Source of the DNA: Nitrospirota bacterium
GTDB taxonomy: Bacteria; Nitrospirota; Leptospirillia; Leptospirillales; Leptospirillaceae
Assembly (NCBI GenBank): GCA_021828375.1
Contig: JAKARS010000002.1
Location: 1-64,000, forward strand
Direction of reading: 5' to 3'
DNA length: 64,000 bases
Both the position numbers and the translations under genes were made by a program. The notes beneath the pieces are model-generated. The model was given only the letters and a program-made list of their open reading frames with translations, was not told the DNA's origin and ran no database searches. Within the stretch, counting starts at the first letter, position 1. The number at the start of each line of letters is the position of its first letter. This document shows positions 1 to 64,000 of the stretch, in pieces.

Positions 1-588
1 CCTTGATGAATTTCCCTGTTCGGCAAAGACCGGTGATCGTCGATCCCTGACAGAAGAATTCATCCCCGGCCCCTTGAAAAGCAAGAAGCGGACCAGCTTC
101 GGTTTTTTTAGACTTTTTCATGTTTTTATCGATCGTGATTGAGGGCGATGCCCTGGGGAGTGTTTCAGGAGGGCAACAGAAACGTTTCATGTTTCATGGC
201 AACTCCATAACTCCGGGACGCGATCCCCTGGTGACCCTTTCCGCTGGCTCGTCCTCCCCGTTTCATTTCCCCCGGTCTCTTCCTCAATCGGCGGAGCGGG
301 GAGGAGCCCCTCTCCTGTTTCGCCGATTCGTCTCCCCTCCGGTGGGCCCTCCGGAAAAACCTGGGCAGAGAGGGTGTGGACCATGTGTGGAGCCCCCCCT
401 CTCCGGCCTTTTTGTTTTTATAAAAATTAATGATTGAAAGAAAAGAAAATCATTGCGTTAAGGTAAGATGAATTTTCTCTCTTTTCATGGAAGCAGGAAG
501 GGGTTAGAATGGAAGAAGACGAGAACCGAGCCCTCGGGTCGTCCGGGGAGGCCGTTCGCCTCCCGATCCCCCCATCCCAAGGAGAGAG

Positions 589-1896
589 ATGCTCGACCGA
601 AACCGCATACTGAAGGATCCCGAGGCCGCGGCCCGGGCCTTTCGCGCCCGACATGCCGAGATCGATCTTGAGGGCCTTTTGGACCTCGACGGCCGCTGGT
701 TCGAGGCCAACCGCGAGTGGGAGCGGCTCAGGGAGCGGAGGAATGCCCTCTCCGCCGAGATCGGGAAGAAGAAGCGGGCCGGAGAGCCCACCGAGGAGCT
801 CTATGCCGAGGTTCTCCGGATCAATGCGGCGATCGAGGCGTCGGACACGCTGCGCCGGGAGCTCGACCGCCAGAGGGAGGAGCGCTGGCTTCTGCTTCCC
901 AACATCCCCGACGCCAGCGTCCCGGTGGGGCAGGACGAGACGGAGAACGTGGAGATCCGGAGGGTGGGGGACCCCCCGTCCTTTTCCTTCACCCCCCGCC
1001 CCCACTGGGAGGTCGGAGCCGGCCTGGGGATTCTCGACTTCGACCGGGCGGCCAGGATGTCCGGGGCGCGCTTTTCGATCCTTCTGGGGGCGGGAGCCCG
1101 TCTTGAGCGGGCCCTGATCTCCTTCATGCTGGATTGCCATACGGGGCCCCGGGAGGGGGAGCCGGCCTACCGGGAGCTCTCCGTCCCGTACATGGTCCTT
1201 CCCGAGAGCCTCCTGGCCACCGGCCAGCTCCCCAAGTTCCGGGAGGAGCTCTTCCACATGCCCGCCGACGACCTCTTCCTGATTCCCACGGCGGAGGTGC
1301 CGGTGACCAACTACTATCGGGGAGAGATCCTCGACGAGGCGGATCTGCCGGTGAAGTTTGCGGCCTACACGGCCTGCTTCCGCCGCGAGGCGGGGGCGGC
1401 GGGGAAGGATACCCGCGGCCTGATCCGCCAGCATCAGTTCGACAAGGTGGAGCTCGTCTGGCTCTCCTCTCCGGAGAGCTCGATGGAGAACCTCGAACGG
1501 CTCACCCGGGATGCCACGACGATCCTCGAGAGGCTGGGCCTTCCCTATCGGGTGATCTCCCTGTGTACGGGAGACCTGGGCTTCTCCTCCGCCAAGACCT
1601 ACGACGTGGAGGTCTGGCTTCCCTCCCAGGGACGGTACCGCGAGATCTCCTCCTGTTCGAACTTCATGGACTTCCAGGCCCGACGGGCCCAGATCCGCTA
1701 TCGCCGGACCGGGGACCGGAAGGTCCAGCTCGTCCATACCCTCAATGGATCGGCCCTGGCCGTGGGGCGCACCCTGGCCGCGATCCTCGAGAATTGCCAG
1801 ACGGAAGACGGAAGCGTCCTCATTCCCGAGGCGCTCCACCCCTATATGGGGGGGCTCACCCGGATTTCTCCGGAGATGGTCTCCCCTCACCCGTAA
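589..1896 (+). CDS. serS: Seryl-tRNA synthetase
   Basis: 435 aa ORF with SerRS coiled-coil N-terminus and class II motifs ([68 protein letters not shown]). Confidence 0.97.
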
Positions 1897-1922
1897 ACCC
1901 TCACGCGGAAAGGACTCCGGCC

Positions 1923-2315
1923 ATGAGCGGTCTCTCGTCCGGCGAGACAACCAACGACAAGGGAAAGGTCCTCTTCGTGGGCCGCGACATCTTTCTCGGA
2001 ACCATGATCTCGGGGATTGTCCAGAAGGTGGGCTATTCCAGCACCTCGACGGTTCCCGACAAGGTCTTCAACGCCGTGTCGGCCGATCTGTCGATCAAGG
2101 CCCTGGTGGTGGACATGAAGGAGGCCAAGGGCGCTCTTTCGGAGGTCATCGAGGCCGGCGGGACGGGGAGCCATCCCAAACTCATCGCCGTCATCTTCCA
2201 CAACGACACCGACTCCCGGCGGAATGCACAGAAGGCAGGCTTCGAATATGTCATCCATCGCTCCCAGCTTGGCACTCACCTTCCCCAGATCCTCACCGAA
2301 AAAGGGAAGCGCTAG
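1923..2315 (+). CDS. Hypothetical protein, possibly receiver-like
   Basis: In-frame ATG at 1923 after the serS stop (MSGLSSGETTNDKGKVLFVGRDIFLGTMISG...). Overall resembles a degenerate CheY-like fold; weak assignment. Confidence 0.6.
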   Translation: MSGLSSGETTNDKGKVLFVGRDIFLGTMISGIVQKVGYSSTSTVPDKVFNAVSADLSIKALVVDMKEAKGALSEVIEAGGTGSHPKLIAVIFHNDTDSRRNAQKAGFEYVIHRSQLGTHLPQILTEKGKR

Positions 2316-2982
2316 GCTCCGGCAGGCCCTCCTGGGGGCGGCGCTTCCCCTTTTTCTCCTGGGAGCCCCCTCCCCTCTTGCGGCCGCCCCCCTCTGTCCC
2401 GGCCCGGTCTCCGGCGTCCCCCTTCTTCCTCCCCCGGGTTCCCCCGGGGAGACCCCCGACCGCCTACTCGAGCTTGCCCGGATCCTTCGGGACCATCCGG
2501 GGGGGCGACCCACCGGCCTTGCGGCCCTTTCCCGGGCGGAGACCCTTCTCCGGGCCCTTCCCGAAGCGGCACGAAAAAGTCCCGACGTCCGGGTGCTCCG
2601 GGCCGAGAGGGACACCGAGCTCGTCCTCTATCGGGGCTTTCCCGGAGGGATGCGCTTCGGCAAGAGGGCCGAGAGGAACGTCGACCGGGCGCTTCGCCGG
2701 GATCCCTCCAACGCCCGGGCCCATCTCCTGAAGGGGATCGCCCTCTATTACAAGCCCTGGTTTGTGGGGGGATCGGTGACGAAGGCCCTGGCGGAGTTCG
2801 AGCGGGCCGACCGCCTCTCCCCAGACGATCCCCGGACCCTCTCCTGGATCGGGGTGGCGCGCCACCGGCTGGGGCGGCCCGGGGCCAGACGCGCCATGGC
2901 CAAGGTGCGCGCCCTCTGCCCCCAGAGTCCCTTCTATCGTCTCCGGGCCACAAGCTTCGACCCCCGGATCCCGCACCCATGA
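2248..2982 (+). CDS. TPR-like exported/hypothetical protein
   Basis: Hydrophobic signal-like stretch (ALLGAALPLFLLGAPSPLAAA) and TPR-like repeats (RDPSNARAHLLKGIALYYKP, SPDDPRTLSWIGVARHRLG). Start uncertain because it overlaps the upstream ORF. Confidence 0.6.
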   Translation: MSSIAPSLALTFPRSSPKKGSARLRQALLGAALPLFLLGAPSPLAAAPLCPGPVSGVPLLPPPGSPGETPDRLLELARILRDHPGGRPTGLAALSRAETLLRALPEAARKSPDVRVLRAERDTELVLYRGFPGGMRFGKRAERNVDRALRRDPSNARAHLLKGIALYYKPWFVGGSVTKALAEFERADRLSPDDPRTLSWIGVARHRLGRPGARRAMAKVRALCPQSPFYRLRATSFDPRIPHP

Positions 2983-3221
2983 TCGAGGAGAGAGGCTATC
3001 GCCTCTACCTTCGCCGGGAGGAGCGGGTCCGCCACCGGGACTATCCGGAATGGGGCACGGGCCGGGTCGTGGAGACCCGGGAGTCCTCCGTGCCGGGAGG
3101 GGCCTGCTTTGTCCTGGTCTGCTTCGAGGACGGCCAGGAAAGGCTCTTCTTCAACGACCTCAACGATACCCGCTGCTGCTACTACACCGGGATTCTCCGG
3201 TGTCTGGTCTCCCTTCTCTAG
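2979..3221 (+). CDS. Conserved hypothetical protein (DUF3553-like)
   Basis: 80 aa; ATGA overlap with upstream stop; RVRHRDYPEWGTGRVVE motif. Confidence 0.6.
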   Translation: MIEERGYRLYLRREERVRHRDYPEWGTGRVVETRESSVPGGACFVLVCFEDGQERLFFNDLNDTRCCYYTGILRCLVSLL

Positions 3222-3266
3222 CGCCCCCGGCGCCATGGCCCCTCCGGAGAGGCTCCCTCTTCCCGT

Positions 3267-5039
3267 GTGTCGCCCCGGCCACCGTTCTGGGGTATCATAA
3301 GAAAAGAGACGCAAGGGACCAAGACCCTGACACGGGTCCGGTCCTGCCCCCTCCCCCCATCGAAAGGATCCTCCATTTCCGGACTGACCGGCAACCTCTC
3401 GGGACTCAAGGCAAGCCAGCTCAAATCCCTCACGCGCCTTCACGGACGGAAGGTCTCCCCCGGCCTCTGGGTGGGCCCGGAGATGGCGCGGCAGATCGCC
3501 GAGCTGAGCCATGAGACCGGGCGGCAGATCGCCCTTCTCATCACCCGGGAGGGGACCATCGCCATGGTGGTGGTGGGAACCGCGCGGGAGATCTACCTCG
3601 AGGAGCTTCCTCCCTCCCGCTCCGGCAGCCGCTCCCTGCGGGGCCTCCGGATGGTCCATACCCACCTTCTGGGCGAGGCGCTCTCCCAGGACGACCTCAA
3701 CGACCTGGCCCTTCTGAGGCTGGACGCCATGGTGGCCATCCTGGTGAACCGGAACTCCGGTCTTCCGGAGAGGCTCTGCGTGGCCACGATCGACCCCGAC
3801 CCGGAGGCTGCCTCCCCCTGGATTGTCGACCCTCCCCGTCCGGTGGGACCGGAGGCCTACGACTCCTCCGGTCGGGTCGAGGCCCTGGAGGACGAGCTGG
3901 CCCGGAGCCTCTCCGCCGCCACGAAACACACCACCGGCCAGGAGCGGGGGCTTCTGGTCTCCGTCTCCACCGCCTCCATCTCGGACCAGGAGGATGCCCT
4001 GGCGGAGCTCTCCGAGCTCGCCCGCTCCGCCGAGGTGGATGTGCTCGGCGTCGTTCGCCAGCGGGTGGCCCGCTACCATCCCACCACCCTCATGAGCGTC
4101 GACCGCCTCAAGTCCCTCCTGATCCATGCCCTGAAGCTCCACGCCACCCTCATCATCTTCGAGCAGGAGCTCTCTCCCAACCAGGTGAGAAAGATCGCCG
4201 AGATGACCGAGCTCAAGGTGATCGACCGGACCCAGCTCATTCTCGACATCTTTGCCCGGCGCGCCCACAGCCGGGACGGCAAGCTCCAGGTCGAGCTGGC
4301 CCAGCTCAAGTACCTTCTTCCCCGCCTCTTCGAACGCTCCACGGCCCTCTCCCGCCTCACCGGCGGCATCGGGGGACGCGGCCCCGGCGAGACCCGGCTC
4401 GAGGAGGACCGGCGGCGGGTCCGGGACCGGATCGCCTCCCTTGGCGCCAAGCTTCGCCATTTGGAGGTGGAGCGTTCGGGCCGCAAGAGCCGCCGGCGGG
4501 AGGCGGCCCTCCCCGTGGTCTCCCTGGTGGGCTACACCAATGTCGGCAAATCCACCCTGCTGAACCGGCTGACCAAGAGCGAGGTCCTGGTGGAGGACAA
4601 GATGTTCGCCACCCTCGACCCCACCTCCCGGCGCCTGCGCTTTCCCCGGGAGCGGGAGATCATCCTCACCGATACCGTGGGCTTCATCCGGGATCTGCCC
4701 GCCGACCTTCGCCGGGCCTTCATGGCCACCTTCGACGAGCTGCGCGACGCCGACCTCATCGTCCATGTGGCCGATGGCTCCCACCCCCAGTGCGAGCTCA
4801 TGATCGAGAGGGTCTCCGAGATCCTCCGGGAGATGGAGCTCGACCGGATCCCGACCCTCCTGCTCTTCAACAAGTCCGACCGCCTCGATGCCGAGACCCG
4901 GGAGACGCTCTCCCGGCGACATCCGGAGGGGGTCTTCGTCTCGGCCATGGACCCGGCGACGCTCCGCCCCCTCGAGGAGATCCTCCAGCGCCGCCTCTTC
5001 GAACGCCCCTTGAGCTCCCTGGCCGACGGGAGCCCCTGA
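3267..5039 (+). CDS. hflX: GTPase HflX (long form)
   Basis: [24 protein letters not shown] plus G1 [22 protein letters not shown] and NKSD motifs. Start codon (GTG) uncertain. Confidence 0.93.
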
Positions 5040-5578
5040 TGGGGACCGGGATCTCCCCTGCCCTCCCGATCCTTCCGGTGCCCCGGGAGCTCTGCGACAG
5101 CTGCCGGATGTGCTGCCGGTTCACCGATCCCGACCGCTCTCCCTGGGCCAATCGCGGAGCCGGCCTTCCGGACTTCCCCGCGGCCTTCTCCGCGCCGCAG
5201 CCCCTGCACCTCCTTCCGCCGCCGCCCTCGGCCGACATCCCGGTCTGGCGCTGCTCGGCACTCGATGGCTCCGGCCACGGATGCGGCCTCTGGGGGGGAC
5301 ATCCCGCGGACTGCCGGATCTACCCCCTCCTCGTTGTCTTCCGGCAGGGGGCCTTCCGGATCGTCCTCGACCCCGACTGCCCCTTTGCTTCCCGGGAGGA
5401 TCCGCTCTTTTTCCGCCGCCACGCCGAAGACTTTCTCGCCCGGGAGTGGCGCCGGCTTCCCCCCGAGGCTCTCGAGGCCCTGCGTCCCTTTGCCACCGGC
5501 GAAGACCGGCCTCATTTCCAGGAGATCCTTGTCCTTCCCCCCCTTGCCGACCCCCGCCATGGACCCGCTCTCCCCTGA
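5039..5578 (+). CDS. YkgJ-like cysteine-cluster protein
   Basis: ATG at 5039 overlaps hflX stop (TGATG); cysteine pattern CDSCRMCCRF...CSALDGSGHGCGLWGGHPADCRIYPL. Confidence 0.65.
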   Translation: MGTGISPALPILPVPRELCDSCRMCCRFTDPDRSPWANRGAGLPDFPAAFSAPQPLHLLPPPPSADIPVWRCSALDGSGHGCGLWGGHPADCRIYPLLVVFRQGAFRIVLDPDCPFASREDPLFFRRHAEDFLAREWRRLPPEALEALRPFATGEDRPHFQEILVLPPLADPRHGPALP

Positions 5579-6482
5579 CCTCCTGCGGGAATTTCTGCCG
5601 CCGGACCGTCCGGAGTCTCTCCCCCTCTCCTTTCTCCATCCGGGGGCCCTCTTTCTCTTTTCGGAGAGGATCCGCTACCGGATCCTCGAGGGCCTCTTCC
5701 CCGATCGCCTCCTGATCGCCCTCACCAATGACGGCGCCGTCTTTCTTCCCCTTCCCCCCCGTTTCTTCTTCGACCCGGGGCTCTCTCCCCGGGGGCGGGG
5801 GGAGAGCCTTCGGGAGATCTTTTCCCGGCTCTCGGCCCTCTTTCCCGACTCTCCGCCCCCTTTCCTCGAAGGCTGTCCCGAGGAGCTCCTGCCGGACGGA
5901 CCCTTCCGGGTCGAACCGGGGGAGCGGGAGATCGTTCTCGCCGCCTCCCGGCTCCGCCTTCCCCGGGGCAATTCCGGGCGGACCTTCCGCTGGGAGCACA
6001 ATCGCCTCGAACGCCAGTGGGGCCCCACCGGGGTGCGACCGATCCGGCCGGAGGACGAGGCCGCCGTCCGGGCCTTGGTCGCAGGCTTCGTCGACCTGCG
6101 CCAGCGCGTGGCCCGGGACTCCCTGGAGCGGGCGATGGCCTCCGACATGGCGGGAGCCTTCGACCGGGCCATGGATCCCCGATGGCGGGGCTCCCTCGAG
6201 GGCTGGCTTCTGGAAGGGCGGGGAGAGCTTCTGGCGGCGGGGTGGTACGGACGATCGGCCTCGGGGCGGGTCCTGTCGGGGTTCCTCGAGGCCCGGAGGA
6301 TCGATCTCTCCAATGCGGGAGCGCCGATGATGCGGAAGATCCTGGAGGCCGACGGAGGGGACGGCGAGCGGGTGGCGTGGGTCAATATCGGAGGCGGGGC
6401 CGGGATCGGGGGGGTCGAAGAGGCCAAGAGGGGGCGTCCCCACGACCGGGTCCTTCCCCTTTTTCGGCTCCTTCCCGCCTGA
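5559..6482 (+). CDS. Hypothetical protein, possibly DUF2156/acyltransferase-like
   Basis: ATG at 5559 just before the upstream stop; RWEHNRLERQWG... and a GNAT-like C-terminus; family assignment weak. Confidence 0.5.
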   Translation: MDPLSPDLLREFLPPDRPESLPLSFLHPGALFLFSERIRYRILEGLFPDRLLIALTNDGAVFLPLPPRFFFDPGLSPRGRGESLREIFSRLSALFPDSPPPFLEGCPEELLPDGPFRVEPGEREIVLAASRLRLPRGNSGRTFRWEHNRLERQWGPTGVRPIRPEDEAAVRALVAGFVDLRQRVARDSLERAMASDMAGAFDRAMDPRWRGSLEGWLLEGRGELLAAGWYGRSASGRVLSGFLEARRIDLSNAGAPMMRKILEADGGDGERVAWVNIGGGAGIGGVEEAKRGRPHDRVLPLFRLLPA

Positions 6483-6492
6483 AGGGAGCCTC

Positions 6493-7869
6493 TCACTCCT
6501 CGAGCTGGCGGGCGATCTCCCGGGTCGCGGCGGGGAGGTCCGGCAAGCCTTTGGCGAAGATCCGGACGATTTCCTGGCGCTGGGGGATCCCTTCGAGCAT
6601 CCGGGCGAGAAGCCCCCGGCCGACCTTGCCCGACAGGGGGTCGTAGACGTCGAGGTTCCCTTCTCCCAGAAAGGGGTTCTCCGGGCGGGTGTCCCGGCTG
6701 GCCACGTCGAGGCGGATCTCCGCCCCCCGGGGGAGGAGCCCCTGGGAGGCGAGGCGCCGGGAGAGGAGATCGAGGTCGGGGGGGCTCTCCCGGGAGGGCT
6801 TCCGGGGACTTTCGAACTCCTGGATCCGCTCGTAGATCATCGTCCAGATCTTCTCCCGCCCGAGGAAGGCCCCCCAGCCCTCCCCCAGCCGCCGGAGACG
6901 GGCCGAACGGGCGGCGGGCCAGCTCCGCACCGTCTCGAGAAGGTGGTGGTCGGTGAGGGCCAGGAAGCGGGGAAGATCGTCGGCGGGGTCGTGGGGGAGG
7001 AGAATCGAAAGGGTCTCGCCGATGAGGTCCCTCAGCGCCAGGTCGAAGGAGCGGGTGGTGCGGTGGAAATAGATCTGGGAGTACATGTAGCGCCGGGCCT
7101 GGATGAACTGTTCGAAGACCCCCAGACCGTATCGGTGGATCGCCAGCCGGCCTTTCTGGACGTGGGTGTAGTAGAGGATCCGGTCAATGTCCACCGGCGC
7201 CGTGGCCACCCCGCACATGTAGGCGTCCCGCAGGACATAGTCGAGGTTGTCCACGGTGAAGATCCCGGAAAAGAGGGGCTTCAGCGCCCCCAGGACCGGG
7301 AGGTCCCGCGGCACCGGATTCGGGGCCTTGCCCTTTCCCACGAGATAGGCCACCCAGTCGGCGGAGATCCGTTCGCCCCGCGCGAAGCTTCCGGAGGGGC
7401 TCCTGTCGATTTTCTCGAGGGTCTCCCGCAGGGGCCCTCCGATGATGATCTGGCTCATCTTTTCGTGGGATCGTCCGAATCGGGGCTGGGAGACGGTCTC
7501 GTCGTAGAAGTGGCAGAAGGGGCCGTGGCCGGTGTCGTGGAGCAGGGCCGCCACCCGGAGAAGGCCTTCGAAGAAGGGCAGGGAGAACTCTCCGGAAAAG
7601 CCGGGATAGAGATGGCGGGCGAAGCGGCCGGCCATGTGCATGGCGCCCAGGGAGTGGGCAAATCGGGTGTGTTCGGCGGCGGGGAAGACGAATCGGGCGC
7701 TCTGAAGCTGATAGATTCCCCTAAGGCGCTGGACCCAGGGGCTGTCGATGAGGGTCCGCTCGGTGGGGTTCCCTGCCGTGGCGGGGGTGTCCACGAAGGT
7801 GATGTACCCGTGGACAGGGTCGGCAATGAGCGAGAGCCCGTCGTAGGGGAGGGCGGCTCGTTCTTTCAT
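6493..7869 (-). CDS. HD-domain phosphohydrolase (SAMHD1/dGTPase-like)
   Basis: DPVHGYI, EHTRFAHSLGAMHMAG, ALLHDTGHGPFCH and DNLDYVLRDAYMCGV motifs; 458 aa. Confidence 0.9.
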   Translation of the reverse strand: MKERAALPYDGLSLIADPVHGYITFVDTPATAGNPTERTLIDSPWVQRLRGIYQLQSARFVFPAAEHTRFAHSLGAMHMAGRFARHLYPGFSGEFSLPFFEGLLRVAALLHDTGHGPFCHFYDETVSQPRFGRSHEKMSQIIIGGPLRETLEKIDRSPSGSFARGERISADWVAYLVGKGKAPNPVPRDLPVLGALKPLFSGIFTVDNLDYVLRDAYMCGVATAPVDIDRILYYTHVQKGRLAIHRYGLGVFEQFIQARRYMYSQIYFHRTTRSFDLALRDLIGETLSILLPHDPADDLPRFLALTDHHLLETVRSWPAARSARLRRLGEGWGAFLGREKIWTMIYERIQEFESPRKPSRESPPDLDLLSRRLASQGLLPRGAEIRLDVASRDTRPENPFLGEGNLDVYDPLSGKVGRGLLARMLEGIPQRQEIVRIFAKGLPDLPAATREIARQLEE

Positions 7870-7915
7870 GGACGGGCTCTCATGGACGGGGACGGTCCTT
7901 CTGGATTTCGGGTCC

Positions 7916-8275
7916 GGGGAAGACCTTCGTAAGCCGAGTTCTGTCGAGGATGGCCATTACTCTGGGACCAGGGTTGCCCCTGGACTCTAGCGACCTTACC
8001 CGGAGGCGTGGGCCGGGCCAGCCTTCCGCACGAATGCGAGCCTCCCTATTTGGTCTTGCACCGGGCGGGGTTTACCATGCCGTCTCCGTCACCGGAGACG
8101 CGGTGAGCTCTTACCTCGCCTTTTCACCCTTACCGGACCGGAGTCCGGCGGTTTGTTTTCTGTGGCACTTTCCTTCCCGTCGCCGGGACTGGGTGTTACC
8201 CAGCGCCCTGCCCTGCGGTGCTCGGACTTTCCTCCCGACTGGTGTCGGGCGGCCATCTTCCAGTCTTCTCCCGAA
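7916..8275 (-). ncRNA. rnpB: RNase P RNA (bacterial type A)
   Basis: Minus strand has GAGGAAAGTCCGAGC near the 5' end, GGAAAGTGCCACAGAAAACAAACCGCC, GGTAAGGGTGAAAAGG...GGTAAGAGCTCACC and ACAGAACTCGGCTTA near the 3' end. P1 pairing GGGAGAAGAC/GGTCTTCCC sets approximate ends. Confidence 0.93.
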
Positions 8276-8345
8276 CCCGGATCCCAGAGGACCGGGGGTC
8301 CCCTGTCACAGCGGGGAATTCATCCTGTCGTCTGCCCTCCCGACG

Positions 8346-9068
8346 CTACTCGAGATAGAGCCAGCGCTGGCAATGGAGGCAGGGGATGATCTTCTGGCGC
8401 CTCTTGACCTCGGTCATGGTGCGGGGGGGAAGCACCATCCGGCAGGCACCGCACGTTCCCTCCTGGATGCGGGAGACGACGAGACCGTTCTTGTGGGAAA
8501 TCTTGAGGCGCTGGTACTGGGCGAGGAGGTTTTCGGGGAAGGAGGACATGAGCTGGGTCTTTTCCGACTCCAGGGCGGTGATGTCCCCTTCCTTTTCCTT
8601 CTCCAGTCCCGCCTGGGCGGATCGGACTGCGTCCAGCTCCTGTCTTCGGCTTTCGATTTCGGCGGTGCGACCGTCCAGGATCCTCTCCAGGGTCTCGATC
8701 GCCTCCATCAGCCGGAGAATTTCATCCTGCAGCCGCTCGACCTCGTCCCGGCGGAATTCCATCTCGGCCATGTAGGCCTGGATCTCCCGGGAGTTGCGAA
8801 GCTCCTTGTTCTTTTTCTTGTTCTCGGAGATGATGTGCTCGTTTGTCCGGAGCTCTTCTTCCTTGTCCTTCTTCTCGCGGGCGAGGGACTGAAGGTCCTT
8901 CCTTTCGGAATCGATCCGGGCGGAGAGTCCGGCGAGCTCCTCTTCCTTCTCCCTGAGACCGGCCCGGGACGTCTCTATCTCCCCGGTGATTTGAACCAAT
9001 TCATTGTCGATCGTCTGCAGCCGGTATACCAGGGCCAGGGTTTCCTGGACCGAGGGTCCCACGTCCAA
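8346..9068 (-). CDS. Coiled-coil protein with C-terminal C4 zinc ribbon
   Basis: Long coiled coil, then GTCGACRMVLPPRTMTEVKRRQKIIPCLHCQRWLYLE; TTG start. Confidence 0.8.
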   Translation of the reverse strand: MDVGPSVQETLALVYRLQTIDNELVQITGEIETSRAGLREKEEELAGLSARIDSERKDLQSLAREKKDKEEELRTNEHIISENKKKNKELRNSREIQAYMAEMEFRRDEVERLQDEILRLMEAIETLERILDGRTAEIESRRQELDAVRSAQAGLEKEKEGDITALESEKTQLMSSFPENLLAQYQRLKISHKNGLVVSRIQEGTCGACRMVLPPRTMTEVKRRQKIIPCLHCQRWLYLE

Positions 9069-9099
9069 GGGGAGGTCCTTTCTTCTCGTTCGGTTTCGG

Positions 9100-9174
9100 T
9101 GGTGGGCCCACCAGGATTCGAACCTGGAACCAACCGGTTATGAGCCGGCAGCTCTGCCGTTGAGCTATAGGCCC
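9100..9174 (-). tRNA. tRNA with CAU anticodon (Met or Ile2)
   Basis: Minus strand GGGCCTATAGCTCAACGGCAGAGCTGCCGGCTCATAACCGGTTGGTTCCAGGTTCGAATCCTGGTGGGCCCACCA; full cloverleaf, encoded CCA. Confidence 0.95.
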
Positions 9175-9187
9175 GTTATTCTTCCTC

Positions 9188-10963
<1,776 letters not shown>

Positions 10964-11005
10964 CGTGTCTCCCTATGGGGGCCCAGCCTTGGGGTCCCGG
11001 GTGGG

Positions 11006-12781
11006 TTATGGGTGGACGGACTGGTTCGGTCCCGTTCCGTCCGTTCCTGATTTGCGTCGTGTCTTTCTCGACATGCGCCAGGCGGCCTGGCGCATGTCGA
11101 GAAGCCGTTCCTGCCGGGAGGCCGGGTCGGAGGGAAGCTCGTACCAGAGCTTCATGAGCGGCGGATCCCTCCGAAGAAGGTCATGAAAGTGTCCCGAACT
11201 GTCGGATTCGGGGCCCGGGTCCGGCTGCGCCCAGAGATCGTCGAGAATGGCCACCAGGGTTGCGTCCTCGACGAAGGCGTAGTCCTCTCTCTTCAACACC
11301 TCTCTCGGGTGCGGGGACTCTCCGTCCACCCACATCCGGAGAAGCTCCACGAGGTGGTTCCTCACGGCCAGGGCGCGGTTTCCGAGGGCGGGGCCTTCGG
11401 ATTCGGCCGCCTTCTCCTTCCGGGCCTCCCGGGCCGCGTCCGGCCCGGAGAGAAGCGAATGGGCCAGAAGATCCTTCATCGTCCCCAGAAGGACGGCGCC
11501 CTTCTGCAGGAGGCGGTCCTGAACCTCGAGGTCGGGAAAGGCCCGGACCATGGCGAGAAAGTCCGAGGCGAGAGCGGCTTTGGCCCCCGGATCCGGGGCG
11601 GCCCTCGCCACGGAGGATTCGAGCCAGTCCAGGACGAAGTCTCCCATGGGAAGGGCCTCTTCCAGGGCCTTTTCCACGCCGGAGCGTCCCTCCCGCTGGA
11701 CCCAGGTGTCGGGGTCCTCTCCGTCGGGGAGCCAGATCGCCCGGAAGGAGAGGTCGGGATCCCAGAGAAAGCGTCCCACGATGCTCATGGCCGCCTCCCG
11801 CCCGGCGCGATCCCCGTCGAAGAGGAGGATGACCTCTCCGGCGCTCTTCTTGATCGTCGAGATGTGGGCCGGTCCCAGGGCGGTTCCCAACGGGGCCACC
11901 ACATTCTCGATTCCCGCCTGGGAGAGGGCGATGACGTCGAAGTATCCCTCGACGACCAGCACCCGTCCCTCCTTTCGGATGGCCCGGGCGGCCTGATCGA
12001 TTCCGAAGAGGATCTCGCGCTTTTTGAAGGTCGGGGACTCGGCCGAGTTCAGGTATTTGGGAGCCCGCCCCCCCGACTCGAGGCTGCGCCCGCCAAAGCC
12101 AACGGGGGCCCCGCCCTCCCGGTCACGGATGGGAATCATCACCCGGTTCCGGAAGAGGTCCCCTCCCCCGTGGCCTCCCGGCCCCGGGACCGCGGGGCGG
12201 ATCATCCCCGCCTCCACGAGGGCCTTTCCGATCCCTTCGGACTCGGCTCCTCCGCGACCGTTCCCCCGGGAGGAGGAAGGATCGGTCCCGAAGGTCTCGG
12301 TCAGGATCGAGGAGGCCGGGGCCCACCCCAGTCCGAATCGCTCCACCGTCCTGTCCGCGAGCTTCCGGGACTCCCGGAGATAGCGTCGCGCGGGCTCCCC
12401 CAGAGGAGAGGCCAGCGCCTTGCGATAGAGCTCCTGGGCCAGAAGAAGGGCCTTCCTGAGACGCTCCCGCCGCTCCCTCTCCTCTGTCGACCCGCGTTCG
12501 GGGAGAGGGATTCCCGACTCCTGGGCCAGGGAGCGCACCACCTCGCCGAAGGACTTGTGGTCGAGCTTTTCGACGAGTCGAAAGACATCCCCGCCGGCAT
12601 GGCAGCCGAAACAGTAATAGAGCTGTTTGTCGGGATCGATCTGGAACGACGGGGATTTTTCTTCATGAAAGGGGCACAGGCCGACCCATTTCTGGCCGCG
12701 CTTTCTCAGGTTGACGTAGCGAGACGCCACCTCGACCAAGTCCGTGGCACGACGGACCGACTCTACCCATTCATCCGCCAT
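11006..12781 (-). CDS. dnaG: DNA primase
   Basis: N-terminal zinc finger CPFHEEKSPSFQIDPDKQLYYCFGCHAGGD; TOPRIM VVEGYFDVIALSQAGIENVVAPLGTAL. Confidence 0.97.
   Translation of the reverse strand: MADEWVESVRRATDLVEVASRYVNLRKRGQKWVGLCPFHEEKSPSFQIDPDKQLYYCFGCHAGGDVFRLVEKLDHKSFGEVVRSLAQESGIPLPERGSTEERERRERLRKALLLAQELYRKALASPLGEPARRYLRESRKLADRTVERFGLGWAPASSILTETFGTDPSSSRGNGRGGAESEGIGKALVEAGMIRPAVPGPGGHGGGDLFRNRVMIPIRDREGGAPVGFGGRSLESGGRAPKYLNSAESPTFKKREILFGIDQAARAIRKEGRVLVVEGYFDVIALSQAGIENVVAPLGTALGPAHISTIKKSAGEVILLFDGDRAGREAAMSIVGRFLWDPDLSFRAIWLPDGEDPDTWVQREGRSGVEKALEEALPMGDFVLDWLESSVARAAPDPGAKAALASDFLAMVRAFPDLEVQDRLLQKGAVLLGTMKDLLAHSLLSGPDAAREARKEKAAESEGPALGNRALAVRNHLVELLRMWVDGESPHPREVLKREDYAFVEDATLVAILDDLWAQPDPGPESDSSGHFHDLLRRDPPLMKLWYELPSDPASRQERLLDMRQAAWRMSRKTRRKSGTDGTGPNQSVHP
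11065..11103. repeat. 39-bp perfect inverted repeat (19-bp arms, single centre base)
   Basis: ttctcgacatgcgccaggc g gcctggcgcatgtcgagaa, read directly from the sequence; lies inside the dnaG 3' end. Confidence 0.95.
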
Positions 12782-12829
12782 CTGTCGTCCGTTCGATTGG
12801 GAGGTGTCCTCTCCCCCAGTCCGGTCCGG

Positions 12830-13285
12830 TCAGGATTTTTCCAGCGCCGCCTTGACCTTCTGGCTGACGATCCTGTTGTCGGCCCGTCCCTTGGTCCGGG
12901 GGGAGAGCCATTGCATCAGGGGTCCCATTCCCTTGGGGCCGGAGGCCTTCGTCTCGGCGATCCCTTCGGCGATGAGCCGATCGATGGCCTCTTCCGACAG
13001 GGGCTCGGGAAGATAGGCCCTGAGAATCGCCTGTTCGGCCCGCTCCTTGTCCGCGAGGTCGGCGCGCCCCCCGGCCGTGAAGCTCTCGATGGACTCGTCC
13101 ATCTTCCGGACCATGGAGGAGATCGTCTCGATGATTTCCTCGTCGGTGAGCGTCGATCCCTTGCCCTTCTCGATCTCCCGGTTCTTGACCTGGGAGAGGA
13201 GAAGACGCAGGACGGACAGCCGGACGGAGTCCTTGGCCTTCAGGCTCTCTTTCTGGTGATCCAGAAGCGTTTCCCGAAGTCCCAC
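12830..13285 (-). CDS. yqeY: GatB/YqeY domain protein
   Basis: 151 aa; LRETLLDHQKESLKAKDSVRLSVLRLLLSQVKNREIEKGKGSTLTDEEI; PKGMGPLMQWLSPRTKGRADNRIVSQKVKAAL. Confidence 0.9.
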   Translation of the reverse strand: MGLRETLLDHQKESLKAKDSVRLSVLRLLLSQVKNREIEKGKGSTLTDEEIIETISSMVRKMDESIESFTAGGRADLADKERAEQAILRAYLPEPLSEEAIDRLIAEGIAETKASGPKGMGPLMQWLSPRTKGRADNRIVSQKVKAALEKS

Positions 13286-13592
13286 TCGTCCCCCTTGTGT
13301 ACAGTTTTAACGGCGATGTGTCGAGACCCCGTGTCGGGCCCCGCGGGTCCCGCACGGGCGTTCGATTCGGGCCCGCATCAGGCGCAACTATGCGTGGAAT
13401 CCTGACCTTGCGGGCATGACAGGAGCGTAGCCTTTTGCATCCCGAGACTCTTGGCCCTGGGGGCGGAGCCAGTCCAGATCGGCTCTGCACGGGTCCCCCC
13501 GACGGTTAAGAGGTCTCCGGGTGTCGACGCGTTCCGGAGCGCCACAGGAATCCCTGTCGCGTCCGGCGGCGGTCTTCAGCGTGGAAAGAGAG

Positions 13593-13790
13593 CTAGCGGA
13601 CCGCCATGCGGGCGCGCTTCAACGCCTTCTTTCGGGCAGCGAGGGCTTTCTTCTTGCGGCGGACGGAGGGCTTTTCGTAATGTTCGCGCTTCTTGACGTC
13701 GGAGAGGATCCCCGCTTTTTCGCACTGTTTTTTGAAGCGCTTGAGGGCGCTTTCGAACGATTCGTTTTCCTTGACGCGAACTCCAGTCAT
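13593..13790 (-). CDS. rpsU: 30S ribosomal protein S21
   Basis: 65 aa: [43 protein letters not shown]. Confidence 0.95.
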
Positions 13791-13900
13791 TCAAAACCTC
13801 CCTTAATGGATAGGACTGACGCAGACTGTTTATTCTATACCCGGGGGGGAATATTGTCAAAGAAATCTCAGGAGGCCGCGCAGGACAAGGATTTCTCCGG

Positions 13901-14266
13901 TCACCCGGGGGGCCAGCCCATCTCCCGCCCCGCCAAGAGGTGGATGTGAAGGTGGGGGACGGTTTGCCCCCCCTCCCGTCCGGTGTTGACCACGAGGCGG
14001 TATCCCCGTTCCGAGAGACCTTTCTCCGCCACAAGTCCCATCCCCACCGCCAGAAGGTCCGCCATCTCTTCGGCGGCCCGGGGCCCTTTCATGAATTCTC
14101 CGATGTCGGCGGCATGGCGCTTGGGGATCAGGAGACAGTGGTGGGGAGCCTGGGGCGAGATGTCGGCGATCGCCAGGGAGTCGGGAGATTCCCGGAGGCG
14201 TCCCGCGGGGATTTCCCCCCGGACGATCCGGCAGAAAAGGCAATTCTCGGTCGATGACGCGGTCAT
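13901..14266 (-). CDS. HIT family protein (HinT-like)
   Basis: CLFCRIVRGEIPA...HHCLLIPKRH...GGQTVPHLHIHLLAGR (HxHxH motif). Confidence 0.93.
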   Translation of the reverse strand: MTASSTENCLFCRIVRGEIPAGRLRESPDSLAIADISPQAPHHCLLIPKRHAADIGEFMKGPRAAEEMADLLAVGMGLVAEKGLSERGYRLVVNTGREGGQTVPHLHIHLLAGREMGWPPG

Positions 14267-14961
14267 GGGGCCTCTCCTTTTTTGGGGGTGGGCCGGGATC
14301 GTTCCTTCTTTTCCTCGAGCCCCCCCTTTCCTGTGCGTTTTTCCAGGACTCCGAGAACCTCTTCCCAGGGGGTCCGGGTCCGTTCCATGGCCACGAGAAG
14401 GTGGAAGAGGAGGTCGGCCATCTCGGAGCGGGTCCCGGAGGCATCCTCCTCGTAGATGGCGGCCATGGTCTCCCCCGCCTCCTCCACAAGTTTTTTCAGG
14501 AGGGCCGAACGGGGTCCGGAGAGAAGGCGCGCCACATAGGAGGTCTCGGGGTCTTGGTCCTTTCGGAGGGCGATGGTTCCGGCGAGATCCCCCAGGGTCT
14601 CGAAGGCGGGTCTCCCCTCTTCTCCGGGAACGAGGAGACGGCCGTCAAAGCAGCTCTCCGTTCCGGTATGGCAGGTGGGACCCTCCGGCCGGACCAGGGC
14701 CAGGAGCGTGTCCCCGTCGCAGTCGTAGCGGAGCGAGACGAGACGGAGGAAGTGTCCCGAGCTTTCGCCCTTGGTCCACAGGCGCTTCCGGGAGCGGCTG
14801 AAAAAGGTGACCTTCCCGCTGTCGACCGTCCTGTGAAAGGCCTCCCGGTTCATGTATCCCACCATGAGGACCTTGCCGAAGCGGACCTCCTGGGCGACGA
14901 CGGGGCGGAGGGTCTCCCCGTCCGGAAAGAGGGTGCGGAGGATGGCGTCATCCACGGGCAT
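14263..14961 (-). CDS. hisIE: Bifunctional phosphoribosyl-AMP cyclohydrolase / phosphoribosyl-ATP pyrophosphatase
   Basis: [37 protein letters not shown]...[11 protein letters not shown] plus PRA-PH domain [13 protein letters not shown]. Confidence 0.93.
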
Positions 14962-15736
14962 CTCCCGGGCAAAAGGGGTCCATGGGGGGCCTGACCGCCA
15001 CGCCGTGGCCGGCCAGATAGCGCCTCAGGTCGCGGAGATCGACCGTCCCGAAGTGGAAGAGGCTGGCGGCCAGGGCGGCATCGGCACCGGCCTCGAAGGC
15101 CCGTCGGAAGTCCTCGAGGCTCCCGGCGCCGCCCGAGGCGATGAGGGGAACGTCCACCGCCCGGCTGACCGCCCGGAGAAGATCGGTGTCGTAGCCCGTT
15201 TTCGTTCCGTCCCGGTCCATGGAGGTCAGGAGGATCTCCCCGGCGCCCCGGCGCACCCCTTCGACGATCCAGTCCAGGGCGTCGCGGTCGGTGGGGCGGG
15301 TTCCTCCGTGGGAGTGGACCCGCCAGGAATCTCCCTCCCTCCTGACGTCCACCGCCAGGACGATGCACTGGGAGCCGAAGCGGAGGGCCCCCTCGGTGAG
15401 GAGCTCGGGGCGGGCCAGGGCGGCGGAGTTGAGGGAGACCTTGTCGGCTCCCGCGTTGAGGGCCTTCCGGATCTCCTCGGTCGAGCGGATCCCTCCTCCC
15501 ACGGTCAGGGGAAGAAAGACGCGGCTGGCCGTCCTCTCGACGATCTCGAAGAGGGTCCCGCGGTTTTCCACGGAGGCGCCGATATCGAGAAAGCAGAGCT
15601 CGTCCGCCCCCATCCGGTCGTAGAGGGCGGCGGTTTCCACGGGGTCTCCGGCGTCGGTGAGGGATTCGAAGCAGACCCCCTTCACCACGCGGCCCCCCTT
15701 CATGTCGAGGCAGGGGATGATCCGTTTCTTCAGCAT
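14948..15736 (-). CDS. hisF: Imidazole glycerol phosphate synthase cyclase subunit
   Basis: [45 protein letters not shown]. Confidence 0.97.
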
Positions 15737-16461
15737 GGGGCGGGGTCCGGTCGGCAGAGGGCCAGGGCCTGGGAGAGGTCCACGGCCCCCGTATAGAGGG
15801 CCCGGCCCACGATGGCCCCGGAGACCTTCGCCTCCCGGAGCCGGAGGATGTCGTCGAGGGAGCCGATGCCGCCGCTGGCGATGACCGGCACCGAAAGGGT
15901 CTCCGCGAGCTCCCGGTAGACCGGAAGGTTCGGCCCTTCGAGCATCCCGTCCCGGGCGATGTCGGTGTAGACGAATCCCGCCACGCCGTCGGAGGCCAGG
16001 CGCTTCATCGTCTCCCCGGGCGCGCCCCCGGTGGTCTCAAGCCACCCGGAAATGGCCATCTTCCCCTCCCGGACATCGACGCCCACAAAGAAGCGCCCGG
16101 GGCACTCCCGGAGCATGGCCGCCAGAAAGTCGGGGTTGGTGAGGGCCCCCGTGCCCAGAACGAGCCGTTCCACCCCCAGGTCGAGGATGCGGCGGGCCGT
16201 GTCGAGGGTGCGGATGCCTCCTCCCACCTGGATCTTCCCCCGGAAGGCGCCGATGATGGCCTCGAGGGCGCGAAGATTCCCCGGCTGTCCCGTCTTGGCC
16301 CCGTCGAGGTCGACCACATGGAGCCATGTCGCCCCCTTGTCGAAGAAGCTTCGGGCCGCCCGGGCCGGATCCTCCTCGTAGACGGTGGCCCGGGCAAAGT
16401 CCCCCTGGGTGAGTCGGACGACCCGTCCGCCGGAGAGGTCGATCGCCGGATAGAGCTGCAT
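15730..16461 (-). CDS. hisA: ProFAR isomerase
   Basis: [53 protein letters not shown] at 16461 chosen over the longer ORF start. Confidence 0.96.
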
Positions 16462-16462
16462 G

Positions 16463-17086
16463 CTAGAGTCCTCCAAAATTTTCAAGAAGCGTGAGTCCGG
16501 CCGCCTGGCTCTTTTCGGGATGGAACTGGACCGCCGCGATCCGTCCGCGCCCCACCATGGAGGGATACGGCCCCTGGTAGTCGGTCTCTCCCAGGACCAG
16601 ATCCCGGTCGGAGGTGCGGACCCGGTAGGAATGGACAAAGTAAAAGTCGGGTCTTGCGGGAAGCCGGCTCCAGAGGGGATGGGGAGAGGTGCGGACCACG
16701 TCGTTCCATCCGATCTGGGGGACCTTGCCCCGGGCGGGGTCGAAGGGCACGATCTCTCCGGAGAAGAACCCGAGTCCCCGGTGGGTCCCGAACTCCTGGC
16801 TCGTGTCGAAGAGAAGCTGCATCCCCAGGCAGATGCCGAGAAAGGGGCGATCCTCCCGCAGCCATCGCTCGATGACGGGGATCCACCCCTTGTGTTCGAG
16901 CCGGGCCCGTCCCTCGCCGAAGGCCCCGACGCCGGGAAGGACCAGGTGGGTCGGGGCGAAGGCCGCCATCTCCTCCGGAGAGGCGAGGATGCCCACCCGG
17001 TGGCCGCTGGCCTCCAGGGCCTTGGCCACAGAGTGGATGTTCCCCATGTCGTAGTCGATCACGCCTGTCCGGGGAGGGGCTCCCAT
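16463..17086 (-). CDS. hisH: Imidazole glycerol phosphate synthase glutaminase subunit
   Basis: VIDYDMGNIHSVAKALEASGH; LPGVGAFGEG; FLGICLGMQLLFDTSQE. Confidence 0.95.
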   Translation of the reverse strand: MGAPPRTGVIDYDMGNIHSVAKALEASGHRVGILASPEEMAAFAPTHLVLPGVGAFGEGRARLEHKGWIPVIERWLREDRPFLGICLGMQLLFDTSQEFGTHRGLGFFSGEIVPFDPARGKVPQIGWNDVVRTSPHPLWSRLPARPDFYFVHSYRVRTSDRDLVLGETDYQGPYPSMVGRGRIAAVQFHPEKSQAAGLTLLENFGGL

Positions 17087-17697
17087 CAGAGGGTCCCCTT
17101 GGTGGAGGGGACGCCCGTCTGCCGGGGATCGGGGGCCACGGCCATCCTGAGCGCCCGGGCGAAGGACTTGAAGAGGGCCTCCGCCTTGTGGTGGCTGTTT
17201 CGTCCCGAGAGCAGGTGGAGGTGGAGGGTGAGCCGGGCCTTCTGGCTGAAGGCCTGGAAAAAGTCCTCCAGAAGATCGAGGTCAAAGTCCCGGACCCGCT
17301 CCCCCCGGTCCAGGGGGCAGTCGTAGACGAGGAAGGGGCGCCCCGAGAGATCCACCACCGTCCGGGCCAGGGACTCGTCGAGGGGGGCATAGAAAAATCC
17401 GTAGCGGCTGATGGCGGTCCGCTCTCCCAGGGCCTGGTCGAAAAGGCTTCCCAGGAGGAGTCCGGTGTCCTCCACCGTGTGGTGCCAGTCGACGTGGAGA
17501 TCCCCCGTGGCGGCGAGGGAGAGGTCGAAGAGACCGTGGCGCCCCACCTGGTCGAGAAGGTGGTCGAAGAAGGGCATGCCGGTGGAGATGTTGGTCTTTC
17601 CGGTGCCATCGAGGGCGAGCGTTCCCTCGATGCGGGTCTCCCGGGTCTCCCGAAGCAGGGTGGCCGTCCGGGGGGATGGAAGGGGGGAAGGGGTCAT
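17086..17697 (-). CDS. hisB: Imidazoleglycerol-phosphate dehydratase (monofunctional)
   Basis: STGMPFFDHLLDQVGRHGLFDLSLAATGDLHVDWHHTVEDTGLLLG; SGRNSHHKAEALFKSFARALR; ATG at 17697. Confidence 0.96.
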   Translation of the reverse strand: MTPSPLPSPRTATLLRETRETRIEGTLALDGTGKTNISTGMPFFDHLLDQVGRHGLFDLSLAATGDLHVDWHHTVEDTGLLLGSLFDQALGERTAISRYGFFYAPLDESLARTVVDLSGRPFLVYDCPLDRGERVRDFDLDLLEDFFQAFSQKARLTLHLHLLSGRNSHHKAEALFKSFARALRMAVAPDPRQTGVPSTKGTL

Positions 17698-18776
17698 GCC
17701 GGTCCTTTCATGAGGGAGGAGAGGGCCTCGAGAAATCGCCGGAGTTCGTCTTTCTCTCCGACTGTCACCCGAAGGCAGTTCTCGAGGAGCGGGTGGTCCG
17801 GGGACATGTCGCGGACGGCAATCCCGAAGGATCGGAGTCCGGCGTCGAGCTCCCCCGAGGATCTGGATTCGGTGCGGAAGAGGATGAAGTTGGCCTGGGA
17901 GGGAAAGGGGCGGATCCCGGGGATGCGGCCCAGGGCCGCGAGCAGGCTCTCCCGTCGCGCCGCGGTCCGTCGGGCCCGCGCCTCCAGGGCCGGGAGGGCC
18001 TCCCGGCAAAGAAGGGTCCCGGCCGACTGGAGAAGGGCGTCGACGTTGAAGGGGAGACGGGCCTTGTCCAGCCGGGAGAGAATCTCCGGAGAGGCGGCAA
18101 GCCACCCCAGCCGGATCGCCGCCAGCCCCAGCTTCGAGAGGGAGCGGAGGACCATCAGGTTGGGGAATCGTCCCAAGAGGGAGAGGTGGCTTCTTTGGGC
18201 AAAGGGAGCATAGGCCTCATCGATCAGCACCCCGCCCGGGGCGATCTCCGCAATCCGTTCAATGTCCTCGGGGGCCAGCGCCTCTCCCGTCGGATTGTTG
18301 GGATGGGAGAGCACCACCAGGGCGGGGGCCTCGTGCCGGATCGTCCCAAGGAGCCGGTCGAGGGAGAGGGTGAGGTCCGTCTCCAGGGGAACCGTCACCA
18401 CCGGTCGCCCGGTGAGCTGGGCCAGGTTCCGGTACATGGGGAAGGAGGGTTCCACAAGGAGAAGCGGGCCGGAGACGGCCAGGAAGAGGATCTCCAGCAG
18501 TTCGTCCGATCCTTTTCCCAGTAAAATATGATCCGGATCGACCCGGAAGTGTTTTCCGAGGCTCTTCCTGAGATCCCGGGAGTCACTGTCGGGATAGCGG
18601 CTGAGGGTGAGCGAGGCAAAGGTTCGCCCCATCCGTCTCAGGAATCGCGGAGAGAGGGGCGCCCAAGGCTCCAGGCGGTCAAGACGAAGAAGGGGGGGGG
18701 AGCTTTCCGTCAGAGTTCGGGGCCGTCCCGCCTCGGTGAGGTCCTCCCGAAGCCATTCGAGGGTCGCCGGGCTCAT
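17694..18776 (-). CDS. hisC: Histidinol-phosphate aminotransferase
   Basis: Class I/II aminotransferase (ILLGKGSDELLEILFLAV; LSHPNNPTGEAL; RSLSKLGLAAIRLGW) inside the his cluster. Confidence 0.93.
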   Translation of the reverse strand: MSPATLEWLREDLTEAGRPRTLTESSPPLLRLDRLEPWAPLSPRFLRRMGRTFASLTLSRYPDSDSRDLRKSLGKHFRVDPDHILLGKGSDELLEILFLAVSGPLLLVEPSFPMYRNLAQLTGRPVVTVPLETDLTLSLDRLLGTIRHEAPALVVLSHPNNPTGEALAPEDIERIAEIAPGGVLIDEAYAPFAQRSHLSLLGRFPNLMVLRSLSKLGLAAIRLGWLAASPEILSRLDKARLPFNVDALLQSAGTLLCREALPALEARARRTAARRESLLAALGRIPGIRPFPSQANFILFRTESRSSGELDAGLRSFGIAVRDMSPDHPLLENCLRVTVGEKDELRRFLEALSSLMKGPA

Positions 18777-20089
18777 GGGGCGGGCCTTCGCCGCAGCGCT
18801 GCCGACCGGGCGTGGCCTTCGAGCCCTTCGGCGCGGGCCAGGATCTCGGAGACCTCCAGGATCCGGTCAAGCTCCGGGATCGCCTCCCCTCCCCGGGGAT
18901 CCCCCACGAGGCTTGTGCGCTTCATGAAGGTTTCGACGCCCACCGGGGAGGCGAAGCGGGCGGTCCCGTTGGTGGGAAGGACATGGCTGGGACCGAAGCA
19001 GTAATCCCCGGCCGCCTCGGGAACCCCGGAGCCCAGGAAGATGGCGCCGGCATTCCTGACCCGGGCGGCGAGGTCTCCGGGGTTTTCCACGCAGAGCTCG
19101 AGGTGTTCGGGGGCCAGAAGGTCCGAGACCTCGAGGGCGAGATCGAGGGTGTCGAGCACGAGAATCGCGCCAAAACGCTCGAGGGAGGCGCGGGCGATCC
19201 CTTCCCGGGGAAGGGACGCCAGCTGTCTGTCGAGCTCCTCCGCGACGGCGGCGGCGAGCGCCTCGGAGTCGGTGAGAAGGACGGCCGAGGCCTGCGTGTC
19301 GTGTTCGGCCTGGGCCAGGAGGTCGGCCGCCACCCAGGGGGCCTTGGCCCCCCTGTCGGCCACGATGACGACCTCGGTGGGTCCGGCGATCATGTCGATG
19401 GCGATGGTTCCGTAGAGCTGGCGTTTGGCCTCGGCCACATAGCGGTTTCCCGGTCCCACGATGGCATCGACGGCCGGAAGGGTCTCGGTCCCGAAGGCCA
19501 GGGCCGCGACGCCGTGGACGCCCCCCACCGGAAAGATCCGGTCCACCGTGGCCGCATGGCAGGCGGCGAGAACGACCGGGGCGATGCCCTCCGGTCCCGC
19601 CGGGGTCAGGACCGAGATCTCCCGGACTCCGGCCACCCGGGCCACCGTGGCGGTCATGAGGACCGTCGACGGATAGAGGGCGGTGCCTCCCGGGACATAG
19701 ACGGCCACCCGGTCCAGCGGGGTCCAGCGCATTCCCCCCCGGGGACCGGCCGGGAGATCGACCATGGCCTGGCGGGACCTCTCATGGGTGGCCCGGATGC
19801 GCTCTGCGGCATAGGCCAGGGCCTCGCGCAGGGGAGGGGCGAGATCCTTCCAGGCGGCCTCGGCCCGGTCCCGGGAGAGTTCGAGGTCCTTTTCCCCGCC
19901 GGAAAACCCGTCCAGCCGGCGGGCCCAGTCGAGGAGGGCCGCGTTCTTTCCGCTACGGACGGAGGCGATGATGTCCGAGACCCGCTCTCTCACGGATCGG
20001 GCCTCTTCATCCTTTCCCCGGGCCAGGACGGGGGCAAGGATCTCCCGGGCCTGGTCCAGATCCTTGACGCGGTTTACCTTCATGGTCAT
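18773..20089 (-). CDS. hisD: Histidinol dehydrogenase
   Basis: GPGNRYVAEAKRQLYGTIAIDMIAGPTEVVIVAD; LLAQAEHDTQASAVLLT. Confidence 0.97.
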   Translation of the reverse strand: MTMKVNRVKDLDQAREILAPVLARGKDEEARSVRERVSDIIASVRSGKNAALLDWARRLDGFSGGEKDLELSRDRAEAAWKDLAPPLREALAYAAERIRATHERSRQAMVDLPAGPRGGMRWTPLDRVAVYVPGGTALYPSTVLMTATVARVAGVREISVLTPAGPEGIAPVVLAACHAATVDRIFPVGGVHGVAALAFGTETLPAVDAIVGPGNRYVAEAKRQLYGTIAIDMIAGPTEVVIVADRGAKAPWVAADLLAQAEHDTQASAVLLTDSEALAAAVAEELDRQLASLPREGIARASLERFGAILVLDTLDLALEVSDLLAPEHLELCVENPGDLAARVRNAGAIFLGSGVPEAAGDYCFGPSHVLPTNGTARFASPVGVETFMKRTSLVGDPRGGEAIPELDRILEVSEILARAEGLEGHARSAALRRRPAP

Positions 20090-20101
20090 CAGCCCTCCGG
20101 T

Positions 20102-20746
20102 CTACCCTGAAATCACGGGAGATTCTGGAACATGGGGACGAATTCTGTCGATGAGCGTCCGTACCGCCTCGTTTTTTGTGGCCCAGGAGGAGGGGTTCAC
20201 GATGAAGCGGGCGGTGGACGGGAGGATCTCTTCCTCGATCTCCAGACGATTCTCCCGCAAGGTTCGTCCGGTGGCCACCAGATCCACGATCCAGTCGGCG
20301 AGCCCCGTCCGGGGGGCGAGCTCAAGGGAGCCATACAGCTTGAGGATCGAGACCGGAATGCCCCGGGCAAGGAAGTGGGCCTCGGTGATCCGCGGATACT
20401 TCGTGGCGATCCGGAGCGCCCGCTTTTCTTCCCCCATGGGCCGGTTCTCTTCCGGGCGCGCGACGACCAGGCGACAGTATCCGATATTGAGGTTGAGGGG
20501 GGAGATGACCTCCCGGTTCTGTTCCTCGATCTGGTCCCGGCCCACCACGCCCGCATCGGCCCCTCCGAACTCGACATAGGGGATGACGTCGGTGGAGCGG
20601 ACAAAGAGGATGGAAAGGGAGCCGCAGTCGGAGCGTGAGGTCAGGGCCCGGGGATTCTTCTTGTAATCGGCGAATCCATAGCCGCCCTGTTCGAGGAGGG
20701 AGAGGATGTCCTCGAACATCTTTCCCTTGGGAAGGGCCAGGACCAA
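20102..20746 (-). CDS. hisG: ATP phosphoribosyltransferase, short form
   Basis: LALPKGKMFED; GGADAGVVGRDQIEE; RIATKYPRITEAHF; DWIVDLVATGRTLRENRL. 214 aa, lacks the C-terminal regulatory domain; TTG start. Confidence 0.95.
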   Translation of the reverse strand: MVLALPKGKMFEDILSLLEQGGYGFADYKKNPRALTSRSDCGSLSILFVRSTDVIPYVEFGGADAGVVGRDQIEEQNREVISPLNLNIGYCRLVVARPEENRPMGEEKRALRIATKYPRITEAHFLARGIPVSILKLYGSLELAPRTGLADWIVDLVATGRTLRENRLEIEEEILPSTARFIVNPSSWATKNEAVRTLIDRIRPHVPESPVISG

Positions 20747-20757
20747 AGGCTGCGCGC

Positions 20758-22068
20758 TTATGGGGAATCCTCCTGAATGCGTTTGATCCGGGCCCCCAGG
20801 GCTTCGAGCTTCTTCTCGATCGCCTCGTATCCCCGGTCGATGTGGTAGACCCGCCGGACCTCCGTTTCGCCCTCGGCGATGAGTCCGGCCAGAACGAGCC
20901 CCGCCGAGGCGCGGAGATCGGAGGCCATGACGGCGGCCCCTTCGAGGCGGCTTCCTCCCCGAACCATGGCCTGGGAGCCATGGATTTCGATGTTGGCCCC
21001 CATCCGGTTCATCTCCATGACGTGAGTGAACCGATTTTCAAAGACGGTCTCCACGACCGACGACGGTCCTTCCGCAATGGCCATCAGCGGAAGAATCTGC
21101 GCCTGCATGTCCGTGGGAAATCCCGGATAGGGAAGGGTCCGAAGGGAGAGGCCCCGGGGACGGCGGATGGCCCCGAGGGTGATCGATCCCGGACGGATTT
21201 CGGCCTCGGCCCCCATCGCCTTCAGCACGTCAAGGATGGAGGAGAGGGGAGAGGACTCGACCTCCCTGATGGTGACCTCTTCTCCCAAGAGGGCGGCGGC
21301 CACCAGGAATGTTCCGGCTTCGATCCTGTCGAACATCACGGAGTAATGAACCGGATCGAGGCGCTCCACCCCGACGATGCGGATGGTCGATGTTCCGGCT
21401 CCGGTGATGCGGGCTCCCCGCGCCACGAGAAAGTTTGCAAGATCAATGATCTCGGGTTCCTCTGCCGCGTTGGTGATCGTCGTGGTCCCGCTGGCAAGGA
21501 CCGCTGCCATCATGATGTTTTCCGTTCCCGTCACCGTCGGATAGGGAAGCGAGATGTCGCTGCCTTCAAGGCCGTCGGTTTCGGCATCGATATAGCCATG
21601 GTGGATGGTGATGCGGGCCCCCATTCGCTCGAAGGCCTTGAGGTGCATGTCGATGGGTCGGGCTCCGATCAGGCATCCGCCCGGGAGGGAGACCCGGGCC
21701 TTTTTCCGGCGCGCCAGGAGCGGACCCAAGCAAAGGACAGAGGCGCGCATCGTGCGCACGAGATCATAGGGGGCCTCGAAGGGAGAGGTTGTTCCCTCCG
21801 AGATCTCCAGAAGATCCGACCAGACGGGTTCGTTGTGGTCGAATCCTTTCGATTCTGCCAAGGGTTCCGGGCGGACGGAGATGTGGAGCCCCAGCTGTTC
21901 GAGAAGCAGGAGCGTCGTCTTGACATCCCGAAGACAGGGAATGTTCGAGAGGGAGAAGGACCCGCCGAGAAGGGAGGAAAAGAGGATCGGAAGGGCGGCG
22001 TTTTTCGAGCCGGAAATCCTGACCGAGCCGCGGAGGGGATGGCCTCCGACAATTCTGAATGCGTCCAA
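20758..22068 (-). CDS. murA: UDP-N-acetylglucosamine 1-carboxyvinyltransferase
   Basis: GSVRISGSKNAALPILFSSLL; LPGGCLIGARPIDMHLKAFERMGA. Confidence 0.97.
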   Translation of the reverse strand: MDAFRIVGGHPLRGSVRISGSKNAALPILFSSLLGGSFSLSNIPCLRDVKTTLLLLEQLGLHISVRPEPLAESKGFDHNEPVWSDLLEISEGTTSPFEAPYDLVRTMRASVLCLGPLLARRKKARVSLPGGCLIGARPIDMHLKAFERMGARITIHHGYIDAETDGLEGSDISLPYPTVTGTENIMMAAVLASGTTTITNAAEEPEIIDLANFLVARGARITGAGTSTIRIVGVERLDPVHYSVMFDRIEAGTFLVAAALLGEEVTIREVESSPLSSILDVLKAMGAEAEIRPGSITLGAIRRPRGLSLRTLPYPGFPTDMQAQILPLMAIAEGPSSVVETVFENRFTHVMEMNRMGANIEIHGSQAMVRGGSRLEGAAVMASDLRASAGLVLAGLIAEGETEVRRVYHIDRGYEAIEKKLEALGARIKRIQEDSP

Positions 22069-22077
22069 GGAGCGTCC

Positions 22078-23010
22078 TTATCCTGTCCAGAAGACAATCC
22101 GGTGACGTCCCGAGATGTCCCTGATGATTGTGGGAAGCGGGGTCGCGCCCCCTGTCTTGCCGGTCATGGTTGAAAAAAGAGCGGGATCGCCCATGTCGTC
22201 ACCGATTTCGAGGGCGATCAGCCCCCCTTCCCGTATCAGGCGAAAGGCCCGGGGGAGGATCTTCCGGTAAGGATCGAGGCCATCGGCCCCCCCATCGAGG
22301 GCGCTCGCCGGCTCGTACGCCCGAACCTCCGGTTCAAGCGTGGGGATCGTGTCCGTGGGGATGTAGGGAGGATTGGAGAGGATGCAGTCGAAGACCGGCC
22401 GCTCCCCGAACATCTCTTCCCAGTCTCCCCGGACGACGGCCAGACGGTCGACAAGGTGATGGCGTCGCCTGTTTTCAAGAAGCGTGGCAAGGGCCAGCGG
22501 TTCCCGCTCCACCGCCACGGCCCGGGCCTCCGGACGTTCAAGAAGAAATGAAAGGGCGATGACCCCGCTTCCCGATCCCAGGTCGAGGATTCGAAGAGGC
22601 TCCCTTCCCTGGGAGGCGGCGGTGTGCCGAAGGGCCAGTTCGACCAGCTGTTCCGTTTCGGGGCGGGGGACCAGAACTCCCGGCGCAAGAAAAAAGGAGT
22701 GTCCGCAAAAGGTGATCTCCCCGGTGATCAGGTGATGGGGTTCTCGGGCCGCCCGTCGTTTGATCCAGTCTTCATAACGGGGAACCAGCTCCTTTTCGAG
22801 AGGCTCCCGGGAGCGGGTCCAGGGGGCCGTTTCCGAGGCCAGAAGGGCGGACATCAGAAGTCGTGCCTCCCGCTCCGGATCCTCAAGAGCGCTGAGGGCC
22901 TTTTTCCCCCAGCGAAGCCACGCCTCGATGGTCCCGTCGCCGGATGGCGGAGGCTCAGGAGATATTCTTGATCTCCTCGGCCCGGTCGTGGGCCCTGAGG
23001 GCATCGACAA
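22078..23010 (-). CDS. prmC: Release factor glutamine methyltransferase
   Basis: VPRPETEQLVELAL; ILDLGSGSGVIALSF; DCILSNPPYIP. Start uncertain because it overlaps prfA. Confidence 0.94.
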   Translation of the reverse strand: MSMPSGPTTGPRRSRISPEPPPSGDGTIEAWLRWGKKALSALEDPEREARLLMSALLASETAPWTRSREPLEKELVPRYEDWIKRRAAREPHHLITGEITFCGHSFFLAPGVLVPRPETEQLVELALRHTAASQGREPLRILDLGSGSGVIALSFLLERPEARAVAVEREPLALATLLENRRRHHLVDRLAVVRGDWEEMFGERPVFDCILSNPPYIPTDTIPTLEPEVRAYEPASALDGGADGLDPYRKILPRAFRLIREGGLIALEIGDDMGDPALFSTMTGKTGGATPLPTIIRDISGRHRIVFWTG

Positions 23011-24043
23011 GGGGTTCGAGCTCCCCCTCCATGACCCGGTCGAGCTGGTAGAGCGTCAGTCCGATCCGGTGGTCCGTCACCCTGTTCTGGGGGAAGTTGT
23101 AGGTCCGGATGCGCTCCGAGCGATCTCCCGATCCCACGAGGGTTTTTCGCTGGGAGGCGATCTCCTGGTTCTGGCGGGAGACCTCCTGCTCGAGGAGACG
23201 TGACCGGAGAACCGACATGGCCTTGGTCCGGTTCTTGAGCTGGGAGCGCTCGTCCTGGCAGCTGACGACGATCCCTGAAGGAATATGGGTGATGCGGACG
23301 GCGGAGTAGGTGGTATTCACGCTCTGGCCTCCCGCTCCGGAGGAGCAGAAGGTGTCGATCCGGAGATCCTTCTGTTCGATATCCACCTCGACCTCGCTGG
23401 CTTCGGGGAGGATGGCCACGGTCACGGTGGAGGTATGAATCCGGCCTCCTGCCTCCGTCACGGGAACCCGCTGGACCCGGTGGACGCCGCTTTCATATTT
23501 GAGGCGGCTGAAGGCGTTGCGGCCCTGGACATAGATGATGAACTCCTTGGATCCCCCGATGTCGGTTTCGTTGGATTCCATCACCTCGGCCCGAAAACCC
23601 TGGCGCTCCACAAAGCGCAGGTACATCCGGCCCAGCTCTGCCGCAAAAAGGGCGGCTTCCTCCCCTCCGGCCCCGGCACGGATTTCGATGAAGAGATTTC
23701 TTTCATCCCGCTGGTCCTTGGGCAAAATGGCGTCGACGAGCCGAAGCTCCGTCCCCTCGAGGACTTCCCGAAGCCTCCGGTCCTCTCCCGACACGAGCTC
23801 AGCCATTTGGGGATCGTCCCGGATCAGGTCAAGCTCCTCCTGTTCCTTGCGGAGTCGCTTCCACTGGTCGTAGAGCTCGACCACCGGGGCCAGCTCTGCC
23901 TGGTCCCGGGCCAGCTTCCGGTACATGTCCGGAGATCGGGCGATCTCCGGACTCGCCATCTTTCCGGAGAGTTCGTCGAAGCGGTCGCGCATCGACTGGA
24001 GCCTGGGAATGATCTTCTCGAGAATGCCGGGTGTGACATCCAT
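22955..24043 (-). CDS. prfA: Peptide chain release factor 1
   Basis: GGQ motif SSGAGGQSVNTTYSAVRITHIPSGIVV; RVQRVPVTEAGGRIHTSTVTVAILPE. Confidence 0.98.
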   Translation of the reverse strand: MDVTPGILEKIIPRLQSMRDRFDELSGKMASPEIARSPDMYRKLARDQAELAPVVELYDQWKRLRKEQEELDLIRDDPQMAELVSGEDRRLREVLEGTELRLVDAILPKDQRDERNLFIEIRAGAGGEEAALFAAELGRMYLRFVERQGFRAEVMESNETDIGGSKEFIIYVQGRNAFSRLKYESGVHRVQRVPVTEAGGRIHTSTVTVAILPEASEVEVDIEQKDLRIDTFCSSGAGGQSVNTTYSAVRITHIPSGIVVSCQDERSQLKNRTKAMSVLRSRLLEQEVSRQNQEIASQRKTLVGSGDRSERIRTYNFPQNRVTDHRIGLTLYQLDRVMEGELEPLVDALRAHDRAEEIKNIS

Positions 24044-24055
24044 GGGGAAGGATCC

Positions 24056-24298
24056 TTAGCCTTTTTTCGCGTCCTCTTTGCGGTACTTCTTCATGAAGCG
24101 CTCCACGCGGCCTTCCGTGTCGATGATCTTCTGGGTCCCGGTGAAGAAGGGATGGCACATGTTGCAGATGTCGAGGTGCAGGTTCCCGACGGTGGTCCGG
24201 GTTTCAAAGACGTTTCCGCAGGCGCAGTTGACCGTTGCGGCGTTGTAGCTCGGATGAATTCCTTTTTTCATGAGACCGGTCTCCTTAAGGTGACGCAT
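24056..24298 (-). CDS. rpmE: 50S ribosomal protein L31 (zinc-ribbon form)
   Basis: [27 protein letters not shown]...[31 protein letters not shown]. Confidence 0.96.
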
Positions 24299-24324
24299 GG
24301 ATGGAAATGATTCCAGGGCTGATT

Positions 24325-25596
<1,272 letters not shown>

Positions 25597-26086
25597 CTTT
25601 CTGGAACTCCTTCGTCGGCTTTGGGAAGGCGTGTCTCGTGTGGCAGGTTGGGTGCGTCTGCATTCTTCATCGGGGGCCGTTGATCAGGTTTTCAGGCGTT
25701 GGCCTGGTCGCAAGCTCTCCGGAGAGTCAGCATCGCATGTTTCACTTGGGTCGAATCCGCCCCATTCCAGAGGACGGGGACTAAGGACGGAAAATGGTTC
25801 GTCCGCCATCGAATCAGCACCGGTGTCATCCTGAGGGAGGCAACATTGTCAGGTCTTTTCCAAGAACTTTCCGGTAGGAATGGGTGTGTGGATGGCCGAT
25901 GAAGGTTCTCTTGGATGGGCGATCGATGTGCGTCCCTTTGCCGGAAGGCTTCATCCGTAAAGGTTCGTCGGGGGGTCACATTCACGCAACGGGATGCCTA
26001 GGACCACCTCAAAGACTGAGACTACAACGATTAAATATGACTTCCTCACATTTTGTCAAGTGATTGGTTCGGGAGCAAATGAAGTG

Positions 26087-26109
26087 CAGGGAGGGAATGC
26101 CCCTCCCTG
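26087..26109. terminator. Hairpin between cytochrome c and rho
   Basis: cagggaggg aatgc ccctccctg, perfect 9-bp stem just after the cytochrome stop; T-tract only on the + side. Confidence 0.55.
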
Positions 26110-26126
26110 ACTTTTTGGAAAGGACC

Positions 26127-26681
26127 TTACTTGGCTGCGGTGTTGAGGAACTCAGGCTTGATGTTGCCAGCGGCCTCTTCCTTCACGGGCTGCTTGCTGA
26201 CCCAATCGGCCGAGCCTTCGACGCAGGACATGTCGCCGCCACATCCGAGGCTTCTTTCGTAGATCACGGCTTCCCATGCCTGCTTCTCGGTGATCTGACC
26301 GGCGGTCACGAAACCGACCATGGCGGGCTGGAGAGGAGAACCATTGGCGACGACCCAGTACATCTCGCCGGCGGTCCGGGCCTGCTCAAACTTGGCATTG
26401 GTAAAATTGCGGGGAGCGGGATCCATTCCGGCAGCGCCAGGACCGTTTCCGTCACCGGCGGCACCATGGCAGGTGTAGCAGGTTCCGGCACCGTTGAACA
26501 CTTCCTTGCCCTTGGCAATCATGTCCTGGGTCACGGCGAAGGGGGGCTTCATCGCCTTTGCCGCAGCGATCTGGTCGGCGGGAACGCGGGGCTTCAGGAT
26601 GTCGAGCTCGCCGGCGTTGGCGCTCATCGCGGAGAAACCGATGGCGGCCACACCGAGAACTGCCATTTTCCATGTTTTCAT
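26127..26681 (-). CDS. Periplasmic c-type cytochrome
   Basis: Signal peptide MKTWKMAVLGVAAIGFSAMSANA; haem motif CYTCHGAAGDGNG. Confidence 0.88.
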   Translation of the reverse strand: MKTWKMAVLGVAAIGFSAMSANAGELDILKPRVPADQIAAAKAMKPPFAVTQDMIAKGKEVFNGAGTCYTCHGAAGDGNGPGAAGMDPAPRNFTNAKFEQARTAGEMYWVVANGSPLQPAMVGFVTAGQITEKQAWEAVIYERSLGCGGDMSCVEGSADWVSKQPVKEEAAGNIKPEFLNTAAK

Positions 26682-26926
26682 AAGACGGACCCTCCGTAGA
26701 GTTGATCAAAATTAATCGCATCGCAAAGGGACGGAGTCAGTTAAGATTCCATTCTCGAACAATGATTCGGAAGGACGCCATGGATGACTTCCGGGATTTT
26801 TGCGATGATTTCTTGGAGAAACACGGCTCATTACATCACCCCATCAAGTCATTGTCAAGGGTGGGTGGGAAATCGATTGTCGACTTTTTCCCGTCGACGG
26901 CTCCTCTTGAATGAAACCCTGCGGGA

Positions 26927-26955
26927 TTGCCCTTTGGGGCGGAGTTCTGTAAGAT
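26927..26955 (+). promoter_or_regulatory. Candidate sigma-70 promoter for trmI
   Basis: TTGCCC-N17-TAAGAT; -10 ends 6 nt before the ATG. Confidence 0.5.
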
Positions 26956-26961
26956 CCCTGC

Positions 26962-27789
26962 ATGCCATTTCTTGCGGGAGAGCCCCTTATCCTCTATATG
27001 CCGAATGGGCGGACCATTTCGGTGTCATCTCTTGTTCACGGCAAGAAGACCCACGTCGACGGTGTTCCCCTGCCCCATGACCTTCTGATGGAAAAGGCCT
27101 CCGAAGGGATTCCCCTTCCCCTTGAACGAGGGGGGTGGGTCCTCCCCTTCCGTCCGACCCATGCCGAATCCCTCTCCCATCTGAAGCGCCGGACCCAGAT
27201 CATTTACCCCAAAGACCAGGGGCTGATCCTCCTTTGGGCCGACATTCATCCCGGTCACAGGGTGCTGGAGTCGGGGGTGGGAAGCGGAGCGCTGACAGTG
27301 TCTCTTCTCCGAATGGTTCGCCCCGGCGGATCCCTTGTCTCCGTCGAAAGGCGCTCCGAGCATGCCGATGAGGCCCGGGCGAACATTCGGACCCTCGATC
27401 CCGCCGGCGCGGCGGACCATACGATGGTGATCGGGGACATGTATGAATCGGAGCTTCTCCCTGGGGAAGCCGCCGGATTCGACCGGATCATCCTCGACCT
27501 TCCTGAGCCCTGGAAGGCCCTGGACAATGTGAAGCGTCTCCTGCGTCCGGGAGGGATTCTCCTCACCTATGTTCCCACCCCCCTCCAGGTTCATACCCTT
27601 TCCCTGGCACTCCAGGAAACGAAGAACTTTCACCTGGTCCGGACGGTGGAGTCCATCGTTCGGGATTGGGAGTTCGGCCCTCAAAGCGTCCGTCCGGCCC
27701 ACCGGATCATCGGCCATACTGGGTTTATTACAACCGCCCGCTTTTCCCCGGAACCGCTTCCCTACATTCCTTTCGAACCCCCTTTCTAA
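26962..27789 (+). CDS. trmI: tRNA (adenine-N1)-methyltransferase, TrmI-like
   Basis: RRTQIIYPKDQGLILLWADIHPGHRVLESGVGSGALTVSLLRMVRPGG; FDRIILDLPEPWKAL. Confidence 0.9.
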   Translation: MPFLAGEPLILYMPNGRTISVSSLVHGKKTHVDGVPLPHDLLMEKASEGIPLPLERGGWVLPFRPTHAESLSHLKRRTQIIYPKDQGLILLWADIHPGHRVLESGVGSGALTVSLLRMVRPGGSLVSVERRSEHADEARANIRTLDPAGAADHTMVIGDMYESELLPGEAAGFDRIILDLPEPWKALDNVKRLLRPGGILLTYVPTPLQVHTLSLALQETKNFHLVRTVESIVRDWEFGPQSVRPAHRIIGHTGFITTARFSPEPLPYIPFEPPF

Positions 27790-28628
27790 GACGGCCTCTC
27801 CCGGGTACAGAGTCCGGGGTGGTAGAGCTCCGGTCGACGTTGCTCGAAAAAATCGCTTTTCTCGGCCACTTTTTTCGACAGGGCGTCGTCGGGTCGGATG
27901 GTGGCGGTGATGATCCCGGGACGATCACTCTCGGCTCTGGCCAAAATCTCCCCTTTCGGGCTCACGATCTGGCTTTCTCCGATGTAGCGAAGGGAGGGAA
28001 GTCCTCCTCTTGCCTCGGTTCCCACCCGATTGGCCGTCACGGTGAAGAGACGATTTTCCACCGACCGAAGGATCATCCCCTGAGGGCCAAAGGGAAGGAC
28101 CCAGTTGGCAGGATGGGCGACCACGGTCGCCCCCGAGAGGGCCAGTGAGCGGAGTGCCTCGGGGAAGAGCCAATCGAAGCAGATCATGACCCCCAAGGGG
28201 CCGAAGGGGGTGGCGACCACAGGGAGGGGAGATTTTCCTTCGACAAAAAAATCCCGCTCCCTGTCGAAAAGGTGGACCTTGTCGTAGGAGGCGAGAAGCC
28301 GCTCACCCCAGACGACGAGGGCCCCATTGGAAATGCCATCGGCTCGCCAAAGGGGAAGGCCTCCCACAACCACGGCCCCTGTTTTTTGGGAAAGGGAAGA
28401 GAGAAAGTCAAAGGTGGGGCCGTCTTCCGGTTCGGCCAGGCTCGCCACCTCATCTTTCGAGACAAACTGGTATCCCGTGGCGAAGAGCTCCGGAAGGACA
28501 ATGAGGCCCGCCGAGGGATCCTTTTGCGAAAAGACGAGATCCTCAACCTCCTTCCGATTCTTTTCAGGAGTTCCAAACTGTGGGGAATTCTGGATAACGG
28601 TGACCCGAAGGGGGGGGGAGGATTTCAT
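27786..28628 (-). CDS. Carbon-nitrogen hydrolase (nitrilase superfamily)
   Basis: LIVLPELFATGYQF; YDKVHLFDRERDFF; GVMICFDWLFPEALRSLAL (E-K-C triad). Confidence 0.92.
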   Translation of the reverse strand: MKSSPPLRVTVIQNSPQFGTPEKNRKEVEDLVFSQKDPSAGLIVLPELFATGYQFVSKDEVASLAEPEDGPTFDFLSSLSQKTGAVVVGGLPLWRADGISNGALVVWGERLLASYDKVHLFDRERDFFVEGKSPLPVVATPFGPLGVMICFDWLFPEALRSLALSGATVVAHPANWVLPFGPQGMILRSVENRLFTVTANRVGTEARGGLPSLRYIGESQIVSPKGEILARAESDRPGIITATIRPDDALSKKVAEKSDFFEQRRPELYHPGLCTRERPS

Positions 28629-28678
28629 CGGTGATCTCCGAGAATGGTGAAAGAACTATCGTGCAAGAGGCGATGGAG

Positions 28679-29158
28679 TTATTTTAAAAGCCTCCACTGC
28701 TCCTTCGTGAGAACCTTTCCGACCTCCACATGGCCTGCCAGATGGTCGAAGGTGGATTGGGCCATGAGACGGGTGAGGCGCTTGTAAAGCGCCCATCCCT
28801 TTTTAAGGGGAGGGTTGGGGCGATCCATCAGAGACAGAAATTGGGCACGAAGAGAGTCTATCCGGGCAAATTGTCTCAGCGAGCGGGTCACCATATGACG
28901 TCTGATCGTCCGGATCCGGGATATTTGGGCGGGAGTGAGATGGAGCTCTTTGGCCCGGGAGAGAATATAGCTCGCTCCGGGATGGGGACCGAGCGCTTGG
29001 GGAAGGATAAAGACCGCTCCGACCTTGTTCCTGAAAATGTGGAGTTCTTTCATCATCTCAGGACTGGTATAGGGCTGGGATTCGGCCAGGGAGGGAGAGC
29101 CCCCTCCTGTCAGCAGCACGAGGAGAAAACCTGTCAGCGCCAGAAAGAGTGTTTTCAT
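28679..29158 (-). CDS. Exported Spy/CpxP-like protein
   Basis: Signal peptide; LHLTPAQISRIRTIRRHM ... GKVLTKEQWRLLK at the C-terminus. Confidence 0.55.
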   Translation of the reverse strand: MKTLFLALTGFLLVLLTGGGSPSLAESQPYTSPEMMKELHIFRNKVGAVFILPQALGPHPGASYILSRAKELHLTPAQISRIRTIRRHMVTRSLRQFARIDSLRAQFLSLMDRPNPPLKKGWALYKRLTRLMAQSTFDHLAGHVEVGKVLTKEQWRLLK

Positions 29159-29403
29159 GGGGGATCCTTTACAGCAGTCTCGAAAGCCTCTCTCACGGGC
29201 AAGGTGAGCGCGCCATCTATGGTTTTTGTTGACAGAGGGCGCCCCTCTTGAGGTTTCCGGAAGGTCGACAACCTTCCCAATGTGTCACACAGGCTTGGGG
29301 TTGCAGGAAGTTTGTCGAATTTTTTGTCTCGTGATAACATGAGGCCATTGTATCACGGTCCTGACTTTCGGGATCTCTCGATCACGCGTATTCTCCCGGG
29401 TGA

Positions 29404-30189
29404 GTGTCACCTCATTATACGGAGGAGAGGATCATCCTACCCGTCCCCTTTTTTTCTCGGTCTTTTCATTTCGGCCAGACGCCCTCTCGCGCCCATCGGC
29501 TTCGGAGAACCTCCGCTTCGATTCTTTTGGCCCTTTTCTGTCTGGCAGCGGCGTGGACCTCTCCTTCATGGGCGATCGATATCGACAATCAGGATGGCCT
29601 GCCTGATTTCTCTAGCCAGACCGATGCCGGGTCTTCCGAAACAGTCAACCCGCTCGGCGCTCCCGGTCAGATCCTCTTCCAGGCGGATATGGGATTTGTC
29701 CCGGCGTCGGGTCCTTCCGTGACCGGTGCGATCGGCAATACGGGCCTCGGGACCGGATTCCTCGTGGGTCTTGAGGGAGGGTATACTGTTTACAAGAATC
29801 TGGCTCTGACGGCGAGCATTGCGGTTCATGCCTTCGGAAACGACACGAATATTCCTGTCCTGATCGGGGCCCAGTATTTCTTTGCCAACGGCGGAGGGCT
29901 TCCGATGACGATCGGGGGAAACTCGATCGATATCATTCCCTATCTTGAGTTTGCCTTTGGTCCGGCCTTCAACTCCTCCACGGCCAGCGATGGTCAGGGT
30001 GTCGGGACGACGGCCTTTGCCTTTCGGGTCGGCCCAGGAATCATGGTTCCCTTCGGAACAGTCAAGCATCAGGGGATTTTCTTCGAGATCGACTATGAAA
30101 ATCAGTCCGGACCCTTCGCAGGGCAAGGGCTGTCCTCCTCCTCGGTGACCCTCATCCCTGTCAAGATCGGTTATATCACTCTTTTCTGA
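29404..30189 (+). CDS. Putative outer-membrane beta-barrel protein
   Basis: Signal-like SILLALFCLAAAWTSPSWA, then alternating beta pattern ending in aromatic F. Start codon unclear. Confidence 0.6.
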   Translation: MSPHYTEERIILPVPFFSRSFHFGQTPSRAHRLRRTSASILLALFCLAAAWTSPSWAIDIDNQDGLPDFSSQTDAGSSETVNPLGAPGQILFQADMGFVPASGPSVTGAIGNTGLGTGFLVGLEGGYTVYKNLALTASIAVHAFGNDTNIPVLIGAQYFFANGGGLPMTIGGNSIDIIPYLEFAFGPAFNSSTASDGQGVGTTAFAFRVGPGIMVPFGTVKHQGIFFEIDYENQSGPFAGQGLSSSSVTLIPVKIGYITLF

Positions 30190-30197
30190 GGTTCAGG

Positions 30198-30599
30198 ATG
30201 ATCCGGGTCTCCCGACTCGACCATGTTGCTCTTCCTGTTGCCAATATGGAACGCTCTCTCGCTTGGTACCAGAGAATTTTTGGGCTTGTCCACACCTATA
30301 AGAAAGAATGGGGGACAGACCCGGCCTTTCTTTGCGTGGGTGGAACCTGCATCGCCCTTCTCGATGCAAAAGGTGTTGCCCCTTCCGTGGTCCCGGTCAC
30401 GCAGCGGCATGTCTGTTTCCTGGCCGACCAGGACGTCTTTCTCGGCGCCATGGATTTCCTGGGGAAGGAAGGGATTCCCTTTCAGGTTGATGACCATCAG
30501 GTGTCCCGATCCCTCTACTTCCAGGATCCGGACGGTCACTGGATCGAGATTACCTGCTACCGTCCGGGGCTGGAGCCCGGTTCTCCTGCAGTTTCTTGA
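30198..30599 (+). CDS. VOC/glyoxalase family protein
   Basis: RLDHVALPVANMERSLAWYQRIFGL; DPDGHWIEITCY. Confidence 0.88.
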   Translation: MIRVSRLDHVALPVANMERSLAWYQRIFGLVHTYKKEWGTDPAFLCVGGTCIALLDAKGVAPSVVPVTQRHVCFLADQDVFLGAMDFLGKEGIPFQVDDHQVSRSLYFQDPDGHWIEITCYRPGLEPGSPAVS

Positions 30600-30626
30600 C
30601 AATAAACGAAGGCAGAGCTTAATCTT

Positions 30627-31625
30627 ATGGTCATGAATCCACTTCTTGAGACAGGCATCAACGGTATTTGGATCGCCTACCGCGATCAGATGGCGGCGGT
30701 GGAGGAAAAGCTTCATGCGATCCTGACCGGGATCGTTCCTCTGGCCAGCGAGATGACCTCTTATGTCGTTTCCGGGGGAGGCAAGCGGCTTCGCCCCCTC
30801 CTGATGGTCATTTCTTCCCGCCTTTCCGGAGCAGAGGGGCCCGAACCGATCCTTTTGGCGGCCGTTGTTGAGATGATCCATACGGCCACGCTTCTTCATG
30901 ACGATGTGGTTGACAATGCGGATGTCAGGAGAGGGAAGAAGGCCGCTCATCAACGTTGGGGAAATCAGCCGGCGATTCTGGTGGGAGACTTCCTGTATGC
31001 CAACTCCCTCTGGCTTGCCATGGGACTTCACAGCCATGAGGTGAACGACTCTCTCACGCTGGCCTGCAAGAAGATGTCGGAGGGAGAAATCCTCGAGCTC
31101 TTTCTTGATGGCAACCTCGACGCCACCGAAGACCAGTACTATAACGTCGCCGCCTGCAAGACCGCGACGCTGACGGCGAGCACTTGCCGCCTTGGCGGGA
31201 TACTGGGAGGACTGTCCGACGAAGAGAAGGAGGCCCTCGACCGCTTCGGCTATTATGTGGGAATGGCCTTTCAGGTGGCCGATGATGCTCTCGATTACAT
31301 GGCGAGTGAGGAGAAGCTTGGAAAAACCCTCGGTCGTGACCTTTCCGAAGGAAAGATGACCCTTCCCCTGATTCACTGCCTCGCAACGTCCTCTGCCGAC
31401 TCCCGGAGCCGTCTTGTGACGAAGGTCGGATCGGGAGAGATCCGCAACGGTGATCTCGACGAGGTCCTGCGTCTGATGAAAGACACGGGGTCGATCGAGT
31501 ACTCCCTCGGGCGGGCCCGGGAGTTTACCCGTAAGGCCCAGGAAAGCCTCGAATGCTTCTCTCATTCCCTTCCCAAGCAGCATCTTCTGGCGCTCTCCGA
31601 TTTCGTCATTTCACGGGAGATGTAG
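30627..31625 (+). CDS. Polyprenyl diphosphate synthase
   Basis: GGKRLRPLL; HTATLLHDDVVDNADVRRGKKAAH; FQVADDALDYMASEEKLGKTLGRDLSEGKMTLPLI. Confidence 0.94.
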   Translation: MVMNPLLETGINGIWIAYRDQMAAVEEKLHAILTGIVPLASEMTSYVVSGGGKRLRPLLMVISSRLSGAEGPEPILLAAVVEMIHTATLLHDDVVDNADVRRGKKAAHQRWGNQPAILVGDFLYANSLWLAMGLHSHEVNDSLTLACKKMSEGEILELFLDGNLDATEDQYYNVAACKTATLTASTCRLGGILGGLSDEEKEALDRFGYYVGMAFQVADDALDYMASEEKLGKTLGRDLSEGKMTLPLIHCLATSSADSRSRLVTKVGSGEIRNGDLDEVLRLMKDTGSIEYSLGRAREFTRKAQESLECFSHSLPKQHLLALSDFVISREM

Positions 31626-31766
31626 TCCAGGGAAAAGGATGGACTTTCTCCCCATCATCCCCGTGTGCTTCAGGAGGATTCGGGTCTCCGAGGCTCGTGC
31701 ATTCTCGGCCTTGGGAGCATACTCTTTCACGACCCGTCGCGCCTTTGTCCCGAGAGGCGGAGGTCA

Positions 31767-33098
31767 ATGACCCACACATCAACAGGCGCCCGATTGGCGC
31801 AATCAACTGGAGGAACGTTGGCCGACCTGATCCCATTCAACGGGCTGGTATACGCGGAATCTCTCAAAGGCTCCATCGGAGATCTCACCACCCCCCCCTA
31901 CGACATCATTTCCAAGGAGGCCCAAAAGGCCTTTTATGAAAAGAATCCGAACAATGTCATTCGGCTCGAGCTTCCCATGGCCCCGGATCCGGAGACCCCC
32001 GAGTCCAACCGTTACACGCGGGCCCGGGCGGATCTTGACCGGATGCTCTCCTCGGGAGTCCTGACCGTGGATTCTGCTCCCGCCCTCTATCCCTACACGA
32101 TGACCTTCAAGGATCCTCTCACGGGAAACTCACGGAAGATTCAAGGGTTTGTGGGCCGCATCCGCCTCGAGGAATGGGAAAAGAAGATCGTCTATCCGCA
32201 TGAACGGACACTTCAGGGTCCGAAAGAAGACCGGATGGCCCTTTTCAAGGCAACCTCCTGCTCCTTCAGCCAGATTTATCTCCTCTATCCCGATGCGACC
32301 CGCGAGGTCATCGGGCTTCTGACCCCCAAGTCTGTGGAGCGGTTCCGCTGCACAGATTCCGACAACGTTCTCCACGAACTCGGAGCGGTGACGGATGCCG
32401 CCACTCTGGCCCGGGTCACCGAGATCTTCCGGAAAAAGTCCCTCTATATTGCCGATGGCCACCATCGTTATGAAACCTACCTGGCCTATCGCAATTACCG
32501 GAGGAGTCTGGAGACCTCACCGAACCCCAACGCTCCCTACGAATTTGTGACCGTCTTCCTCGCGGCGATGGAAGATGAGAATCTTTCCGTTCTTCCGACG
32601 CACCGACTCGTGAAATCCATTCCGGGGGGGGCCAAAACCTTTCTTCAGGGGCTCGAATCCCGAGCCTCCATCGAGCGCTTTTCCAAGGATCAGGGAGATC
32701 GCTTTCTCGCCGCCCTTCGCGCCTCCAGTCCCCAGGAAACCGTCATCGGCGTTGCCGTTTCCGAGACGGACGAACTTCTTCTCTGTCGGCTCAACGTCCC
32801 GCGCGGAGAAGGCGTCAAGGCCCTCGACACCTACTGGCTTCAGGAGGCGGTCCTTTCGCCGCTTCTGGGAATTACTCCCGAACGCATTCGCACCGAAGAT
32901 CTTCTTCGGTATGACAAGTCCGACCGTTCCGTCCAGGAAAAGGTCTTCGGGACCCGGGATTATGCCTTGGGCTTCTTCATCCGTCCCGTCTCCGCCAAGG
33001 TGATCGAGTCTGTCACCCAGAGAGGGGAGCTGATGCCGCAGAAGTCGACCTACTTCTATCCAAAACCGTTGACCGGGATGGTGATGGCCAAGCTTTAG
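31767..33098 (+). CDS. DUF1015 family protein
   Basis: LIPFNGLVYAESLKGSIGDLTTPPYDIISKEAQKAFYEKNPNNVIRLELP; YIADGHHRYETYLAYRN. Confidence 0.9.
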   Translation: MTHTSTGARLAQSTGGTLADLIPFNGLVYAESLKGSIGDLTTPPYDIISKEAQKAFYEKNPNNVIRLELPMAPDPETPESNRYTRARADLDRMLSSGVLTVDSAPALYPYTMTFKDPLTGNSRKIQGFVGRIRLEEWEKKIVYPHERTLQGPKEDRMALFKATSCSFSQIYLLYPDATREVIGLLTPKSVERFRCTDSDNVLHELGAVTDAATLARVTEIFRKKSLYIADGHHRYETYLAYRNYRRSLETSPNPNAPYEFVTVFLAAMEDENLSVLPTHRLVKSIPGGAKTFLQGLESRASIERFSKDQGDRFLAALRASSPQETVIGVAVSETDELLLCRLNVPRGEGVKALDTYWLQEAVLSPLLGITPERIRTEDLLRYDKSDRSVQEKVFGTRDYALGFFIRPVSAKVIESVTQRGELMPQKSTYFYPKPLTGMVMAKL

Positions 33099-33124
33099 GC
33101 CGTTACCGTTGTCCCAAGATGAAG

Positions 33125-33162
33125 GGAGGTCGCCTCTTTAGGGGGGCGGTCTCCTTTTTTTT
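33125..33162 (+). terminator. Rho-independent terminator after DUF1015 gene
   Basis: GGAGGTCGCC-loop-GGCGGTCTCC (two wobble pairs) followed by T8, between convergent genes. Confidence 0.85.
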
Positions 33163-33170
33163 GTCAAAAA

Positions 33171-34112
33171 TCAGTCGGGGGAGGAGGTGGGGGAAGGGGC
33201 GAGGGGGTGGAGCTGTGACAGCGCTCCCTGCATGTCGGGTGGAATCGGGGCATGGAATGCGAGTTCTTCGCCCGTGATCGGGTGCGTGAATCCCAGGTTG
33301 GCGGCGTGGAGCATGATCCTTGGAAAAAGGAGGTTGTCCTTGCGTCCTTTTTTTTTGTAGACAGGGTCTCCGGCCAGCGGATATCCCAGATGCTGCATGT
33401 GAACCCGGATCTGGTGGGTTCGTCCGGTGAGAAGGGTGATGTCAAGGAGAGAATACCCCTCCCGGTACGCTGTCATGACCCTGTATCGCGTTTGGGAGGG
33501 TTTCCCCCCGGCAGTGACGGCAAACTTCTTCCGGTCCCCGTTGGATCGGCCGATGGGGGCATCAATGAGACCTCGCTTGGAAGGAGGAATCCCTATCGCC
33601 AGGGCAATATAGCTTTTTGAGACGGTTCTTCCCCGAAACTGCTCCATGAGGTGGTCGACGACCTCGGCCTTCTTTCCCACGACCAGAAGGCCCGATGTAT
33701 TCTGATCCAGGCGGTGGACAAGCCCGGCTCTGGCCGGACCTTCAGCGTCTCCGGCCTCTTCCCGGGAAAGGTGGCCAAGCAGGCCGTTCAGCAGGGTTCC
33801 ATTGGGGTGTCCGGGCGCTGGATGGACGACGAGAGAGGGAGGTTTGTTGATCACGAGAAGGAACTCATCCTCATAGAGGATGTCGAGCTCCATCTCCTCC
33901 GGGGCATCTTCCGAGGGTGCCGGGGGGGGGATGTGGACGGTGATGATGTCCTCTCCGCGGATTCTGTAGGAGGCGGGCTCGATCCGTCCATTGACGGTAA
34001 TCAGGCCTTCGTCCAGGATTTTCTGGATTCTTGAGCGAGAAAAGGGGAGACACGTCTGGGCAAGAAAGTGATCCAGACGTTTTTTTGACTCGCCCGGATC
34101 GACCTGATACAT
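33171..34112 (-). CDS. rluD: RluD-family pseudouridine synthase
   Basis: S4 domain plus GLVHRLDQNTSGLLVVGKKAE; LLTGRTHQIRVHMQHLGYPLAGDPVY. ATG at 34112 preferred to TTG at 34214. Confidence 0.92.
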   Translation of the reverse strand: MYQVDPGESKKRLDHFLAQTCLPFSRSRIQKILDEGLITVNGRIEPASYRIRGEDIITVHIPPPAPSEDAPEEMELDILYEDEFLLVINKPPSLVVHPAPGHPNGTLLNGLLGHLSREEAGDAEGPARAGLVHRLDQNTSGLLVVGKKAEVVDHLMEQFRGRTVSKSYIALAIGIPPSKRGLIDAPIGRSNGDRKKFAVTAGGKPSQTRYRVMTAYREGYSLLDITLLTGRTHQIRVHMQHLGYPLAGDPVYKKKGRKDNLLFPRIMLHAANLGFTHPITGEELAFHAPIPPDMQGALSQLHPLAPSPTSSPD

Positions 34113-34182
34113 GCGGCATTCAAGCGATTCTCGGGCGGGGAATGCCCCGGCTTCTTCCGCCGAAAGCTTCTTTCTGACGAGC

Positions 34183-35094
34183 TCAATGCCGGCTGATGGT
34201 TCGATCCTTCTCAACTTTTTCCCTGGCCTTTTCCATATTGGACTTGATGGCCGTATTTCCGGGGTCCTGTGTCTGGGCGATCTTCCACTCCGCCAGGGCC
34301 CGCTCGTAGTTTTCCTGGTCCATGAAGATCGTTCCCAGATCGATCCGGGCCTGGAGGTTCAGGGGGTTCATGTCCAGGGCCTCTTCAAGCACGCTGATGG
34401 CTCCGTCCTTATCTCCGACCATGTTCAGCGTCCATCCCAGCTCTCTCATGGTTTCGTCGCTGGGCTCGATTTCAACGGCCTCCTCAAGCTCCATGATCGC
34501 CTCATCCCACTTCCCCTGTTCGGAGTAGAGAAGACCGAGCAGCTGGTGGACCCGGGGATGGAGGGGGTCGATATCGGTCAATGCGAGAAGGTATCGCTCC
34601 GCCTCCTCAAATCGCGCATTCTCGAAGTAGATCTTTCCGATCGTTTCGTAGGCATCCGTGTTCAAGGGATCTTCGGAGAGAAGATCGTTCAGGAGAAGGA
34701 TCGCTCCTCTGGGGTTTCCCTTCCCGTGGGCGGCAAAGGCCAGATGGAGGGTGATGTCCCTTTTTTCGACGATGTTCTGGGCCCCTTCGAGGAGGGTTTC
34801 CCCCAGGCGCTCGGCCTCATCGAACTTCTTGAAATAAACATGGAGATGCAGCGCATAGATCCCGAGTTTCCGGTCTTTGGGCCAGTCTTTTCTCCAGAGG
34901 GTAATTTTTTTTGCCGCCTCATCGAATCGGCCCCCTTGAATCAGGGCGTCAATCATCAGATAGCGAAATGGCAATATGGCCGGTTCGTCCGAGATCCCCG
35001 ATTCCGCCAAGTGAAAGGCCTTTAGCCATTCGTTGTTTTCCAGAGCCAGCTGTATCCGGGTGATGCGGCTTTTTACGGTCTGGTCCATGCCCAT
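34183..35094 (-). CDS. TPR repeat protein
   Basis: Repeated TPR units (DPLNTDAYETIGKIYFENARFEEAERYLLAL; DPLHPRVHQLLGLLYSEQGKWDEAIMELEEA). Confidence 0.85.
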   Translation of the reverse strand: MGMDQTVKSRITRIQLALENNEWLKAFHLAESGISDEPAILPFRYLMIDALIQGGRFDEAAKKITLWRKDWPKDRKLGIYALHLHVYFKKFDEAERLGETLLEGAQNIVEKRDITLHLAFAAHGKGNPRGAILLLNDLLSEDPLNTDAYETIGKIYFENARFEEAERYLLALTDIDPLHPRVHQLLGLLYSEQGKWDEAIMELEEAVEIEPSDETMRELGWTLNMVGDKDGAISVLEEALDMNPLNLQARIDLGTIFMDQENYERALAEWKIAQTQDPGNTAIKSNMEKAREKVEKDRTISRH

Positions 35095-35131
35095 CTCCTC
35101 CTTAGCTCGTGTCGCAGCGAGTCTTTATTGG

Positions 35132-35614
35132 TCAATTCGTTCCGGCGGGTGTTCCGGTTCTGCCTCTCTCATCTCTCCACTGGAGGAAGAGAAGCGTCCC
35201 CACCCCAACGACAATGGCCGAGTCGGCGATGTTGAATGCCGGCCAATGGGCATTTCCGATATAGAAATCGAGAAAGTCGACGACGCGCCCTTCTCGGATC
35301 CTGTCTGAGAGATTCCCGGCGGCCCCTCCCAATATCATGGCCAGGGGATAGATGTCCGGGAGCCGCTCGCGTCCTTTTTTGGCGCTATAGAGGAGAATTC
35401 CGCCCATAGCGAGCAACGTGAAAGCGATGAGGAGTGCCTCATGCCCTCCTTTTTCCTCCCCGGAAAACAGGCCAAAGACAATCCCTGTGTTCCGGACCGA
35501 GACAATCCTGAAAAAATGGGGAACAAGCTGTATGCTCGAAAAAAGATCGAGCCGGGTTTGGACGAAAAACTTTGATATCTGATCGAGGATGAAGACGAAC
35601 ACCGCGATCAACAT
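35132..35614 (-). CDS. lspA: Lipoprotein signal peptidase
   Basis: DQISKFFVQ; GGAAGNLSDRIREGRVVDFLDF; WPAFNIADSAIVVGV. Confidence 0.95.
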   Translation of the reverse strand: MLIAVFVFILDQISKFFVQTRLDLFSSIQLVPHFFRIVSVRNTGIVFGLFSGEEKGGHEALLIAFTLLAMGGILLYSAKKGRERLPDIYPLAMILGGAAGNLSDRIREGRVVDFLDFYIGNAHWPAFNIADSAIVVGVGTLLFLQWRDERGRTGTPAGTN

Positions 35615-35719
35615 ATATGCTATCCAGCGCCTTCCGATTTTTTTCTCCCTTGGTCTCGGGTTTTTCTTTGATTCATTTTACCACACTCCCCGAATGTCAT
35701 GCATGCGGGGTCGAGGGCG

Positions 35720-38566
35720 TCAGCTTTTTTTGATGGCCTTATGGCATCTTTGGCAGATGGGCCAATTGTCTGGGTTTTTCCCTGTATCTATCCGTATGAG
35801 CCAGCATCGCTCACACTTGGTTCCCTCCGCCCGGTACAGAGCCATTTTTGTATCAAACCGTTCGAGGGGAATCGGCGCGGTGAGGGGGGCGGATTCCCTT
35901 CCCTTCGGGGAGTTGAGGGTCAGCCCGGACACAATGAAGAATGACTCAAGAAAACCCTGAGAAAATCCCAGAGGATTCCAGTTTTTGTCGTCTCCCTCAA
36001 AGTCGAGACTCAGTTCCATGGTTGTCTTGATGGTCTTGTCTTTTTTGAGCTCGTCCGAAATCTTTCCCAGGGCCGAGCGGATCTCAAGGAGTCGTGCGAC
36101 GCCTTCTTCAAGGTCATTTTTCTTCCGTTCAGGATGCATCGCCGGGAAGGGGCGGGTGAGAATCTTTGCGGCGGCTTCCCCGGCGGAGGAGAGCTTTTCG
36201 TCGTGAATCACGATTTCCGTCGTCGTGAAGGGAAGGACCGGATGGAGAAGGGGCAACATTTCATCGAGAAGGATTCTGAGAGTGGATTGGGTTCCCCTCC
36301 GGAGGCGGCCGGCGGTGGCTTCGGCATAGAGCCGGTCCTTGATGATGTCGAAATATTGGGCCGAAAGGGTTACCGAACAAAAGTTATTGAGCTGGCTAAT
36401 GACATGGGCAAATCGTTTCTCATCATAGGCCGCCAGTATTTCCCCCTTGACTTCCTCCCATTGGGACAGGGCCCATTGATCGAGGGGATCCTCACTGATG
36501 GCCGGGGGCTTTTCCGATTCCGGAAAATCGTAGAGATTGCTGAGGATGAACCGGATCGTATTTCTGATCTTCCGGTAGGAATCAACCGTGTTGTTCACGA
36601 TCTCCGGCGAAAGGCGCGTGTCCTCCTGATAGTCTGCGGAGGCGGCCCAGAGTCTGAGGACGTCGGCCCCATATTTGTCGGTGATTTCTTTCGGGCTGAT
36701 GACATTTCCCAAGGTCTTTGCCATCTTCCGTCCCTGTCCATCCACCACAAATCCATGGGTCAGGACGCTTCTGTAGGGCGGCGCTCCTTCGAGGGCCATT
36801 GCCGTGAGCAGAGAGGAGTGGAACCATCCCCGATGCTGGTCGGAGCCTTCGAGATAGAGATCTGCGGGCCATTTGGCTCCCGCTCTTTTCTTGAGGACGG
36901 CCTCATGGGACACTCCCGAATCGAACCAGACATCAAGAATGTCTTTTTCCTTTTCCACCGTCTTACTTCCGCAATGGGGACAGGGGGTGTCCTTCAGAAA
37001 TTCCTTGCGGGCCGCCTCGTCAAACCAGAAGTCGAGGCCCTCTTTTTCTGTCTTTTCAGCCGCTCTCATGATGAGGGACGGCTCAAGGGAGGTCTTTCCG
37101 CAGTGCCCGCACAAGATTGCCGGGATGGGGACTCCCCAGGCCCGTTGGCGGGATAGACACCAGTCCGGCCGGGTCTCGATCATTCCGCGAATTCGGTTTT
37201 CTCCTTTTTCGGGAATCCATGTGACCTCTCCGATGGCCTCCAGGGTTTTCTCCCTCAGGTGCTTCCTTTCCAGCGAGAGAAACCACTGGGACGTGGCCCG
37301 GTAATAGACCGGGTTCTTGCAGCGCCAGCAGTGGGGATAAGAATGTTCGATGGTCTGACTCTCGAGCAGGATCCCCCCCTCCTTCAAAAAGGAGATCATG
37401 AGGGGAGCAATCTCTCCGATCCTTTTCCCGACCCACTCCGGATGCGTGGCGTTAATCCGCTCGCTGTATCGTCCTTTTTCGTCGACCGGGGTCTCCCGAC
37501 TGAGACCGTGGAGATCCCCCACATGAAAGTCTTCCTCTCCGTGTCCGGGCGCTATATGCACCAACCCCGTCCCCTGATCTGTGCCGACAAACGAGCCGAG
37601 CACGAGGGGGACTTTGCGGGATCTGTCGACCGGATGCTGAAGTTCCGGTTTTTCTTTGGCCAGATCCTCCCCTTTGACGACGGCGACGACCTTTGTCCTC
37701 CCCTTGAGTTCTGGCCATGGGTGGGAGGGCGATTGTTCCAGTCGGTCCCAAATATCCCTGGAGATGACGATCTGAGCGCCTTTCTCCACCGGCCCCCCCT
37801 CGTCGACGACTTCAAGGATGGCGTAGCTTATCTCGGGTCCCACGGCGACGGCCTGATTGGCGGGAAGAGTCCAGGGGGTGGTGGTCCAGATCGGGTAGTA
37901 TCGTCTCTTTCCTTGGACCTCCGAGGGGAAAAGGACCGTGACGGATGTGGAGCGATGGGGAGCATATTCCACTTCGGCATCGGCCAGGGCCGTTTCGCAG
38001 AATCCACACCACAGGACGGGTTTTTCTCCTTTATAGATCCTCTCCTGTTCGACCATCCTCGCCAATTGCCTGAGAATGTCGGCTTCGAAGTCCCAGTTCA
38101 TCGTCAGGTAGGGATGATCAAAGTCCCCCAATATCCCCATTCGGAGAAACTCCTCCGACTGGATCTTGGCAAAGGTCTCGGCCGATTTTCGGCAATGGGC
38201 GCGAATTTCGCTGTCGCTCAGATCTCCCCGTCTCTTCCCCAGATCCTTGAGGACTTTATGTTCGATGGGGAGTCCATGGCAGTCCCATCCGGGAATGTAG
38301 GTGATGCGATGGCCTTTCATGATCGCGACCCTGTTGATGATATCCTTGAGAATCTTGTTGAGGGCATGTCCCATATGAAGGTGCCCGTTGGCATACGGCG
38401 GTCCGTCGTGGAGGACGAACGCCGGACGGTCCTTCAGCTTTTTCTCCATTTCTTCATAGAGATTCCGGGCCTTCCACTCTTCGAGGTAGTGCTCTTCCTT
38501 TTTGGGGAGGTCTGCCTTCATGGGGAAATCGGTTTTGGGGAGGTTGAGAGTCTCTTTGAATTCCAC
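35720..38566 (-). CDS. ileS: Isoleucyl-tRNA synthetase
   Basis: HDGPPYANGHLHMGHALNKILKD; KMAKTLGNVISP; C-terminal zinc finger CERCW...CQRCHKAI; GTG start. Confidence 0.98.
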   Translation of the reverse strand: MEFKETLNLPKTDFPMKADLPKKEEHYLEEWKARNLYEEMEKKLKDRPAFVLHDGPPYANGHLHMGHALNKILKDIINRVAIMKGHRITYIPGWDCHGLPIEHKVLKDLGKRRGDLSDSEIRAHCRKSAETFAKIQSEEFLRMGILGDFDHPYLTMNWDFEADILRQLARMVEQERIYKGEKPVLWCGFCETALADAEVEYAPHRSTSVTVLFPSEVQGKRRYYPIWTTTPWTLPANQAVAVGPEISYAILEVVDEGGPVEKGAQIVISRDIWDRLEQSPSHPWPELKGRTKVVAVVKGEDLAKEKPELQHPVDRSRKVPLVLGSFVGTDQGTGLVHIAPGHGEEDFHVGDLHGLSRETPVDEKGRYSERINATHPEWVGKRIGEIAPLMISFLKEGGILLESQTIEHSYPHCWRCKNPVYYRATSQWFLSLERKHLREKTLEAIGEVTWIPEKGENRIRGMIETRPDWCLSRQRAWGVPIPAILCGHCGKTSLEPSLIMRAAEKTEKEGLDFWFDEAARKEFLKDTPCPHCGSKTVEKEKDILDVWFDSGVSHEAVLKKRAGAKWPADLYLEGSDQHRGWFHSSLLTAMALEGAPPYRSVLTHGFVVDGQGRKMAKTLGNVISPKEITDKYGADVLRLWAASADYQEDTRLSPEIVNNTVDSYRKIRNTIRFILSNLYDFPESEKPPAISEDPLDQWALSQWEEVKGEILAAYDEKRFAHVISQLNNFCSVTLSAQYFDIIKDRLYAEATAGRLRRGTQSTLRILLDEMLPLLHPVLPFTTTEIVIHDEKLSSAGEAAAKILTRPFPAMHPERKKNDLEEGVARLLEIRSALGKISDELKKDKTIKTTMELSLDFEGDDKNWNPLGFSQGFLESFFIVSGLTLNSPKGRESAPLTAPIPLERFDTKMALYRAEGTKCERCWLIRIDTGKNPDNWPICQRCHKAIKKS

Positions 38567-38679
38567 GGAAGCTCCTTTTGGGGGGACGTTCTTTTCCCTT
38601 GAAATTTCTTTATGGATTGACTAGAATCATGAGCTCAGTGTCTTTTGCGAGTCACGCTTTTTTCTTTGTCTTCTCATGG

Positions 38680-38754
38680 GGGCGATTAGCTCAGCGGTAG
38701 AGCACTGCCTTCACACGGCAGGGGTCACAGGTTCGAAACCTGTATCGCCCACCA
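38680..38754 (+). tRNA. tRNA-Val (CAC)
   Basis: GGGCGATTAGCTCAGCGGTAGAGCACTGCCTTCACACGGCAGGGGTCACAGGTTCGAAACCTGTATCGCCCACCA. Confidence 0.96.
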
Positions 38755-38757
38755 TCG

Positions 38758-39624
38758 TTATTCTTCCCCGTTAATCTCCACACTTCTGACATCCTTCCAA
38801 AGCCAGGGCAGTTGTGGCCCATCCTCGAGACTCCCCACCCGCTTTGTGGTGCACGTCGGAGATTCGATCTTTCTCCTTCTCAAGGATGCCGTCATCTCGT
38901 CCTGCCTCTCTGACAGTGTGATGGTGAGCGGCTCGCCTGTTTTTTGGCACCAGATCACGGAATCCCGGAAATATCGATGCGAAGGGGCCCCTCCCCAGAA
39001 GGAAAAATCCCTTCCCAAGGGCCCCCGGAGGGTTTCCAGGGAGCGATCGAGTGCGATGGTCAGGACCTGTTCCAAGGCCGCGACATCATCTTCCGCCCGG
39101 TGTCGCGAGTCGTGCCTGACACCGAGGGATTTGGCCAGGTGTGAGAGCTTATGGTTTTTTTCCCGGGGGAGGAGGCTTTTGAGGATGGGAACAGTATCGA
39201 TCCCCGGATTCCCCAATGGCGCCATGTCTCTGCGCATCAATTCCCGATTGATCATTCCCATGTCGAAGGACAGGTTGTGGGCAATGACGACCTTCCCCTG
39301 GAATTGAATTCCATTCTCTTTCCAGAACTCAAAAAACGTGGGGGAATGCTCCACCATGCTGTCGTCGATTCCATGAATGCGGGTATACATTGGAGGGATG
39401 GGCGTCTCGGGATTGATAAGGGAGGTGATTCTTCCCTTGAGCCCCGATGAGTCCCAGACGGATAGCCCGATCTCGACAATCCGTGCGTCATTGTGGAATA
39501 GCAGCCCTGTCGTCTCCACATCGACAAACAGAAGATCCTCCTCGCCTTCACTCAGATGAAATGTCAGCCCCGGTTCCTTTCCGAATAATGAGTCCCGATC
39601 CCACCAGGATATTTTCCCTGTCAT
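38758..39624 (-). CDS. DnaQ-like 3'-5' exonuclease with extra C-terminal region
   Basis: LLFVDVETTGLLF; VIAHNLSFDMGMINREL; HRAEDDVAALEQVL. ATG at 39624. Confidence 0.85.
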   Translation of the reverse strand: MTGKISWWDRDSLFGKEPGLTFHLSEGEEDLLFVDVETTGLLFHNDARIVEIGLSVWDSSGLKGRITSLINPETPIPPMYTRIHGIDDSMVEHSPTFFEFWKENGIQFQGKVVIAHNLSFDMGMINRELMRRDMAPLGNPGIDTVPILKSLLPREKNHKLSHLAKSLGVRHDSRHRAEDDVAALEQVLTIALDRSLETLRGPLGRDFSFWGGAPSHRYFRDSVIWCQKTGEPLTITLSERQDEMTASLRRRKIESPTCTTKRVGSLEDGPQLPWLWKDVRSVEINGEE

Positions 39625-40666
39625 AGAATGCCGCCACCTGGCCCTCCACGATGCCATCGTGAGGCTTGTCCAGGCGGAAGCGTCCTGCTTTTGCATCCTC
39701 GACTTCGCACGGGACCGGGGACATCGTCGACCTGAATCTCACGAATAGTTTCCCGAGTGCTTTTCCCTCTGTCTCAAACATTATTCCCAAGGGGCTTTTC
39801 ACTGTGAAGGTGGACTCAAAAAGATCGCTTCGGTCGGAGAGCCAGAGCTGCCTCTTCTGAATGTCGACGGTATGGACATAGAGTCGTCTCCCCCCGGCGA
39901 CAGACAGGCCCTTTCGCTGACCTCTGGTGAGTCCGATCGCCGTGGGGATCGTTCCCAGAGGTTCTCCTGCGATGGTCCGGACATTCCAGGGAAGGGGCTG
40001 CTCCCGGTCGATCTCATGGCGGAGAAATTCTGTCACCCTTTTTTCCGAGACGAAACAGACCTCTTGATTTTCCAAGAGGCCCTCCACCGGAAAGCCAGCC
40101 TCCCGCGCCACTTCCCGGACTTGGGGCTTTGACATCCGACCCACCGGAAAGACGGTATTCTCCGGGGTTAGATCAGGGGTCCGGCTGAGAAAATAGGACT
40201 GGTCCTTGGCAAGGTCATGGGCCATGGCCAGTCCCGAGACGTTGAAATCTTCCGATCTCTTCCAGTAGGTGTAATGGCCTGTCGCCACCTTGGGGATTCC
40301 GTTTTTTTCTGCCCAACGTCTCAGGAGGGGGAGCTTCACCTTTTCATTGCATGAGGTGCAGGGGTTCGGCGTTTCTCCGACCTGATAAGCGCTCTTGAAG
40401 GAGTCAACCACATCAGATTTGAACGACGGTTCTGCATCGACGATGGCAAAGGGGATCTTCAGGATTTTTTGGCAAAGGTACTCAACCATCGGGACATGGC
40501 AACAGGTGCGTTCGCCCCATCCCTTCGAGGACTCCGCTGCATCCTCTCCCCAGAGGCGAAGGATGACCCCTGTGACATCGTATCCCTCTTTTTTGAGGAT
40601 CCATGCCGAAACAGCAGAGTCCACACCTCCGCTCATTCCGATGACAATGCTTTTACTTTTTTTCAT
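39548..40666 (-). CDS. mnmA: tRNA-specific 2-thiouridylase
   Basis: IGMSGGVDSAVSAWILKKEGYDVTGVILRLW; GETPNPCTSCNEKVK; ATGHYTYW; ENQEVCFV. Confidence 0.97.
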   Translation of the reverse strand: MKKSKSIVIGMSGGVDSAVSAWILKKEGYDVTGVILRLWGEDAAESSKGWGERTCCHVPMVEYLCQKILKIPFAIVDAEPSFKSDVVDSFKSAYQVGETPNPCTSCNEKVKLPLLRRWAEKNGIPKVATGHYTYWKRSEDFNVSGLAMAHDLAKDQSYFLSRTPDLTPENTVFPVGRMSKPQVREVAREAGFPVEGLLENQEVCFVSEKRVTEFLRHEIDREQPLPWNVRTIAGEPLGTIPTAIGLTRGQRKGLSVAGGRRLYVHTVDIQKRQLWLSDRSDLFESTFTVKSPLGIMFETEGKALGKLFVRFRSTMSPVPCEVEDAKAGRFRLDKPHDGIVEGQVAAFYDRENILVGSGLIIRKGTGADISSE

Positions 40667-41042
40667 CGCCTTCGATTGACTTTTCCTTGGACACGCCTGT
40701 GGTCATCTCACAGGTTCCATTGAAAATCACTCCTTCTTCAATCATCAGGACCGGGGTCTTGATCTCACCTTTGATGTTTGACGGTTTGACAAACTGGATG
40801 GCTTCCTGGGCCTGGACCTTTCCATTGATGGTCCCGCCACAGACAATTCGGCCGACATTGACCGTTCCTGTAATGACGGCGCCGTCCCCGACGATGAGGG
40901 TGTTTTTCGAGTGAATTTCGCCTTCGAGAATGCCGTCGATCCTGACCGTTCCTTCGAACTGCAGATATCCCCGGAAAAGTGTTTCTTTTCCAAGAAAGGC
41001 GATGATGTTGCCCTTTCCGGCGTCCTGCCCGTTATGCTTCAT
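40653..41042 (-). CDS. Bactofilin (polymer-forming cytoskeletal protein)
   Basis: IAFLGKETLFRGYLQFEGTVRIDGILEGEIHSKNTLIVGDGAVITGTVNVGRIVCGGTINGKV. Confidence 0.92.
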   Translation of the reverse strand: MKHNGQDAGKGNIIAFLGKETLFRGYLQFEGTVRIDGILEGEIHSKNTLIVGDGAVITGTVNVGRIVCGGTINGKVQAQEAIQFVKPSNIKGEIKTPVLMIEEGVIFNGTCEMTTGVSKEKSIEGDEKK

Positions 41043-41898
41043 CCTGTGTTCCTTTTTTTAAAGAGGCCTTCTCCGATAATTTTGTGATCAAATCCTCGAG
41101 TTCGTCCATTCTATTAAAACTGAGCTCGACCTTCCACCCTTTTTTTTCCTTTTTGATTGTGGCCCGGCATTGCAGCGCGGAGCTCAAGACTTCAGAGTTC
41201 TCCCCGATCCATTCCTGTACCTTGCTGTCTTTTTCAATTTTCGCTTTGGGGGCTTTCGCAATCTGCTCTTCCAGCGCTCTCACCGACAATCCCCGGGCGA
41301 TCACCTTGGCGGCCCATTTTCTCTGGGCCTCGGGCTCCAGGGACGAGAGAATTTTGGCATGGCCGAAGGAGATATCACCCTTTCGCAATGACTCTTTCAC
41401 GTCGGGATCCATCTCGAGAAGCCGCAAATAGTTGGCGACCGATGACCTTTTCATCCCGAGGTGTTCCGAGATGTTTTCCTGGGTCCAGTCAAATTCCCGA
41501 GAGAGCCGTTCGAGCCCTTCGCCGATCTCGAGAGGGTTGAGGTCACTTCTTTTGAGATTCTCCACCAGGGCGATTTCCAGCAGCTCCTGATCGGTCAGGT
41601 CTTTGATGATGGCATCAATATCTTGCCATCCCAGCCTCTCGGCGGCTCTGAATCGGCGTTCCCCCGAGACAAGGGTATAGGCTGCGTCTCGCCTGACCAC
41701 GATCACCGGATGGAGGAGCCCGTGTCTTTCGATGGAATGTGTCAGCTCCTCAAGGGATTCTTCCGTGAAGGTCTTTCTCGGTTGAAACGGGTTGGGGTGG
41801 ATTTCCTTCATCGGAATTTTTGTTGTGGGCCCCCCTGTCGATCTTTCTTCATCCCCATAGAGCGAATCGATTCCTCTTCCAAGGCTGATCTTAGCCAT
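41032..41898 (-). CDS. parB: Chromosome-partitioning protein ParB
   Basis: IHPNPFQPRKTFTEESLEELTHSIERHGLLHPVIVV; LVSGERRFRAAERLGW; LGMKRSSVANYLRLLEM. Confidence 0.97.
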   Translation of the reverse strand: MAKISLGRGIDSLYGDEERSTGGPTTKIPMKEIHPNPFQPRKTFTEESLEELTHSIERHGLLHPVIVVRRDAAYTLVSGERRFRAAERLGWQDIDAIIKDLTDQELLEIALVENLKRSDLNPLEIGEGLERLSREFDWTQENISEHLGMKRSSVANYLRLLEMDPDVKESLRKGDISFGHAKILSSLEPEAQRKWAAKVIARGLSVRALEEQIAKAPKAKIEKDSKVQEWIGENSEVLSSALQCRATIKKEKKGWKVELSFNRMDELEDLITKLSEKASLKKGTQDEA

Positions 41899-42661
41899 AG
41901 GCCAGAATCTCCTTTGCTAATGTCATGTAGGATTGGGCCCCCTTGGAGAGCACATCATAGAGGACAGCGGGTTTACCGTGGCTGGGTGCCTCGCCGAGAG
42001 TGACGTTTCGGGGGATCACACAGGAAAAGACCTCGTCGGGAAAATGCTTTTTCAGCTCCTCGAGGACTGAGGTCGACAATTTGTTTCTTTTGTCGTACAT
42101 CGTTGGGAGAATTCCCTCAATCTTCAGTCCCGGGTTCCATCTCTGCCGTACGCGTTCCATGGTTTTGACGAGTTGTCCCAGACCCTCCAGGGCAAAAAAC
42201 TCACACTGGACCGGAATCAGGACTGAGTTGGCTGCCACGAGGGCATTGAGCGTTATAAATCCCAAGGAGGGAGGACAGTCCAAAATGATGTAATCGTACC
42301 GGGAGCTCTCGGGCTGGGCCAGCCTCTCCTTGAGAATGTTCGCCCTCTCATTGGGGTCGGCTCCCGCCACCTCCGGCTCAAATCCTGCCATGGCGACGGA
42401 GCAGGGAATGGCATCGAGAAAGGGAAGGGCGGTTTTCTTGAGAACCTCGGCCATCGTCTTTTTCCCCGAGAGGAATTCGTAGGAAGAGGAGGGAGGGAGT
42501 CCGGCTGTCAGTCCCAGACCGCTTGAAGTGTTTGACTGAGGGTCAAGGTCGATGACGAGCACTTTTTTTTCTTCGACGGCCAGAGAGGCCGCAAGATTGA
42601 TTGTTGTGGTCGTCTTTCCCACCCCGCCTTTTTGGTTGGCAATAGCGACTATCTGGGCCAT
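41891..42661 (-). CDS. parA: Chromosome-partitioning ATPase ParA/Soj
   Basis: MAQIVAIANQKGGVGKTTTTINLAASLA; DLDPQSNTSSGLG; ATG at 42661. Confidence 0.96.
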   Translation of the reverse strand: MAQIVAIANQKGGVGKTTTTINLAASLAVEEKKVLVIDLDPQSNTSSGLGLTAGLPPSSSYEFLSGKKTMAEVLKKTALPFLDAIPCSVAMAGFEPEVAGADPNERANILKERLAQPESSRYDYIILDCPPSLGFITLNALVAANSVLIPVQCEFFALEGLGQLVKTMERVRQRWNPGLKIEGILPTMYDKRNKLSTSVLEELKKHFPDEVFSCVIPRNVTLGEAPSHGKPAVLYDVLSKGAQSYMTLAKEILAYG

Positions 42662-42707
42662 TTTCTTTACTCCTCCCGTGAATGTTCCACGTGGAACATT
42701 TTGAAAA

Positions 42708-43310
42708 TCAGCCTGAAAATTCAAGGAGAAAAAGGGAAAAGGTGATGTGTTTTTCCCACTCTCGAACCCCCCCATTTATGACACAGGAGAGGAGAGGTTG
42801 GCAAGCAAGATGAGGATCTTTTCCGAACCGGATGAAAAAGGCCGGGGGGGAAAGATGTCTCTTGACATTTTTGTCAGAGAGAAAATCGTGGACGGTGATG
42901 GCCTTCATGAAGACCAGAGGGGAAAAGACAGGTGAGTCTAGGGCGGGAACTACGGTGACATTTGAAAGTGAAAGATGGCGTGAGACATGATCCAGAAAGA
43001 TTCGCTTCTTCTGAACCCTCTCCACGAGAAGGTAGGAGTGGTCGTGGTCGAGAAGGGCCATGATCAGGCCGGGTGAGCCATTGCCTGATCCGAAGTCAAT
43101 GCGCGGGAGGGAATTCGGGAGGCGGCCCTGGAGGGCATGAAAGGCCAGAATGGGTTCCAGGAGAAGATGTTCCCGAACCTGTTCCTGGGAGTGATATCCC
43201 GTGAGACGAATGTGGGTGTTCCACTCCAGCAGAAGGGAGGTGTAGTGGTCGAGGGCGGTCATCTGCCGGGGAGTCAGGGAGGGGCAGAGCGTCTTGTGGG
43301 TGGGATTCAT
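42708..43310 (-). CDS. rsmG: 16S rRNA m7G methyltransferase
   Basis: [44 protein letters not shown]; located next to mnmG. Confidence 0.88.
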
Positions 43311-45148
43311 GCCGAGGGAGGGAGCTCTTTTGTGAGGTAGATCCGGAGAAGATCGATGGCCCCTGGGGTCATTCCCCGTAAGGAGAGCGCCTGATGGAGG
43401 GTGGTGGGACGGGATTTTCTGAGGCGCGTTCGAACCTCGTTGGAGAGGCCCGGAATGTCCAGTTCAAAAAAGGAGGGGGGGATGGGAAGATCTGACATCC
43501 GGTCCCATCGCTCCATGGAGATTCGGACGTAGCCTTCGTATTTGATGTCCTGCTCCAAGGCGTCGATCCAGAGGGGGGGGACAGTCGAAAAATCGATGCC
43601 TTGTTGCTGAAGGATCTGTCGAAGGGTCACATCGGGGGAGCGAAGACGGTGGTGGAGCGTTTTCCCTTCCTGACGGGAGGAGTGCAGGAGCGCCCTCAGC
43701 GAGTTCTGATAATCGATCCGGGCATTGAAGGCGTCAATCTGTGGAGGGGAGAGCAGTCCCAGGGCGAGGGCCTGAGGGGTCATTCTCTCCACCGCATTGT
43801 CATTTCGAATGTAGAGCCGGTTCTCTGCGCGGCTGGTGAACATCCGGTAGGGTTCATCAATGCTGTGGGTCACAAGATCATCGACCATGACCCCGATATA
43901 GGAGGATTGACGGTCGGGAGTCCAGGAGGAAAGTCCTTGTGACTGTCGGGCGGCATTGATTCCTGCCACAAGACCTTGTCCGGCCGCCTCCTCATATCCT
44001 GTCGTTCCGTTGATCTGTCCGGCTAAAAAGAGATTGGGGGTCGATTTGACCGCCAGGGTATGGTGGAGCTGATCGGGGAAGACAAAGTCGTACTCCACCG
44101 CATAGCCGGGGCGAAGAATGATGGCGTTTTCAAGCCCGGGAATGGAGGAAAGAATTTGCTCCTGAACATCGACCGGGAGGCTGGTGGAGATGCCATTCGG
44201 ATAGAACTCATCGACATCAAGACCTTCGGGTTCGATAAAGATATGGTGGGTCAAGTGTTCCGGAAACTTCACGATCTTGTCTTCGATCGAGGGGCAATAC
44301 CGGGGGCCGATCCCATGGATTTTCCCGGAATAGAGGGGTGACCTGTCCAGGTTCTTCTGAATGATGTCGCGGGTCTCTGGGGTGGTGTGTGTCAAATAAC
44401 AGGGAAGAGGAGGGCCTCCGAAGAAAAGAGCCTCGGGTGGGGGAGAGAGCTGGGAGAAAAAAGGAAGAGGCTGATCTCCGGGCTGGGGGTCCATCCGGGA
44501 AAAATCGATGGAACGACCAAGAAGTCTTGGGGGGGTTCCCGTCTTGAGGCGTCCGAGGGAAAGTCCGCATTCCCCGGAGAGAAAGTGAGAGAGTGAAAGG
44601 GATGATCGTTCGCCGCCCCTCCCCCCCGAGGTGGAGGAAAGACCAATATGAAGATGGCCATTCAGGAAGGTTCCTGAGGTGAGGACAAGGGCGTCAAAGG
44701 AAATTCGTGATCCGTCGGAGAGAGCGAGGGAGGAAAGACGATCTCCGGATCGCTCGAGAGAGACGACCTCCCCCTGTCGAAGAAAAAGGAGGGGGTGGGA
44801 GTCCAAAAGGCGGCGAGAGAGTGTCCGATAACGGTGACGGTCGCATTGGGCACGAATGGCCTGGACGGCGGCTCCTTTCCGGGTATTCAGGACCCGGAGC
44901 TGAAGGGCCGACTGGTCGGCAAGAGCGCCCATGGCCCCGCCCATCGCATCAATTTCCCGGACAATATGGCCTTTTCCAATTCCCCCAACGGAGGGATTGC
45001 AAGACATTTGACCGATGAAATCAAGGTGGAGGGTCAGAAGAAGGGTGCGTGATCCCTGGCGAGCCGAGGCATAGGCGGCCTCAATGCCGGCATGTCCTCC
45101 CCCCACAACGACGACATCCCAATGATTCTTTTCACGAGGTTGGGTCAT
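43307..45148 (-). CDS. mnmG: tRNA uridine 5-carboxymethylaminomethyl modification protein MnmG
   Basis: [49 protein letters not shown]. Confidence 0.98.
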
Positions 45149-45149
45149 T

Positions 45150-46472
45150 TTATTTTCCTAGGCAAAAGCGGGAAAAAACCCGATCGTAGATTTCTTCGGT
45201 GGAAATCATACCCGTTCCATCTTCCAATAGATTGCGTGCCTCTTCAAGGGAGGAAAGGGCCAGATCGAAGGCATTGGATCGGAGAGAGTCTTCGGCCTGG
45301 GTCAGGGCCTTCAAAAAAGAAGAGAGGGCCTGGGACTGGCGCTCGGAATCCAAAAGGGGATTCGAAGTGGTATGGTGCGAGTAAAAGTCTTCGGCAAGAG
45401 ACACGAGGGCGTCAAGGAGGCGCCGCAGGCCTTTTCTGGTGCGGGCCGAGACGACAAAGTCGGGAAGGAGCGTGGGGGGATGAGGCGCAAGATCGGCCTT
45501 GTTCCAGATCGTAAAGGATGGGGTCCGGGTGGAAAAGGGAAGAGTCGCGAGTGTCTCCGGCGAGGTGACCCAAAGGAGACGGTCGACGTGGGCGATCGTT
45601 TTTTTGGCCTTGGAAATTCCCATGCCCTCGATCAGATCATTGGAAGAGCGAAAGCCAGCCGAATCCAGAAGAAGAAGATCCCCAAAGGGAAGGGAGAGGC
45701 GACCCTCGAGGAGATCGCGGGTCGTTCCAGGGTAGGGAGACACAATGGCACGGTCAGACTGGAGAAGGCGGTTAAAAAGAGAGGATTTTCCGGAGTTGGG
45801 GGGACCCGCCAGCAGGACTGAGAAGGAAGAAAAGACGCGTCGGTTTTTTCGAAAAAGAGAGAGTTGTTCGCGAGAGAGGCCCTGAAGGGCGTGAATTTTC
45901 GGAAAAAGGAGAGAGTGGGAATAGGCGTGTTCGGAGTCAGTCAATTCCTCAGGGTAGTCAAGAAAGGCATAAAAGGAGGCAAGTAAATCGAGAAAGGCCT
46001 CTTTGATCGTGACAAGGGGATGATCTTCCGGATGGGAGAAGGAGGAATGCGCCGACAAAAAGTCCCCATAGGTCGGGGCCGTAATCATCCGGTGGAGAGA
46101 TTCGGCCTTGAGGAGGGAGATCTTCCCGTTCTGATAGGCACGCAGGGAAAATTCTCCCGGTTTTGCCTGTCGGATTCCGCACTCTTCGATGGAATGCAGA
46201 ATGGCTCGGATATTTTGAGGGTTCCCATGGGCATGGATCTCGACCACATCTTCCCCGGTAAAGGATTGCGGCGCGGGAAAAAAAAGGACAAGGACGGAGT
46301 CAATGGCCTGTCCATGGGTTCTTAGTGTCAGAAGGGACGCTTTTCGAGGGGCCGGGCAGGGGGACTCAGGAAAAAGAGGCTGAATCCGGGGCCAGAGATT
46401 GGCTCCCGAAAGACGAAGAATGCCGACGGGCTGCGGAACGAGGGCCGTCACCGGAGCGACGATGGAGTCCAT
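45150..46472 (-). CDS. mnmE: tRNA modification GTPase MnmE
   Basis: [36 protein letters not shown]-terminal FCLGK motif. Confidence 0.97.
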
Positions 46473-46496
46473 GGCTAGGAACTCTCGACGAAGGCC

Positions 46497-48050
46497 TTAT
46501 TTGGCAGGAATTGTTTTGAAGACATAACGCATGAGCACATATTGTTGTCCGATGGTCAGAAGATTGTTGACAATCCAGTAGAGAACAAGTCCAGAGGGAA
46601 AATTCAGGAAAAAGAAGGTCATCACAACCGGAAGGAAAAGCATGATCCGCCGTTGCATCGGGTCCGGAGTCGACGGTGTGAGCTTGGTTTGGATCACCAT
46701 GGTAATCCCCATGATGATGGGGAAGATGTAATAGGGGTCCTTGATGGAAAGATCGTGGATCCAGAGAAGAAAGGGGGCCTGTCTCAGCTCGACGGTGTTG
46801 TTCAGGATGTTGTAAAGGGCCACAAAAACAGGAATTTGGACAATGACGGGAAGACAACCGCCTAACGGGTTGATGCGGCGTTCCTTGTACAGCTCCATCA
46901 TGGCGGCATTGAGTTGGGCCTTGTCGTCCTTGAATTTTGCCTGGAGCTTTTTGATCTCAGGCTGCAGCTGTTGCATTTGATTCATGGAGCGGAAGGACAT
47001 ATAGGCCAAGGGAGAAAAAAGGATCTTGATCAGAAGCGTCACGAAGATGATGGCAAATCCGTAATTTTGCATGTGCGTATAAAGGGTGGAGAGAAAGACG
47101 AAAAGAAACTTGGCAAGGAAGCTGACAAGAGTGATCCGTCCAAAGAGAAACCAGCCAAAATCGACGGTATCGAGAAGTCCCGGTTCGGCTGACTTCAGGA
47201 GGGAGTATCTCTTCGGCTCTCCGGTGAGGGTGAGGGTGGCATGAGCATTGTTGAAGGAAAGCCGGAGAAAGGAGTTGGTCTTGTCCTTGATGATTTCGGT
47301 GGAGGCAGGGAAGCCTTTGAGGGAGATATATCCAATGAAGTATTTGGTTTCATTTCCGACCCAGGTGAGGGAGGTCGGAGGGAAGACCTCGGAAATGTCC
47401 TTTTTGAACTCATTCATCTTTCCATCGGGAGTGCCGTAAATGGGACCCTGGAATTCCGTTCCGATAAATTGGGTTTCATCGGACATCCCGAAATTCAGTC
47501 CGGGAAGAAAGACAAGGTGAAGATGGTCCGGATTGTCCACCGTGACGGACACATGATATCCCTGGGGAGCCAGGGTATAGGAGAGGGTCACCGGGTGGTT
47601 GTTGAAGGAGTAAACAAGGGAAAGAGTGGACGGAGTGGTGGCCACGAGATTGTTGGAGGGGAGGGGGGCTCCATTGTAGGCCGTTCGAACAAGCGTCAGA
47701 GGAAGAAGTCCATTCTTGTCTTGAACGACAAGACCTCCCCCCATGAATCCTGGCTTTGAGCGAAGAAGATCAATATTCGATTTCTTGTCGGAGGTGAAGT
47801 AGGAGAGGAGTTTCCATCCGGTCATCGTGCCGGAGGTCTGGGAGAAGGAGAGGCGGATGTCTTTGTTCGAAAGGGAAAGAAGGGAGGACTCCATATCGTT
47901 GATCATCGGGACAGAAATCAGATTGGAGGAAATGATTCCCTTGCCATTCGTCGGAGGCGGAGATGCGGACTGGTGAGTGGAGAAATAGTAATAAAGAAGA
48001 AAGTTAAAGCCCAGGACGATGGCAATGAGGGGAAGCATTTTCTTTAACAT
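46497..48050 (-). CDS. yidC: Membrane protein insertase YidC
   Basis: 517 aa; periplasmic domain and FKDDKAQLNAAMMELYKERRINPLGGCLPVIVQIPVFVALYNIL. Confidence 0.97.
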   Translation of the reverse strand: MLKKMLPLIAIVLGFNFLLYYYFSTHQSASPPPTNGKGIISSNLISVPMINDMESSLLSLSNKDIRLSFSQTSGTMTGWKLLSYFTSDKKSNIDLLRSKPGFMGGGLVVQDKNGLLPLTLVRTAYNGAPLPSNNLVATTPSTLSLVYSFNNHPVTLSYTLAPQGYHVSVTVDNPDHLHLVFLPGLNFGMSDETQFIGTEFQGPIYGTPDGKMNEFKKDISEVFPPTSLTWVGNETKYFIGYISLKGFPASTEIIKDKTNSFLRLSFNNAHATLTLTGEPKRYSLLKSAEPGLLDTVDFGWFLFGRITLVSFLAKFLFVFLSTLYTHMQNYGFAIIFVTLLIKILFSPLAYMSFRSMNQMQQLQPEIKKLQAKFKDDKAQLNAAMMELYKERRINPLGGCLPVIVQIPVFVALYNILNNTVELRQAPFLLWIHDLSIKDPYYIFPIIMGITMVIQTKLTPSTPDPMQRRIMLFLPVVMTFFFLNFPSGLVLYWIVNNLLTIGQQYVLMRYVFKTIPAK

Positions 48051-48085
48051 CTAAATGGCACTTTCTTTATTGTGTGGTGAGGAGG

Positions 48086-48286
48086 TCATGGAAAGTCGAT
48101 GCCACCGGGATGAAAGGGGTGACACCGCAGAATCCTGAAAATGGATTTGATCAGGGCTCGATGAAATGGATATTGGTTGAAGGACAGGCGGGCGTATTCA
48201 GAGCAGGAAGGATAAAAACGGCAGGATTGGGGGAGAAAAGGAGAGATATACCTCTGATAGAGAGAAATCAAACCCTGCATCGTCAT
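48086..48286 (-). CDS. yidD: Membrane protein insertion efficiency factor YidD
   Basis: [36 protein letters not shown]...[16 protein letters not shown]. Confidence 0.95.
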
Positions 48287-48606
48287 GCCTTCAGCCGTGA
48301 AAGCGTTTTTCGGGCCTGAACCATCTGGTCGAGTAACTGATCAAAGGACGTAGTCAGCGCGGGATTCCGGCCCATGATGACATAAAAACCCGGAGGGAAG
48401 CCAACGGTTAATCGATAGGCTTCCCTGAGGCGTCTCCGGACACGGTTTCTGAAAACAGCCTTCCCTATCTTTTTTCCCACGAGTACGCTGAGACGATAGT
48501 CGCTGGAATTCTGACAGAGAAGGACAAAGGCCGAGGAGACGACCTTTATGCCGGGAGATTCGATGATGCGTTGGATTTCACCACGGGTAAGCGAGACAGG
48601 CTTCAA
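48283..48606 (-). CDS. rnpA: Ribonuclease P protein component
   Basis: [27 protein letters not shown]; between yidD and rpmH. Confidence 0.92.
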
Positions 48607-48618
48607 TCTCGAGTCGCT

Positions 48619-48753
48619 TTAAACGGAAAGCTTGTAGCGACCCTTTGCCCGTCTTTTTTTGAGAACTTTTCTCCCGGCCGTTGTGGCCATGCGTTTTCTG
48701 AAGCCGTGGGTGCGGGCACGGCGAAGATTGCTGGGATTAAAGGTCAAAGACAT
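48619..48753 (-). CDS. rpmH: 50S ribosomal protein L34
   Basis: Hand translation: [44 protein letters not shown] (44 aa); absent from the ORF track, probably because it is short. Confidence 0.95.
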
Positions 48754-48783
48754 GAAAAACTCCTTCTTAAGTTATTCGAAAAA

Positions 48784-49245
48784 TTACTGCGCAGTCTCCG
48801 GAACAATCTGGATCTTGAGGGAGCAGTGAACCCCATGACCGAGGTTGACGGAGAGAACATGTTCGCCGAGCTCGCGAAGAGGAGATTCAATATGAATCTG
48901 CTTCTTGTCGAGGGCCACCTTGTGGGCGGAGAGGAGGTCAACGATATGCATGGAGGTGACAGATCCGAAGATCTTGTCGTTTTGTCCCACCTTCACCGGA
49001 ACGGAAAGAACAAGTTCGGAGAGGGTCTGCGCCAAGGTCTGGAGGCGTTCCTTTTCTTTCAGGGCCGCCTTCCGGATTTTTTCCTTATGCACTTCAAGAG
49101 CGGCAATTTCCGATTTTCCTGCGAGAACACACAGTTGGTTCGGAAGAAGATAGTTGCGGGCATATCCGGAAGATACGGACACAAGATCACCGGCATCGCC
49201 AAGATTGTCAATGTTCTGTTTCAGGATAACGTTCGTCTTGCCCAT
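48784..49245 (-). CDS. rplI: 50S ribosomal protein L9
   Basis: VILKQNIDNLGDAGDLVSVSSGYARNYLLPNQLCVLA; IFGSVTSMHIVDLL. Confidence 0.95.
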   Translation of the reverse strand: MGKTNVILKQNIDNLGDAGDLVSVSSGYARNYLLPNQLCVLAGKSEIAALEVHKEKIRKAALKEKERLQTLAQTLSELVLSVPVKVGQNDKIFGSVTSMHIVDLLSAHKVALDKKQIHIESPLRELGEHVLSVNLGHGVHCSLKIQIVPETAQ

Positions 49246-49279
49246 GGCCTCTCCAAGTTTTTAAAAGTTAAACTTCAAT

Positions 49280-49308
49280 AATATAACAGGCGAACAAAGC
49301 AAAATCAA
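49280..49308 (-). promoter_or_regulatory. Candidate sigma-70 promoter for the rplI-rpmH-rnpA run
   Basis: Minus strand TTGATT-N17-TATATT upstream of rplI. Confidence 0.55.
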
Positions 49309-49428
49309 CGAAAACGAAGAGACGCTGAAAGTCATGGATCATTCTGGGGCGGATCCGTTGAAGAGAGGGAAAGAACGAGGGTACACTCTTAAAAACGAGA
49401 TTCATAGAAGCTAATCTCAGGAGAGCCG

Positions 49429-50550
49429 ATGAGAACAGGCTTTACGACGGGAGCCTGTGCCCAGGCGGGAGTCAAAGCCTCGCTTGAGGCATTGGTGAGC
49501 GGGGACTTCGCCGAACAAGTCACGATCCGTCTCCCGAACGGGAAGGAGGCAAGTTTCGTCCTCTTCCGGAAGATCCATCTCGATGTGGCCCATGAAAGAC
49601 GGGCGGCATGCTCGATCATTAAAGATGGAGGGGATGATCCCGACTGCACTCATGGGGCTGAAGTTGAAATTGAAGTCACCGTGACGGAAGGCGGGAAGGT
49701 TGAGTATGTTGCCGGCCCGGGTGTGGGGACGATCACAAAACCTGGCCTCTCCCTTGCGGTGGGGGAGCCGGCGATCAATCCTGTTCCCCGGCGCTATATG
49801 GAAAAAGAGTTCAGCGGGATAAAAAAGAGGCTTGAGAAAAAATACGACCTGAGCAATGCCGGGGTGAGAATACGGATTTCCATTGCGGACGGGGTCGAAA
49901 GAGCAAAGAAGACCTTGAATGAACGATTGGGGATTGAAGGGGGGCTCTCGATCCTCGGCACGAAGGGGATCGTGGTTCCGTTCAGTACGGCCGCCTATCG
50001 CTCGAGCATCTCCCAATCGATGGATGTGGCCAGAGCCCGGGGGATCGAGACGATCGTCCTGACCACGGGAGGACAAAGCGAAGCTTTTGCCATGAAGCTC
50101 TACCCGGGAATCCCTCCCGAAGGATTTGTCCAGATAGGCGACTTTACGGGATTCTCGGTCAAGGAGGCGGGGAAGAAGCAATTCCCCCGCATCATCATGG
50201 CCGGTTTTTTGGGAAAATTTTCGAAGCTGGCGAAAGGCGTGACACAGACCCATGCCGCGGGATCCCAGGTCGATCTCGAATTTTTGGCCTCGCTGGCGCG
50301 GGAGACGGGATCCGACGACACCGTCTGCCACCAAATCGCGGCCGCGAATACCGCACGCCATGTTGGAGAGATTCTTGAGAAGGAAGGGAATCTCGCGTTT
50401 TTCTCGTTGCTTTGCTCGAAAATCCTTGAACATCTGGAAAAGCTGTCGCCTCGTCCTGCCGTCATCGAGGTCCTGATCACGAATTTCGAAGGAAAACTTG
50501 TGGGTTCTGCCACAAACACAGCCGGAATGAAAATTGAACGAAAATCCTAG
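49429..50550 (+). CDS. cbiD: Cobalt-precorrin-5B methyltransferase CbiD
   Basis: MRTGFTTGACAQAGVKASLEAL; DGGDDPDCTHGAEVEIEVT; GEPAINPVPRRYME. Confidence 0.95.
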   Translation: MRTGFTTGACAQAGVKASLEALVSGDFAEQVTIRLPNGKEASFVLFRKIHLDVAHERRAACSIIKDGGDDPDCTHGAEVEIEVTVTEGGKVEYVAGPGVGTITKPGLSLAVGEPAINPVPRRYMEKEFSGIKKRLEKKYDLSNAGVRIRISIADGVERAKKTLNERLGIEGGLSILGTKGIVVPFSTAAYRSSISQSMDVARARGIETIVLTTGGQSEAFAMKLYPGIPPEGFVQIGDFTGFSVKEAGKKQFPRIIMAGFLGKFSKLAKGVTQTHAAGSQVDLEFLASLARETGSDDTVCHQIAAANTARHVGEILEKEGNLAFFSLLCSKILEHLEKLSPRPAVIEVLITNFEGKLVGSATNTAGMKIERKS

Positions 50551-51205
50551 GGTTTACCTCATAGGAGTCGAACCCGAGGGGCCCGATCCGAGGCGTCCTC
50601 CTCTTTCCGAGTTGATCGGAACAACCCGCCTCGTGATCGGAGGACGGCGACACCTTGATCCTCTCAAAGGAATGGTGGGGCCCGAGACAGAATGGCTCCC
50701 GGTGACCTCCAACATTCCCGAGGTGATCGAAAGGCTCAAGCAATTCCTGCAGGAAGGGAAAGCGGGGGAGACGGCGATTGTTCTGGCGACGGGAGATCCC
50801 CTTTACTATGGCATTGGGGGGGCGATAACAAAGGCCCTTCCAGGGGAGTCCTTGGTGGTCATTCCGGCCGCGACTCTGGTCCAAAGAGCCTTTGCCCTGC
50901 TGCGGGAGCCCTGGGAGAATGTCCGGGTCGGAAGCCTTCACAGCAAGAAAGAAAAACCTGACCTGATTCCCGGCCGTTGGGCCTTCTATACGGGGGGAAG
51001 CTTGGGCCCGGCAGAGGTCTGCCAAATGGTTCTGGATCGGGGATTTCAACTGCGGAATGTGGCGATACTGGAAGAAATAGGAATGGAAGGCGAGCGGGTC
51101 AGTTTCTTTTCCCGAATAGACGCGGTCCACGACCTTCCCGACGACATCAAGCCGCTCAACATGGTGGTCATGACAATAGAAGGAGCGGCATCCCGTGAAT
51201 CATGA
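50534..51205 (+). CDS. cbiE: Cobalt-precorrin-7 C5-methyltransferase CbiE
   Basis: SAM methylase with VLATGDPLYYGIG and RLVIGGRRHLDPL; TTG start; between cbiD and cbiT. Confidence 0.9.
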   Translation: MNENPRVYLIGVEPEGPDPRRPPLSELIGTTRLVIGGRRHLDPLKGMVGPETEWLPVTSNIPEVIERLKQFLQEGKAGETAIVLATGDPLYYGIGGAITKALPGESLVVIPAATLVQRAFALLREPWENVRVGSLHSKKEKPDLIPGRWAFYTGGSLGPAEVCQMVLDRGFQLRNVAILEEIGMEGERVSFFSRIDAVHDLPDDIKPLNMVVMTIEGAASRES

Positions 51206-51800
51206 AGCCCGACTCTTCGGCTTGCCCGAGGAGTCCTTTGTCTTTACCGTCCCGAGAAAAGGGCTGATCACCAAAACGGAGACGAGGGTGATCTCCTTGA
51301 TGAAGCTCGATCTCCACCCCGGGCAGGTCCTCTGGGATATCGGGGCGGGTTCGGGGTCGGTCGGAATCGAGGCCGCCCGCCTTGTTTCGGATCTTAAGGT
51401 CATTGCTGTCGAAAAAGATCCGGCCGATTTTGACTGCCTGAAAAAAAATATTGAAGCCTTTGGCCTCGGGGAGAGGATCCTCCCGATTTTTGGCAAGGCT
51501 CCGGAGGCGCTCTCGGAGGCGCCGTCCCCCGACAGGGTCTTTATCGGAGGATCGGGGGGGCGAATGGCCGACCTTCTCGATTATTGTCTGGACAAAGGCA
51601 ACAAAGTCGGGATCGTGGCCAATTTTGCCACGATCGAAAATCTTGCCGAGGCTCTTGACTGGGCCAAAAGGAAAAAAATGTCGCCCGATATTGTTCATCT
51701 CCAGGTGGGGCGGGGGGTTCCCATCGTCGGTCTCACGAGGATCGAAGCCCAGAATCCTGTCACCATTCTGACGCTCTTCCCGACCGAGGCTCTCTCATGA
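51195..51800 (+). CDS. cbiT: Cobalt-precorrin-6B decarboxylating C15-methyltransferase CbiT
   Basis: GLPEESFVFTVPRKGLITKTETRVISLMKLDLHPGQVLWDIGAGSGSVGIEAARL. Confidence 0.93.
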   Translation: MNHEARLFGLPEESFVFTVPRKGLITKTETRVISLMKLDLHPGQVLWDIGAGSGSVGIEAARLVSDLKVIAVEKDPADFDCLKKNIEAFGLGERILPIFGKAPEALSEAPSPDRVFIGGSGGRMADLLDYCLDKGNKVGIVANFATIENLAEALDWAKRKKMSPDIVHLQVGRGVPIVGLTRIEAQNPVTILTLFPTEALS

Positions 51801-52933
51801 CGACAGTGACCCAGGATTCGGGCGCCCAGGGGATGAGGCTGGCCGTGGCGACAATTACCCGTCCGGGTCTGCTTGTGGCGGCCCGGATTGCCCGGGAACA
51901 TCGGGCGGATCTTTACGTTTCGGAAAAATATTCTTCCCATATTCCTGATGATCTCAAGGACAGGGCCAAGGTCTTTGACGGGGTCATCAAAAACCTCCTC
52001 CCCGATCTTTTTGCCTCGTATGACGGGATCATTCTCATCATGGCCCTGGGGATCGTGGTCCGGTCGATTGCCCGACTGGCGGAAGACAAGACCCGGGATC
52101 CTGCCGTTTTGGTGGGGGATGTTCAGGGCCGCTTCATGATCAGCGTCCTGTCGGGCCACAGTGGCGGAGCGAACAAGCTGACCGAAGAGGTGGCGCGAAC
52201 CACCGGGGCCCTCCCGGTCATCACCACGGGAACCGATGTTTCCCAGACCGTGGCGCCCGACATGATCGCCAAGGAGATCGGCGCCGCCCTGACCCCCCAC
52301 GACAATCTCAAGCGGGTCAGCTCGGCAATTGTCGATGGGGATCCGGTCTTTTTTCTGAACCTTGACAAGGTGCCGATCCCGTCTCTTGAGGGGCCGAAAA
52401 AGCCAAACATCCTCGTGTCGACCACCCTCCCGGATCCGTTACCTTCCGTGAGGGCCGGGGTCTACATCTCGATCTCGTATACCCTCCCTTCCCTCGGGGG
52501 GGGGCCCACGGTGCAGCTTGTTCCCCGCTGTCTGGGGATCGGGATCGGGTGCAATCGAGGGACAAGCGTCCATGAGATCGTAGAACTTTTGAATGAGGTC
52601 ATGGATCGGGAAGATTGGCATCCAGAGGCCATACGGGCCTTCGGATCGATCGACCTCAAGAAGGATGAGGAAGGCATCCTTCAGCTGGCGGCCCGCAGGG
52701 GAGTGCCTCTGTACTTTTTCTCCCGTGACCAGCTAGAAGAGGTTCATGTTCCCAATCCCTCGGGAATCGTGAAAAAATATGTCGGGACCCCTGCCGTGGC
52801 CGAGCCGTCGGCATTGCTGGCCCTCCGGATGGCCCCCCCACCCTGGCCGGGGACGCCGCGCCTGGTGGTCGAAAAGGTCAAGTCGAAAAATGCGACATTG
52901 GCCATTGCCCGTTGGACGCCAGAGACATCTTAA
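51797..52933 (+). CDS. cbiG: Cobalt-precorrin-5A hydrolase CbiG
   Basis: LIMALGIVVRSIARLAEDKTRDPAVLVGDVQGRFMISVLSGHSGGANKLTEEVA; LGIGIGCNRGTSVHEI. Confidence 0.95.
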   Translation: MTTVTQDSGAQGMRLAVATITRPGLLVAARIAREHRADLYVSEKYSSHIPDDLKDRAKVFDGVIKNLLPDLFASYDGIILIMALGIVVRSIARLAEDKTRDPAVLVGDVQGRFMISVLSGHSGGANKLTEEVARTTGALPVITTGTDVSQTVAPDMIAKEIGAALTPHDNLKRVSSAIVDGDPVFFLNLDKVPIPSLEGPKKPNILVSTTLPDPLPSVRAGVYISISYTLPSLGGGPTVQLVPRCLGIGIGCNRGTSVHEIVELLNEVMDREDWHPEAIRAFGSIDLKKDEEGILQLAARRGVPLYFFSRDQLEEVHVPNPSGIVKKYVGTPAVAEPSALLALRMAPPPWPGTPRLVVEKVKSKNATLAIARWTPETS

Positions 52934-52969
52934 GGACATTCATCCAAACAGAAACGGAAAAGAACAGTC

Positions 52970-53806
52970 ATGACAAAATCATATTTGACGGAATCCTCCC
53001 CCGGAAAGGGGGGAAAGCTCTCACTGGTCGGTTTCGGCCCTGGAGCCGAGGACCATCTCACCCCCATTGCCAGAAAGGCCATTGAACGAGCGGATGTGGT
53101 AATCGGCTATCGGACCTATATCGATCTGGTTCGTCATCTCGTCAACGGCAAGTCGGTGATCGAGACCGGAATGACCGAAGAAATCGACAGGGCGACCCAG
53201 GCGGTCGAGCTGGCCTACCAGGGCCATCATGTCGTTCTTGTCAGCAGCGGAGATGTGGGAATCTACGGCATGGCCGGGCTGGCCTTCGAGGTACTGGGAG
53301 AGAAGGGCTGGACGGGAGAAGAGATTGAGGTGTCTGTCCTTCCGGGAATTACCGCTCTTTCCGCCTGCGCGTCCCTTCTGGGAGCCCCTCTCATGCACGA
53401 CTTTGCCTCCATCAGCCTCTCCGATCTTCTGACGCCCTGGGAGGTGATCCGGAAGCGTCTTGAGGCGGCGGCGATGGCCGACTTTGTGGTGGCCCTCTAT
53501 AACCCCCGTTCCTCCAAAAGGGTACGCCAGGTCGAGGAGGCCCGGGAAATTCTCCTCTCCCATCGCGGGCCCGACACTCCTGTGGGAATCGTCAAGAGCG
53601 CGATGCGCGACGGTGAAACGGTCGTGATCACGACCCTCGATCATATGCTCGAGCATCCGATCGGGATGTTGACCACCATCCTCGTGGGGAATTCCCAGAC
53701 CCGCCTTTTGGCCGGACGGATGGTGACTCCCCGCGGGTATCGGAACAAATATGATCTGGAGACGGGGGAAAAAATTGCCAAGAAGAAAGGATCCGGCTCG
53801 GAATGA
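52970..53806 (+). CDS. cbiH: Precorrin-3B C17-methyltransferase (CbiH/CobJ)
   Basis: LVGFGPGAEDHLTPIARKAIERADVVIGYRTYIDLV; VLVSSGDVGIYGMAGLAFEV; FVVALYNPRSSKR. Confidence 0.94.
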   Translation: MTKSYLTESSPGKGGKLSLVGFGPGAEDHLTPIARKAIERADVVIGYRTYIDLVRHLVNGKSVIETGMTEEIDRATQAVELAYQGHHVVLVSSGDVGIYGMAGLAFEVLGEKGWTGEEIEVSVLPGITALSACASLLGAPLMHDFASISLSDLLTPWEVIRKRLEAAAMADFVVALYNPRSSKRVRQVEEAREILLSHRGPDTPVGIVKSAMRDGETVVITTLDHMLEHPIGMLTTILVGNSQTRLLAGRMVTPRGYRNKYDLETGEKIAKKKGSGSE

Positions 53807-54342
53807 ATGACTCAGAAAAGGAAAAGGGGCTGGTCATCGTCTATACCGGAGACGGGAAGGGGAAGACAACCGCGGCCCTTGGGCTCCTTTACCGGGCCTC
53901 CGGCTACCGGATGAAAAGCCTGATGATCCAGTTCATGAAGGGGCGAATGCATTCCGGGGAGCGGGAGGCGGCGACCCGGGATTCCAACGGCCTTGTGACG
54001 ATCGTTCCCCTTGGGGAAGGGTTTACCTGGGAGACGAAGGATGCGGCAAGAGATCGCGCCGTGGCCCAGCAGGCCTTCGAGTATGCCCGATCGGAAGTGC
54101 TCTCGGGAACGTATGATCTTGTCGTCCTCGATGAAATCAATATCGCGCTTCGCTACAATTATATCGATGTTCCCCAGGTTCTGGCGCTTCTTGATGAACG
54201 TCCGTTTCACCAAAATATCGTCCTGACCGGTCGGAACGCTCCGGAGGCCCTTCTGGAGCGGGCCGATCTGGTGACCGAGATGAAGATGATCAAACATCCC
54301 TTCGAGAAAGGGATTCTTGCACGGAAAGGGGTCGACTTTTAA
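53803..54342 (+). CDS. cobO: Cob(I)yrinic acid a,c-diamide adenosyltransferase
   Basis: IVYTGDGKGKTTAALGLLYRASGY; DLVVLDEINIALRY; VLTGRNAPEALLERADLVTEMKMIKHPFEKGI. Confidence 0.95.
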   Translation: MNDSEKEKGLVIVYTGDGKGKTTAALGLLYRASGYRMKSLMIQFMKGRMHSGEREAATRDSNGLVTIVPLGEGFTWETKDAARDRAVAQQAFEYARSEVLSGTYDLVVLDEINIALRYNYIDVPQVLALLDERPFHQNIVLTGRNAPEALLERADLVTEMKMIKHPFEKGILARKGVDF

Positions 54343-54896
54343 TGGCGCTGCTCAAGATTGCGAAGATGGGCAATCCGGTTCTTCGAAAAATTTCCGAGCC
54401 GGTCAGCAAGGAGGAAATTGCCCGACCGGAATTCCAGCGTTTTCTCGACGATATGATCGAGACGATGAAGGATGAGGATGGTCTGGGCCTTGCCGCTCCC
54501 CAGGTCCACGTCTCAAAACAGGTGGTCATCATTGAAAGTCTCGATGACCCCCGTTCCGAGGACGGTCCTCCGACACCTCTTCTTGTCCTGATCAATCCTG
54601 TCTTCAAATACATGTCCAAGGAGACGCGAAGCGGATGGGAAGGATGCCTCTCCCTCGACAATCTTCGGGGAAAGGTGACGCGCTCCCGGGCGGTCAAGCT
54701 CGAAGCCCTCGGACGAAAGGGCGAGACCATTGTTCTCGATTGGGAAGAATTTCCTGCGGTGGTCCTGCAACATGAGATCGACCACCTGCGGGGACATCTC
54801 TTCGTCGACAGGATGAAGGACATGTCGACGCTGACCCATCTCGGAGAGTTCCACCGCTACTGGATCAAGGGAGAAAAGGACGTCGAGGAGGTTTAG
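54342..54896 (+). CDS. def: Peptide deformylase
   Basis: GLGLAAPQV; EGCLSLDNLRG; QHEIDHLRGHLF. Confidence 0.96.
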   Translation: MALLKIAKMGNPVLRKISEPVSKEEIARPEFQRFLDDMIETMKDEDGLGLAAPQVHVSKQVVIIESLDDPRSEDGPPTPLLVLINPVFKYMSKETRSGWEGCLSLDNLRGKVTRSRAVKLEALGRKGETIVLDWEEFPAVVLQHEIDHLRGHLFVDRMKDMSTLTHLGEFHRYWIKGEKDVEEV

Positions 54897-54960
54897 GGCG
54901 GGAGGACGATCCCCCAGGGAGGCCTTGGGGGCCCAAGGAAAGGCCAGGGGGAAGGGACGG

Positions 54961-55683
54961 CTATCCGAGGTCCGCAAGAAGGGAGTAGGTGGCCTCCCGG
55001 GGATCCTGAGCCCCGATGATGGGTCGTCCGACGACAAGAAGGTCGGATCCCTCGCTCAAGGCCTCATGGGGAGATCGGGCATTGAACTGATCGTCCCTGG
55101 CCCCGGTCGGTCCCTTGGGCCGAATTCCGGGAGTGACGAAAAAGGGGGTCTCTCCCCAACGTGTTCGGGCTCGAGCAAGCTCCCCCGGGGACATGACAAG
55201 TCCATCCGCTCCTGAAGAGAGGGCGACCGATCCCAGTCGGGCCACGCCCTCCTCCCGGCTGGGGTACCCCATCGCTTGCACCTCCCCTTCCGTCAAATGA
55301 GTCAAAAGCGTCACCGCGATCAGGGCCGGTGGCTCAGGCCCCGAAGAGTCAAGGGCCTCTCGCGCCGCCGCAATCATCGCTGTCCCCCCCTGGGCATGGA
55401 TCGTGACCATCCGGATCGCGGGGGAAGGGAGGCGGGAGAGCGTCTCGAAGACGGTGTTGGGGATGTCGTGCCATTTGAGGTCGAGAAAGACAGGGATCCC
55501 CAACCTCTCTGCCGTGGAGAGGAAGTCCTCTCCCCAGGAGAGAAAGGGAACAGGACCGCACTTGACCATGCCCACCAGGGGGCCAAGATCCCGAAGCAAG
55601 GCCAGACCCTGACCCCGATCCGACAGATCGAGCGCAAGGCACAGTATGTTTTTGAGCCCCAGCCTCTCCCGGATTCCCCTCAC
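54961..55683 (-). CDS. pyrF: Orotidine-5'-phosphate decarboxylase
   Basis: LCLALDLSD; FLDLKWHDIPNTV; FVTPGIRP; GTG start at 55683 overlapping the prmA stop. Confidence 0.94.
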   Translation of the reverse strand: MRGIRERLGLKNILCLALDLSDRGQGLALLRDLGPLVGMVKCGPVPFLSWGEDFLSTAERLGIPVFLDLKWHDIPNTVFETLSRLPSPAIRMVTIHAQGGTAMIAAAREALDSSGPEPPALIAVTLLTHLTEGEVQAMGYPSREEGVARLGSVALSSGADGLVMSPGELARARTRWGETPFFVTPGIRPKGPTGARDDQFNARSPHEALSEGSDLLVVGRPIIGAQDPREATYSLLADLG

Positions 55684-56570
55684 GAGGGGCTCCTTCCCTT
55701 GTCGACGACAAAGGTGTCGTAACGTTCTCCCGGAACATGGCGCACCTCTCCCGGAAGCCCCGACAGGACTCGGGCCACGGCCTCCGTCTCCTCCTTCGAC
55801 ACCCCGGAGCAAATCATTCGGCCCGCAGGCGACAGCAATCCGTAGAGCTTCGGCGTGGTGGCGCAGAGGACTCCTCCCGTGACATTGGCCAGGATCATGT
55901 CAAAGGAGGGGAGGGGAGACGCGGGAGGAATCTCGTCAAAGGATCCGTAAACAACTCCTCGGTCGTCCATTCCGTTGTCCCGAAGATTCTGACGGGTTGC
56001 CTCCACGGCATACGGATCGTTGTCGATGGCAATCAGGGTCGACTCTTTCATGAGGTGAAGGGCCGCGACCCCCAGAATCCCCGTTCCGGATCCGAAATCG
56101 AGAATCGACCGCGGCTCATTCGGCCATCGATCAGCCGTCTCCGCAATCAGTTCGAGACATCGGTAGGTCGTTTCGTGCAGGCCCGTGCCGAAGGCCATTT
56201 GTGGATCGATGCGAATGACCGCGAGAGCCGACTGATCCTCGGGATCCTCCCATGAGGGAACCACCCTGAGCCGCTCCCCCACCGTAAAGCTTTTAAACCC
56301 CTGCTCCTTCCAGATCTCCTGCCAATCTTCCTGACGTGCCACGTGGAGTTCAATCGCTGAGGCCCCGAGGGAAGAAAGGGCCGACTCCATTAGAAGCCAT
56401 TCGGCGGAGTCCGTGTCGGGGGGGACAAAGACGAGCCGGCAGGGGGTTCCCTCCTCGATGAGGACGGAGGACTGGGTGTGGCCATTGAGCCACTGCAGGA
56501 GGCCATCAAGATCCTCGGGAGAGCAAAGGAGGGAGGCAAACGTATAGCTGGAAGAAGATGTCGACACCAA
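55680..56570 (-). CDS. prmA: Ribosomal protein L11 methyltransferase-like
   Basis: IDPQMAFGTGLHETTYRCLELI; ILDFGSGTGILGVAALHL; FDMILANVTGGVL. Confidence 0.9.
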   Translation of the reverse strand: MVSTSSSSYTFASLLCSPEDLDGLLQWLNGHTQSSVLIEEGTPCRLVFVPPDTDSAEWLLMESALSSLGASAIELHVARQEDWQEIWKEQGFKSFTVGERLRVVPSWEDPEDQSALAVIRIDPQMAFGTGLHETTYRCLELIAETADRWPNEPRSILDFGSGTGILGVAALHLMKESTLIAIDNDPYAVEATRQNLRDNGMDDRGVVYGSFDEIPPASPLPSFDMILANVTGGVLCATTPKLYGLLSPAGRMICSGVSKEETEAVARVLSGLPGEVRHVPGERYDTFVVDKGRSPS

Positions 56571-56574
56571 GACC

Positions 56575-57627
56575 TCAGGGGTTGAATGTGAGCGTGTAGA
56601 GAGACGTCCCGGGGGTCAGGAAGACAAGGTCAAGCCGGTGAGGGCCATAGGTTTGTCCGGTGACAATGGCATACATCCGGGACCCGTTGACCCGAACGAG
56701 GGTTCCCGACTTCGGATCGATCGTGGTGTCGGATCCGGCCTCAACTTTTGAGAGGGGATGCCCATCAATGGTGACCAGAACGAGGCCTTCGGGTGCGTTC
56801 TTCGGACGTCTCATCACGGCATTGACTCCCCGCCCCTGATAATAGACGGTGAGGGTCGGAGGGTGGTTGTCTTTTTGAATTCCCGAAAAAACATGATCCG
56901 GTGTCGATGACCATAACCCACTGAGAATGATCGAGTTGTTTATGTTTGTCCGGCCAGAGTACAAATATTCAGTTTCATGAAATCCTGAAGGATTTCCCAG
57001 GTGTCCCCGATCTGTTCCGGCATAGAGCTCGGGGGTGAGGTCGGGGGAAAACCCGCCAGAATCCGGATTTCCCTGAATCGGAGCGGGAAGATGAAGGGCG
57101 GAGACGATACTGTCCTCAAGCTCATCGTATCCCCCCTCTCCGATAGAGTGGTAGAGAAGTGTTCCGTCGGGAGCATAGAGGTAGTCTGAGGGCCAGTAAT
57201 GATTTTTGAAGCGCCTCCAGAGCGTCTGATCCTTGTCGAGAACGACGGGAAAGATGATGTGGTATTGCGCGATGGCCCGCTCGACTCTCTCCGGCCGGGC
57301 GGCAAAGTCGAATTCCGGAGAATGGATCCCGACAATGACGAGACCTTTGTCCTTGTATTTTCGATAGATCTCATCAAGGTGGGGAAATGTTCGAATGCAG
57401 TTGATGCACGTGTAGTCCCAAAAATCATAGAGGACAACTTTTCCCTGAAGAGAAGGAGGAGAAACACGTCCCTGACCATTGACCCATCCCCCATTTCCCT
57501 CGAGGGAAATGGGGGCGGAAAAGGAGCGGGCAGGAAAGCCCAAGAGGATCAGGAACGCGGTGATGAGACAAAAGGAGGGGAGAACAGAGAAGAGGGGTCG
57601 GGTCGGGATAGTTCCGGAATCTTTCAT
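56575..57627 (-). CDS. DipZ/TlpA-like thioredoxin-fold protein
   Basis: Signal peptide; VVLYDFWDYTCINCIRTFPHLDEIYRKYKDKGLVIVGIHSPEFDF; NHYWPSDYLYAPDGTLLYHSIGEGGYDELE. Confidence 0.88.
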   Translation of the reverse strand: MKDSGTIPTRPLFSVLPSFCLITAFLILLGFPARSFSAPISLEGNGGWVNGQGRVSPPSLQGKVVLYDFWDYTCINCIRTFPHLDEIYRKYKDKGLVIVGIHSPEFDFAARPERVERAIAQYHIIFPVVLDKDQTLWRRFKNHYWPSDYLYAPDGTLLYHSIGEGGYDELEDSIVSALHLPAPIQGNPDSGGFSPDLTPELYAGTDRGHLGNPSGFHETEYLYSGRTNINNSIILSGLWSSTPDHVFSGIQKDNHPPTLTVYYQGRGVNAVMRRPKNAPEGLVLVTIDGHPLSKVEAGSDTTIDPKSGTLVRVNGSRMYAIVTGQTYGPHRLDLVFLTPGTSLYTLTFNP

Positions 57628-57725
57628 CGGCAGATCTCCCGGAGGGATGAGGATAGGGGGAAGAAAAAGAAAAGGAAGGCCCGGAGGCCCTCCTTTTTAA
57701 TGGATCAAACGTTCAAAAAGGGAGA

Positions 57726-58010
57726 TCAGGGATGTTGTCCCGTCCAGGACTCGGGACGGAATCCCTCCTTGGAAAGCTCGAAAGTATCTTTGAGGTCCGT
57801 GATCATGATCATCTTGATGGCATGGTGTTTGGCAAGGTCATCACAGATTCCGACGCAGATTTCACAGCCTTTGCAGCGATCAACGGCAACGAAGGCCGTT
57901 TTGGCGGCGTTATCGTAGAGGATGGTGTTGGCCTCGGGGCAATACTGGGTGCAGAGGCGACAGGCGGTTTCACTGCAGATAGCTTGGTCGATATGCGCAA
58001 CAAGATACAA
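57726..58010 (-). CDS. 4Fe-4S ferredoxin-type (delta) subunit of a 2-oxoacid:ferredoxin oxidoreductase
   Basis: CSETACRLCTQYCPE and CKGCEICVGICDD; last gene of the operon. Confidence 0.8.
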   Translation of the reverse strand: MYLVAHIDQAICSETACRLCTQYCPEANTILYDNAAKTAFVAVDRCKGCEICVGICDDLAKHHAIKMIMITDLKDTFELSKEGFRPESWTGQHP

Positions 58011-58031
58011 GGGATTTCTCCTTTAGTTAGA

Positions 58032-58727
58032 TCAGACGGAGGCCTTTTGGCTCTTAGCGGCCCAGCCGTGATCCTGGGCATATTGATAGGCGGCGGCAAT
58101 AACGGCCATGTTGCTCTTCAGAAGCTGCTCTTTTTTGGCAAATTTCTTTTCGATCACATTGTCGAGAGCGGCCGTGCCTCCGGAGACGACAAATCCCTTT
58201 CCGAGAAAACGTTCACGGACAGACTGCTCGAGGGATTCCATCGAGGGGATGCCGAGGATTGACGCGATGGCTCCCACCATTGCCATGTTTGTGGCGAGAT
58301 CGGTTCCGCCGACTTCCCGGGCCATGGTTGTGGCGGGAAGGTAATGGATCCGTGCCTGACGCTCCTCGAGTTCCCGCACCTCATCGGGCTGCAGGGGAAT
58401 CGGGGTGTCGGAGTTGATGAGGACGACACCGTTTTGCTTGAGTCCGGAATAGAAGGGCATCGTATAGGATTTTCCGTGAGTGATCACCTGAGGATGGAAA
58501 ATCATGATCACGTTGGGGTAGATGATCTCCCCAATTTCATAAATTTTGTCGATGGCGATGCGGACGTAGGATTCAACCGGAGCCATGCGCTTCTCGGAGC
58601 CGAAAAAGGGAACAAGGGTGCTTTCCCCGCCGTTGATCACCATCCCGTTGCTCAGGATGTGGGAGGCGGTGACGACTCCCTGGCCTCCGATGCCGGCCAT
58701 ACGGATGTTGTAACGCTTGAGTTGCAT
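58032..58727 (-). CDS. 2-oxoacid:ferredoxin oxidoreductase gamma subunit
   Basis: YNIRMAGIGGQGVVTASHILSNGMVINGGESTLVPFFGSEKRMAPVESYVRI. Confidence 0.92.
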   Translation of the reverse strand: MQLKRYNIRMAGIGGQGVVTASHILSNGMVINGGESTLVPFFGSEKRMAPVESYVRIAIDKIYEIGEIIYPNVIMIFHPQVITHGKSYTMPFYSGLKQNGVVLINSDTPIPLQPDEVRELEERQARIHYLPATTMAREVGGTDLATNMAMVGAIASILGIPSMESLEQSVRERFLGKGFVVSGGTAALDNVIEKKFAKKEQLLKSNMAVIAAAYQYAQDHGWAAKSQKASV

Positions 58728-58792
58728 GGTGCGATCTCCTTCAATTGGGGGAGGAGAGAACGATTGCCGTTTCCCCTCCCGGGTCCCTACTC

Positions 58793-59656
58793 CTACTTCT
58801 TGGCTTTCTTGGAGGTATCGATGGAATCAAGATAGGCCTTGGCCTCATCGGAGATGATCTCCATGAAACCGTAACGCTTCGATTCGATCTCCCGGGCATC
58901 GTCAAGAACCTTCGGGGTCGGGATGGCGTATTCGATGTTGCAGGAGGTGTAGGCCTGAATAAAGGTGGGGCCGACTTCCCGGGCAATCATGACGGCTTTT
59001 CTTACCACGGAAGCCACCCGGGTCGGATTGGTGGGGGTCAGACGGGCAATGTAGGCAACCCCTGAGGTCTGGGCCAGTCCAATCATGTCCATCTTGTCGA
59101 AGAGCTTGCCCTTGGGGGCCATCTTCAGAAGGGCACCGCGCTCGGTCATGCCGCTCTCCTGACCTCCGGTATTTCCATAGACTTCGTTGTCGAGCATGAT
59201 GGTGGTAAAGCGTTCCTTGCGGAACCAGGAGTGCATCACGGCGCTAAAGCCGATGTCCGCCAGTCCGCCGTCACCTGCCATCACGACCACATCCTTGGCC
59301 TGATCCTTGAAGCGGACTTCAAGGCCACGCTTGAGGCCGGAGGCCACCGCATTGGTGTCTCCATAGTTGCCGTAGATGAAGGGGATCGAGGTCTGGGTCA
59401 ATGCGAGACGACCGCATCCGGCCGTTCCGATGAGAATGGTATGCTCGGGGTTGGGGAGTCCCACCATCGTGAGCCGGATGAAAAGGGTCATGGCGCACCC
59501 GGCACACATGGGGTGCTCCTCGAGGACCTCCTTGAAGGAGCCCATTTCGGAGACCTTTTTCTGTTTCCCGTAAGGCCCGCGCTCCACGAGGTCCACGTAT
59601 TCCTTGGTCATGTACTTCTCCCAACCGGGAGTGATGGTCATATTCTTAAAGCTCAT
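58793..59656 (-). CDS. 2-oxoacid:ferredoxin oxidoreductase beta (TPP) subunit
   Basis: HPMCAGCAMTLFIRL; VVVMAGDGGLADIGFSAVMHSWFRKERFTTIMLDNEVYGNTGGQESGMT. Confidence 0.95.
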   Translation of the reverse strand: MSFKNMTITPGWEKYMTKEYVDLVERGPYGKQKKVSEMGSFKEVLEEHPMCAGCAMTLFIRLTMVGLPNPEHTILIGTAGCGRLALTQTSIPFIYGNYGDTNAVASGLKRGLEVRFKDQAKDVVVMAGDGGLADIGFSAVMHSWFRKERFTTIMLDNEVYGNTGGQESGMTERGALLKMAPKGKLFDKMDMIGLAQTSGVAYIARLTPTNPTRVASVVRKAVMIAREVGPTFIQAYTSCNIEYAIPTPKVLDDAREIESKRYGFMEIISDEAKAYLDSIDTSKKAKK

Positions 59657-59740
59657 TGGTCCGCTCCATATTCTGGGTAAGTCAAAGAAGTTTTCTTTTG
59701 ACGTCGTGTTGTCCTGATGAACCTGAATGTCCTGACGTGA

Positions 59741-60985
59741 CTAAAACACAAATTTCTTGTTCGGGAAGATCGTCTGAAGGATCATCTCTGTGGGCATGGA
59801 CATCCCGCCGTAAACACGAGGTCCGGGGACGATCTCTGCCTTGGAGTGTCCGTACAGTGCGGTGACGATTTCACGATGAAGCCATCCCATGTAATTAAAC
59901 TCGGGGACGATGATTCTCTTCGCGTGCTTGCAGGCCTCGCGAAGTTCCGGCGTGGGGAAGGGCCGAATCGAACGGACCTTGATGAGTCCGATCTTGGTGT
60001 TGTGCTCCTCTTCCGCCTGACGGACAGCCTCCCGGGACTGGGAGACGGCGCTCCCGGAAGCGATCAGGATGGTTTCTGCCTCTGGGTTGACGACCTCGAT
60101 CAGGCCCCCCATGTACTTGTTGATGTAGCGACGGGCTCTTTCGTTGGCGGCCCAAACTTCCTGCTGCCAGGAGGCATGCACCTGATAGCTGATGAAGTTG
60201 CTCTTCTGGATCGGCGCATCGCGGGAAAGACGGGCCGGGGGATTTTCGTTGTCCATTGCCGGGACGGCTTCGGCATAGGGATCTCTCGGGGGAAGCTTGA
60301 TGTCCTTCGAGGGGATGTTGACATAGCCGCGGGCATGGGTGACAAAGAATCCGTCCACCGCCACCGCCACGGGAAGGGTGACCTCAGGCCGCTCGGAAAT
60401 GATGAAGGCCTTCATGGTGTAGTCGAAGAAGTCCTGCTGATTCTCGCCGTGCAGGAGGATAAGACCGGAATTGAGGAGATAGGCGAGCTCGACATTGTCG
60501 GGCTGGATGGCGAGAGGGGCATTGACCACCCGGCACATGATCAGGAGAACGGCGGGAATGCGTCCCCCTGGCCAGGAGGCGATGACTTCCATGCCTCTCA
60601 TGAGTCCGGGACCGGCGGTGGCGGTCATGGACCGGGCGCCTGCTCGGGAAGAGCCGGCAATGGCCGACATCACGCCGATTTCTTCTTCTCCGCGGAAATA
60701 CTCTTTGACATATCCTTCGGCCCAAAGGGAGCCCACCTGCTGCATGGTCTCGCTCTGGGGGGTGATCGGGTAGGAGATGGCGACGTCGACGTTGGAGCGG
60801 CGAATGGCCTCCTTGGCGGCTTCGGACCCTGTAATGAACGCTCTTTCCCGGGGGGCTTCGAAGAACATGTATTCCGGGGTAACGACCTTCTGTCGATCGC
60901 CCGCGGAGAGTTCGCTCTCGGGGGTTCCCTTGACTTCAGGGGCTTTGCCTGCCTGGACGTCTTTGACTCCTGCCGAATCGGACAT
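59741..60985 (-). CDS. 2-oxoacid:ferredoxin oxidoreductase alpha subunit
   Basis: ITGSEAAKEAIRRSNVDVAISYPITPQSETMQQVG; AGARSMTATAGPGLMRGMEVIAS. Confidence 0.95.
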   Translation of the reverse strand: MSDSAGVKDVQAGKAPEVKGTPESELSAGDRQKVVTPEYMFFEAPRERAFITGSEAAKEAIRRSNVDVAISYPITPQSETMQQVGSLWAEGYVKEYFRGEEEIGVMSAIAGSSRAGARSMTATAGPGLMRGMEVIASWPGGRIPAVLLIMCRVVNAPLAIQPDNVELAYLLNSGLILLHGENQQDFFDYTMKAFIISERPEVTLPVAVAVDGFFVTHARGYVNIPSKDIKLPPRDPYAEAVPAMDNENPPARLSRDAPIQKSNFISYQVHASWQQEVWAANERARRYINKYMGGLIEVVNPEAETILIASGSAVSQSREAVRQAEEEHNTKIGLIKVRSIRPFPTPELREACKHAKRIIVPEFNYMGWLHREIVTALYGHSKAEIVPGPRVYGGMSMPTEMILQTIFPNKKFVF

Positions 60986-61409
60986 TCATGACTCCTTAAT
61001 ATGGAAGATGGTCAGTGAAGAGAGGGTGAAAACGCATTAAGCGTGATTGGAACGGGCCAAGGCTCCGAACCGGGGTCCAAAAAGGCGCCAGAATCATCGT
61101 GGCGTTTCGTGAACCAAGGGATGCCGGGAATCCGTGTCTTTTTCCAGGGTCGAGGAGATCGGCTTATGGTGAATGCCGTCAACCCGGGACCTGCCTGTCC
61201 AATTCGTCCTGGAGAGGATCCCGCATCTTCAATCAGCCTGCGACAACAATATTATCCAGCGTTCAAATACACTATCACCAGTTCTCAAATCAAGTCAAAC
61301 GCGGGGAAGTTTCCCCTTGATCCGTTGAAGAGAGTCGCGCGACGGATTCCTGCGAAAGTTCTTGTTTTATTTCTTTTTTTTCAAGCCTTAGCAAGGGATG
61401 CGGGGAGAC

Positions 61410-62084
61410 TCATTCGGCATGTTCGTCGAGACCTGCGGCGAGATCATGGCGAAACTCCTCTGGAATGTGGAGGGCCTTTGTCTCGTCCCATTTCCAGTCC
61501 GGACGTTTTTCGGGAGCCTTGACGAGATTCTGGGAATGGGCAATCCCTTCCGGTGTGGCTCCCCAGGGAGTGAAGCCGGAGTCGGAGAGAAGGGCCGAGA
61601 TCTCCCGCGTCAGACTTTTCAAAAGGTCGAGCTCCCGGACATCGAGATGAATGTGGCCCGTCGGGGCCAGGGCATGGTCATCAAGAAGAAGAATGGTTCC
61701 GCAGGAATCCCGGATGCTGTCGAGGTGCTCAAGGAGAGAATTCAGTCGTCCCTTGGGAATCCCGGAGAGAAGAGTGATTCCCGAAGAGAAGACAAGGGTG
61801 TCTGCCGGCTTGAAATCGGAAACGTGGGCCAGGTCAATGGCGGGGATCGTCTCCTCGAAGAAGCGCATCAGGCGGCGGCGCTCCTCATCGGTATCATTCC
61901 AGCCCCAACGGGTCGACGATCCGATCATGAGCGTGGGACGTTCCGAGGTCAGAATCAATCGGGCAAGGGATCGCACATCATGAGAAGCGGCGTGTGTGGG
62001 TGTCATCGTGGTCTCTCGCATATAGTGTGGTCGGTTCTGAACGAAAGGAAGAGCTTCCGTGACGGTTTGTCGGTCTGAAGTCAT
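61410..62084 (-). CDS. Hypothetical protein downstream of the hydrogenase-like module
   Basis: Open ORF with no family I recognise; same strand as the module. Start uncertain, alternative ATG at 62006. Confidence 0.6.
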   Translation of the reverse strand: MTSDRQTVTEALPFVQNRPHYMRETTMTPTHAASHDVRSLARLILTSERPTLMIGSSTRWGWNDTDEERRRLMRFFEETIPAIDLAHVSDFKPADTLVFSSGITLLSGIPKGRLNSLLEHLDSIRDSCGTILLLDDHALAPTGHIHLDVRELDLLKSLTREISALLSDSGFTPWGATPEGIAHSQNLVKAPEKRPDWKWDETKALHIPEEFRHDLAAGLDEHAE

Positions 62085-62153
62085 GGTCCGGGGATGTTTT
62101 GTCCGGTCTTTCTATGTTAAGGGTCCTTCGAGGGCCAAATCAAGGAGCAACCG

Positions 62154-62645
62154 TCAGGAGGGGGGAGGGGGAGACCCAAAGGCCCGGAGGACTCCTTCTG
62201 CAATGGCCTCAGGAGGAGGCGGACATCCGGGAACGCTGACATCGGGGGGAAGAATGGAAGAAAGTCCATCGTGGGTCGCGTAGCTTCCCCGAAACACGCC
62301 TCCGGAGATGGCGCAGTCGCCAACGGCCAGGACCCGTTTCGGAGCGGGCATCGCCTGGTGGGTGGTTTCGAGGGCCTCTTTCATATGACAGCTGACCGGT
62401 CCGGTGACCAGAAGGATGTCGGCATGGCGCGGGGAGGCAACAAATGAGAACCCCCGGCTGGACAGGGAGGTGACGGGATTTTCCAGGGCCCAGAGCTCGA
62501 GCTCGCATCCATTGCAGGAGCCGGCATCCACATGACGGATCGAGGCGCTATGGCGAAACGGGCCTCGGCCTGTCTCTTCCTGAGTCCTGACGGGGGATTC
62601 GGTCAGTGTGCCTGTCTTCAAAATCTTCCAGAGAAGTTTCCACAT
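62154..62645 (-). CDS. NuoB/HyfI-like small subunit
   Basis: RHVDAGSCNGCELELWALENP; ILLVTGPVS; AVGDCAISGGVF; VPGCPPPPEAI. Confidence 0.92.
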   Translation of the reverse strand: MWKLLWKILKTGTLTESPVRTQEETGRGPFRHSASIRHVDAGSCNGCELELWALENPVTSLSSRGFSFVASPRHADILLVTGPVSCHMKEALETTHQAMPAPKRVLAVGDCAISGGVFRGSYATHDGLSSILPPDVSVPGCPPPPEAIAEGVLRAFGSPPPPS

Positions 62646-62654
62646 GGGAGTCTC

Positions 62655-64000
62655 CTAAAGGTCCGAGGCGCTGTAGCTCGGATTGAAGGATTTGTTGATC
62701 AGGGGAAAGTCGGCCACGAGATTGCCGGGAACCGAGGCTTCAAGCGCATGCCACAGAAGGGACGAGCCGTCCGCGATATGGGCCTCACCAAGAATCTTTC
62801 CCGGGAGGATCCGGACCCATCCCAGAACCTCTCCGCGGAACCCCTCCACAAGGCCGGTTCCTTCCCGGGGAGCCGGAGGGTCCGGGATCGTCGCGCAGAT
62901 GTCGGGTCCGGGAAAGCTTGTCAGGAGGGCATGTGTCAGTCGCAGGGATTCAAATATTTCGAAAAAACGGATCCGGACCCGGGAGGCAACGTCTCCGACA
63001 TGGTCGAGCGCCAGAGCGGGCGCAAAGCGGTGCACAGGGTCTTCCCGATGGTCGATGCGAAGATCCCATCCCTGGCCGCTGGCGCGGCCGGCCACGCCGC
63101 CGATTCCCAGCCTGCCGGCAGTCTCCGGAGAGAGAATGCCCGTATTCTGGAATCGATCCTGAAGCCCCCCGTGATCGGCGTAAATCCTTTCAAGAAGGGT
63201 GACCTCGGCCTGAAGCCGTTCGTTCTCCCGGAGAAGGGTTTCGATCATGGCTTCGGAGAGGCCTGTCGAGACACCTCCGGGGACAACCGAATCAAAGAGG
63301 AGACGGTGGCCGAAAAGGGACAGGTTGATGCGATGCATGGCTTCGCGGAGGGGGTGATAGAGGGAGAGGGCGACAGCGAGTCCCGCATCATTTCCGAGAG
63401 CCCCCAGGTCGGCCAGATGATTGGCGACTCGCTCCCTCTCCAGCAGAAGGGCCCGGACAAATCGGACCCCCTCTGAGATCTCGATATCCAGGGCCTCTTC
63501 GATGGCCTTTGAAAAGGCCAGCGAGGATGCCACCGCCGAATCCCCTGAAATCCGTGAGGCCAAGCGGGCAGCCTCCGGGAGACTCCGTCCGCGAAAAAGG
63601 CGGGCGATTCCCTTGTGGGTATAGCCCATCCGGGTCTCCAGGCGGAGGACCTTCTCCCCCACAACGGAAAATCGGAAATGACCCGGCTCGATGATGCCGG
63701 CGTGAACGGGACCGACGGGAATCTCGTGGACGCCTTCCCCGCGGACCCTCACGAAAGGATAGTCCTCCTCCTGGGCCAGGCGTTTTGGGGGGAAGGGGGA
63801 CGGTGAGAGCGGGGGGTGGCTCCAGAGGCCGTGATCGATCCAGGGACGAAGGTCGGTCAATCCGTCCGGGATGAGCCCAAAGAGATCGTGGATCGTCCGT
63901 TCAAAGCGGACAGCAGTCGGGAAGACTGAGGAGAGGGACGGAAAGGACGCGGCGTCCTTCGGGAGGGAAAGGGACAGGAGAACAAGTCCTTCCCGGAGCA
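62655..64000 (-). CDS. HyfG/HycE-like large subunit (NuoCD-type fusion), truncated at the window edge
   Basis: PVGPVHAGIIEPGHFRF...RMGYTHKGIARLFRGRS is HycE/NuoD-like. Hand translation upstream of the track's TTG start stays open to the edge: FPSLSSVFPTAVRFERTIHDLFGLIPDGLTDLRPW, NuoC-like. Confidence 0.9.
   Translation of the reverse strand, partial: LREGLVLLSLSLPKDAASFPSLSSVFPTAVRFERTIHDLFGLIPDGLTDLRPWIDHGLWSHPPLSPSPFPPKRLAQEEDYPFVRVRGEGVHEIPVGPVHAGIIEPGHFRFSVVGEKVLRLETRMGYTHKGIARLFRGRSLPEAARLASRISGDSAVASSLAFSKAIEEALDIEISEGVRFVRALLLERERVANHLADLGALGNDAGLAVALSLYHPLREAMHRINLSLFGHRLLFDSVVPGGVSTGLSEAMIETLLRENERLQAEVTLLERIYADHGGLQDRFQNTGILSPETAGRLGIGGVAGRASGQGWDLRIDHREDPVHRFAPALALDHVGDVASRVRIRFFEIFESLRLTHALLTSFPGPDICATIPDPPAPREGTGLVEGFRGEVLGWVRILPGKILGEAHIADGSSLLWHALEASVPGNLVADFPLINKSFNPSYSASDL

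Follow-up and report, generated by a model that had tools for sequence, protein, structure and literature searches.

The window, a stretch of 64,000 nucleotides from a Nitrospirota contig (C54), ends inside hyfG, a gene for a HyfG-like large subunit of which about 71 N-terminal codons lie outside the window. The TTG start of this gene is the choice of the ORF caller, and the real start may differ. Read on along the contig, hyfG belongs to a six-gene operon with the order hyfB-C-E-F-G-I (Table 1). The original prediction had named HyfB-, HyfC-, HyfE- and HyfF-like subunits and a HyfA-like ferredoxin as the remaining components; the first four are indeed encoded just outside the window and a HyfI-like subunit is also present, but the ferredoxin is not. 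The same six-gene order is found again in other members of the family and the phylum and at the annotated plasmid loci; hyfE is unlisted in the Azospirillum record, whose gene table is incomplete, and some Nitrospirota copies carry a second hyfF-like gene.

Table 1. Genes and sequence features of the locus (positions in the window; "contig" marks positions counted along the whole contig)
Feature	Position	Strand	Remark
hyfB	contig 67302-69353	minus	outside window
hyfC	contig 66337-67311	minus	outside window
hyfE	contig about 65661-66329	minus	outside window
hyfF	contig 64183-65658	minus	outside window
hyfG (HyfG-like large subunit, Ehr complex)	62655-64000 in window, on to contig 64211	minus	518 aa, NuoC-NuoD type fusion
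R220-S225 (RISGDS), in place of hydrogenase RVCGIC	63537..63554	minus	alignment to HycE
N510-L518 (NPSYSASDL), in place of DPCYSCTD; chain ends here	62658..62684	minus	alignment to HycE
hyfI (HyfI/NuoB-like small subunit, 163 aa)	62154..62645	minus	four N2 cluster cysteines: Cys44, 47, 111, 141
N-terminal stub MWKLLWKILKTGTLTES of small subunit, remnant of lost HyfH ferredoxin subunit	62595..62645	minus	match to E. coli HyfH N terminus
Gene X (224 aa), divergent PF02552 relative (CO dehydrogenase/acetyl-CoA synthase epsilon-like)	61410..62084	minus	candidate partner only
2-Oxoacid:ferredoxin oxidoreductase (OFOR) alpha, PorA-like	59741..60985	minus	neighbor, possible functional partner
OFOR beta, PorB-like	58793..59656	minus	neighbor
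OFOR gamma, PorC-like	58032..58727	minus	neighbor
94-aa two-cluster ferredoxin-like protein, possible OFOR delta subunit or carrier	57726..58010	minus	neighbor

The hyfG product joins an N-terminal NuoC-like part (PF00329) to a NuoD/hydrogenase-like part (PF00346 and, weakly, PF00374). Its nearest named relatives come from Nitrospirae bacterium metagenome-assembled genomes (UBA4572, 93% identity), and one relative from the same family (G004) is presumably Leptospirillum ferrooxidans. The closest solved relative is subunit 5 of the E. coli formate hydrogenlyase, HycE (PDB 7z0s chain E), to which a profile built from 17 family members aligns over 441 positions (E=3.8e-75), bearing out a relationship to HyfG/HycE that had been claimed by eye. 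An AlphaFold model of the large subunit, based on a six-row alignment, reached a mean pLDDT of only 39.7 and was set aside.

In the alignment to HycE, both motifs that hold the Ni-Fe ligands are replaced, with a family consensus of R-I/V-S-G-D-S/T at the first and N-P/L-S-Y-S-G-x-D-L at the second. The sole cysteine of the protein, residue 439, lies outside both motifs, and the whole 518-aa chain holds no CxxC pair elsewhere; the four NiFe ligands are thus absent and are not supplied from another part of the chain. Whereas E. coli HycE and HyfG run about 32 residues past the second motif, the window protein stops at it, and the motif forms the exact C-terminal end in 54/54 related sequences that carry it. 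Among the operon genes, none encodes a hydrogenase maturation protease. The large subunit is therefore, as had been predicted from the loss of all four Ni-coordinating cysteines, without a NiFe site as far as its sequence tells, which makes the known H2 chemistry impossible.

These replacements are not confined to one genome. Orthologues with 51 to 93% identity occur in 19 of the 21 genomes from the same family, the two genomes without one being incomplete assemblies (78% and 71%). Residues R220, S222, G223, D224, N510, S512, Y513, S514, and D517 are invariant in 17/17 family members that are 50 to 93% identical to the window protein. The signature formed by R[IV]SGD[ST] and a terminal NKSFNxSYSGxDL is kept within the family and also in many other Nitrospirota and on plasmids of proteobacteria, which argues against decay; Cupriavidus metallidurans CH34, Variovorax, and Azospirillum carry the same signature on plasmids or chromids, and Burkholderia and Rhizobium have variants of it. 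A pseudogene was ruled out by the invariant motifs and the absence of stops. In a phylum-level search, 224/396 genomes matched at E<=1e-60, a count that takes in some real hydrogenases at about E=1e-70 to 1e-78 (e.g., loci L126 and L127, with CGIC, DPCFSC, and the C-terminal extension), so that the true number is somewhat below 224.

Large subunits of the group 4 type that lack the Ni-Fe cysteines define the energy-converting hydrogenase-related (Ehr) complexes in the excerpts of PMC6349859 and PMC4378227, and we use the term in this sense. According to the parts of the literature consulted, such complexes have been published from Sulfobacillus (PMC4378227), from candidate phyla, where a pairing with formate dehydrogenase (FDH-Ehr) was proposed (PMC6349859), from comammox Nitrospira (PMC10284858), from ammonia-oxidizing archaea (PMC10432482), and from M. 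tuberculosis (Rv0081-Rv0087; PMC6728331), so that the kind of complex found here is already known. The excerpts of all five papers give the function as unknown, with redox-coupled charge translocation raised as a suspicion in this literature, and four of the five cite Marreiros et al. 2013. As described there, the complexes of Sulfobacillus, comammox Nitrospira, and M. tuberculosis resemble the one studied here in their group 4-like large subunit without Ni-Fe cysteines, their antiporter-like and NuoH-like membrane subunits, and their HyfB/HyfE homologues. Given that the window complex combines the loss of these cysteines with antiporter-like HyfB and HyfF, a NuoH-like HyfC, and HyfE, all encoded together, it is almost certainly an Ehr complex, as the original prediction had suggested. 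One contig (L102:1-11422, genome G025) carries two differing Ehr operons in tandem, one of the SGTD type and one of the SGDT type.

A midpoint-rooted maximum likelihood tree of 45 rows, from which Ehr sequences of Geobacter, Sulfobacillus, Mycobacterium, and ammonia-oxidizing archaea are absent, united all its Ehr rows, including those that retain parts of the ferredoxin module, in one clade (100/100) apart from HycE/HyfG, the other group 4 hydrogenases, and NuoD. This agrees with the earlier view of a relative of hydrogenase-4 and complex I that is not a canonical NuoCD. Within the Ehr clade, the window's family first joins Burkholderia, Cupriavidus, and Variovorax (99/97), then Rhizobium and Azospirillum (100/99), and it branches apart from most other Nitrospirota. 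This placement, in a tree with one very long branch (the second Variovorax copy) and uneven amino-acid composition, suggests horizontal transfer of the Ehr operon.

The membrane arm retains the residues associated with proton movement. In HyfB and HyfF, the glutamate of TM5, the lysine of TM7, and the glutamate of TM12 (NuoM numbering 144, 234, and 407) are present, with few exceptions, in the roughly 40 sequences compared for each protein; the TM7 lysine is lost in E. coli HycC. Acidic residues of HyfC and HyfE are conserved, and the HyfC positions matching NuoH E157, D213, E220, and E228 are so in 39/39 sequences. Nearly all Ehr copies additionally have a HyfC loop, THLELTMxHE[A/G], with a 3-residue insertion and two histidines, neither of which is present in E. 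coli HyfC, HycD, or NuoH. Since the corresponding loop of complex I sits near the quinone chamber, this histidine-bearing loop is a candidate part of a remodelled site. The large subunit also differs from complex I: the tyrosine beside the conserved arginine of NuoD (R-x-D/E-Y; RLDY in the organism's own NuoD), which binds quinone in complex I, is a glycine in the window protein (R-I-S-G).

The small subunit matches MbhJ at 4.6e-34 and keeps the CxxC...C...C pattern of cluster N2. Its start, MWKLLWKILKTGTLT, aligns with the N terminus of E. coli HyfH at 53% over 15 residues, a score reached by 0.04% of shuffled N termini. In the operons inspected (family, phylum, and annotated plasmid loci), there is no separate HyfH-like ferredoxin gene, and the window's operon encodes no HyfA- or HyfH-like ferredoxin subunit and no flavin or NADH subunit. 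With HyfH reduced to an N-terminal stub, its first helix fused to the small subunit, N2 is the only FeS cluster with recognizable ligands in the operon. Relatives hold what look like intermediates: a complete HyfH-HyfI fusion in the second Variovorax operon (E=1e-20 to HyfH), a longer HyfH remnant with a degenerate cluster motif at L137 (E=1e-10), and reduced versions of HyfH at L141 and L145. This series indicates that the ferredoxin module was lost stepwise, and the stub that is left may still anchor the small subunit to the membrane.

Some of these relatives stand out in other respects. In the second, divergent set of Ehr-like genes on plasmid 3 of Variovorax sp. PBL-E5 (L153:261-2476), the small subunit is joined to a complete two-cluster ferredoxin domain, and this set sits a few kilobases from a standard six-gene Ehr operon. 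The copies at L141 and L145, also divergent, have hyfB last in the gene order, keep part of the ferredoxin domain, and show PGNPP or PGQPP at the site of the fourth N2 cysteine, so that even N2 may be altered in them.

The genome encodes further complexes of related types. A separate hydrogenase on contig C35 (about 36000-49000, L064) has the intact ligand motif RICGVC; encoded with it are a small subunit of the Tat type, a cytochrome b, a protease-like protein of its own, HypD, and further Hyp-like proteins (all but the large subunit and HypD were named from the appearance of their sequences). The Hyp and maturation genes to which the original prediction had pointed thus exist in the genome, but beside this hydrogenase and not beside the Ehr operon, and they give no argument for processing of the Ehr large subunit. 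Separate NuoD and NuoF genes show that the genome has its own complex I genes, which makes another route to ferredoxin possible. As a search for NuoF found proteins of this type in the window's family as well, the Ehr complex is not the family's only relative of complex I.

On the other side of hyfI, gene X, the three Por-like genes, and the gene of the small ferredoxin-like protein follow on the same strand throughout the window's genus, wherever the contig reaches far enough. The ferredoxin-like protein matches below the Pfam cut-offs, with its CxxC motifs visible in the sequence. Gene X is related to PF02552 proteins (hhalign 93.6%, E=2e-7), and its own relatives match PF02552 at 1e-28 to 1e-39; it changes fast, with an invariant C-terminal tail, EEFRHxLAAGLDExAE. 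Gene X adjoins the operon only in this genus, and in the family's other genera X and the Por genes are non-adjacent. Elsewhere, a PF02552 gene directly precedes hyfB in G118, with an OFOR-beta-like stretch beside it, and two such genes do so in G272; OFOR or PF02552 genes lie several kilobases from the operon in G130, G126, and G004, and OFOR genes lie about 5 kb away in G029. At most other loci the link is absent, and the proteobacterial plasmid copies have unrelated neighbors. The genomes compared are related and not independent, and the link between OFOR and the Ehr operon is suggestive only.

Our best explanation of the whole, to which we give a probability of roughly one-half, is a six-subunit Ehr complex acting as a redox-coupled proton pump that works at N2. 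It would consist of HyfB, HyfC, HyfE, HyfF, the CD-fused HyfG, and a HyfI that absorbed the HyfH stub. A soluble carrier would dock directly at the former HyfH site, with electrons entering or leaving at N2, and the former NiFe cavity at the junction of N2, HyfG, and HyfC would handle a small redox partner, with the quinone pool as the likeliest choice. The redox step would then drive, or be driven by, proton movement through HyfC, HyfE, HyfF, and HyfB. Its most general element, a redox-coupled ion pump, is somewhat more probable than the whole; electron partners and direction can be proposed only tentatively. Against the explanation speak the glycine in place of the quinone-binding tyrosine of NuoD and the genome's own complex I genes.

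Several other readings compete with this pump. The complex could chiefly be an ion transporter resembling Mrp antiporters, with the hydrogenase-like arm as a structural or regulatory relic that does no redox work. Its antiporter residues are intact, the operon is self-contained without a dehydrogenase, and neither an electron-input subunit nor a known active site is present. Yet a relic would have no need for the strict conservation seen across phyla in the four N2 cysteines and in the remodelled pocket motifs, and we regard this possibility as improbable. Similarly improbable is a pump whose remodelled pocket would serve to reduce one particular small substrate, by analogy with the archaeal sulfane reductase MBS (PDB 6u8y), a homologous non-hydrogenase. 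The strict conservation of the new pocket motif and the Ehr-specific insertion with histidines in the HyfC loop would fit such a role, but the hosts are very different (aerobic rhizobia, nitrifiers, and acidophiles) and share no common substrate gene nearby.

A partnership with formate dehydrogenase, or with another dehydrogenase encoded elsewhere, is suggested by formate hydrogenlyase being the closest solved relative and by the FDH-Ehr complexes put forward for candidate phyla in the excerpts of PMC6349859. However, no dehydrogenase gene lies beside the operon at the loci inspected, and HyfA/HyfH, through which formate dehydrogenase would connect, are missing, so that we consider it quite improbable. 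Overall homology to both families might finally suggest a working hydrogenase whose ligands are unusual, or else the NuoCD of complex I. Displaced ligands are ruled out by the single cysteine, next to which the missing C-terminal extension also speaks against a hydrogenase; NuoCD is ruled out by the tree, in which the Ehr rows, the hyfG product among them, are separated at 100/100 from NuoD and hydrogenases; and besides, the genome has separate genes for NuoD and NuoF and a hydrogenase whose motifs are intact. There is hardly any likelihood left for either.

For the redox-coupled pump at N2, the most speculative points concern the carrier and the direction. In the window's lineage, where OFOR adjoins the operon, ferredoxin is the leading candidate for the carrier. 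Because this link is absent in most other lineages and on the plasmid copies, ferredoxin may be wrong or lineage-specific, and we think of it as a possible partner with the odds somewhat against it. With close relatives in Rhizobium and Burkholderia, whatever general function there is would seem to extend beyond ferredoxin reduction for the reductive TCA cycle. It is tempting to speculate on a reverse mode, in which the complex would consume proton-motive force and provide the neighboring OFOR with reduced ferredoxin, although we hold this direction to be rather unlikely. Less likely still is the narrowest version, in which the Leptospirillum-type Ehr complex would be the missing quinol:ferredoxin reductase that, driven by proton-motive force, feeds low-potential electrons into the reductive TCA cycle, a cycle that the window's lineage presumably uses; after loss of the ferredoxin subunit, ferredoxin would dock on N2 as the sole FeS cluster. 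For organisms that run this cycle with high-potential donors, a relative of complex I, namely, NUO-2 in Nitrospina, has been proposed to bring electrons to ferredoxin by reverse flow (PMC3578206).

Set against known systems, the window complex is closest to formate hydrogenlyase and hydrogenase-4 (E. coli Hyc and Hyf) in fold and in its subunit set of HyfB, C, E, F, G, and I, and differs from them in lacking the NiFe ligands, the C-terminal extension, and the HyfA/HyfH ferredoxins and in the HyfC loop with its 3-residue insertion and two histidines. With complex I (NuoCD, NuoB, NuoH, and NuoLMN) it shares a homologous core, the N2 ligand cysteines, and the proton-path residues, but it falls into a separate clade, its operon has no NADH module, NuoI, or NuoA, and its small subunit has the hydrogenase-type CxxC. 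The large and small subunits are also homologous to those of archaeal MBH and MBS (PDB 6cfw and 6u8y), of which MBS is a non-hydrogenase relative, too; the similarity of the large subunit is lower than to formate hydrogenlyase, and MBH keeps its NiFe ligands.

In the excerpts of the published Ehr accounts (PMC4378227, PMC6349859, PMC10284858, PMC6728331, and PMC10432482), we found neither the HyfH stub and the series of ferredoxin-module loss nor the HyfC loop signature nor the OFOR linkage, and among titles and abstracts there was no account of an Ehr complex in Leptospirillum. Ehr complexes are known from nitrifiers, mycobacteria, soil proteobacteria, and acidophiles. The window copy places constraints on them that can be tested: N2 alone remains for electrons in what the operon encodes, the loss of the ferredoxin module was stepwise, the active-site replacements form a fixed signature that different phyla share, and a ferredoxin-dependent CO2-fixing enzyme adjoins the complex in one genus. 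The last point touches on how ferredoxin is reduced in high-potential chemolithoautotrophs with the reductive TCA cycle, which is an open question (PMC3578206). Several Nitrospirota Ehr operons, at L109, L136, and other loci, have flanking genes that belong to a single large cluster (c12); its inspected members resemble two-component regulators of the NtrB/NtrC type, hinting at regulated expression.
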